DNA from: a virus
Direction: 5' to 3' (one strand)
IMG/VR virus record: IMGVR_UViG_3300037487_001646
Location: 1 to 23,581 of that record
DNA length: 23,581 nt
How positions within the stretch are numbered: the first letter of the stretch is position 1; each line of letters begins with the position of its first letter. Of the stretch, positions 1 to 23,581 are shown piece after piece. The position numbers and the translations under genes were made by a program. A model generated the notes under the pieces. That model searched no databases and had not been told where the DNA came from. It worked only from the letters and a program-made list of their open reading frames with translations.

Positions 1-152
1 TCTGGCTTCGATGAAGCTGACAGCTTCGCTCCCGCTGCTATCTGAACCAGCAGACATGCTCCCGGGCTGGCTTTCCAGTCTGCCAACTGGTCAAAGCCTC
101 CCATTAGTCTGAAAGTGCTTCTGCCGGCCGCTCTGATGGCCGTCTCAAGTCC
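1..152. repeat. terminal direct repeat, left copy (circular junction)
   Basis: These bases match 23429-23581 at every position except one: the right copy has an extra C in the run after CAGCTT (near base 28 here). The overlap is what an assembler leaves at the ends of a circular or terminally redundant molecule, and gives a unit length of about 23,428 bp. The missing base breaks the helicase frame in this copy only, so this copy probably carries a contig-end error. Confidence 0.93.
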
Positions 153-1217
153 GTCTATCTCTGCCCTGAATCTACAGAAGATAACAAAACTTTCGTCCGT
201 CTCTGACAGCAGTTCGAGTATCGCGTCTATCTTTGCGGTATGACACTGCCGTGCTCTGTAATCGTGACCCCAATAGCCAGCCGTAACCTGTGAGAGTCTA
301 AGCTGTAGTGATAGTGCATTTGATACGGTCAGTTCCATGTCTCCGAGCATAGCTACTGATTCGTTCTCCAGTAACCTGTAAGCGTCCAAGACGTGCTTCG
401 GCAGCACAATAGGCACAACACAGTCTGTTATCTCTGGAAGTGCAGCTTCGCATACTGCCGGTTCAACGTGGTACGTGAACGATCCTAGTCTCTTGTTGAA
501 AACGTCCATGTTCTTATATCCTTGTATCTGCTTCGAGAGAAATGTAGGGAACTGCTTTCCGGTCCTAGCGTCTTGGCCTGATGGACCAAACACGCAAAAC
601 TCATCTTTGAAACGCTGCACGCTCGAACCGAACACGTTTGGGTCTATCGCTCTGCCTTGGGCGTAGATGTCTACAGGACCCTGTGACATCGGAGTGCCTG
701 AAAGGGCAATAACACGCTTCGCGTTTCTAGTTAGCAGGGCTGCCTTTCTTGATTGTATTCCCCCGGGTGCTTTCAGCCTGTGGGATTCATCGAATACGAT
801 GATGTCCCACGGCCGCATCTCCAGCAATTTTGCTGAAAGCACAGCGGACGACAGTGCCTCATAGTTCGTAGCTACGACCAATGTAGTCTCCAAGGTGAAC
901 GTCAACGGTCTCGACAGCATTTCTGCTCTGCAAGCACAGGACCCTGTGGAAAGCGGATAGAAAACATACTGGAAGTAGCTGTGTGCATACTTAGCAAACT
1001 CCTGCTCCCATACATTGTTGACCGCTTTCAGCGGGCAGATAATAAGAACCCGCATTCCGCAGGAAAGTCCTGATTTCACCGATTGTATGTAGTCTACGAT
1101 AATCCTACTCTTGCCACCTCCCATTGGAATCCAAAGCAATGAACCACGATGGTGGTGAATCCAAGCAAGAGCGTTAAGCTGATGCTCCCAGAGTGGCGGG
1201 CCAGACGTAGTGATCAT
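1..1217 (-). CDS. SNF2-family DNA helicase/translocase, 5' part (continues across the junction)
   Basis: Superfamily 2 ATPase expected to translocate on or remodel DNA during phage replication. The ATG at 1217 overlaps the stop of the upstream gene (ATGA). Translated across the join to 23581-23216, the protein has 476 residues. Visible motifs are Walker A MGGGKS (residues 32-37), DESH box (143-146) and SGTP motif III (173-176). The C-terminal helicase domain with the QSRKRIWRHGQ motif VI (422-432) lies at the other window end. The last ~26 bases of this copy are out of frame because of the one-base deletion in the terminal repeat; the right-hand copy is in frame. It sits just downstream of a VRR-NUC nuclease gene, a pairing known in phage replication modules. 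SNF2 family is clear from the motifs; the exact biological role is inferred. Confidence 0.93.
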   Translation of the reverse strand, partial: MITTSGPPLWEHQLNALAWIHHHRGSLLWIPMGGGKSRIIVDYIQSVKSGLSCGMRVLIICPLKAVNNVWEQEFAKYAHSYFQYVFYPLSTGSCACRAEMLSRPLTFTLETTLVVATNYEALSSAVLSAKLLEMRPWDIIVFDESHRLKAPGGIQSRKAALLTRNAKRVIALSGTPMSQGPVDIYAQGRAIDPNVFGSSVQRFKDEFCVFGPSGQDARTGKQFPTFLSKQIQGYKNMDVFNKRLGSFTYHVEPAVCEAALPEITDCVVPIVLPKHVLDAYRLLENESVAMLGDMELTVSNALSLQLRLSQVTAGYWGHDYRARQCHTAKIDAILELLSETDESFVIFCRFRAEIDGLETAIRAAGRSTFRLMGGFDQLADWKASPGACLLVQIAAGAKLSASSKP

Positions 1218-1669
1218 GGTTTGGTTTCCGTTCTGATTTCCCAGATGTTCCCGACATTGGACCGTTCTGCTTCCTGCGCTGCAACTGGTGCAGTGGCTAG
1301 TGCCCATGCCAAGAGGTTTTGCACTTCAGACCACCGTGTTTTGACGATAGACAAATTATACTGCACAGTAATCATTTCTTTGGAAATAGTTGACCTCTTG
1401 GATTCCAAAGCCAAGTACTCCGGGTCAATGTCTTGCAGTTCGTAAAGGCAAGCTGTCCTCATATCCACGTTTGAGTATAGAGGCTTCCCAGCTTCGTTCT
1501 TCAACAATGTTGTCTGGAACATTTGTTTGATGTTCCATCTGTCTACAGCAGTCTGTGCTTCTTCAAGTACGATTTTGAGCTCGCCAAGTTCCTTGGTCAT
1601 TACGTGTGAATCTCTGGCGATGTTACTCAGATTCAAGCATTCGTTAGCAAAGCATTCTGATAGTGTCAT
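1214..1669 (-). CDS. hypothetical phage coiled-coil protein, 151 aa
   Basis: Function unknown. The start at 1669 was chosen because it overlaps the stop of the preceding HTH gene (ATGA) and has an AAAGGA ribosome binding site; the longer in-frame extension to 1759 would lie inside that gene. The protein is mostly helical. It has heptad-like stretches around residues 25-45 and 85-115, with a DPEYLALES segment between them. This general look (short helical protein with a DPEY motif before a long helix) is seen in small phage accessory proteins encoded near recombination or helicase genes, but I cannot assign a family. Its stop overlaps the helicase start, so translation of the two is probably coupled. 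Confidence 0.75.
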   Translation of the reverse strand: MTLSECFANECLNLSNIARDSHVMTKELGELKIVLEEAQTAVDRWNIKQMFQTTLLKNEAGKPLYSNVDMRTACLYELQDIDPEYLALESKRSTISKEMITVQYNLSIVKTRWSEVQNLLAWALATAPVAAQEAERSNVGNIWEIRTETKP

Positions 1670-1926
1670 TGGGATTTTTCCTTTCTTACGTGCGGTCCTT
1701 TTGGACCTGATTGCAGTCTGCCTGTTCTTCCAACGGTAATCTGCCGTTCTTCCATCCAAGCGTAGAGTGTCTGTCTCGACACTCCAATATCACGGGCAAG
1801 CCGTGATACTCCCCCCCCGGCTTTTAGCCTGAGAAGAATCTTCTCCGAAAGATTCTCGAAGCCTTCTTGCAGGGCTTTGAGTTCCGCTCTGTGTTCGGAA
1901 ACACTCATTGGATATTCACGTTTCAT
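1666..1926 (-). CDS. small helix-turn-helix DNA-binding protein, 86 aa
   Basis: Predicted sequence-specific DNA-binding protein. The C-terminal half carries a clear helix-turn-helix: GVSRLARDIGVSRQTLYAWM (residues ~39-58), of the resolvase/transposase-OrfA or MerR-like type. It is followed by a basic tail rich in Arg, Lys and Gly. The start at 1926 has an excellent AAGGAGG site 8 bases upstream and overlaps the stop of the VRR-NUC gene (ATGA); the longer ORF reading from 1995 is not supported. It could regulate the early operon or bind the origin; nothing in the sequence decides between these. Confidence 0.78.
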   Translation of the reverse strand: MKREYPMSVSEHRAELKALQEGFENLSEKILLRLKAGGGVSRLARDIGVSRQTLYAWMEERQITVGRTGRLQSGPKGPHVRKEKSQ

Positions 1927-2243
1927 ATCAACACCTCCTTCCTGCAAGAGTCTAGAAACGCTATCGCTTCGGACGGTGAGTGCACAACACACCATTTCGC
2001 TCCCGCGTATTCCAGTTTGGGGATTCTGGATATTTGTATAGCAGACATTTCCCCGCCTGGATTCGATTTGCTCTTAGGTCGCTTCACTTCCATCTCAACA
2101 TACATTCCTCTGAAACATATAATCAAGTCGAATGTTCCGCTCGCGGAATATATCCCGCCGTGGTAGTTAGTCACAATCACATCTGCTCCGTATCGCTTCC
2201 GTATCGCCTGTATGATACGAGTCTGGATACCGCTCTCAAGCAC
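1923..2243 (-). CDS. VRR-NUC domain nuclease, 106 aa
   Basis: Stand-alone VRR-NUC (PD-(D/E)XK-type) nuclease, a metal-dependent DNA endonuclease family with Holliday-junction-like or flap-cutting members in phages. Visible signature: N-terminal E3 and Q7 helix, a GG-containing segment, then GTFDLI (residues ~36-41) and EMEVKRP (~50-56), which supply the catalytic Asp, Glu and Lys, followed by a Q-containing helix and an AGAKWCVV strand. The length of about 100 residues is usual for phage members. The start is GTG, overlapping the upstream stop by 8 bases. It lies two genes before the SNF2 helicase, consistent with a joint role in replication or recombination. Confidence 0.88.
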   Translation of the reverse strand: MLESGIQTRIIQAIRKRYGADVIVTNYHGGIYSASGTFDLIICFRGMYVEMEVKRPKSKSNPGGEMSAIQISRIPKLEYAGAKWCVVHSPSEAIAFLDSCRKEVLI

Positions 2244-2766
2244 TGCGTCTCGCCTGAAACGCTGTCATAGCGTCCCTGATGTATGAGCTAATATCTGGGT
2301 AGTCTGCCGCTTTCATATGCGCTATCATATTGTTATACTCCGAAATGGATAGTCGGCATCGAGCTATCCTCGGCCGTGAGTCCCCGGCGGAAGCCGATAG
2401 TGCATCTGAGAGTTTCAGTCCGCGCTCCTCGCACATCAAGCACACAGCAGATACGAAAGACGTGAACCCTGTAGCGATTGCACAAGCCTGCCTGATGACG
2501 TGCAGGTATTCCGTGAACGGTCTCCTGCGCTCGTGTAAAAGCTGTGCAATCACTGACCTGTAAGCAAGTGTAAGCTGGTCCTCGAAACCAGCGGACGTGC
2601 GCAGCGCCTCTCCGAGAAGTGCGTTTGCTACTATGCCTGAGCAAGGGAACGGACCAATGTAGTTAGCAAGAATCGAAGCATAGTAACCGCTTCTCGGTGC
2701 AACAAACTCGTATTCACTGAGCAACGGGTAAGCCGTCTGTAAGTCGCTAAGTCTAAGATCACTCAC
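2236..2766 (-). CDS. hypothetical protein with C-terminal ribbon-helix-helix-like segment, 176 aa
   Basis: Not recognised as a whole. I place the start at GTG 2766 because it overlaps the previous stop (GTGA) and has GGGAG seven bases upstream; a further 7 codons upstream are also open. The first ~120 residues are helical with several Cys and small residues. The last ~45 residues (from about RCRLSISEY to SSYIRDAMTAF) match the pattern of a ribbon-helix-helix fold: a basic strand, a helix with conserved hydrophobics, then a turn and the S-x-Y-I-R-D-A second helix typical of CopG/MobC-like DNA binders. I infer DNA binding by the C-terminus. What the N-terminal part does is unknown. Confidence 0.72.
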   Translation of the reverse strand: MSDLRLSDLQTAYPLLSEYEFVAPRSGYYASILANYIGPFPCSGIVANALLGEALRTSAGFEDQLTLAYRSVIAQLLHERRRPFTEYLHVIRQACAIATGFTSFVSAVCLMCEERGLKLSDALSASAGDSRPRIARCRLSISEYNNMIAHMKAADYPDISSYIRDAMTAFQARRSA

Positions 2767-2945
2767 TTTGGTTCTCCCTTCGGGCAATCGAAGCCGGGCA
2801 TTGGTAACAAGTAGTCTGGCGAAGGCTCTTTCACGATGTAAATCTCACTTCTAAGCATATGAGTCTCGTGAACAATGCTTTTCGCTCTGCTGTCCATCCA
2901 GCAGAAGGCTGCAAGCCAAAGAATGACAAAGATCAACAGTTTCAT
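2763..2945 (-). CDS. small membrane or exported protein, 60 aa
   Basis: The start at ATG 2945 has a strong GGAGG site 7 bases upstream. Residues 2-16 (KLLIFVILWLAAFCW) form a hydrophobic segment after a single Lys, which reads as a signal anchor or an uncleaved signal peptide. The remaining ~40 residues are polar and contain one Cys near the end. No family recognised. It is the first gene after a good sigma70-type promoter (2963-2992) and overlaps the next gene by GTGA. Possible roles include superinfection exclusion or a lysis accessory, but both are guesses. Confidence 0.72.
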   Translation of the reverse strand: MKLLIFVILWLAAFCWMDSRAKSIVHETHMLRSEIYIVKEPSPDYLLPMPGFDCPKGEPK

Positions 2946-2962
2946 GGTCCACCTCCATGTAT

Positions 2963-2992
2963 ATAGTAGCACAAACCCTTAACAGTTGTCAA
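2963..2992 (-). promoter_or_regulatory. sigma70-type promoter for the downstream part of the early operon
   Basis: On the minus strand a perfect -35 TTGACA (2987-2992) is followed, after 18 bases, by TACTAT (2963-2968, 4 of 6 to TATAAT), ending about 18 bases before the ATG at 2945. It lies in the only sizeable gap of the early operon (2946-3043). Confidence 0.62.
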
Positions 2993-3043
2993 GCGATATG
3001 TCAAGAGAAACCAGAGTGATATTGAAAATATCAACTTTAGTGC

Positions 3044-3325
3044 TCAATTTGCTTCCTCTCTATCTACCATTCTTAACTCAAGCTCATCTTCGATTGTAAG
3101 TATTTCACGGCATAAACACTGCATAGCACTCACGTGCATGACGATTTCCAGCGGGTCGATTATGTGGAGTATCGTCTGATTGTGGGCGTCGTAATCTGCC
3201 TCTAACTTTGCCATGCGTTCGTGTAATACTTTGCTTGGCTCTGCGCTGCGTGTATGGCTAAACGGGTCGAAGTTTGGCTCGTATTCGTAGACTGTATCTG
3301 TTGGCATTGTCTTTCGTGTTTTCAT
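3044..3325 (-). CDS. hypothetical protein, 93 aa
   Basis: No family recognised. The start at 3325 is supported by AAAGGA upstream and an ATGA overlap with the preceding gene's stop; the 199-residue reading frame starting at 3643 is only an open extension through two other genes. The protein has a polar, possibly disordered N-terminus with a YEYEPNFDPF segment, then a helical C-terminal half (from ~35) with two close Cys (70 and 72) and acidic residues. Soluble, probably a small accessory protein. Confidence 0.68.
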   Translation of the reverse strand: MKTRKTMPTDTVYEYEPNFDPFSHTRSAEPSKVLHERMAKLEADYDAHNQTILHIIDPLEIVMHVSAMQCLCREILTIEDELELRMVDREEAN

Positions 3326-3591
3326 GGCTGGTTCCTTTCTATCTGGTGCGTGTTCGCATAATTTGCGGCGTCCTCTGCTTCCGCTATCATACGGGTAATC
3401 TCTCGGTCGCCTATGCTGCCGATTAGCGAGGCCACCAGGCTTCCGATTACGAATAATACGAGCAAGTACTCCAGCATGGAGTATACCTGCCTGGCTCTCG
3501 GGCTTGCATATTTCCCGTTGCTGGTCGCCATCTTCCGGTCTAGCGTAAAGTGTCGCTTCCAGTGTTTGCTTTTTAGGCTCAATCGTTCCAT
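3322..3591 (-). CDS. small single-span membrane protein, 89 aa
   Basis: The start at 3591 has GGGAGG 6 bases upstream and overlaps the previous gene by 13 bases. The first ~38 residues are strongly basic (Lys/Arg-rich), followed by one transmembrane helix, roughly YLLVLFVIGSLVASLIGSIG (residues ~43-62). A short acidic/polar tail follows. By the positive-inside rule the basic N-terminus would face the cytoplasm. No family recognised. Such proteins in phage early regions can anchor replication complexes or block superinfection; the sequence does not say which. Confidence 0.7.
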   Translation of the reverse strand: MERLSLKSKHWKRHFTLDRKMATSNGKYASPRARQVYSMLEYLLVLFVIGSLVASLIGSIGDREITRMIAEAEDAANYANTHQIERNQP

Positions 3592-3779
3592 GATGTTCCT
3601 CCCGTGAGTGCGTGTATGTTGTCCATATATTCTTCGTAATCACGAATCTGGCGTACCTCGATTACATCTTCAATTAAGATTAGTCTGTATTTGTGGTCGA
3701 AGTCTCGCGCTCTGCGTCTCTTGTTCGCTTCTCTTTGCCACTGATTAACCTGTTCTTGTGTTACCACTATTTCTGCCAT
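3579..3779 (-). CDS. hypothetical basic protein, 66 aa
   Basis: The start at 3779 (MAEIVV) is preferred because AAAGGATGAG lies just upstream; an earlier in-frame start at 3815 would sit in the hairpin at 3795-3818. A helix with an Arg/Lys cluster (KRRRAR, residues ~20-25) is followed by a hydrophobic strand (RLILIEDVIEV) and a Tyr-rich acidic end. No family recognised. The basic cluster could contact nucleic acid. Confidence 0.65.
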   Translation of the reverse strand: MAEIVVTQEQVNQWQREANKRRRARDFDHKYRLILIEDVIEVRQIRDYEEYMDNIHALTGGTSWND

Positions 3780-3794
3780 TGTCTCATCCTTTCC

Positions 3795-3818
3795 GGCATG
3801 GCGCTTCCGCGCCATGCC
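3795..3818 (-). promoter_or_regulatory. RNA hairpin with GGAA tetraloop in the early transcript
   Basis: Perfect 10-bp stem GGCATGGCGC / GCGCCATGCC. In the minus-strand RNA the loop is GGAA, a GNRA tetraloop. It lies in the gap between two early genes and ends just before the ribosome binding site of the gene starting at 3779. There is no U-run, so it is unlikely to be a terminator; a stability or processing element is more likely. Confidence 0.6.
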
Positions 3819-3832
3819 TGGATAGTCCGGAA

Positions 3833-4237
3833 CTAGGAACCGAAACCACGAACAAGTAAAGCTGTCAACGTCTCAACCGAATTAGTCGAAAAGAAACCAG
3901 CAGGAAAGGGGTAGCATCTGGCCGGAATACCGGAAGCAGGCCTGCCTGCGATTGATACAATATACGAGCAATCAAGTAATCTGTGAATGCTTGTGTTCAC
4001 GGTCTCCAGCAGGCAGCAATCAAGCACAGTGCCTTGTTTCTGTGCTGTGTCCAATAGCACCCATTCCTCGGTTGTTCTGCAGTCGATATAACTTACAGGC
4101 TGCCGTTTATTCTCAGATACAAGGTCGGCTATTATTGCGATTCGCCTATCCTTGTAAGATTTCGCAATCGCTGCCGTTTGCGGTCGCGGGCTGTATCCGT
4201 TTGCTTTGGATGGAGGTTCTGAACGAGTGTTTTTCAT
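3833..4237 (-). CDS. hypothetical protein, first gene of the leftward early operon, 134 aa
   Basis: No family recognised. ATG 4237 has AAAGGT about 8 bases upstream. The N-terminal ~35 residues are basic and Pro/Ser-rich. The middle contains a CRTTEEWVLLDTAQ segment and a CC pair (about residues 74-75), and the C-terminus is rich in Gly, Pro and aromatic residues. It is the promoter-proximal gene of the early operon, the usual place for a phage regulator or host-takeover protein, but no DNA-binding motif is obvious. Confidence 0.65.
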   Translation of the reverse strand: MKNTRSEPPSKANGYSPRPQTAAIAKSYKDRRIAIIADLVSENKRQPVSYIDCRTTEEWVLLDTAQKQGTVLDCCLLETVNTSIHRLLDCSYIVSIAGRPASGIPARCYPFPAGFFSTNSVETLTALLVRGFGS

Positions 4238-4293
4238 GGTTGTTACCTTTCCGTGGCGGGAAATAATTTTCCCCGCCCATCACCCTTAAAGGG

Positions 4294-4322
4294 AATCCAA
4301 TTTTGTTCCAAGGGATGTCAAG
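4294..4322 (-). promoter_or_regulatory. candidate leftward early promoter
   Basis: Minus strand: perfect -35 TTGACA (4317-4322), 17-base spacer, then a poor -10 TGGATT (4294-4299). The spacer contains TTGGAACAAAATT, identical to the spacer of the rightward promoter at 4473-4502. The start would lie about 50 bases before the gene at 4237. The weak -10 suggests it may need an activator. Confidence 0.4.
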
Positions 4323-4343
4323 GGCAAAATATCCTTTAGTCTC

Positions 4344-4385
4344 GTTTTTTTATCCTCATCCCGTAGGGATGAGGATGAAAAAACA
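4344..4385. terminator. bidirectional terminator-like hairpin
   Basis: Perfect 11-bp stem ATCCTCATCCC / GGGATGAGGAT (4352-4362 and 4366-4376) with a GTA loop. It is preceded by a run of seven T and followed by a run of six A one base after the stem, so both strands carry the stem followed by U-like runs. It sits between the two divergent promoter candidates and could terminate read-through in either direction. Confidence 0.5.
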
Positions 4386-4407
4386 AATACGATAAACATT
4401 TTTGTTC

Positions 4408-4463
4408 TTTTTTTCATCCATAAGATTATTTTTTGCAAAAAAAAAATCGTTGGATGAAAAAAA
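4408..4463. repeat. AT-rich long inverted repeat
   Basis: Outer arms of 13 bp are perfect: a run of T ending in CATCCA (4408-4420) against TGGATG followed by a run of A (4451-4463). The inner segment is also partly self-complementary, with T and A runs around a central GC. It could extrude as a cruciform or act as an easily melted element. Confidence 0.6.
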
Positions 4464-4472
4464 AATATACCC

Positions 4473-4502
4473 TTTACATCACCATTGGAACAAAATTATA
4501 AT
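4473..4502 (+). promoter_or_regulatory. candidate rightward promoter
   Basis: TTTACA (4473-4478, 5 of 6 to the -35 consensus), 18-base spacer, perfect TATAAT (4497-4502). No start codon with a good ribosome site follows closely. An A/T-only hairpin at 4545-4567 with a T-run lies about 40-60 bases downstream, so a short RNA of about 60 bases is possible. Confidence 0.5.
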
Positions 4503-4613
4503 CATTCCCATCTGGTGGTGGAGAGGGGTCTCCTTCATCCACAGAAAAAATTAACCGTTAATTTTTTTACTTTAGTCTCCTTCTGGGAGAGCGTTCAATA
4601 GAATATCAAGTAT

Positions 4614-4698
4614 GTTTTGGGTTAAGTCAGATCGGTAGGCCTAAGACGGTCATACAACGTATGTGCCGTCTTAGGCCGTTTGACCTTCAACCCAAAAC
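4614..4698. repeat. 85-base imperfect inverted repeat (hairpin 1)
   Basis: The outer arms GTTTTGGGTT / AACCCAAAAC pair perfectly. After a mismatched interior, GGCCTAAGACGG pairs with CCGTCTTAGGCC, topped by CATAC / GTATG around an AAC loop. No U-run follows. Its length equals that of the second large inverted repeat at 6228-6312. Confidence 0.75.
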
Positions 4699-4772
4699 AC
4701 ATAGGTGAATAATTACTAACAATCGAACATGCCATCTGCAAGATTCCCTAGCCATTGAGTTCATTCGACAAA

Positions 4773-4797
4773 GCAGAGTGATTCAATCACGGGAGTA
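4773..4797. repeat. 25-base direct repeat with palindromic core, copy 1
   Basis: Identical to 6187-6211. The core GTGATT-C-AATCAC is a perfect palindrome around one base. Weaker similarity continues upstream (CCTAGCCATTGA here, CCTTAGCCATTGA in copy 2), so the related region is about 57 bases. Confidence 0.8.
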
Positions 4798-4893
4798 TAA
4801 TTCCAGGGGAGAGTGAAATGCGAAAGCAGGAGTGATGATTGCACAGTTTCACCTACAATCGAAGTCACTCACTTACTGATTTCCTAAAGTATT

Positions 4894-4922
4894 TAGACAA
4901 ATCGGCTGGATAGCCGTAGTAT
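4894..4922 (+). promoter_or_regulatory. candidate promoter with operator-like palindrome for the Cys-rich protein gene
   Basis: TAGACA (4894-4899, 5 of 6), 17-base spacer, TAGTAT (4917-4922, 4 of 6). The spacer holds the palindrome CGGCT-GGAT-AGCCG (4903-4916), placed where a repressor would block RNA polymerase. The gene at 4952 starts 30 bases later. Confidence 0.45.
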
Positions 4923-4951
4923 AAGAGTAACTTATGAATGGAGTGTGAACA

Positions 4952-5251
4952 ATGCCCGATGAATCTAAGGCGAAACCGCATTGCAAACAGTGCGGACGGT
5001 GCTGCAAGGTAATCGCAGCCTACTTCAAGTGGTCAGAGGAACAAGTGGAGTTCTTAGTGTCAAGACATATCAGACATTGGATAAGTGACCAGGCAGTCAT
5101 AGCGTTAATTCCTCACGTATGCCCAAACTTGGACGCAGAGAACAAATGCAAGTTACACGACAACGGAAAGCCCAAGGCCTGCTCGACGTTCCCGTCAGAT
5201 GATAGACATCCGTTACCCGGCTGTGCATACTACGAATCCAATGGAAAGTGA
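4952..5251 (+). CDS. YkgJ-family Cys-cluster (zinc/iron-chelating) protein, 99 aa
   Basis: Small metal-binding protein of the YkgJ/CxxCxxCC type, a family proposed to chelate zinc or iron. Visible ligands: CKQCGRCC (C11, C14, C17, C18), then C57, C66, H69, C77 and C91, the usual spacing of the family (C-P-x-L, C-x-x-H, P-x-x-C, C). Full length for a compact member. ATG 4952 has GGAG about 8 bases upstream and its own promoter candidate. It is the only confident rightward gene in the early intergenic region and stands alone, so it may be a lysogeny-conversion-type or host-modifying cargo gene; its role in the phage is unknown. Confidence 0.82.
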   Translation: MPDESKAKPHCKQCGRCCKVIAAYFKWSEEQVEFLVSRHIRHWISDQAVIALIPHVCPNLDAENKCKLHDNGKPKACSTFPSDDRHPLPGCAYYESNGK

Positions 5252-5278
5252 TGCTGATGCTGATGCTGATGAACAGAA

Positions 5279-5298
5279 GCCCCGCCGGCAGGCGGGGC
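5279..5298. terminator. GC-rich hairpin between two convergent small genes
   Basis: Perfect 8-bp stem GCCCCGCC / GGCGGGGC with loop GGCA, 28 bases after the stop of the rightward gene and just past the stop of the leftward gene at 5312. No clear T-run, so termination strength is uncertain. A TGATGC hexamer tandem (5249-5271) spans the upstream stop codon. Confidence 0.45.
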
Positions 5299-5311
5299 GG
5301 CGAAGCAGGAC

Positions 5312-5563
5312 TCACTCACCGTGAGAAGCGAACCAAGCACTAATTGACGCAGTCTCCGCATCCGTTAGAAGCAATACGAATCCAGGCAGACGTATACAAC
5401 TGTCCAAACCCGGAAGGTCCGGAGTAGACAGGAGTCTGCACAAGTTACGCACTCGACCCACAGGAATACGGTTCAATTCGACCAAGATGAATGGACCATC
5501 GGAATACAGGCATAACACCTGACCCTCACAAGGGCGCTCGGAAAGCAGAACACGATTGGACAT
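5312..5563 (-). CDS. hypothetical protein, 83 aa
   Basis: No family recognised. I accept it because ATG 5563 has a good GGAGG site 8 bases upstream and the product looks globular, with alternating hydrophobic strands: a VLCLYSDGPFILVELNRIP region (residues ~16-34) and LPGFVLLLTDAETASISAWF near the end. It is transcribed toward the Cys-cluster protein gene, meeting it at the hairpin 5279-5298. Possibly a small beta-rich regulator; no motif decides. Confidence 0.6.
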   Translation of the reverse strand: MSNRVLLSERPCEGQVLCLYSDGPFILVELNRIPVGRVRNLCRLLSTPDLPGLDSCIRLPGFVLLLTDAETASISAWFASHGE

Positions 5564-5608
5564 AGCAGAAACCTCCAGATACGAAATACTACATACAGAA
5601 TATCACAA

Positions 5609-5937
5609 TCGTTATTGCAAATGCAAGTAGGCTCGTTGTTTGCGGCAACGAGCGGAAGCCGTGGACGGTGAGTGCCGAAATGAGGCTTTGAAAAATATCG
5701 TCGTCCGAGGTTAGAATAACGACTTTTCGGGGGGTGTTGAGCTTGGAGTATATGAAAAACGCGTTATTGCTCAGGTTGAAATAACCTTTTTGGGGGCGGT
5801 GGTTTTGGGAGCCCGCCGGAGGCGGGCGTTTAATATATAGGACCTTTTTTTTGTCGTTTCGATTTATAATAACGATTGAGCTTGAGCATCTCGTTATTCT
5901 AACTCAAGCAACGATGACCTAAAATCACCTCGTTATT
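5609..5937. repeat. six CGTTATT repeats (iteron- or operator-like)
   Basis: The 7-mer CGTTATT occurs forward at 5609-5616, 5761-5768, 5891-5898 and 5930-5937, and reversed at 5715-5722 and 5868-5875 (8-base spans; five are TCGTTATT and one is GCGTTATT). The copies at 5715 and 5891 share the longer TCGTTATTCTAAC. Two copies (5868 and 5891) face each other. Confidence 0.65.
5811..5830. terminator. short GC-rich hairpin followed by GTTTAATAT
   Basis: Perfect 7-bp stem GCCCGCC / GGCGGGC with a GGA loop (5811-5827), followed by G and three T. It resembles a weak intrinsic terminator on the plus strand and lies among the CGTTATT repeats. Confidence 0.35.
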
Positions 5938-6090
5938 GTATTTTATGAGGGGAAATGGCAGTAAAAAGTGTCAAGAGGTAAAAAAAGTTGTTATTTCAAA
6001 TCGGAACGACAAAATTTTCCCTCTATATATATAAGCGTTGCTGACCGCTTGTGCATTCCTGACTTTCTGGCTCTCTTTCAGTCAAGAACA

Positions 6091-6192
6091 AGAGGCTTCG
6101 TGGGTGGGCGGGTGGGACGTACGCAGGTCGGTGTCTCGCGCAGCGTGTATACGACAATTTCCTTAGCCATTGACCCCTTCTTCCACGCAGAG
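6091..6192. repeat. ~102-base direct repeat carrying a G-quadruplex motif, copy A
   Basis: Nearly identical to 6327-6429; only a handful of differences. It begins AGAGGCTTCG, contains the G4 motif, then GTACGCAGGTCGGTGTCTCG, a GTGTATAC segment, and ends GCAGAG. The first ~30 bases recur again at 7556 and 8094-8128. Confidence 0.88.
6102..6116 (+). other. G-quadruplex motif 1
   Basis: Four GGG runs separated by single bases T, C, T. Single-base loops give the most stable parallel quadruplex class. Confidence 0.85.
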
Positions 6193-6211
6193 TGATTCAA
6201 TCACGGGAGTA
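6187..6211. repeat. 25-base direct repeat with palindromic core, copy 2
   Basis: Identical to 4773-4797 and overlapping the end of the copy-A repeat. The palindrome GTGATT-C-AATCAC lies in the middle. Confidence 0.8.
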
Positions 6212-6227
6212 AGATTCTGGGAGGCTA

Positions 6228-6312
6228 GTCAACGCAGGATAATCATAGTTATGTTATTGGCATTCTTTACCACCTGGCCGTTAACATAACGCGCAGATTA
6301 TCGTGCGTTGAC
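6228..6312. repeat. 85-base imperfect inverted repeat (hairpin 2)
   Basis: Outer arms GTCAACGCA / TGCGTTGAC; inward GATAATC / GATTATC and TTATGTTA / TAACATAA also pair, separated by short unpaired bulges, with a ~19-base loop. No coding capacity. It lies between the two G4-bearing direct repeats and has the same total length as the hairpin at 4614-4698. Confidence 0.75.
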
Positions 6313-6326
6313 GGTCGGCTATGCGC

Positions 6327-6429
6327 AGAGGCTCCGTGGGTGGGCGGGTGGGATTGTACGCAGGTCGGTGTCTCGCGCAGCGTGTATACGACAATTTCCT
6401 TAGCCATTGACCCCTTCTTCCAGGCAGAG
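6327..6429. repeat. ~103-base direct repeat carrying a G-quadruplex motif, copy B
   Basis: Second copy of 6091-6192. It ends in GCAGAG exactly at the left edge of the IS element. Confidence 0.88.
6338..6352 (+). other. G-quadruplex motif 2
   Basis: Same 15-base core as motif 1 (GGG runs with T, C, T loops). Confidence 0.85.
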
Positions 6430-7329
6430 TGGCCTGTACCCGTTTGTACGGGTACTTTGTTGCGCGGCTTTCACGACAGTCTGTAACTCGAACTGTGCTG
6501 GTGCCAAATATCCCAACGTCGAGTGCAGCCTGACCCTATTATAGAACACTTCGATGTATTCGAAGATGTCCCTTCTTGCCTCGATTCTGTTTCGATATAT
6601 TCGGTGATGAACTCGCTCGGTTTTGAGAGTCGAGAAGAAGCTCTCAGCTACCGCATTGTCCCAACAATTGCCCTTGCGGCTCATTGAGCATAGCATATTA
6701 TGCAGATTAAGAGCCGCCCGATAGTCATTGCTTGCGTATTGGCTGCCACGGTCCGAATGATGGATCAATCCTGGCCCAGGATTCCGTCGGCCAACAGCCA
6801 TAGATAAAGCGTCCATTACCAGACCACGATCAATCCGTTCACTCATCGACCAGCCCACCACCATACGCGAGTGCAGGTCAATTACTGCGGCCAGATACAG
6901 CCAACCCTCCATTGTCCAGATATAGGTGATATCAGAAACCCACACCTTGTTTGGTCCCGCAGAAAAGAACTCCCGAGCTAGCAGATTCTCAGCCACAGAA
7001 AAACTGTGCTTAGAATCTGTCGTTATTCGATACTTACGCTTACGTTTGGCCTTAATGCCACACTTGCGCATCAGACGCGCCACCCTGTTGAGCGAGCAAC
7101 TCTCACCATCAGCAAGCAATTGGCGATGAATCCGCCGGACACCGTAGGTCCCACCTGCTGCCTCATAAATACATTTGACCTCGTCGATGATGCGGGCATC
7201 GTCAATTTCACGATTACTGGGCCCGCGTCCCGACCAGGCATAGTAGCCACTCGGTGATACATTCAACACACGACAGGCGCTCTCCACATGAAACTCATTA
7301 CAATGATCTTGCACGAAGCCGTATCTCAC
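6400..7329 (-). CDS. IS3-family transposase OrfB (DDE catalytic subunit), 309 aa
   Basis: Catalytic half of an IS3-family transposase, which cuts and rejoins DNA using a DDE triad in an RNase H fold. Visible: N-terminal HTH_21-like region (CRVLNVSPSGYYAW and GTYGVRRIHRQL), first Asp in WVSDITYI, second Asp in HHSDRGSQY, Glu in WDNAVAESFFSTLK, then the usual YNRVRLHSTLGYLAP end. It starts at GTG 7329, overlapping the OrfA stop. A -1 frameshift at the A7G run (7358-7365, minus strand) would fuse OrfA to OrfB, as is normal in this family. Odd: the stop codon lies outside the element, and the last 9 residues are read from the neighbouring phage DNA. Confidence 0.95.
   Translation of the reverse strand: MRYGFVQDHCNEFHVESACRVLNVSPSGYYAWSGRGPSNREIDDARIIDEVKCIYEAAGGTYGVRRIHRQLLADGESCSLNRVARLMRKCGIKAKRKRKYRITTDSKHSFSVAENLLAREFFSAGPNKVWVSDITYIWTMEGWLYLAAVIDLHSRMVVGWSMSERIDRGLVMDALSMAVGRRNPGPGLIHHSDRGSQYASNDYRAALNLHNMLCSMSRKGNCWDNAVAESFFSTLKTERVHHRIYRNRIEARRDIFEYIEVFYNRVRLHSTLGYLAPAQFELQTVVKAAQQSTRTNGYRPLCLEEGVNG
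6430..6462 (+). repeat. IS terminal inverted repeat, left
   Basis: Pairs with 7523-7555; about 25 of 33 positions match, including CCTGTACCCGTTT. Confidence 0.88.
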
Positions 7330-7523
7330 TTCGATTCCTTCGCAAAGAACGCCGTTGCTTTTTTTAGAATGTTACGCTCCTCGCGCAGAACTCTGTTCTC
7401 ACGACGCAGCCGGATCAGTTCTTCGTGCTCATCAGGCGTAAGCGATGTGCCATGGGAGTTTGTCCCAAACTTCTTTATCCAATCATACACAACACTATCG
7501 CTTATACCCAGATCCCTAGCCAC
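7326..7523 (-). pseudogene. IS3-family OrfA, 5'-truncated
   Basis: Remnant of the DNA-binding subunit. The reading frame begins in the middle of the helix-turn-helix (VARDLGISDSVVYDWIKKFG) and continues through the leucine-zipper-like region (LIRLRRENRVLREERNILKK). IS3 OrfA proteins are normally about 90-100 residues and start with a helix before this point. Here the inner edge of the right inverted repeat joins directly to the HTH codons, so roughly the first 30-35 codons and the usual leader are gone. The A7G slippery run (7358-7365) is intact. I infer that the element can no longer make a normal OrfA or OrfAB, although initiation at GTG 7523 cannot be excluded. Confidence 0.82.
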
Positions 7524-7555
7524 AACAAAGTCTCCATGGAAACGGGTACAGGTCA
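7523..7555 (-). repeat. IS terminal inverted repeat, right
   Basis: Inverted match of 6430-6462. Its inner end abuts the truncated orfA. Confidence 0.88.
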
Positions 7556-7565
7556 GAGGCTCCGT

Positions 7566-7580
7566 GGGTGGGCGGGCGGG
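7566..7580 (+). other. G-quadruplex motif 3
   Basis: Four GGG runs with loops T, C, C, immediately right of the IS, in a third partial copy of the repeat. Confidence 0.85.
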
Positions 7581-8113
7581 ATTGTGCCCGGCTCCTGACG
7601 TGTCCTGCGTTTCATATCGTTTTTGCCACCCAGTCTCTTTGCCTTGCCGTCTCTGCTATCACTTTGGTGTGACTAGACGTTGCTGTCTCAGAATCGCATC
7701 CTACGCGGTCATTGAGCGTGGATGATTGTACATCTTCGCAAGTTGCGCAGCAACGAGGCGAAACACTGGTCGTATTTCGTTAAACCTTGGTGTATCGCGC
7801 AGCGTGAATAAGAAAAGCTGGAGCAGAGCGGAAGTCTCCGCATATCATGGGAGGGGCAAGGCGGCATCCTGAGCGAGGAACGAGGCGAAGGGCCGACGGG
7901 GCCGGGGGTAGGGGGGCTGGCCAGCGGAGGAATCGGAGCGGGGAGGCCCCCCGTATTCGCGCGGTGCATCAGCAAAGGGCAATAACAAAGCTATATCGCG
8001 CGCCTTTCGGCGAAGAAGCCCAGCCCGACGGGCGCACAACCGACGAAGGAGGGAAGCCCAGCGGGCAGGGCGACTGAGCCGCCAGTCTTGCGGTCAAGAA
8101 CAAGAGGCTTCGT

Positions 8114-8128
8114 GGGTGGGTGGGTGGG
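8114..8128 (+). other. G-quadruplex motif 4
   Basis: Four GGG runs with T loops. The 20 bases to its left match those left of motif 1 (GTCAAGAACAAGAGGCTTCG). Confidence 0.85.
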
Positions 8129-8208
8129 AAGCACAAAAGTGAGAAGTCTAGTCCAGGACAAACCAAGCCAACAAGTCTAGTCGTCAACAAACAAAGGCTT
8201 GGACCCAA

Positions 8209-8262
8209 GGGCTGCTGGCTGCCCTGCGCGCCGCTCTCCGCGCGCAGGGCAGCCAGCAGCCC
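8209..8262. repeat. perfect GC-rich hairpin 1 with CGCTCTCC loop
   Basis: The arms 8209-8231 and 8240-8262 are perfectly complementary over 23 bp, beginning GGGCTGCTGG and ending CCAGCAGCCC, with an 8-base loop CGCTCTCC. CCAAGGGCTGC precedes the loop on the 5' side, as in hairpin 2. Confidence 0.92.
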
Positions 8263-8346
8263 GAAGGGCGTCAACACCAACTACCAAACAATACCACAAC
8301 GCCCACAAACAACAGTGGGAACAACGAATAGGAGCCAACCAACCAA

Positions 8347-8401
8347 GGGCTGCGGTGCTGCCCCCCGCCCCGCTCTCCGGCGGGGGGCAGCACCGCAGCC
8401 C
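8347..8401. repeat. perfect GC-rich hairpin 2 with the same loop
   Basis: The arms 8347-8369 and 8379-8401 are perfectly complementary over 23 bp, beginning GGGCTGCGGT and ending ACCGCAGCCC. The loop region reads CCGCTCTCC, and both hairpins share CCGCTCTCCG. Stem sequence differs from hairpin 1 in its inner two-thirds, always with both arms changed together. Confidence 0.92.
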
Positions 8402-9028
8402 GCCGGTCTAGTAGCAGCTTGGTCGCCGAAAAACGGGCTTGGTCAACAGTAACAGGCTTGCTGTCTAAAAATAACAGGCTTGCTTCAGATGGCAAGGGAG
8501 GCCGAATCTAACATTGCCCTGCAATAGAAACTCACTGCCGACCGCGCAGTTATCAGTCGAACATCAGCCAAAGCGCTTCGTCTTTCTACGTGCCCACCTG
8601 TTTGCAAACCACGCTGTACACCAGCGGAGTTGCGTAGCAACGGAGCTGTCTGCCGTCTTTCGGTCTAGTACACACACAGGCACGAACGCCTTTGGGCAAG
8701 CAAGTGGTTGTTGCCAGTGAGTGCCGGTCGCTGCCGCGTCATTGCTGTCTGTCTAGTGAATATGTTTGTTTGTTCATTGTTTGTTCATTGTTTGTTCATT
8801 GTTTATTCTTGTTGTTTGTTCTGGTTCTTTGTTCTTGATTGTTGTTGTTGTTGTTATATGTTTGTTTGTTCTTTGTTTGTTCTTTGTTTGTTAATCTTTT
8901 ATTCTTTTGTTTGTTTGTTTGTTGTTGTTAATTTGTTTGTTTCTTTTCTTCTTGTTCCGTGTTTTGTTCTCTCTTTTTTTTTTCCCCTTTATGCCGCCCC
9001 GAGAATTATTGCCATTTCGTTTTGAAAG
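8402..9028. other. gene-free leader region upstream of the late operon
   Basis: No credible gene. The open frame at 8708-9025 encodes only Cys/Phe/Leu/Val-rich sequence because the DNA is a TTTG/TTG repeat. Strand composition switches from AC-rich (about 8150-8345) to GT-rich (about 8755-8965). The heptamer GTCTAGT recurs at 8406, 8663 and 8751 here, and at 8146 and 8175 just upstream. No clear sigma70 promoter was found in front of the terminase genes. Confidence 0.6.
8755..8990. repeat. GT-rich low-complexity tract with tandem 11-mers
   Basis: GTTTGTTCATT is repeated three times exactly (8768-8800), and GTTTGTTCTTT 2.6 times (8864-8892). The rest is irregular TTTG/TTG/TGTT. The tract ends about 40 bases before the small terminase gene. 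Confidence 0.85.
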
Positions 9029-9580
9029 TTGTATGATGTTGTCGTTATGCGCAGGTCAAAGGATTTGGTTTCTCCGATTTTCAAGCGTGCTGAAACTGAG
9101 GTCCGTATGTGGGATGCTCGGATGAAGGATATGTCTGACGTTGAGATATCTGATTTGGTTGGCTTGAGTGTTGGTGTTGTTCGCAGTTCTCTGGCTTCTA
9201 TGCTGCGTCGTATTTCTTCTGAGGGCAATTTAATTGCTCGTAGTTGGGCTGTCCGTGAGACTGTTTTGTTATTTCAGGACATTTACTCACCTGCTGAGGT
9301 TCTGTGGCGTGAGTCTGGTGATCCTCGTTATGCTGAGTTGATGCGTGGTGCATTGTCTGACATTCGCAAGATTTGGGGTGTTGATGCGCCCCAGCGTGTG
9401 CAGACATTGAGTGTTCACGTTGGAGTTATGGACAGTGAGTTGGGGAGGTTAAGTGTCGATGAGCTTAGAATGCTCCGTGGAATGTTCCCGGGTGATTCCG
9501 GCGGGTGTGACGGCGGAGTCGATCCGTCTGGCTCTGGCTTACCGGAGCTTCCCGGATTATTGTCGGTTAGTAACCCCTGA
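9029..9580 (+). CDS. terS: putative terminase small subunit, 183 aa
   Basis: Proposed DNA-recognition subunit of the packaging motor, placed by position directly before the large subunit. An HTH-like segment, DVEISDLVGLSVGVVRSSLA (residues ~37-56), fits the DNA-binding domain of small terminases; the middle is helical and the C-terminus is Gly/Pro/Ser-rich. The start is uncertain: TTG 9029 or ATG 9047, neither with a good ribosome site, which is unusual in this genome. It overlaps the large-subunit gene by more than 100 bases in another frame. Codon use is T/G-rich, continuing the upstream composition. No sequence-level family match is claimed; the call rests on HTH and position. Confidence 0.65.
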   Translation: MYDVVVMRRSKDLVSPIFKRAETEVRMWDARMKDMSDVEISDLVGLSVGVVRSSLASMLRRISSEGNLIARSWAVRETVLLFQDIYSPAEVLWRESGDPRYAELMRGALSDIRKIWGVDAPQRVQTLSVHVGVMDSELGRLSVDELRMLRGMFPGDSGGCDGGVDPSGSGLPELPGLLSVSNP

Positions 9581-10976
9581 CTGGGTAGATGCTCCTCACT
9601 TGGATTATTTGTGCAGTCGTGCGGAGTTGGTTGCGTCTCGTGATATTCGTCGTTTGATTATCAACATTCCCCCTGGTTACGCTAAGTCTTGGATTTTCTC
9701 CCGTTGTTTTTCTTCTTGGTATTTGATGCGTTATCCTGCTCGTGAGTTTATGCTTTTGAGTTACGGTGATGATTTGGCTATTGAGCACAGTTCCGCTGCT
9801 CGGTCGATGTTTAGTATTTTTTCGCCTCTGATTACTGGTGCTGGTATGTCTCGCGATAGCAAAAGCGTAAGCCGTTGGATGGTTGACGTGGGTTCTGGCG
9901 GTCGCGGCGGTGGTATGATGGCTTGTGGGATTGGTTCTTCTGTCACTGGCCGCCGTGCTGATGTGATTGTGGTAGATGACCCGTTCAAGAACTGGGAAGA
10001 GGCTAATTCCGAGGTGGCTCGGGAAAAGGTTTGGGATGCTTACCGGTCTGTGATTCGGAGTCGTTTGCGTCCAAAGGGTTGTATTGTTGTTATCCAGACG
10101 CGCTGGCACAAGGATGACTTGACTGGCCGTTTGTTAGATCACGAGGGTGGTATGAAGTGGGAACACGTAAAGTTACCGGCTCGTGCTTTGGAGAATGATT
10201 TGTTAGGCCGTGATATTGGAACGCCATTATGGCCTGAAATGTATGACGATGCTGAGTTGACTGAGGTTGAGGGTGATATTGGTCCTGTTTTCTGGGCTTG
10301 CGAGTTCCAGCAGGAGCCAGAGGAGCCAAAGGGTCGGTTTTTCAAGTCTGACTGGTTCCGTTATTTTCACACTGACGGCGATTACTTTGTTCTGGGTGCT
10401 GATGTCGGTGACATTCGTTACCACAAAGATGAGTGTGTGATTGTGCAGACGATTGACCCGGCTTCGACTGAGGAGTCTCGGAATGACTTTTTCTGTCAGT
10501 GTGCCTGGGTTTTGTGTCCGTCTGGTGAGATTGGTCTGCTGGCGGTCCAGCGTGAGCATATAGCAACGACTGAGCATATAGATGACATCATATCATTCAA
10601 CGAGAAGTATAGTGCAGCTTGGATTTGCGTAAGCAAGCGGGCTGCTGGGTTGAATCTGTTCCAGCAGTTGGATGATATGGGTTTTGCTCTGGAGGAGATT
10701 GTCGAGGATGTGTCCAAGTTATCACGATCTTTGGTTATCATGCGTAAGTATCGTCGCGGTGAGGTGTATCATTTACGTGATGCTCCGTGGATTTTCGCCA
10801 TTGAATCGGAGTTGAAGTCATTTCCGGGCGGCAAGAATGATGACTTTGTTGACAATGCTTCTGCGATAGGTATACAATCGTCGCAGATAGGCTTATGTGG
10901 TTCTGAGGCGGTCGAAGCATTCGGACAGAGCAGAAAGGGCAGTAGTTATGGGCTGGAATCTGTTTTCATTCGGTAA
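9453..10976 (+). CDS. terL: terminase large subunit (packaging ATPase/nuclease), 507 aa
   Basis: Motor that pumps DNA into the prohead and cuts concatemers. Visible: Walker A PPGYAKS (residues 73-79), Walker B VIVVDDP (171-177), motif III/coupling QTRWHKDD (215-222), and nuclease-domain acidic residues in LGADVGD (D317) and near GGKNDDFVDNAS in the C-terminus, the last being the usual third metal ligand region. Length is typical. The start is GTG 9453 or ATG 9459, after GGGGAGG; the deep overlap with the previous gene is odd but the sequence before Walker A looks genuine. It overlaps the portal gene by 29 bases. Confidence 0.95.
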   Translation: MSMSLECSVECSRVIPAGVTAESIRLALAYRSFPDYCRLVTPDWVDAPHLDYLCSRAELVASRDIRRLIINIPPGYAKSWIFSRCFSSWYLMRYPAREFMLLSYGDDLAIEHSSAARSMFSIFSPLITGAGMSRDSKSVSRWMVDVGSGGRGGGMMACGIGSSVTGRRADVIVVDDPFKNWEEANSEVAREKVWDAYRSVIRSRLRPKGCIVVIQTRWHKDDLTGRLLDHEGGMKWEHVKLPARALENDLLGRDIGTPLWPEMYDDAELTEVEGDIGPVFWACEFQQEPEEPKGRFFKSDWFRYFHTDGDYFVLGADVGDIRYHKDECVIVQTIDPASTEESRNDFFCQCAWVLCPSGEIGLLAVQREHIATTEHIDDIISFNEKYSAAWICVSKRAAGLNLFQQLDDMGFALEEIVEDVSKLSRSLVIMRKYRRGEVYHLRDAPWIFAIESELKSFPGGKNDDFVDNASAIGIQSSQIGLCGSEAVEAFGQSRKGSSYGLESVFIR

Positions 10977-12216
10977 TAGGCTTCCCCGTGAGGATGTTGG
11001 CAGGGATGTAAGTGTTGGCGGTAGTTTATCTGGTTATCAGAATCCTGATGACTTGATTGGCGCAAAGGGTATCGAGGTTTATGACACGATGAGCAGGAAC
11101 GCTCAAGTGTCTGCTTGTCTGTCTATAAAGCGGGCTTCCGTGTTATCCCGTGGTTGGGATGTGGGTGTTGGCGAGAAGTCCAATGGTGTTCGCGAAGAGG
11201 TTGTTGAGTTCTGCAAGTATGTATTCGAGTGGATGGACGGCAGTTTGTTTGGTGTGCTTGAGAATGTCTGTGATGCTCTGGCGAAGGGTTATTCCATACA
11301 GTCTCTTGTATGGGATAACATAGAATCCGGTAAGTTCAAGGGCAATGTTGCCCCCCGCTACATTTATGCAAAGGACCCTGCTGATTGGCAGTTCATCGTA
11401 GATGACTACCGGCACGTCACGGGTTTGCTTCACACTCCGACGAGTGAACGCTTCTCCCGCTCTGGTTTCGTCGTTTTCACTTACCGCGGGATTTACGGGA
11501 ATCCTTACGGGTATTCTGACCTTAGGAATTGTTACCGTAACTGGTGGAGCGTGGATTTTCTGGAGCGGTTCTGGAATATGTATATGGAGAAGTTTGGCGC
11601 ACCAACGGTCAAGGGAACGTATAAGCGGGGCTTATCTGCCGCTGCGAAAGCCACCTTTATGTCTGCGCTGTCTGCTGTGCAATCTAAGTCTGCTCTGGTT
11701 TTCCCCGAAGATATGAAAGTGGAATTGTTGGAAACAATTCGGCAGGGTGAATCTGGATTCCGTCTTGCTACGGAATATCACAACAAGCAGATAGCCAAGT
11801 CTATTCTCAACCAGACTTTGGTGACTGATTCCGGCGGTGGAGTCGGTTCTTTTGCTATGGCGAAGGTGCATTTGGATGTGCTTCGGATGTGTTTGCGTGG
11901 CTTGAAGCAGGATTTGGAAGAAACTGTTGTCAGGGAACAGATTCTTCGCCCTTTGGTCGCTGCAAACTACGGAGCAGATGAGCCGGTCCCGATATTCACT
12001 CTCGGACCATTGGAAGATCGCGAAATCGAACCGCTGTCTCGGGCTGCTGGCAATATTGTCACGGCTGGGATTCTTGACCCTGCTGATCCGTGGTTCCGCG
12101 AGTTCCTTGGAATCTCTGGTGGAGGAAAGTCTCCAGCGAAGCCGGAGGCTGGTCCGACCGTAACTAGGACAAGGGTTGATGGCAATACCAACGATGCAAG
12201 TGTAAAGGTGGGTTGA
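10948..12216 (+). CDS. DUF935 (Mu gp29-like) portal protein, 422 aa
   Basis: Forms the dodecameric ring through which DNA enters and leaves the capsid. The segment around YDTMSRNAQVSACLSIKRAS and the following GWDV, the FGNPYGYSDLR-like region (IYGNPYGYSDLRNCYRNWW) and the KFGAPTVKGTY stretch are characteristic of the Mu gp29/DUF935 family. ATG 10948 is preferred over the longer GTG/ATG reading from 10897 because AAAGGG lies about 8 bases upstream. The C-terminal ~30 residues are Pro/Thr/Lys-rich and probably disordered. Family members are usually 420-520 residues, so this is a compact but complete copy. Confidence 0.92.
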   Translation: MGWNLFSFGNRLPREDVGRDVSVGGSLSGYQNPDDLIGAKGIEVYDTMSRNAQVSACLSIKRASVLSRGWDVGVGEKSNGVREEVVEFCKYVFEWMDGSLFGVLENVCDALAKGYSIQSLVWDNIESGKFKGNVAPRYIYAKDPADWQFIVDDYRHVTGLLHTPTSERFSRSGFVVFTYRGIYGNPYGYSDLRNCYRNWWSVDFLERFWNMYMEKFGAPTVKGTYKRGLSAAAKATFMSALSAVQSKSALVFPEDMKVELLETIRQGESGFRLATEYHNKQIAKSILNQTLVTDSGGGVGSFAMAKVHLDVLRMCLRGLKQDLEETVVREQILRPLVAANYGADEPVPIFTLGPLEDREIEPLSRAAGNIVTAGILDPADPWFREFLGISGGGKSPAKPEAGPTVTRTRVDGNTNDASVKVG

Positions 12217-12217
12217 T

Positions 12218-13012
12218 ATGCCGACAAGTATAACGCACGAAGATATAAAGCCAAGGATGTGTATTCCGCTGGCCACCACCACGTATGACACCGAGCTTGA
12301 TACAATTTGCACTGGTGTCGGGGCGGGTGTTGACGGTGCTGCTGGCACTGCTCCTGCTGCTTTGCTCAAGGAAGCTGCCATAATGATTGCTGCAGGCACT
12401 GCTTGGATTGGTATGGCGAATCGTCCCGGCTATGCTGAGTCTTTTGTCGCTGTCGGTGTAACGGTCGGCGGGATGAACAAAGATGGGGCTATTGACCTTG
12501 TAAAGACTGGCTGGCAGATATTGCTCCCGTATTGTGGGCAGAAGGTGGCTGCTGAGGCTGCCGAGGCAGCTTTTGCCGCTGCTCTGGCTGCTGCCCGTGA
12601 TGATGATGTCGCTGCACAGGCTGACGCTGAGTTGCTCAAGCTGCAGAATGAGGCTGGTGAGTCCGGTTCCCGCAAGCTGCTTTTGGATTCACAGGAGTTG
12701 AAAACTGACGCAGAGAAGCTGCTTGTGGATGCTCAGACTGCGATTGCTGTCTCTGAGGAGTTGAGAATTGATGCTCTGACAGCTTTGCTGGTCAAAGAGG
12801 CACTGACCGAAGTAGAAAAGGCTCTTGGTGTCGTTGCGTCAGCTGCTTTGTCTACAGCTTTGAGTCTGGAGTCTGCGCAGCGGACCGCTGCAAAGACTAT
12901 AGAGGTTACTCGTCTAACGAGGGCAGAAACACTGGTGGACGATTCCGCAGAGTGTGATTCTACCACTGATGACTATTTGTTTACTATGACTTCCGGGGAG
13001 TATACGAGATGA
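12218..13012 (+). CDS. possible head-tail connector (adaptor) protein with long Ala-rich helical domain, 264 aa
   Basis: Placed right after the portal, the usual place for the first connector (adaptor) protein. The N-terminal ~100 residues (ITHEDIKPRM..., YDTELDTICTG..., LLKEAAIMIAA) fit the helical pattern of gp6/gp15-like adaptors. Residues ~110-240 are extremely rich in Ala, Glu, Leu and Asp, with repeated AEAA, KLLLDSQELKTDAEKLLVDA and related motifs: a long coiled coil or helical bundle not found in normal adaptors, which are about 100-120 residues. The ribosome site is AAGGTGGG. It ends in an ATGA overlap with the next gene. The adaptor call is inferred; a scaffold-like or fibre role for the long helical part is possible. 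Confidence 0.6.
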   Translation: MPTSITHEDIKPRMCIPLATTTYDTELDTICTGVGAGVDGAAGTAPAALLKEAAIMIAAGTAWIGMANRPGYAESFVAVGVTVGGMNKDGAIDLVKTGWQILLPYCGQKVAAEAAEAAFAAALAAARDDDVAAQADAELLKLQNEAGESGSRKLLLDSQELKTDAEKLLVDAQTAIAVSEELRIDALTALLVKEALTEVEKALGVVASAALSTALSLESAQRTAAKTIEVTRLTRAETLVDDSAECDSTTDDYLFTMTSGEYTR

Positions 13013-13338
13013 GTCTACTCACTGACCGTTTTGATGCTGGCATTGACAGGCTTGGTGAGAGCATAACTTGGACAAAGTTGAACGGTTCCGCTGGTAGTTT
13101 TGCTCATAACTGCATAGTTCGTCCGGCTGAATCCGGTTTGCTGAATACGTTTTTTGATATCATAGAGTTGTCTGCGTTTGGTCGTCCGGTAGTGATTGTA
13201 ATAGTTAAGGCTGCTGTGACTGCAAAGGCTGCTGATACATTTACCCGCGATTCCGTGGCTTGGAGATGTGAGCGGGTGTTTACTCTGCGATTAAGTAACG
13301 AGGCTATTGGAAAGTATGTTCTGATGAGTCAGGTGTAA
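13009..13338 (+). CDS. possible head-completion/stopper protein, 109 aa
   Basis: Follows the adaptor candidate, where tailed phages place the head-closure (stopper) protein. It begins MSLLTDRFDAGIDRLGESITWTKL and continues with alternating beta strands (RPVVIVIVKA, WRCERVFTLRLS), matching the length and general beta-barrel pattern of stopper or head-tail joining proteins, which often start with a short helix then an ITWT-like strand. Overlap ATGA with the upstream gene and GGGGAG ribosome site. The family is not firmly recognised; position and fold pattern are the evidence. Confidence 0.6.
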   Translation: MSLLTDRFDAGIDRLGESITWTKLNGSAGSFAHNCIVRPAESGLLNTFFDIIELSAFGRPVVIVIVKAAVTAKAADTFTRDSVAWRCERVFTLRLSNEAIGKYVLMSQV

Positions 13339-13339
13339 T

Positions 13340-13837
13340 ATGAGAAAACTGTCTAATGGTTTAGAATACAAAGAGAAAGACACTCCGAACATAAGTATTC
13401 GTAAGTCTCGTCCTTCTGTTGTCGTTCTGCACCATACCGGCGGTCTCGGTCTAGGTAACGTGGCGTGGCTGTGCAGTCCGCACAGCAAAGTATCTGCCGA
13501 TTGGTATATTTCACGGGCTGGGTCTATCTGGAAGCTGAATCCTCAGATAGCAACGTATTATACTTGGCACTGCGGAGTCAGTAAGTTCCTCACTTACAAG
13601 GATGTCAATCCTGTAAGTATCGGCATTGAGCTTGAGCATGTGCCAGGGCAGGATTGGCCTGAAAGCCAGATCAAGGCTTGCCATTTGGTTTGTGAGTTTA
13701 TGATGACTAGGTTTTCCAAGATCACTATTGACCGTATCGTCGGCCACAAAGATATTGCTCTGCCTGTGGGCAGGAAGAATGACCCCGAAGGTTTTCCGTG
13801 GGTATTATTTCGCAAACTGTTCACAGGAGGTGATTGA
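13340..13837 (+). CDS. N-acetylmuramoyl-L-alanine amidase endolysin, 165 aa
   Basis: Zinc amidase of the T7-lysozyme/AmpD (Amidase_2) type that cuts the bond between muramic acid and the peptide of peptidoglycan, freeing progeny phage. Zinc ligands are visible: H31 or H32 in VVLHHTGG, H136 in IVGHKDIA and D148 in GRKNDPEGFPW. SIGIELEH (residues 93-100) supplies the conserved Glu strand. No signal peptide and no separate cell-wall-binding domain, so it needs a holin for export; a holin-like gene follows immediately. Unusually, it sits inside the head gene cluster between connector and protease genes. Confidence 0.94.
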   Translation: MRKLSNGLEYKEKDTPNISIRKSRPSVVVLHHTGGLGLGNVAWLCSPHSKVSADWYISRAGSIWKLNPQIATYYTWHCGVSKFLTYKDVNPVSIGIELEHVPGQDWPESQIKACHLVCEFMMTRFSKITIDRIVGHKDIALPVGRKNDPEGFPWVLFRKLFTGGD

Positions 13838-14077
13838 GTGCATGATTATGAAACAGTGGTCATTGCAGCATTGGGCGGGTTTCTGGGGATGGCTACGGCG
13901 CTTGGTTATGGGTTCAAGACACTCGTGGATGTCGTGTCGAAGCAGTTAGCTGTGCAGAATGATAGTATAAAGACAATCCAGCACGGGATGGCTGCTGACT
14001 TAAAAAAGCACATTGATGACTGCTCCCATTGCAGAAACAGAATTGATAGGTGGGAAAATGATCGAACGAGAAGCTAA
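13838..14077 (+). CDS. putative holin-like single-span membrane protein, 79 aa
   Basis: GTG start directly after the amidase stop, with an almost consensus AGGAGGTGAT ribosome site. One transmembrane helix near the N-terminus (residues ~7-26, rich in Ala, Gly and Leu), then a hydrophilic coiled-coil tail with a DCSHC motif (C62, C65) and a charged end. Size, topology and pairing with the endolysin suggest the holin or a related lysis membrane protein; the CxxC is unusual for a holin. It overlaps the protease gene by 20 bases. Confidence 0.62.
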   Translation: MHDYETVVIAALGGFLGMATALGYGFKTLVDVVSKQLAVQNDSIKTIQHGMAADLKKHIDDCSHCRNRIDRWENDRTRS

Positions 14078-14939
14078 GTTGTTCGAGGCTGGAGATTATC
14101 CAGATAGAGATATTACATTCACTGGAGCCGATCTTGATGCGGTTATAGCTGGATTCAAGGTAGGGCAGAAGATTCCAATAAAAATTGGACATTCTGATAC
14201 GCCGTTTGACGGCCTACTGGGTCAAGTGACTAGGCTGTGGAGGGTTGGCTCTAGTCTGATGGGAACGCTATCTTTTCCGGAACATGTATGGGATTTTCTG
14301 GAAAAGATGAACACCAAGAAGTTGTCGGTTGGTTTTGACAGGCTTTCTAGGAGAATCAAGGAGGTCTCCATAGTATCTCATCCGCGCATATTGACAGCTC
14401 GGGTATTTAGTGATACAGTTTCAGGGAACGTAGTGTTCGAGGATAAGTGGGATGATGTCAGAGGAGGTGCTAAGTTGAACGAGTTCAGTGCAGAAGTAGT
14501 TACACTTATGAAAGCGGAGCGTGAAGCTGGTCGCGCTGAGGGTCAGGCTGCTGCCGAGACGCAGTTCGAGGCAAGAGTATCTTCAATCGCGAGAGAGAAC
14601 GCTGAAATGAAGCGTCTTTCGGCATTAGACGAGGCAGACAAGAAGATACTCGGCTGGAAAGCTGAGGGTAAACTCACTCCGGCTGCTGAGAAGTATGCTC
14701 AGGCTATTCTTGTGGACGGTAACGCCGAAGTTACGTTCTCTGATGGCGGGCATATGAAAGTGAGTGAGTCGTTCGTGCAGTTCATGCTTCACCAGAGCGC
14801 AATGCTCAATATGGTCAAGGGAACGCCGGAAGTTCCAGCAGACACCACGAGCGAAATCGACAAGCAGGTCTACGCTCTGCTCGGAGTTACTCCTGAGCAG
14901 GTGGCTGAAGCCGACAAAGAAATCAAAGACGCGAAGTAA
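14058..14939 (+). CDS. prohead protease with C-terminal scaffold-like region (Mu gpI-like), 293 aa
   Basis: Capsid maturation protease fused to scaffold. The N-terminal domain (~1-140) shows the pattern of phage head proteases: FEAGDYPDRDITFTGADLDA, IPIKIGHSDTPFDG with the likely catalytic His, KKLSVGFDRL with the likely Ser, and KEVSIVSHPRILTARVF. Residues ~160-293 are helical and charged (AEREAGRAEGQAAAETQFEA onward), as expected for an internal scaffold; Mu makes its scaffold from the same gene. ATG 14058 with AGGTGGG is preferred over the longer reading frame from 14013, which overlaps the holin-like gene. Lies just before the capsid genes. Confidence 0.85.
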   Translation: MIEREAKLFEAGDYPDRDITFTGADLDAVIAGFKVGQKIPIKIGHSDTPFDGLLGQVTRLWRVGSSLMGTLSFPEHVWDFLEKMNTKKLSVGFDRLSRRIKEVSIVSHPRILTARVFSDTVSGNVVFEDKWDDVRGGAKLNEFSAEVVTLMKAEREAGRAEGQAAAETQFEARVSSIARENAEMKRLSALDEADKKILGWKAEGKLTPAAEKYAQAILVDGNAEVTFSDGGHMKVSESFVQFMLHQSAMLNMVKGTPEVPADTTSEIDKQVYALLGVTPEQVAEADKEIKDAK

Positions 14940-14954
14940 AGGAGGAACAGACAA

Positions 14955-15476
14955 ATGGCGTATGGAGCTTCTGGGCAAGCATGGGATTGCAAACGGAGCG
15001 AGTCGGATTTGATTTCATATCCGATGGGCGTTGTAAAGATATGGAAAGGTAGCCTGTGTATGATAAACGCCGCAGGGTTCGTTGTTCCAATGACGGACAC
15101 AGCAACCGGCGATTATTTTGCAGGTGTGTCGCAGGAGACTGTTGACAACCGGTATACAGTCATGGGCGATTCAAGCAGTGCTGCTGCTACGGCCGGAGAC
15201 AGGAGTTGCAACCTTTGGCAAACTGGTGTGTTTGAGTTCAAACACGCTGGGGCTGCTCGTACCGATGTTGGGCTTCCCGCGTTCTGGTCTGGTGCTGTGG
15301 CTGATGCACAACAGACTGTTGAGTCTGCAACCACTGCTGCCACTCACGACTTCATGGTCGGGCAGATTGTTTGGGTGTCGGCTGAAACCGCAGCAACCAG
15401 AGTGAGAATCAAGATAGATGGGTATGCCAGCTATGGCGCACCTGAAGCGTCTGTCATTGGTGGACTTTCAACGTAA
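14955..15476 (+). CDS. putative capsid decoration/head protein (DUF2190-like), 173 aa
   Basis: Small beta-rich protein between protease and major capsid protein, the usual place for head decoration (cement) proteins. The start has AAAGGAGG 8 bases upstream. The segment GVVKIWKGSLCMINAAGFVVPMTD, then GDYFAGVSQETVDN and later GQIVWVSAE, resembles the DUF2190 type, in which strands surround K-G-x-x-V and D-x-x-x-G-x-x-x motifs. Ala/Thr-rich with few charged residues. Function by position and general pattern; a fold prediction would settle it. Confidence 0.62.
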   Translation: MAYGASGQAWDCKRSESDLISYPMGVVKIWKGSLCMINAAGFVVPMTDTATGDYFAGVSQETVDNRYTVMGDSSSAAATAGDRSCNLWQTGVFEFKHAGAARTDVGLPAFWSGAVADAQQTVESATTAATHDFMVGQIVWVSAETAATRVRIKIDGYASYGAPEASVIGGLST

Positions 15477-15502
15477 GAAAATAGAGAAAGGGGGATGAAG
15501 AA

Positions 15503-16444
15503 ATGGCGTTCGGACCTTATGACCTTCCGGTCGGTCCTTTGACAAAGGGGCTGAAAGCAGTATTCATGCAAGCATACAAATTGTATAGCGAGAAGTCGCT
15601 TATCAATCGTATATGCACAGTAGTTAAGTCTGAAACCGACAGCGAGGATTATTCTTGGCTGGGTGCAGTTCCCAAAGTCCGTGAGTTCCTCGGACCACGG
15701 CAGATGAAAGACTTAGCTGCGTTTAACTACAACATCCGAAACAAGACGTGGGAAAACACTCTTGGCATCAAGCGCACTGATCTTGAAGATCAGAAATTGG
15801 GTATGGTCACTCTCCGTGTTCAGCAGTTGGCTGAGGAAGCTGCCAGATACCCAGAGGAGCTGGCGATGAGTTTCCTGACAGGCGCGCTGGGTTCCGCTGC
15901 TACTCCGTATCTCTGTTACGATGGTCAGGGTTTCTTTGACACTGATCACACAATCACCAGTGACATTGGTGGGGCTGTGCAATCGAATAGAGCTGGAACG
16001 GCATTGGCAATCGCTACCCTGTGGGCTGGAATCTCTGCTATGAGGATGTTCAAAGATGATACGGGACGTGTTATGAACATGGTCCCCGATTTGCTGCTTG
16101 TCGAACCGTGTTTGGAGCAGACGGCTAAAGAGCTGATTCCTCCGGCGTATGGCGGCATAAGTGCACAGGTGTCGGTGTTGTCTAACATGGGAATAGACGT
16201 TGAAGTGAGTCCTCTGCTGTATTCCACTACCACTGTGGCTAACGGTAACTGGTTCCTGTTGAACACCAAGAGCGCAGTGAAACCGCTCATACTCCAGCAA
16301 CGAGCTGGTGTAGAGTTCGGCAGTTTGGAAAAGGAATCCGATTCCGGGTTCATGCGTGATGAATACACGTTTGGAACACGAGCGCGCTATAATGTCGGCG
16401 CTGGTCCGTGGTTCACCATCTACGGTAACGCTGGAGCTGGATAG
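15503..16444 (+). CDS. major capsid protein (Mu gpT-like, HK97 fold family), 313 aa
   Basis: Main shell subunit. The order LYSEKSLINRICTVVKSET..YSWLGAVPKVREF, then YNIRNKTWENTLGIKRTDLEDQKLG, RYPEELAMSFL and the YDGQGFFDTDH motif is diagnostic of the Mu major head subunit gpT family. Length matches (about 300). Strong GGGGG ribosome site. Followed by a hairpin at 16455-16482 that may reduce transcription of downstream genes, giving high capsid-to-downstream ratio. No large deletion or extra domain is visible. Confidence 0.94.
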   Translation: MAFGPYDLPVGPLTKGLKAVFMQAYKLYSEKSLINRICTVVKSETDSEDYSWLGAVPKVREFLGPRQMKDLAAFNYNIRNKTWENTLGIKRTDLEDQKLGMVTLRVQQLAEEAARYPEELAMSFLTGALGSAATPYLCYDGQGFFDTDHTITSDIGGAVQSNRAGTALAIATLWAGISAMRMFKDDTGRVMNMVPDLLLVEPCLEQTAKELIPPAYGGISAQVSVLSNMGIDVEVSPLLYSTTTVANGNWFLLNTKSAVKPLILQQRAGVEFGSLEKESDSGFMRDEYTFGTRARYNVGAGPWFTIYGNAGAG

Positions 16445-16454
16445 TCCAAAGCAT

Positions 16455-16485
16455 ACACACCCGCTAGAAATAGCGGGTGTGTTTA
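16455..16485 (+). terminator. hairpin with GAAA loop after the capsid gene
   Basis: Perfect 12-bp stem ACACACCCGCTA / TAGCGGGTGTGT with a GAAA tetraloop, followed by TTT. Probably a partial terminator or RNA-stability element between the capsid and next genes. Confidence 0.6.
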
Positions 16486-16501
16486 GATAAGGTGGAAACA
16501 G

Positions 16502-17134
16502 ATGAGGAATGGAGAAATACTTTACAGGGGAACGGTAGATTGGACGATCAACGAGGATTCGATAGAAACCCTAGATGTTCCGTTGCTTCCTCTCGGCGAT
16601 GAAGATCGCTGTCTGCTGTCAATCCGCAACTGTTCGGCTACTGTTGACCTGACCGTAGACATCGGCACAATGGAGTACGTTTACCAGAAAACCACTACTC
16701 CGCGTGGAACTGTGGCCTGTCTAACCGTGGACGCAGGTGACCTTGTCACATGCGTCGGTCACGGTCTTACCATAGGTGACTGCATAGTGTTTGGAACAGT
16801 CGCAGGAAACACCGTGGTTGGCACTAAGTATTATGTCATCAGCACGGCGGACGCTAATACATTCCAGTTTGCTACTGTTCGAGGTGCTGCTGCGTTCACG
16901 GTGGACGCAACGGCTGGCGCGAACACTTTCACGATAAGTGATGAGTTCTTTGTTCTGACCAGTGTTTTTGTCCCGAAGGCTGCCACCGGTTCGACAATTC
17001 TGGCTGTGCCTGGTCTAGTCACCCGGGTCATAGCTGGCTGGCCGTTTGGAACAACCGGTGGCAGGCTGGCGTTCATGAAGTCTGCTGCTGCTGCTGCTGT
17101 ATTCAATGCTTCGGTAGAAATCAGGAGGCTGTGA
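16502..17134 (+). CDS. beta-rich structural protein with nested phage fibre-type domain, 210 aa
   Basis: Probable virion protein. The N-terminal part (~1-60, with LPLGDEDRCLLSIRNCS) and the C-terminal part (~150-210) look like one beta domain interrupted by an insert: HGLTIGDCIVFGTVAGNTVV, TKYYVISTADANTFQFATVRG and a following strand. The insert matches the small beta-sandwich found repeatedly in phage tail fibres and head decorations (pattern H-G-L-x-x-G-D, Y-Y-V-I, D-A-N-T-F). Ribosome site AAGGTGG. It could be a head fibre or surface decoration; no tail homologue is recognised. Confidence 0.68.
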   Translation: MRNGEILYRGTVDWTINEDSIETLDVPLLPLGDEDRCLLSIRNCSATVDLTVDIGTMEYVYQKTTTPRGTVACLTVDAGDLVTCVGHGLTIGDCIVFGTVAGNTVVGTKYYVISTADANTFQFATVRGAAAFTVDATAGANTFTISDEFFVLTSVFVPKAATGSTILAVPGLVTRVIAGWPFGTTGGRLAFMKSAAAAAVFNASVEIRRL

Positions 17135-17346
17135 TGAGTAGTTTGCTTGAGAGGAAAATGGTCTGCCAAGATCGTCTGTTGGTTGAGCGTGTTGAACAGG
17201 CACTTGCTGAGGCTGGGAAGTCCGCGAATGTCGCTGCCGTTGTCGCTGGTCTGGTTGCTGCTGCTGAGTTCAGTGCTGGCAAGGCTCCTACGTCTAGCGA
17301 AGTGACTGATGATGAGATAATCGCATTCGTGAGGGCATCGGCGTGA
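17134..17346 (+). CDS. small helical protein, 70 aa
   Basis: ATG 17134 overlaps the stop of the preceding gene and follows AGGAGG; GTG 17131 is an alternative. A first helix with ERVEQALAEAG, then a second Ala/Val-rich segment and a short acidic C-terminal helix (DDEIIAFVRASA). Not membrane-spanning by charge distribution. Function unknown; its place between two surface-protein candidates suggests a structural or chaperone role. GTGA overlap with the LamG gene indicates coupled translation. Confidence 0.65.
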   Translation: MSSLLERKMVCQDRLLVERVEQALAEAGKSANVAAVVAGLVAAAEFSAGKAPTSSEVTDDEIIAFVRASA

Positions 17347-18107
17347 ATACACCTTGGTCTGCCATAGTTGGTGACATGGATACTTGTGCAGGGGGTATCA
17401 TATATCCTCCGCGTCTTTATCCCGGGTCGCGTCTCTGCATAGAGACGGAAAACCAGATGTCAGGTCGCAAGGTGATGGAACACGTCTACAATAAGCCATT
17501 GACTGTCAATGGCGCTGTGGCTGCACAGGCTGCTCATACAAAGGTTCTTCTGTTCGATGGGTCTGATGATTATGTAAGCTGTGGCGCTGAGTCGGGGTAC
17601 AACACCGTTGGCGTTGGAACCGCTGCGGTCTGGGTAAAGAGTACTGTTGCTTATCCTTCGGTTGACGGTACAAGCCGTTACAGGGGGATTATCGGAAAGA
17701 CTACAGGTGCTACCGCAGATAAGGTTGTCTTTCATCTGGATTGGTATGGAACCAACATAGCTCGAACACTCAGGGGTATGGTAAGTGATGGGGCTACTGC
17801 AAAATCAGCATACGTCGCAGGACAGGACCTCAGTGAATGGACGCATGTAGCTATGGTATGGGATGCAGTCAATGTCAGGATGTATGTCAACGGTCTCAAG
17901 GCAGGTGTCGCTACTGCAACGGGCTATGTCATACAGCAGTTACCTGCCGCGAATGTAGAAGTAGGTAGAGGTTTTTGTGTAGCTAACGCAAGTTACGCTT
18001 GGACAGGCTCGGTTGGCGGGGTAAGGATTCTTGATTGTGCCGCGTGTGCACACATGATGTATGAAATGTTTCAAAGCGAAGCCAGGCTGTATGGTGTCAA
18101 GGTGTAG
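17343..18107 (+). CDS. LamG/concanavalin A-like domain protein, 254 aa
   Basis: Candidate receptor- or carbohydrate-binding surface protein. After a ~60-residue N-terminus with two Cys, a LamG-type jellyroll spans ~65-250: LLFDGSDDYVSCG opening strand, AAVWVKS, IIGKTTG, the WTHVAMVWDAVNVRMYVNGL core, and the closing VGGVRILDC strand. These are standard markers of the LamG_3/concanavalin family used by phages as fibre or decoration domains. Start is GTG 17343 after GAGGG. It is the last gene before the terminator. With no recognisable tail, it may be attached to the head or connector. Confidence 0.87.
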   Translation: MNTPWSAIVGDMDTCAGGIIYPPRLYPGSRLCIETENQMSGRKVMEHVYNKPLTVNGAVAAQAAHTKVLLFDGSDDYVSCGAESGYNTVGVGTAAVWVKSTVAYPSVDGTSRYRGIIGKTTGATADKVVFHLDWYGTNIARTLRGMVSDGATAKSAYVAGQDLSEWTHVAMVWDAVNVRMYVNGLKAGVATATGYVIQQLPAANVEVGRGFCVANASYAWTGSVGGVRILDCAACAHMMYEMFQSEARLYGVKV

Positions 18108-18130
18108 TCTCATCCGTGTTCTCCGATTCT

Positions 18131-18175
18131 CCCGCTTTGGATCTCGAAAGTAATCCCAAGCGGGATCTTTTTTTG
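18131..18175 (+). terminator. intrinsic terminator of the late operon
   Basis: Stem CCCGCTT / AAGCGGG (18131-18137 and 18158-18164) extended by GGAT / ATCC after one mismatch, 10-base loop, then seven T at 18168-18174. It lies 24 bases after the last late gene and ends at the stop codon of the opposing helicase gene. Confidence 0.88.
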
Positions 18176-19768
18176 TCACACCATACAGGCTGATGACGTA
18201 GCTGGCCGGAGGATAATCACTCCTTTCTTCGCCCGTGTCAGAGCAACATACATTAGTCTGCGTATGTTGTCTCTGCCGGAGCCATTCCATTCATAGAAAC
18301 CTTGCGGTGAAAGGTCGGGGATGACGATCACTACATCGGATTCCCCGCCTTTGACGCTGTGAATTGTTCCAATAATCACATCCGGTGGAATCTGGGAAGC
18401 ATCTAGAAACGCAGTTCCTAGGTTATTCACGATTGTGATTGCATACTTTGCTTTCCGTCTGGCTTCGTCGTTTACCAGATGGGCTTCGTACCATACTAGG
18501 TCGCAAGCCATAAGTCTGTTTACAGCTTCTTCAGTGAAGTATTCAAACATCATATCAAGGCTCACTGAAGAAATGTCGTCTAGTTTGTTCTTCATTCCCT
18601 TCCGGAATACTCCATCTGCTTTCAGCACACTGGTAGCAGCTTTTAGTTGGTCTGCAGACCACATAGGTTTCACCGAGTCCAGCGGAGCAAGGAACGATGA
18701 TACTCGTTCCGCGTATGTAGTCCCTGCCGTTAGCTTCAGTGGATTCCAGTCACCTCTTATTAGCCTGTATGGGTTATGGAACGGGATTCCCGCGTTCCTG
18801 AGCGCGTGTTTGGCAGTCTCTACCATATACGAGCAAGAGCCTATGACCATACTGGAGAGTCCTTTGTCCAGGACGGTTTGTATGGTCTGCACAATTTGGT
18901 CGCCGTCCATAAACGAGCATGGAGCGTGAGTAACAAACCCGGGGTCGTCGGAATGCTTCGGCATATAATCCTTTGGCACTCTGGTTCTCACTTTAGCTAT
19001 CCAGCTGGACGCAAACTCCCACGGGTTGTAAGGAACCCTGTATGACTGTTCAAGCACAGTATCGTTGCTTGGTATGCTCTTATCCGCGAATGCTTCTGGT
19101 GCTGCCCCAGCGAACTGATAGATACACTGGTCGTCATCACCCGATAGCACGAGCCGTTTTGCCTGTAAAGCCCATTTACGAATCACAGCCAGTTGTAAGG
19201 CTGTGCAATCCTGAGCTTCATCAACGATTATTGTCTGCGGTCTGCCCGGAGCGCACTGGTCTGAAGCCAGTGCATCTTCGAGCATATCGGTGAAGTCGAT
19301 TCCACCGGCAGACCGTTTCCATCTTCTCCACGCTTCGTAGAATCTGGCTGCGTTCTTGGGCCATAATTCTATCGGAGTTAGTTTGTTCCGTAGGATTGTG
19401 GTGGCAGCGTGTAGCCTGTCACCGTTTGTTATGTCGTTAGACATTTCCATCACTGAGTCAGTGGTCCTCACTGACGGAGCGGAGAGTCTGTATTCTGGAG
19501 CGTAAGCGTTCCACTCCATTACTGATGATGATTTTGATTCCAGTATCGGCGGTGTCCCCATCGCCGAGTAACATGCTTTGTGCAGTGTCCCGACATTCTC
19601 TGTCTGGATAGACGTGCACCTGCTGGCTATTTCTTCCGCTGCTGCATTGGTGTATGAGCAGATCATAACACTTCCCCCACCGTCTTGAGCTGCAACGGTA
19701 GTTGCTATTCTTGTCAGGTTTGTAGTCTTGCCTGTTCCCGGCGGTCCGAAGATTCTTTCTTCTGTCAT
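18176..19768 (-). CDS. UvrD/PcrA-type superfamily 1 DNA helicase, 530 aa
   Basis: 3'-5' DNA helicase of the UvrD/Rep class. Motifs in order: Walker A GPPGTGKT (8-15), motif Ia SYTNAAAEEI (~38-47), DFTDML, Walker B IIVDEAQD (180-187), motif III GDDDQCIYQFAGA (210-222), motif IV region YRVP, motif V TIHSVKGGE (468-476) and motif VI RRLMYVALTRAKK (507-519). Slightly short for UvrD (about 600-730), mainly in accessory domains 1B/2B. ATG 19768 is preferred over the TTG at 19819 because it directly precedes the Walker motif as usual. Last gene of the early operon; probably works with the primase and SNF2 protein in replication. Confidence 0.94.
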   Translation of the reverse strand: MTEERIFGPPGTGKTTNLTRIATTVAAQDGGGSVMICSYTNAAAEEIASRCTSIQTENVGTLHKACYSAMGTPPILESKSSSVMEWNAYAPEYRLSAPSVRTTDSVMEMSNDITNGDRLHAATTILRNKLTPIELWPKNAARFYEAWRRWKRSAGGIDFTDMLEDALASDQCAPGRPQTIIVDEAQDCTALQLAVIRKWALQAKRLVLSGDDDQCIYQFAGAAPEAFADKSIPSNDTVLEQSYRVPYNPWEFASSWIAKVRTRVPKDYMPKHSDDPGFVTHAPCSFMDGDQIVQTIQTVLDKGLSSMVIGSCSYMVETAKHALRNAGIPFHNPYRLIRGDWNPLKLTAGTTYAERVSSFLAPLDSVKPMWSADQLKAATSVLKADGVFRKGMKNKLDDISSVSLDMMFEYFTEEAVNRLMACDLVWYEAHLVNDEARRKAKYAITIVNNLGTAFLDASQIPPDVIIGTIHSVKGGESDVVIVIPDLSPQGFYEWNGSGRDNIRRLMYVALTRAKKGVIILRPATSSACMV

Positions 19769-19808
19769 TTTGTTTTCTTCTCTCTGTCTGAAGCATTCGC
19801 TTTTAACC

Positions 19809-19937
19809 CTACCAGTCAAACGGCGCGCCGTTTAGCTCAGATACGTTGTGGCAAGCCTCTAGCTGGTCGCATTCCTCGTCATCGAGTCCGCAAGTTCCGA
19901 TGCGGTGGTTGTAGAATGGACACTGGCCGCAGATCAC
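19809..19937 (-). CDS. tiny Cys-rich zinc-finger-like protein, 42 aa
   Basis: Previously easy to miss because of its length. GTG 19937 overlaps the upstream stop (GTGA) and has a perfect GGAGG 7 bases before it. The product begins VICGQCPFYNHRIGTCGLDD and has five Cys (3, 6, 16, 23, 29) followed by His30, a plausible zinc-binding pattern. It ends 41 bases before the UvrD start. Family not known; a small adaptor or transcription-affecting protein is possible. Confidence 0.7.
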   Translation of the reverse strand: MICGQCPFYNHRIGTCGLDDEECDQLEACHNVSELNGAPFDW

Positions 19938-20182
19938 TTTGCTTCCTCCGGCCAGTTTGGATGCTGTGCATCCCACCAATTTTCCATGTTCTCGCCAATC
20001 TGACCATCATCGTCTAACGTAAAGTACTCCGCTATCTCAGCCCTGCGATATTGCTCCAACGTCCATATAGTTTCTGCAAATGCCAACTTCATGTTATCGT
20101 GTTTTTTACATATTCTGATAACATCTAAAAACTCAGTTATCATTTCTTCATCGGTCATCGTCATCGGGTCACTGTTTATCAT
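19934..20182 (-). CDS. hypothetical acidic protein, 82 aa
   Basis: ATG 20182 lies inside the end of the upstream gene (14-base overlap) and the ORF upstream of it is not supported by a ribosome site. The protein is acidic and helical: MTDEEMITEFLDVIRICKK, then WTLEQYRRAEIAEYFTLDDD and a Trp-rich end (NWWDAQHPNWPEE). No family recognised. Linked on both sides by overlaps, so it is expressed with the replication genes. Confidence 0.62.
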   Translation of the reverse strand: MINSDPMTMTDEEMITEFLDVIRICKKHDNMKLAFAETIWTLEQYRRAEIAEYFTLDDDGQIGENMENWWDAQHPNWPEEAK

Positions 20183-20396
20183 TTTCTCTCGCCTTCCATA
20201 TGTGACAGTAGCCATCATCAGTCGTTCCCGTGCAGTAGTAGTCGCAATATCTACCGATGCCAGTTTCACAATAAGATTTACAATCTTCGTACCGACCCTT
20301 AATCTGGTTGGCGCGGAGTTTCTTAATGATAGTCGCACTCATAGCAAGCCTGTTTCTACATGCCTCGTTCTCCCGCTCCAGTTCATTGTTTATCAT
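20169..20396 (-). CDS. small Cys-rich protein, 75 aa
   Basis: ATG 20396 overlaps the previous stop (ATGA) with AGGA upstream. An N-terminal charged helix (NNELERENEACRNRLA, residues 3-18) precedes a basic stretch and then a cluster of Cys and Tyr (C39, C43, C51, C55, C64), which suggests a metal-binding knuckle. No family recognised; could be a nucleic-acid or protein adaptor. Very tight packing with neighbours argues it is real. Confidence 0.62.
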   Translation of the reverse strand: MINNELERENEACRNRLAMSATIIKKLRANQIKGRYEDCKSYCETGIGRYCDYYCTGTTDDGYCHIWKARENDKQ

Positions 20397-20722
20397 CTTG
20401 TGTTCCTGCTTTCTACCGTCGCGGTTTGAATTGGTTCGGGTGTTGGGCAAATTGCTCTATTCCCTTTGGCTTTGACTATAGCCCATTCAATCAGCAGTCC
20501 AGCAATGCTGTCGGGAATGTGCAGGGAGCAGGATGCGTAAACCTGAGTCTGTAACGCTGCTATCGCAAGCTGCCGTCTTTTGGTGTTGGTCGTCTTGCTT
20601 CCTGAAGCTGCCTTGTCAATGGCAGCTACTACGGAGGACCACCCACCGATAAGCTGTAGCCATTTCCAGACACAAGCAGGGAGACTTAGAAACTTGACTA
20701 GGTTGAGTATAAAGTTAATCAT
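20393..20722 (-). CDS. LL-H-type holin-like protein, 109 aa
   Basis: ATG 20722 overlaps the primase stop by 8 bases. A hydrophobic N-terminus (MINFILNLVKFLSLPACVWK) is followed by a helical region whose pattern (AAIDKAASGSK..KRRQLAIAALQ, then a short linker and IPDSIAGLLIEWAIVKAKG) resembles the C-terminal part of LL-H-family holins, where K-x-x-A-x-x-x-L precedes I-D-x-x-I-x-x-L-I-E-x-A-V. If so, a second membrane-lysis-type gene sits in the early rather than late operon. The resemblance is a pattern, not a confirmed family match; a membrane-linked replication accessory is the alternative. Confidence 0.6.
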   Translation of the reverse strand: MINFILNLVKFLSLPACVWKWLQLIGGWSSVVAAIDKAASGSKTTNTKRRQLAIAALQTQVYASCSLHIPDSIAGLLIEWAIVKAKGNRAICPTPEPIQTATVESRNTR

Positions 20723-22289
20723 TTGATTTGAACTCCTTTGGTAGCTTCCATACGTTCGTCTTGTCTGGCAAGGTAATAGGTTCCGCGCCTACGGCACGGA
20801 GCGAAAGCCCAAGGCTTCGCGCAGTAACTCGGTCGCCGAAGTGGACCGAAACCCACTGCCGAAGTGTCGGAGCAGATAGAAAGATGTTCTGCCCGTCTGT
20901 CCACGGTGAGCCAGAAGATATGCCATCTTCTGCGAAACCTGCCGTAGGCAGGTGAGTGATGTATGCTCTAAGCCAGTTCGTTATCTGCCCAACGGTCGTC
21001 GTCTCTCCCCCCGCTGATTCTTTTCTGACGAACCCTAAGAGTAATCTGACGCAGACTTCATAGTGGTCAGTCTTTAGCTTCGGTATCAGGATTCCGATAG
21101 TAGCTGCAATCTTGTTCCTGCACATCGTTTGTGATGTCAGGTATTCAATGCTTCCCAGTGGAACACACAAACCAGATTTAAGGACCAGCGAGAACGCTGG
21201 TTCTTCGGAGTCGAACCGTATCAGTTCGAGTATCGAGACACTCAAGTGTTGAGATACGTATAGCATAGCCGTTTCTTTCGAGGCGAAAGCCGATTCGCTT
21301 GCTGGCCGGTCCGGTGACTGGGATTCGAACTTGGCTTTGGAAACAGTGGCTTCATAGTATGAGGCTGCTTTCTGGGGCAACGAGTGCTTCCGTCTGAATT
21401 GCTTGAGAACCGATTGCGTGGCTTCTATAGAGAATCCTGCTCGGATGCAGTATTGGGCAAGGCTCATATCATAGGCTGATGGCGATTGGTCGCGGAGCTT
21501 TGGGTTCCGATTGTTCCAAGTCGCCATTATGTCGTTGTTGGTTTCAAGCAGGAATTGCAGTTCTTCTGTTGGGAACTCCTGCACAGGTATTACCACATCG
21601 TCTGTGTCTTTTGTCGGAATCGGGTTCGCAAAGACTGGAACTCTCACTCTCACTGGAGTTGCCTGTGCAAACACCGATAAGTTGTAACGTAGCATAGAAT
21701 CTAAGAATCTTAGTTCGACTGGAACTGGCGCCGAAACTATTTTGTGGTTAGTCGTTCCTGGCAGTCTCATCACCCGCGATAAGTCGCATACTGAATCCGC
21801 GTCAAAGCCGGTGGATGCACAGTAGGCTCTCCACTTATCGGAGAATCCAATGAGCATATCGGATATCATTTCCCTGTTGCTGTCTGTTACGGAAGTCCAC
21901 TGCGTAAGCAGATACCACATCTGAAACCCGTGGCCTGAATGCACAATGGCAGAAGGCTTGAGCGCAGGGAAAGCATCTTCTGCCATAGCTATCGCTTGGG
22001 CTTCACTAGCCGGAAGCCGGTCTTTCTTGTGGGCATCACTGGCGATGTCTATGTCAAGCCAGAATGCTCCAATACCAGATACGTGACTGCTCCCGCCTCT
22101 CTTTGTCGCTCCCAGATGGAGTGAGCTTGGCCGCGTCCCGCAGCCAAAGTAAGTGTCACGTTTGTATAACGAAGCGTCGATAGTATCACTGACATTGAAC
22201 CACGAGGAAGTCTTTGTTGCTGACTGCCATATAAGTATAGAGTCGTCTGAAGCCTTGCCTCGAAACACTGCATCCACTAGTGCGTTCAT
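20715..22289 (-). CDS. archaeo-eukaryotic-type primase / primase-polymerase, 524 aa
   Basis: Initiates DNA synthesis by making primers. The N-terminal AEP domain is visible: FWLDIDIA with catalytic Asp79 and Asp81, SGHGFQMWYLL (118-128) containing the conserved His, and DLSRVMRLPGTTNHK (169-183), the third-Asp/R-x-P-G-T-x-N-x-K signature. The ~200-300 linker is Pro/Val-rich; the C-terminal part (~300-524) has helical modules of the PriCT kind plus a winged-helix-like end but no Walker motif, so helicase activity must come from other genes. ATG 22289 after GGGGGAGG is preferred to TTG 22304. It is preceded by the hairpin 22316-22347 and the SSB-like gene. Confidence 0.88.
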   Translation of the reverse strand: MNALVDAVFRGKASDDSILIWQSATKTSSWFNVSDTIDASLYKRDTYFGCGTRPSSLHLGATKRGGSSHVSGIGAFWLDIDIASDAHKKDRLPASEAQAIAMAEDAFPALKPSAIVHSGHGFQMWYLLTQWTSVTDSNREMISDMLIGFSDKWRAYCASTGFDADSVCDLSRVMRLPGTTNHKIVSAPVPVELRFLDSMLRYNLSVFAQATPVRVRVPVFANPIPTKDTDDVVIPVQEFPTEELQFLLETNNDIMATWNNRNPKLRDQSPSAYDMSLAQYCIRAGFSIEATQSVLKQFRRKHSLPQKAASYYEATVSKAKFESQSPDRPASESAFASKETAMLYVSQHLSVSILELIRFDSEEPAFSLVLKSGLCVPLGSIEYLTSQTMCRNKIAATIGILIPKLKTDHYEVCVRLLLGFVRKESAGGETTTVGQITNWLRAYITHLPTAGFAEDGISSGSPWTDGQNIFLSAPTLRQWVSVHFGDRVTARSLGLSLRAVGAEPITLPDKTNVWKLPKEFKSND

Positions 22290-22315
22290 TCTTGCCTCCC
22301 CCAAAGAGTGAAAGC

Positions 22316-22347
22316 CGCGTCCTAGACATTCCAGTGTCCAGGACGCG
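22316..22347 (-). promoter_or_regulatory. RNA hairpin upstream of the primase ribosome site
   Basis: In the minus-strand RNA, a 13-bp stem (one G-U pair) begins CGCGUCCUGG and closes with a CUGGAA loop. It fills the gap between the SSB-like gene and the primase. No U-run, so attenuation or mRNA processing is more likely than termination. Confidence 0.55.
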
Positions 22348-22354
22348 TGTAAAA

Positions 22355-23209
22355 TTAGTCGTCGGTTTCTTGCTGGGCTGCCTTACGAGCTTCTTCGAAT
22401 GGGTCGAACGTATCGAATGTAGATGGTTCTGCTACTGGTGTATCGTTGGCAAGTGGTATGCCGGAGGATTGAAGTGCGCCTTGTAGTGCTTCGGCATATA
22501 ATCTGATTGAAGCTCTCAGGTTTCGAGGAAGTGCCTCCGAGAACGTAGGCACTACGACTGAATAGTCGGGTGTGCCGTTCCCCTGCACTTTCTTGAGTGC
22601 CAGTGTAGTAACGCAGCCATAGAATGGCAAGGCGTTCCCTGCAAGTCGTGCCATATACTTCGCCATAATCCCTTTGGAAGTCCGAGGGATTGATACAACC
22701 AGCGGAAGTGCGCTCTGCTCCGGTAGCAGGTAAAGAAGCTTCTTCTCTTTGCAAGCCTTACCCTTTCCGCTCCCACTTGAGTCTGAACCCCACTGACCCA
22801 GTGGGCATATCCTACAGTCGCCTCCCGGTGTGCCAACACCAAGAACACCGTCATTAGAGTAGCAGTCCGGGGCTGCTGTCCCCGCTTCTATGCTCGAACT
22901 CCAGTATGCCCTAGCGTCTGACATTAGTAGAATTATCCCAGTCAATGACTTGGCTGGAGTCGTGTCGCCTTCCAGTGTCGGCACTTCAAATGTCGTGCCT
23001 CCTCCTGCCGGAACGGTTATCTTATCCAGATCACCCAGATGAACTCCGTCCGCTCCTAGATTCTCCTGCATAATCGACATAATGTCATCTGCAAGATCAG
23101 GCATAAGGATTGGGTATCTGGTCGTATCGAATGCCTCAACGTCCCGTGCTGCAATCCTAGCAAGGAAAGAAGATGGGTCTGATGTTACGGGTGCAATAGC
23201 TTTCGTCAT
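22355..23209 (-). CDS. predicted single-stranded DNA-binding-like zinc protein, 284 aa
   Basis: Predicted strand-binding protein. It has a four-Cys metal site (C116, C132, C135, C153) around a GTPGGDCRICPLGQWG segment, then LPLVVSIPRTSKGIMAKYM and further strands. It ends in an acidic tail (FDPFEEARKAAQQETDD) like those by which SSB proteins contact partners. This layout is seen in phage proteins found next to primases and helicases and often only labelled hypothetical. ATG 23209 with AGGA. Position between the SNF2 helicase and the primase fits replication. The SSB role is inferred from layout, not from a firm family match. Confidence 0.72.
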   Translation of the reverse strand: MTKAIAPVTSDPSSFLARIAARDVEAFDTTRYPILMPDLADDIMSIMQENLGADGVHLGDLDKITVPAGGGTTFEVPTLEGDTTPAKSLTGIILLMSDARAYWSSSIEAGTAAPDCYSNDGVLGVGTPGGDCRICPLGQWGSDSSGSGKGKACKEKKLLYLLPEQSALPLVVSIPRTSKGIMAKYMARLAGNALPFYGCVTTLALKKVQGNGTPDYSVVVPTFSEALPRNLRASIRLYAEALQGALQSSGIPLANDTPVAEPSTFDTFDPFEEARKAAQQETDD

Positions 23210-23215
23210 TTTGTT

Positions 23216-23581
23216 TTATCCTTTCGTCTGTCGTCTGCGAAGTCCGTCTCGTATGGATTCTACCACATCGCTCTTAGAGGATAAGGCAGAATACACATCT
23301 TCGTCAACGCTGCCTTGTGCAATCAAATGGTAGAGAGTTACCGGCCGTGTCTGTCCGTGTCTCCATATCCGTTTCCTGCTCTGCTGATATTGTGAATATG
23401 ACCAAGTAGAGGAAGAATATATCTGGTATCTGGCTTCGATGAAGCTGACAGCTTCCGCTCCCGCTGCTATCTGAACCAGCAGACATGCTCCCGGGCTGGC
23501 TTTCCAGTCTGCCAACTGGTCAAAGCCTCCCATTAGTCTGAAAGTGCTTCTGCCGGCCGCTCTGATGGCCGTCTCAAGTCC
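23216..23581 (-). CDS. SNF2-family helicase, 3' part (joins to 1-1217 across the junction)
   Basis: C-terminal helicase domain: ACLLVQIAAGAEAVSFIEAR (motif V region), YQIYSSSTWSYSQYQQSRKRIWRHGQ with motif VI, and the closing RPVTLYHLIAQGSVDEDVY. This copy of the junction is in frame with the N-terminal part at 153-1217. TAA at 23216-23218 precedes the SSB-like start by 6 bases. Confidence 0.93.
   Translation of the reverse strand, partial: GLETAIRAAGRSTFRLMGGFDQLADWKASPGACLLVQIAAGAEAVSFIEARYQIYSSSTWSYSQYQQSRKRIWRHGQTRPVTLYHLIAQGSVDEDVYSALSSKSDVVESIRDGLRRRQTKG
23429..23581. repeat. terminal direct repeat, right copy
   Basis: Repeats 1-152 with one extra C that keeps the helicase in frame; probably the correct version of the junction. 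Confidence 0.93.

Follow-up and report, generated by a model that had tools for sequence, protein, structure and literature searches.

Four copies of a potential G-quadruplex box in the non-coding control hub of a small uncultured phage, with a possible link to local recombination

To our knowledge, functional quadruplexes are few in bacteria and phages. Bacteria and phages carry dispersed, non-coding repeats of the REP/BIME type, and the mitochondrial CSBII is a hybrid G-quadruplex (G4). The pilE G4 of Neisseria gonorrhoeae requires an sRNA whose start lies within the quadruplex (PMC3547852), and mitochondrial priming proceeds from an R-loop originating at an upstream promoter (PMC6317783). 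Here we analysed a window of 23,581 bases, i.e. the whole of a virus contig, in which a box with three-tetrad, short-loop G4 potential at the sequence level recurs four times.

Like the pilE G4, the phage box is non-coding, G-rich and, at the sequence level, capable of three tetrads with short loops, and it is linked to recombination. Unlike pilE, where an sRNA promoter starts in the G4 and a G4 is served by many silent donor copies, the phage has four boxes, and in the hub, the part covered by the repeat searches, every repeat is short and non-coding and no variable gene with donors was seen; a sigma70 scan detected no plus-strand promoter at 5717-9009 and none beside any box, although the host's promoter type may differ. 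The analogy to the Neisseria pilin quadruplex drawn in the sequence-only reading of this DNA thus failed on the points examined, neither an adjacent sigma70-like promoter nor silent donors of a variable gene being found. The box would resemble CSBII in that a G-rich, presumably non-template strand follows a putative promoter within the control region of a small circular genome, and differs in being repeated and missing from the contig of the sole syntenic relative. With REP/BIME repeats it shares its shortness, repetition, non-coding location and an insertion sequence (IS) at one copy, whereas the phage boxes are direct, same-strand, devoid of a palindrome and confined to one 2-kb hub. A quadruplex box at the rearrangement junctions of a phage control region would offer a compact natural test of G4-caused recombination.

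Genome setting and sequence of the boxes

The first 152 bases recur at the contig end (1-152 versus 23429-23581, 99.3% identity, with one indel that puts the helicase gene at the start of the contig out of frame), so the contig is in effect a near-complete circular genome of ~23.4 kb from a small uncultured phage, its record carrying no circular flag. Supported genes run leftward at 1-4237 and 18176-23533, where they include genes for a primase/polymerase-like protein, a UvrD/Dda-like helicase and a further helicase-like protein, the last gene being divided between the two contig ends. Those at 9029-18107 run rightward and comprise the small-terminase position, large terminase, Mu-like portal, protease, Mu gpT-like capsid and amidase. 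The boxes sit in a non-coding hub of ~3.5 kb (5564-9028), with early genes running leftward on one side and the terminase-portal-head operon running rightward on the other, and no database-supported gene lies over any box on either strand (Table 1). The gene at 4952-5251 encodes a CxxCxxCC zinc/iron-chelating domain and is kept in the relative L020 with 39% identity.

Table 1. Features of the hub and its surroundings in the window
Feature	Position	Strand	Remarks
AATAACG/CGTTATT cluster, n=6	5606-5940	both orientations	clustered in L020 too
TATATATATAAG box	6022-6033	+	counterpart TATATAAAG in L020; putative rightward promoter
Left flank of box 1	6074-6091	+	common to box 4 only
30-aa ORF	6170-6081	-	MAKEIVVYTLRETPTCVRPTRPPTKPLVLD; begins MAKEIVVYTLRETPTC...; good ribosome-binding site
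Box 1	6092-6117	+	GAGGCTTCGTGGGTGGGCGGGTGGGA
76-nt segment right of box 1	6119-6194	+	99% identical to 6356-6431
Box 2	6328-6353	+	GAGGCTCCGTGGGTGGGCGGGTGGGA
76-nt segment, second copy, right of box 2	6356-6431	+	end interrupted by IS
IS transposase ORF	6400-7329		domains rve, HTH_21
IS3-family insertion sequence	6430-7555	-	ends TGRCCTGTACCCGTTT; target duplication GAG
Box 3	7556-7581	+	GAGGCTCCGTGGGTGGGCGGGCGGGA; opens with GAG, one of the copies of the IS target duplication
Fifth G4 candidate, longer loops	7890-7916	+	GGGCCGACGGGGCCGGGGGTAGGGGGG; top G4Hunter score in window
Left flank of box 4	8086-8103	+	common to box 1 only
Box 4	8104-8129	+	GAGGCTTCGTGGGTGGGTGGGTGGGA
Two perfect hairpins, 23-bp arms	8208-8402	+	8209-8262, 8347-8401
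Late operon start	9029-12216	+	9029-9580 (small-terminase position), large terminase 9453-10976, Mu-like portal 10897-12216

By exact pattern search of the window, (GGGN)3GGG was found at 6102, 6338, 7566 and 8114, on the plus strand only, and in none of 100 dinucleotide shuffles, which confirmed four same-strand motifs with the same preceding sequence as first noticed; each is preceded by GAGGCTTCG or GAGGCTCCG, then T, and a 26-nt unit is common to all of them (GAGGCTYCGTGGGTGGGYGGGYGGGA). The four motifs are paralogous copies of a single box and not of independent origin, so chance has to be judged for a single origin followed by duplication; one (GGGN)3GGG arose in 0.1-0.7% of runs when the hub was simulated by Markov models, which speaks for a real motif. 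Variation of the loop bases, as claimed in the sequence-only reading, was found in loops 2 and 3, loop 1 being T in four of four boxes. Its further claim that the GGG runs are kept while the loops vary is right in that no G run is changed in any copy and falls short of significance, with only three variable sites among 25 aligned positions and none of them within G runs (chance ~0.12). The same-strand placement holds as well and carries little weight: G tracts and C tracts occur at densities of 30.7:8.2 per kb in the box-bearing hub, compared with 12.8:3.7 for the late genes, and these ratios are nearly equal, thus the strand of the boxes is that of the whole late region. The fifth G4 candidate, on the same strand and overlooked in the sequence-only reading, exceeded all four boxes in G4Hunter score.

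Box edges as homology breakpoints

Pair-wise comparison of the flanks revealed that homology between any two copies begins or ends at the box edge, without exception. Copies 1 and 2 are identical at 0.92 over 25 nt on the right and at 0.40 on the left, while copies 1 and 4 share their left flank (0.76) and not the right one (0.36), against a flank background with a median of 0.32, a 95% point of 0.44 and a 99% point of 0.56; the other copy pairs fall inside this background, with at most a few shared bases outside the box. Since homology breaks at its edges, the box appears to be the rearrangement junction, and the flank pattern reads as the footprint of rearrangement at the box, not of gradual divergence. 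Identity of 99% on one flank and none on the other argues for discrete events. This gives indirect support to the earlier suggestion of a recombination signal; ordinary short-repeat recombination with no quadruplex role could equally place junctions at the box, and strong selection on the box combined with fast flank turnover could look similar.

An IS separates box 2 from box 3. It has a rve/DDE transposase (orfB in the coding search), imperfect terminal repeats TG..CA, here TGGCCTGTACCCGTTT and TGACCTGTACCCGTTT, and a target duplication of the 3-4 bp expected, conforming to the IS3 family. The duplicated GAG is formed by the first three bases of box 3, so the IS inserted at a box edge, and with the IS removed the second 76-nt copy leads into box 3 directly.

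The hub in the closest relative

Among the relatives sought by portal, capsid and terminase profiles, only L005 and L020 were close, and L020 (IMG/VR 3300009285_005074, 24,914 bases) was the sole syntenic relative found; its shared proteins are mostly 45-70% identical, a few lower, and its contig ends fall within the same hub. L020 lacks the box, and its one match to (GGGN)3GGG is a G17 run at the contig end, where the hub breaks off and part of it may be missing. The contig begins with AGAC and this run (1-21), at the hub position of the boxes and ~1.2 kb upstream of the small-terminase-position gene, to be compared with 0.9 kb for box 4, which is suggestive, though at a contig end; the run may be a real G tract at which assembly stopped. 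In the collections searched, neither the box pattern nor that of the 76-nt segment had any match in viral contigs, hub part 6060-6430 had none in phages and 7556-8140 none in plasmids, and no sequence combined kept flanks with broken GGG runs. Two box-pattern matches in genome contigs, one a poly-G run and one a GC-rich sequence, were set aside as chance, as were 19 flank-pattern matches in viral contigs, none of them followed by G runs. An AGGCTT motif common to both hubs was dropped as weak.

Other hub features are common to both genomes. Six of the eight AATAACG/CGTTATT copies in the window fall within 330 nt (5610-5937) and all five of L020 within its hub (cluster at record 23989-24505), being candidate iterons or operators. 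In both, the cluster is followed by a TATATAA box, a candidate promoter that in the window precedes box 1 by ~60-70 nt. Hairpins whose arms reach 15 bp or more, with no more than one mismatch, are GC-rich, near-perfect and almost confined to the non-coding hub in both genomes: two of three in the window, before the late operon, and four of four in L020 (305-691 and record 24370-24417), with different sequences and a like architecture. Because they are hub-located in both genomes while their sequences differ, selection on the hairpin fold itself is suggested. An Rfam search returned nothing at gathering score, weak miRNA-type matches being mostly hairpins, and RNA folding of 6085-6440 was not clearly better than that of shuffles (z -1.45). 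The AATAACG cluster, the TATATAA box and the hairpins are better candidates than the G4 box for the working parts of the hub.

Readings of the box

We favour, at a little under even confidence, the reading that a single 26-nt non-coding box of the late-operon control region gave rise to all four G4 motifs, being copied by local duplication and recombination with box-sited junctions in a probably transcribed region, G4/R-loop formation perhaps adding breakage. The hub would be transcribed rightward from the TATATAA region, in which case the G-rich strand would be both the non-template and the RNA strand; R-loop/G4 formation, or plain repeat-mediated recombination, could then cause breaks and template switches, by which boxes would be copied and shuffled. 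Counted against this reading are the small number of copies, four in a single genome, the failure of the sigma70 scan to detect a plus-strand promoter at 5717-9009, and some chance that the assembly of this repeat-rich region is chimeric. No phage use of the box is needed to explain the data, and origin, packaging and antigenic-variation roles are unsupported. It is improbable, in our estimate, that the box acts as a quadruplex recombination element, activated by transcription, with which the phage rearranges its control hub or starts replication there, much as an equivalent in phages of the pilE or CSBII quadruplexes would.

A neutral origin, in which a (GGGT)4-like repeat expanded by slippage in tolerant non-coding DNA and was carried along by segmental duplications, is unlikely but deserves serious weight: the hub contains further simple repeats, among them TTTGTTCATTG and runs of TTTG at 8760-8960, L020 has its G17 run, and the retention of GGG is non-significant, but the non-repetitive GAGGCTYCGT half is kept together with the G runs in all four copies, each in a different context. 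If the box is neutral, it calls for caution, as G4 motifs that recur in a single genome are then copies and do not count as independent evidence. Every box reads in the late-operon direction, downstream of the conserved motif cluster and the TATATAA box in a hub abundant in long hairpins, as a regulatory leader would have it, with G4s in the RNA or non-template strand pausing or anti-terminating RNA polymerase until a phage factor acts; yet L020 lacks the box despite keeping the remaining layout, and in its ratio of G tracts to C tracts the hub matches the late genes, which makes a leader quite unlikely.

The missing box in L020 also bears on replication and packaging. An origin with AATAACG as iterons or operators and with R-loop RNA at the box priming replication, as at CSBII, would fit the clustering of this motif in both hubs, the cumulative GC-skew minimum near 7.5 kb and the primase/polymerase-like and helicase genes of the phage; however, the skew minimum tracks gene orientation and the DnaA box TTATNCACA is absent from the window and L020, and we regard this role as doubtful. 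That the boxes form a pac/cos signal for the small terminase subunit, whose gene comes next downstream, is very improbable even though they lie 0.9-2.9 kb upstream of the small-terminase-position gene, because L020 does without the box while its large terminase is ~68% identical, and the contig overlap speaks for circularity, not for a packaging type. Scarcely credible, too, is the box as a coding by-product, whose complementary strand would encode the PTxPPTKPLVLD tail of a small peptide: GAAGGGGTCA-ATG precedes the 30-aa ORF, its start recurs in copy 2 (at 6407) and copy 4 keeps PTHPPTKPLVLD in frame, whereas the frame shifts across the box in copy 2, the start is missing from copies 3 and 4, and L020 offers no convincing counterpart. 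The start of the ORF is, we assume, reminiscent of a glutaredoxin-like protein.

Besides the boxes, a repeat is present at 4744-4803 and 6159-6217 (TTCCYTAGCCATTGA...GCAGAGTGATTCAATCACGGGAGTA), and its second copy, read on the minus strand, shows a palindrome ahead of a sequence that resembles a ribosome-binding site and start (ATGGCTAAGGAA), as though the leader of a small gene had been duplicated.

Follow-up and report, generated by a model that had tools for sequence, protein, structure and literature searches.

Paired perfect hairpins in the control region of a small uncultured phage: candidate elements of a replication origin

Two described systems stand closest to the hairpins reported here. 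RepB' of RSF1010 touches the ssiA hairpin at its 5' single-stranded tail and at its first G-C pair (PMC4434180). Replication of pRN1 depends on a stem-loop, and among the relatives of pRN1 its structure is kept whereas its sequence is kept poorly; a similar stem-loop has been noted in phage BIP-1 (PMC4234260). The present locus resembles RSF1010 ssiA/ssiB in having two non-coding hairpins, an encoded AEP/RepB-type primase and repeats nearby. Similar to pRN1 and BIP-1, which use an AEP-SF3 replication protein, it combines a long stem-loop and an AEP primase (PMC4234260); structure kept better than sequence is seen here with a single relative.

The window, i.e. the whole stretch of DNA analysed, is the complete IMG/VR record IMGVR_UViG_3300037487_001646 of 23,581 nt. 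Bases 23429-23581 repeat bases 1-152 with one indel, giving an end overlap of about 153 bp; the record, although labelled 'linear', can therefore be joined into a circle of about 23.4 kb. It is apparently the complete genome of a small uncultured phage. The late genes run rightward from 9047 (terS position, terL, portal, endolysin, protease, major head protein), and replication-type genes for a UvrD-like helicase, an AEP-like primase and an SNF2-like helicase run leftward. The two groups diverge from a non-coding region that contains both hairpins, along with G-rich repeats, a transposase of IS3 type and a T-rich tract (Table 1). The DNA of 7400-9400 showed no similarity to known phages. The IS3-family transposase (6400-7600) is inserted in the control region, with likely ends near 6433 and 7551 as judged by eye. 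The late region 9047-18107 encodes terminase, portal, protease, head, endolysin and LamG-type proteins, and in PHROGs nothing in it convincingly matched a tail or tape-measure family; the virus might lack a tail, have a short one or be a capsid-forming satellite. The sole match of the gene at the terS position is a weak one to phrog_645, whose label, RNase E, is probably an error.

Table 1. Features of the hairpin region, of selected genes and of the relative's hairpins. Positions are those of the window unless the relative is named.
Feature	Position	Strand	Remarks
Hairpin 1, perfect 23-bp stem, 8-nt loop CGCTCTCC	8209..8262	+	arms 8209-8231/8240-8262, 100% complementary
Hairpin 2, perfect 23-bp stem, 9-nt loop CCGCTCTCC	8347..8401	+	arms 8347-8369/8379-8401, 100% complementary
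5' flank CCAA of hairpin 1	8205..8208	+	identical four bases precede hairpin 2; CAAA before the relative's matching hairpin
5' flank CCAA of hairpin 2	8343..8346	+	
Unit GGGCTGC-TG-GCTGCCC, left arm of hairpin 1	8209..8224	+	mirrored at 8247-8262
Unit GGGCTGC-GGT-GCTGCCC, left arm of hairpin 2	8347..8363	+	mirrored at 8385-8401
A/C-rich spacer between the hairpins	8263..8342	+	45% A, 31% C, 6% T
Five AATAACGA sites	5609-, 5715+, 5868+, 5891-, 5930- (5609..5937)	both	iteron- or operator-like; in the relative too
Element with G-quadruplex-type run GGGTGGGTGGGTGGG (8114-8128)	8086..8134	+	related copies at 6074-6122, 6326-6366, 7554-7594
Two CAGGCTTGCT copies	8453, 8475 (8453..8484)	+	CAGGCTTGCTGT also in the relative's hairpin region
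T-rich repeat tract, TTGTTTGTTCA-type repeats	8750..8990	+	66% T
Sigma-70-like promoter TTGCCA-17-TATGAT (predicted)	9009..9037	+	alignable block; TTGACC-18-TATACT before the relative's terS
Gene at terS position	9047..9580	+	49% identical to the relative's gene; weak phrog_645 match
Terminase large subunit	9453..10976	+	phrog_38, E 7e-90
UvrD-like helicase	18176..19768	-	PF00580, E 1e-20
AEP/RepB-like primase	20715..22289	-	phrog_2478, E 2e-13, and motif columns
SNF2-type helicase, split by the record ends	3..1307	-	remainder 23216-23581
Hairpins of the relative (G001 positions)	24371-24416, 306-354, 438-478, 634-691, 846-901, 983-1030		

An earlier note on this DNA had described two perfect 23-bp hairpins 138 bases apart with a common entry sequence, and both points were confirmed: the starts are separated by 138 bases and the hairpins themselves by 84 nt, and CCAAGGGCTGC occurs in the window at 8205 and 8343 only. 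Alignment of the two stems with gaps revealed 17 kept, five substituted and two unmatched pairs. Both hairpins are in one orientation, with the common loop on the + strand. They are predicted to fold with about -59 and -60 kcal/mol, and they are the most stable 90-nt stretches in the window (z about -6.5). The longest perfect stem was at most 11 bp in 300 first-order Markov shuffles of 7601-9046, and 17 bp in 1.18 Mb of other phage DNA. The hairpins are thus far beyond chance. A coding explanation was ruled out, since the hairpin-crossing open reading frames have codon-usage scores below zero and the four scanned gave no PHROG match; the hairpins are non-coding. An assembly duplicate, which had been considered for the second hairpin, was judged unlikely, as the two internal hairpins have different stems and an independent contig also has hairpins. 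A protelomerase site and an integron attC site were also weighed and dropped: the loops lack symmetry, and inspection by eye showed no attC-type core.

The independent contig is IMG/VR contig 3300009285_005074 (24,914 bp; loci G001, L098, L101 and L102), the only near-full-length close relative recovered in searches with TerL, portal, major capsid protein and primase. Its gene order is the same, with identities of 69-70% for TerL, 67% for portal, 68-69% for the major head protein and 45-47% for primase. Besides it, the searches yielded a TerL fragment (L083) and a portal relative with 39% identity (L100), and the TerL relatives found in a scan of genome contigs were all distant. Comparable hairpins were absent from more distant TerL relatives: two such records, read completely or almost completely, contained no stems scoring 13 or more, and the other distant TerL loci one 14-bp stem only. 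No close cultured relative was found, and no phage record searched closely represents the lineage. A 39-bp stretch of the window (7682-7720) is 90% identical to G001 13464-13502; it is non-coding in the window, and in the relative it falls at the start of the UvrD-like helicase gene, on the opposite strand. No further viral contig contains its 31-bp core. The relative also has repeated GTTCACAnATnGTGAAC-type palindromes, operator-like by eye, in its early region and between its hairpins (L101 480-545; L102 3090 and 3840).

The corresponding divergent non-coding region of the relative contains at least six hairpins. The largest, 634-691, extends by a 7-bp outer stem to 626-698 (24 + 7 bp). Two others, 846-901 and 983-1030, form a twin pair with a common apical part of 6 bp, a bulge, 4 bp and a 7-nt loop; they also have a TT/TT internal loop in common, and their basal stems differ. 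Both phages thus have twin hairpins in which the core is common and the stems differ, although the core is not the same in the two phages. The motif AAGGGCNGC-n2-6-GCNGCCC is present in both window hairpins and in the relative's largest and one small hairpin, and is absent elsewhere in both genomes. A regular-expression search for GGGCNGC-n(1-8)-GCNGCCC found only the arms of the two hairpins in the window, and only those of 626-698 plus the small hairpin 931-946 in the relative. The pattern equals its reverse complement, so that both arms of a hairpin count as one, and the independent sites number two per genome. Shuffles gave an expectation of 0.01-0.05 per genome, which overstates the strength of a pattern composed after the hairpins had been viewed; other phage loci gave 14 occurrences in 1.19 Mb.

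On the + strand, AA precedes all four unit sites. The middle base of each block co-varies with its partner (T-A, C-G, A-T), and the differences between the genomes are compensated (GGGCTGC/GCAGCCC against GGGCCGC/GCGGCCC; GCTGCCC against GCAGCCC). The loops of the window hairpins and of the relative's matching hairpin differ. It is therefore the stem base and the second stem block that persist between the phages, not the loop. The earlier note had proposed a conserved loop with free stems, which is the reverse of what the two genomes have in common. The loop core CCGCTCTCCG is indeed identical within the window, where it occurs at 8231 and 8370 only, but it is not found in the matching hairpin. 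The pairing, by contrast, is kept in the one comparable relative; at 626-698 structure is kept and sequence has diverged with compensated differences, in a sample of one relative that is too few to generalise from. Since the relative has hairpins with the same unit at the corresponding place, the hairpins are probably a real control element.

The compensation within the window carries less weight. It is true that every stem difference is compensated, but this follows automatically from both stems being perfect and does not by itself prove selection, because one template-switch event can rewrite both arms, creating perfect stems and multi-base compensations at once (PMC8794818). The hairpins might on this ground be template-switch palindromes kept perfect without a dedicated function of the pairing, in which case the two in the window would represent an old duplication or a small mobile palindrome. 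The identical loop and outer stem of the pair would fit such an origin, as would the repeat-rich surroundings with other duplications and the IS3-type element. However, the unit is common to phages only about 45-70% identical in their proteins and is confined to the corresponding region, where the relative holds several unrelated hairpins too; moreover, such stems are absent from the 1.18 Mb of other phage DNA. Scans of viral contigs also argue against such palindromes: the pattern GGGCTGC...CCGCTCTCCG matched at least 80 stretches, with the window hairpin in none among the matches listed, and the stricter AAGGGCTGC...CCGCTCTCCG matched 10 stretches, none with the hairpin. We therefore consider this explanation unlikely.

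Another possibility is that the hairpins act as RNA, as a small structured transcript, as a tandem insulator or terminator against late-operon read-through, or as an antitermination leader similar to HK022 put. They are very stable when folded as RNA from either strand, and the spacer between them is A/C-rich. In the relative, the hairpin 846-901, AAACCGC...GCGGTTTT, has terminator-like ends, and the internal TT/TT loops and bulge common to the twins are frequent in structured RNAs. Rfam, however, gave zero families at the gathering threshold in the window, and a permissive search of regions gave sub-threshold matches only, mostly to generic microRNA-type hairpins. Intrinsic terminators are likewise GC-rich stem-loops between transcription units, but the window hairpins have no U-tract and are not among the terminator-like sites; their stems are about twice the usual length for intrinsic terminators. 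The put element of HK022 also comprises two hairpins in a phage control region, but its two stem-loops are imperfect, take up about 70 nt in all and follow early promoters, differing from the perfect 23-bp stems in sequence, position and size (PMC9378689).

A leader function for the terminase genes is also argued against by the sequence between. The hairpins had been placed just upstream of these genes; they are upstream of terS-terL, but about 650 bp away, and a conserved promoter-like block lies between. The predicted promoter ends 10 bases ahead of the terS start codon. As sigma-70-like sites in the window are no commoner than in shuffles, the case for this promoter rests on position and conservation. 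With such a block in between, the hairpins probably do not serve as a leader of terS; if the promoter is used, the late operon would start downstream of them. Taken with the points above, an action as RNA seems to us doubtful, though a possible alternative.

Lying near the terminase genes, the hairpins could also belong to a packaging site (a pac or cos region) to which the small terminase binds. The hairpin region adjoins terS-terL in both phages, and packaging sites can be non-coding, as with the intergenic pac of cp32 (PMC11008901). The 153-bp closure of the window lies outside the region, however, and gives no hint of fixed ends at the hairpins. The contig of the relative does end within its hairpin region, but beside a run of 16 G, which may be an assembly stop. 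None of the described pac elements compared is a pair of 23-bp hairpins, and a packaging role appears improbable.

Our preferred, still tentative, explanation is that the hairpins are cis-acting DNA elements in a large non-coding control region and form part of a replication origin. An origin hairpin had been among the options of the earlier note, and we infer that the region is such an origin, with the mechanism outlined below. An origin with priming sites is favoured because the conserved side of the hairpins is the 5' flank and stem base, the phage encodes an AEP-like primase, and AATAACGA repeats are present, lying left of the hairpins in both phages. The observations behind it are real non-coding hairpins, their unit in the same region of the relative, an AEP-type primase and helicases in both phages, and the promoter-like block. 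The two genomes cannot separate the origin reading from its rivals. Four copies of a AGAGGCTYCGTGGGTGGGYGGGYGGGA element with G-quadruplex-type runs (listed in Table 1 under GGGTGGGTGGGTGGG) also occur in the region.

The N-terminal part of the primase matches phage primase/polymerase families. It aligns with RepB_primase-domain proteins, the columns D, SGxG and R..R.P...N being invariant. PF16793 was detected in three of the seven aligned members, at best with 5e-4, and is below threshold in the window copy. Both phages thus encode a primase that is AEP/RepB-like by profiles and motifs, together with UvrD- and SNF2-like helicases. PDB profile searches with the primase gave no convincing match, its AlphaFold model was too poor for use (pLDDT 45.5), and no SF3 domain was found.

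Similar to RSF1010, an AEP/RepB-type primase is encoded on the same replicon as the hairpins (phrog_2478, E 2e-13; PF16793 not in the window copy), and the side conserved here, the 5' flank and stem base, is the side contacted there by RepB' (PMC4434180). There are clear differences, however. The stems are 23 bp compared with the 21-nt hairpin of ssiA, the primase gene is far from the hairpins, and no RepC or RepA homologue was identified. RSF1010 has one ssi site per strand in opposite orientation, whereas the window hairpins have the same orientation. The GTG start motif found about 4 nt 3' of the ssiA hairpin is absent from the window 3' flanks, which read GAAGGGCG and GCCGGTCT on the + strand and TTGGGTCC and TTGGTTGG on the - strand. 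The stem-loop of pRN1 and BIP-1 comes after the replication gene, and primase and SF3 helicase are fused in one protein. The present hairpins lie at a distance from the primase gene, number two or more and have short loops, and no stem scoring 13 or more was found directly 3' of the primase gene near 20.7 kb. The window hairpins are therefore not filed as members of the RSF1010 ssi or the pRN1/BIP-1 type, but may work like them. Their distance from the primase gene, single orientation, long stems and missing GTG motif, together with the single comparable relative, speak against an origin, a reading to which we give less than an even chance.

We propose the following course of events. Initiator proteins would act at the repeat-rich region with the AATAACGA sites, and the phage helicases would open the duplex. 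The exposed single strands would then fold into the GC-rich hairpins. The AEP/RepB-like primase would recognise the 5' flank and stem base (CAA/GGGCNGC) and prime beside the hairpins, as RepB' does at ssiA and ssiB of RSF1010. The fuller claim, that a lineage of dsDNA phages has a hairpin-type origin in which paired GGGCNGC-n-GCNGCCC hairpins with free linkers and loops are single-strand priming sites of an AEP primase, is possible, although we rate it as rather unlikely.

The case warns that compensated stems are not proof of selection. The unit motif and the compensated changes define clear mutants, of the loop, the stem base and the linker, which would be informative for the RNA and packaging explanations too. 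If the fuller claim is true, phages would have an equivalent of the RSF1010 ssi mechanism, with an architecture of its own. As primase sites, they would provide a compact origin for a lineage without a close representative among the phage records searched, and small dsDNA phages would join the users of AEP priming directed by hairpins, so far known from a few plasmids and proposed for a single phage.

Follow-up and report, generated by a model that had tools for sequence, protein, structure and literature searches.

How does a virus that encodes a complete portal-type head, but no recognisable tail, deliver its DNA into a cell? This question is raised by IMG/VR record IMGVR_UViG_3300037487_001646, a stretch of 23,581 bases which was analysed as a whole and is referred to here as the window. 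The original prediction described a head, packaging and lysis module without recognisable tail genes and offered two explanations, a helper-dependent element or a virus with a new delivery device. To our knowledge, HK97-type packaging heads of bacteria occur only in particles that have a tail, whether self-encoded or taken from elsewhere, or that travel on a helper, and tail-less viruses with HK97-type heads come from eukaryotes only. Among viruses of bacteria with HK97-type portal heads, we know of none that infects entirely tail-less.

Genome closure and the genes of the window

The window genome is closed, at 23.4 kb; the two ends of the record repeat each other directly over 152/153 nt. 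When the sequence is rotated on the circle, an SNF2-type helicase ORF of 506 aa is intact across the junction (C-terminal part at 23216..23581 on the - strand, continuing at 1-1307), and its product aligns end to end (56%) with that of an uninterrupted 477-aa gene in the related contig G001. Since the helicase gene is continuous there, the closure is real and no piece large enough for a tail module has been lost; tail genes hidden at the junction were therefore rejected, and the unit is complete and circular as predicted. Late genes lie on the + strand from 9029 to 18107, and early genes mostly on the - strand on both sides. The stretch at 5.6-9.0 kb contains repeats and a gene for an IS-type transposase (6400-7329; rve, HTH_21). 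Apart from this transposase no site-specific integrase was found in the window genome, and an Rfam search gave no match in the window genome or its relatives.

The genes of the late module match phage families. The first gene (9029..9580, +) lies upstream of and overlaps that of the large terminase subunit and has homologues in G001 (49%), L010 and L031; because a Pfam search of its product gave no match, it was designated putative small terminase subunit (TerS) by position only. The large subunit, TerL (9453..10976, +; phrog_38, E 7e-90), is 69% identical to that of G001. The portal (10897..12216, +; phrog_113, E 6e-69) is of the DUF935 / Mu gp29 type and compares at 24-28% with the portals of many phages. 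Two neck genes are followed by a peptidoglycan amidase, or endolysin (13340..13837, +; PF01510, E 1e-21), and directly by a holin-like membrane protein with a single hydrophobic stretch (13838..14077, +), the gene of which is kept in G001, L010 and G011. The head maturation protease / scaffold of Mu gpI type (14013..14939, +; phrog_976, E 6e-12), the head decoration protein (14955..15476, +; phrog_1731, E 7e-10) and the major capsid protein of Mu gpT type and HK97 fold family (15503..16444, +; PF10124, E 2e-62) come next. Homologues of TerL, portal, maturation protease and gpT-type capsid are thus present, as in a Caudoviricetes-type (HK97) head. An initial capsid scan with a single sequence as query gave no match, and capsid relatives were detectable only by profile scans.

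Among the late and main early proteins searched, no match to tail tube, sheath, tape measure, baseplate or nozzle families was obtained, nor to a tail fold, and the sole tail-fibre match was weak (0.011) and confined to an inserted module of the product encoded at 16502. The prediction that TerL (507 aa) is the largest late product was confirmed, no late ORF being longer, and the only late products left as possible diverged tail proteins have 71, 210 and 254 aa. Absence in profile searches leaves highly diverged tail proteins possible, with very small coding room for them.

Beyond the late operon, all on the - strand, are a UvrD-type helicase (18176..19819; PF00580, E 1e-20) related to those of Thermus phage Riverbug and Meiothermus phage MMP7, a second holin-like protein (20393..20722) with a homologue between the stopper and peptidase genes of L186 and L189, a primase/polymerase-type replication protein (20715..22304; phrog_2478, E 1e-12) and a conserved replication-cassette protein (22355..23209; phrog_23155, E 1e-41). 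Genes of the 22355 type adjoin primase and UvrD genes in MMP7 and other phages, so that this cassette is common to the window and ordinary phages. Given this cassette and the amidase and holin-like genes, the element seems equipped for replication and lysis on its own.

The neck and the last late genes

Two connector-like proteins had been predicted, and both assignments stand, one by predicted fold and the other by position. The first (12218..13012, +) was modelled with AlphaFold2 from 19 homologues (pLDDT 81) as a head-tail adaptor at residues 1-108, with helices at 7-14, 24-41 and 47-67, a beta hairpin at 75-84 and a helix at 89-102, followed by a single C-terminal helix of about 130 residues (108-239). 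In VIA comparisons of residues 1-108, phage or GTA necks made up 15 of the best 16 rows (Z 8.6-5.7), including P74-26 (Z 8.6, rmsd 2.7, 90 aligned), HK97 gp6 (7.9), the Mu neck (7.0), SPP1 (6.2) and RcGTA (6.2). HK97 gp6 was also ranked at the top by Foldseek, with a non-significant E. The modelled helical core with beta hairpin is that of the HK97 gp6 / SPP1 gp15 / Mu neck adaptors. The slot after the capsid is the usual place of adaptor and stopper, and in L008 and L186-L190 the 12218 homologue lies 3' of the capsid gene, directly before a homologue of the 13009 gene. On the basis of the neck-fold matches and of this location in distant relatives, the 12218 product is predicted to be a classical adaptor with an extra C-terminal helix; given this fold, a nozzle or tail tube was rejected. 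L033, L035/L036, L031 and the window carry the long extension and G001 and L010 do not, so the helix cannot be an essential device and was rejected as an essential tail. A coiled coil is not claimed, since the hydrophobic periodicity of the helix was not above that of shuffles.

The second protein (13009..13338, +) is encoded directly after the adaptor, and its homologues comprise 42 ORFs adjoining adaptors. It had no match in families or PDB sequences, and from its position it is probably a stopper / head-closure protein. When the adaptor, stopper and 16502 sequences were compared with PDB, Pfam, NCBIfam, PHROGs and phage records, no firm match was obtained.

Behind the capsid, the gene at 16502..17134 (+) is kept at the same place in relatives. 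Its AlphaFold2 model, built from four sequences, is of low confidence (pLDDT 62); both ends form a beta sandwich, and an insert at about 60-148 is poorly modelled. The best structural neighbours by VIA were jelly rolls, namely the Ena2A fibre (Z 9.3) and picornavirus coat proteins. A profile scan found the insert in 19 further viral contigs, mostly as residues ~58-166 only, and by this distribution it is an exchangeable module of fibre-type beta structure. The natural reading of the modelled jelly roll with its insert is that of a presumed fibre or decoration protein. A tail tube or nozzle was considered for this low-confidence model and found no match in the Foldseek PDB/BFVD lists or in VIA. 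A module similar to the insert also occurs within the adaptor of L031, L032 and L034.

The late operon ends with a small protein (17131..17346, +), replaced in G001 by a 422-aa gene, and a LamG / concanavalin-like lectin protein (17343..18107, +; PF13385, E 5e-13) which is presumed to be an adhesin. The 422-aa protein was considered as a deacetylase from a likeness by eye only, and Pfam and NCBIfam searches gave no match. The LamG product is 36% to its G001 counterpart, and an unrelated small protein stands in its place in G011 and L035. The final late genes are thus the least conserved, lectin- or fibre-like, and swapped for unrelated ones between relatives.

The models of 12218 and 16502, an adaptor fold and a low-confidence jelly roll, speak against two or more of the unassigned proteins being tail tube or nozzle components. 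Of the proposed delivery device built from the 12218, 16502 and 17343 products, a nozzle or tube is not supported, 12218 having the predicted adaptor fold and the other two looking fibre- or lectin-like; a device of head, neck and adhesins is what we favour.

Relatives of the window and of its head

A portal scan of IMG/VR identified G001 (IMGVR_UViG_3300009285_005074; 24914 bp, near-complete), the portal of which is 67% to that of the window, and a portal profile scan added L031-L036 at 53-58% to L010 at 69%. In G001 the late genes are arranged in the order TerS, TerL, portal, 12218, 13009, amidase, holin-like, protease, decoration, capsid and 16502, followed by the 422-aa gene, LamG and then the helicase on the other strand, with no tail module. 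One of the contigs from the profile scan, G011 (IMGVR_UViG_3300036983_000046; 24215 bp, 127-bp terminal repeat), is a second closed genome, in which the capsid and helicase genes are separated only by a 16502 homologue and a gene of 193 aa. In L035 this interval holds no more than a 16502 homologue, a gene of 188 aa and a small gene for a cysteine-rich product. Core proteins of the window, G001 and G011 are 43-70% identical, and the three share the same gene order and have no tail module. In four contigs the capsid-to-helicase interval holds a 16502-type gene plus one to three further genes only; as these contigs, 43-70% in most core proteins, agree, there is no tail module in that interval. 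By this comparison of genomes, the absence of tail genes is conserved and no accident of assembly.

The head itself is shared with tailed phages. Meiothermus phage MMP7 and Thermus phage Riverbug have a DUF935 portal, Mu-like protease and capsid, and UvrD, and MMP7 has the 22355-type protein too; however, both are of 33-34 kb with full contractile tail modules of ~11 kb. Mu-like tailed phages (gpT capsid family) likewise have the same capsid, protease and portal families, but they possess tails and the window capsid is only ~34% identical to theirs. The explanation favoured below, at about even odds, starts from a lineage of small viruses, represented in full by the window, in which the head comes down from tailed phages of the Mu-like head type (DUF935 portal, gpI, gpT) and a tail is no longer encoded.

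A search of a species collection with the portal profile also matched Armatimonadota assemblies, and it is in genomes of this phylum that the nearest relatives of the capsid and portal lie. The capsid was present in 122 of 291 Armatimonadota genomes (~40%), with exactly one match in 114 of the 122. L186 has the order TerL, portal, protease, decoration, capsid, 127-aa gene, adaptor, stopper, holin-like, M23 peptidase and glycosyltransferase genes; the order in L187-L190 is similar, and no tail genes were seen in the L186-L190 clusters. In the 20 regions that were read, cellular genes surrounded a protease-decoration-capsid group, which in most cases was accompanied by adaptor and/or stopper. 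The portal can be 20 kb to 1 Mb off, with TerL beside it where the flank is long enough. These clusters resemble the window in protease, decoration, capsid, adaptor, stopper and portal with no tail beside them, but differ in being mostly chromosomal with dispersed loci, in having another TerL family and in that no replication cassette was seen. Between close pairs, dN/dS of capsid, decoration and adaptor was mostly 0.02-0.13, which indicates that these head genes are under purifying selection and not decaying. Among capsid-bearing Armatimonadota genomes, tail families above cut-off numbered 0/8 for PhageMin_Tail; Sipho_tail was found in 0/25, Baseplate_J in 5/25, Phage_sheath in 4/25 and Phage_tube_2 in 3/25. 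In a control, PF04984 missed the sheath-like gene of MMP7, and tail-family absences in host genomes are therefore only indicative. Such a single-copy, selected head cluster, carried by ~40% of the genomes, suggests that Armatimonadota have a domesticated, as yet unstudied particle system. In the open PMC literature no paper was found that describes a gene transfer agent or a cluster of head genes in this phylum.

In the capsid tree, the sister group of the window clade (100/99) is a clade (99/96) in which L008 and seven viral contigs stand with 34 Armatimonadota rows; of these contigs, L109, L110 and L111 are plainly tailed phages. Because tailed phages fall within the sister clade, tail loss has probably occurred on more than one occasion in this part of the tree. 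Escape of a chromosomal cluster does not by itself account for the window clade, since the TerL of that clade is of another family. Judged from the relatives of its head genes, the host is probably in or near Armatimonadota.

Attachment and DNA delivery

The explanation that we favour, with a probability of about 0.5, is a self-contained head-plus-neck virus in which the lectin and fibre-like late proteins do the attachment. The terminase would fill the procapsid, the adaptor ring and stopper would then seal the portal, and the particle would exit through amidase/holin lysis. The finished head would infect as head plus neck: 16502 and LamG 17343, or their non-homologous replacements in relatives, would attach the particle to the surface of the cell, and the neck, which the C-terminal helix of the adaptor makes longer in most members, would open and release the DNA. 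The variable lectin/fibre-like late genes look like attachment genes, which a tail borrower would take from its helper, and the combination of own replication, lysis and variable attachment genes is the reason for rating a head-plus-neck virus above a satellite. Counting against it, a stopper-type protein normally docks a tail, the long adaptor helix is not found in all members, and tailed phages occur within the sister clade.

Rather unlikely, but still a serious rival, is a capsid-encoding satellite that builds and fills its own head and obtains tails, or a ride, from a helper phage. Its standing is due to the Streptomyces satellite viruses MulchRoom and MiniFlayer, which encode terminase, portal, capsid and head-tail adaptor and no tail, and of which MiniFlayer is without integrase and has terminal repeats and its own adsorption module (PMC10690885). 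The cf-PICIs, too, have a head, packaging and connector set without a tail; they integrate and use the tails of temperate helpers (PMC10690885, PMC10803314). Head, packaging and connector genes without a tail, as in the window, are exactly the gene set of cf-PICIs and of MulchRoom and MiniFlayer; the window shares terminal repeats and the lack of an integrase with MiniFlayer, and its adaptor and stopper-like pair would be a ready tail-docking site. The missing integrase had been predicted to set the window apart from known islands; the absence holds, but in view of MiniFlayer it is not unprecedented (PMC10690885). In contrast to cf-PICIs, which average 14 kb (PMC10803314), the window has 23.4 kb, closed, with its own lysis genes and no integrase. 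MulchRoom and MiniFlayer have no recognisable primase and their association with a helper was shown (PMC10690885), whereas the window encodes a primase-type protein, UvrD and SNF2 helicases, amidase and holin-like proteins, besides variable lectin-type late genes of its own. Thus, of the two options originally offered, both started from an absence that is real and conserved, and the second is favoured in modified form, as own replication, lysis and variable lectin-like late genes speak for it.

A very short unrecognised tail, built from the 16502, 17131 and 17343 products as a stub or nozzle with a new fold, is improbable. Conservation of 16502 at its post-capsid place and the low confidence of its model leave room for such a fold, but models and searches indicate a jelly roll with an exchangeable insert and a lectin, and G011 and L035 have not kept 17131 and 17343, as would be expected of an essential tail part. 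Loss of tail genes in assembly, by collapse or deletion in the 5.6-9.0 kb stretch with its repeats and transposase gene, is very improbable, as the independent closure of G011 leaves the same gap, again without a tail, G001 has no tail genes either, and tailed relatives carry the tail module after the neck and not upstream of TerS.

We tentatively propose, at less than even odds, that the head-plus-neck virus favoured here is a virus of bacteria that belongs to the HK97/portal lineage and infects tail-less, by head, neck and adhesins, and that its head relatives form a conserved tail-less chromosomal particle system of Armatimonadota, possibly a gene transfer agent. A conserved, closed, tail-less lineage with its own replication and lysis genes would mean either that a neck is enough to bring DNA into a bacterial cell, or that even viruses which are self-sufficient in other respects borrow tails.

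ORF-poor stretch and terminal repeat

An ORF-poor stretch of approximately 3.5-4.5 kb precedes the terminase genes in each of the three near-complete genomes, namely the window (5600-9000) and its relatives G011 (first 3.9 kb) and G001 (both ends). In the window it contains two hairpins with perfect 23-bp arms (8209-8262 and 8347-8401), T-rich TTTGTTTGTTC repeats (8760-8978) and an IS-type transposase gene (6400-7329, minus strand; rve core and HTH_21, phrog_157), near which several direct repeats of 40-76 nt are located (6074-6431, 7554-7594 and 8086-8142). No Rfam match was obtained in the stretch. Between its two copies, the window's terminal repeat shows a single-base difference within a run of C residues (27 versus 23455-23456), and the frame of the helicase gene that reads across the ends is open only with the right-hand copy.

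Inserted module and additional genes in relatives

A fibre-type beta module resembling that of the window 16502 product is inserted close to the N-terminus of the adaptor domain in the adaptor homologues of three viral contigs (L031:3814-4755, L032:11278-12219 and L034:6719-7669). In G001, a 422-aa gene (L026:9329-10597) without counterpart in the window is flanked by the 16502 and LamG homologues, and searches of Pfam and NCBIfam with it gave zero matches. The CxxCxxCC (PF03692) zinc/iron-chelating protein gene of the window (4952-5251, plus strand) is kept in G001, and its homologue in viral contig L035 is placed between the capsid genes and the helicase.

Head clusters of Armatimonadota

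A single-copy chromosomal head cluster encoding protease, decoration, capsid, adaptor and putative stopper proteins was identified in 122 of 291 Armatimonadota genomes (loci L186-L190 and L202-L243), with the portal and TerL genes in some cases distant from it. No tail genes were seen next to the loci whose surroundings were read. The capsid of L008 (IMGVR_UViG_3300032053_008054), recorded as viral, falls with these clusters in the capsid tree, and L008 is probably a chromosomal fragment despite its listing. The cluster genes are under purifying selection, and the cluster is a candidate domesticated particle system, possibly GTA-like.
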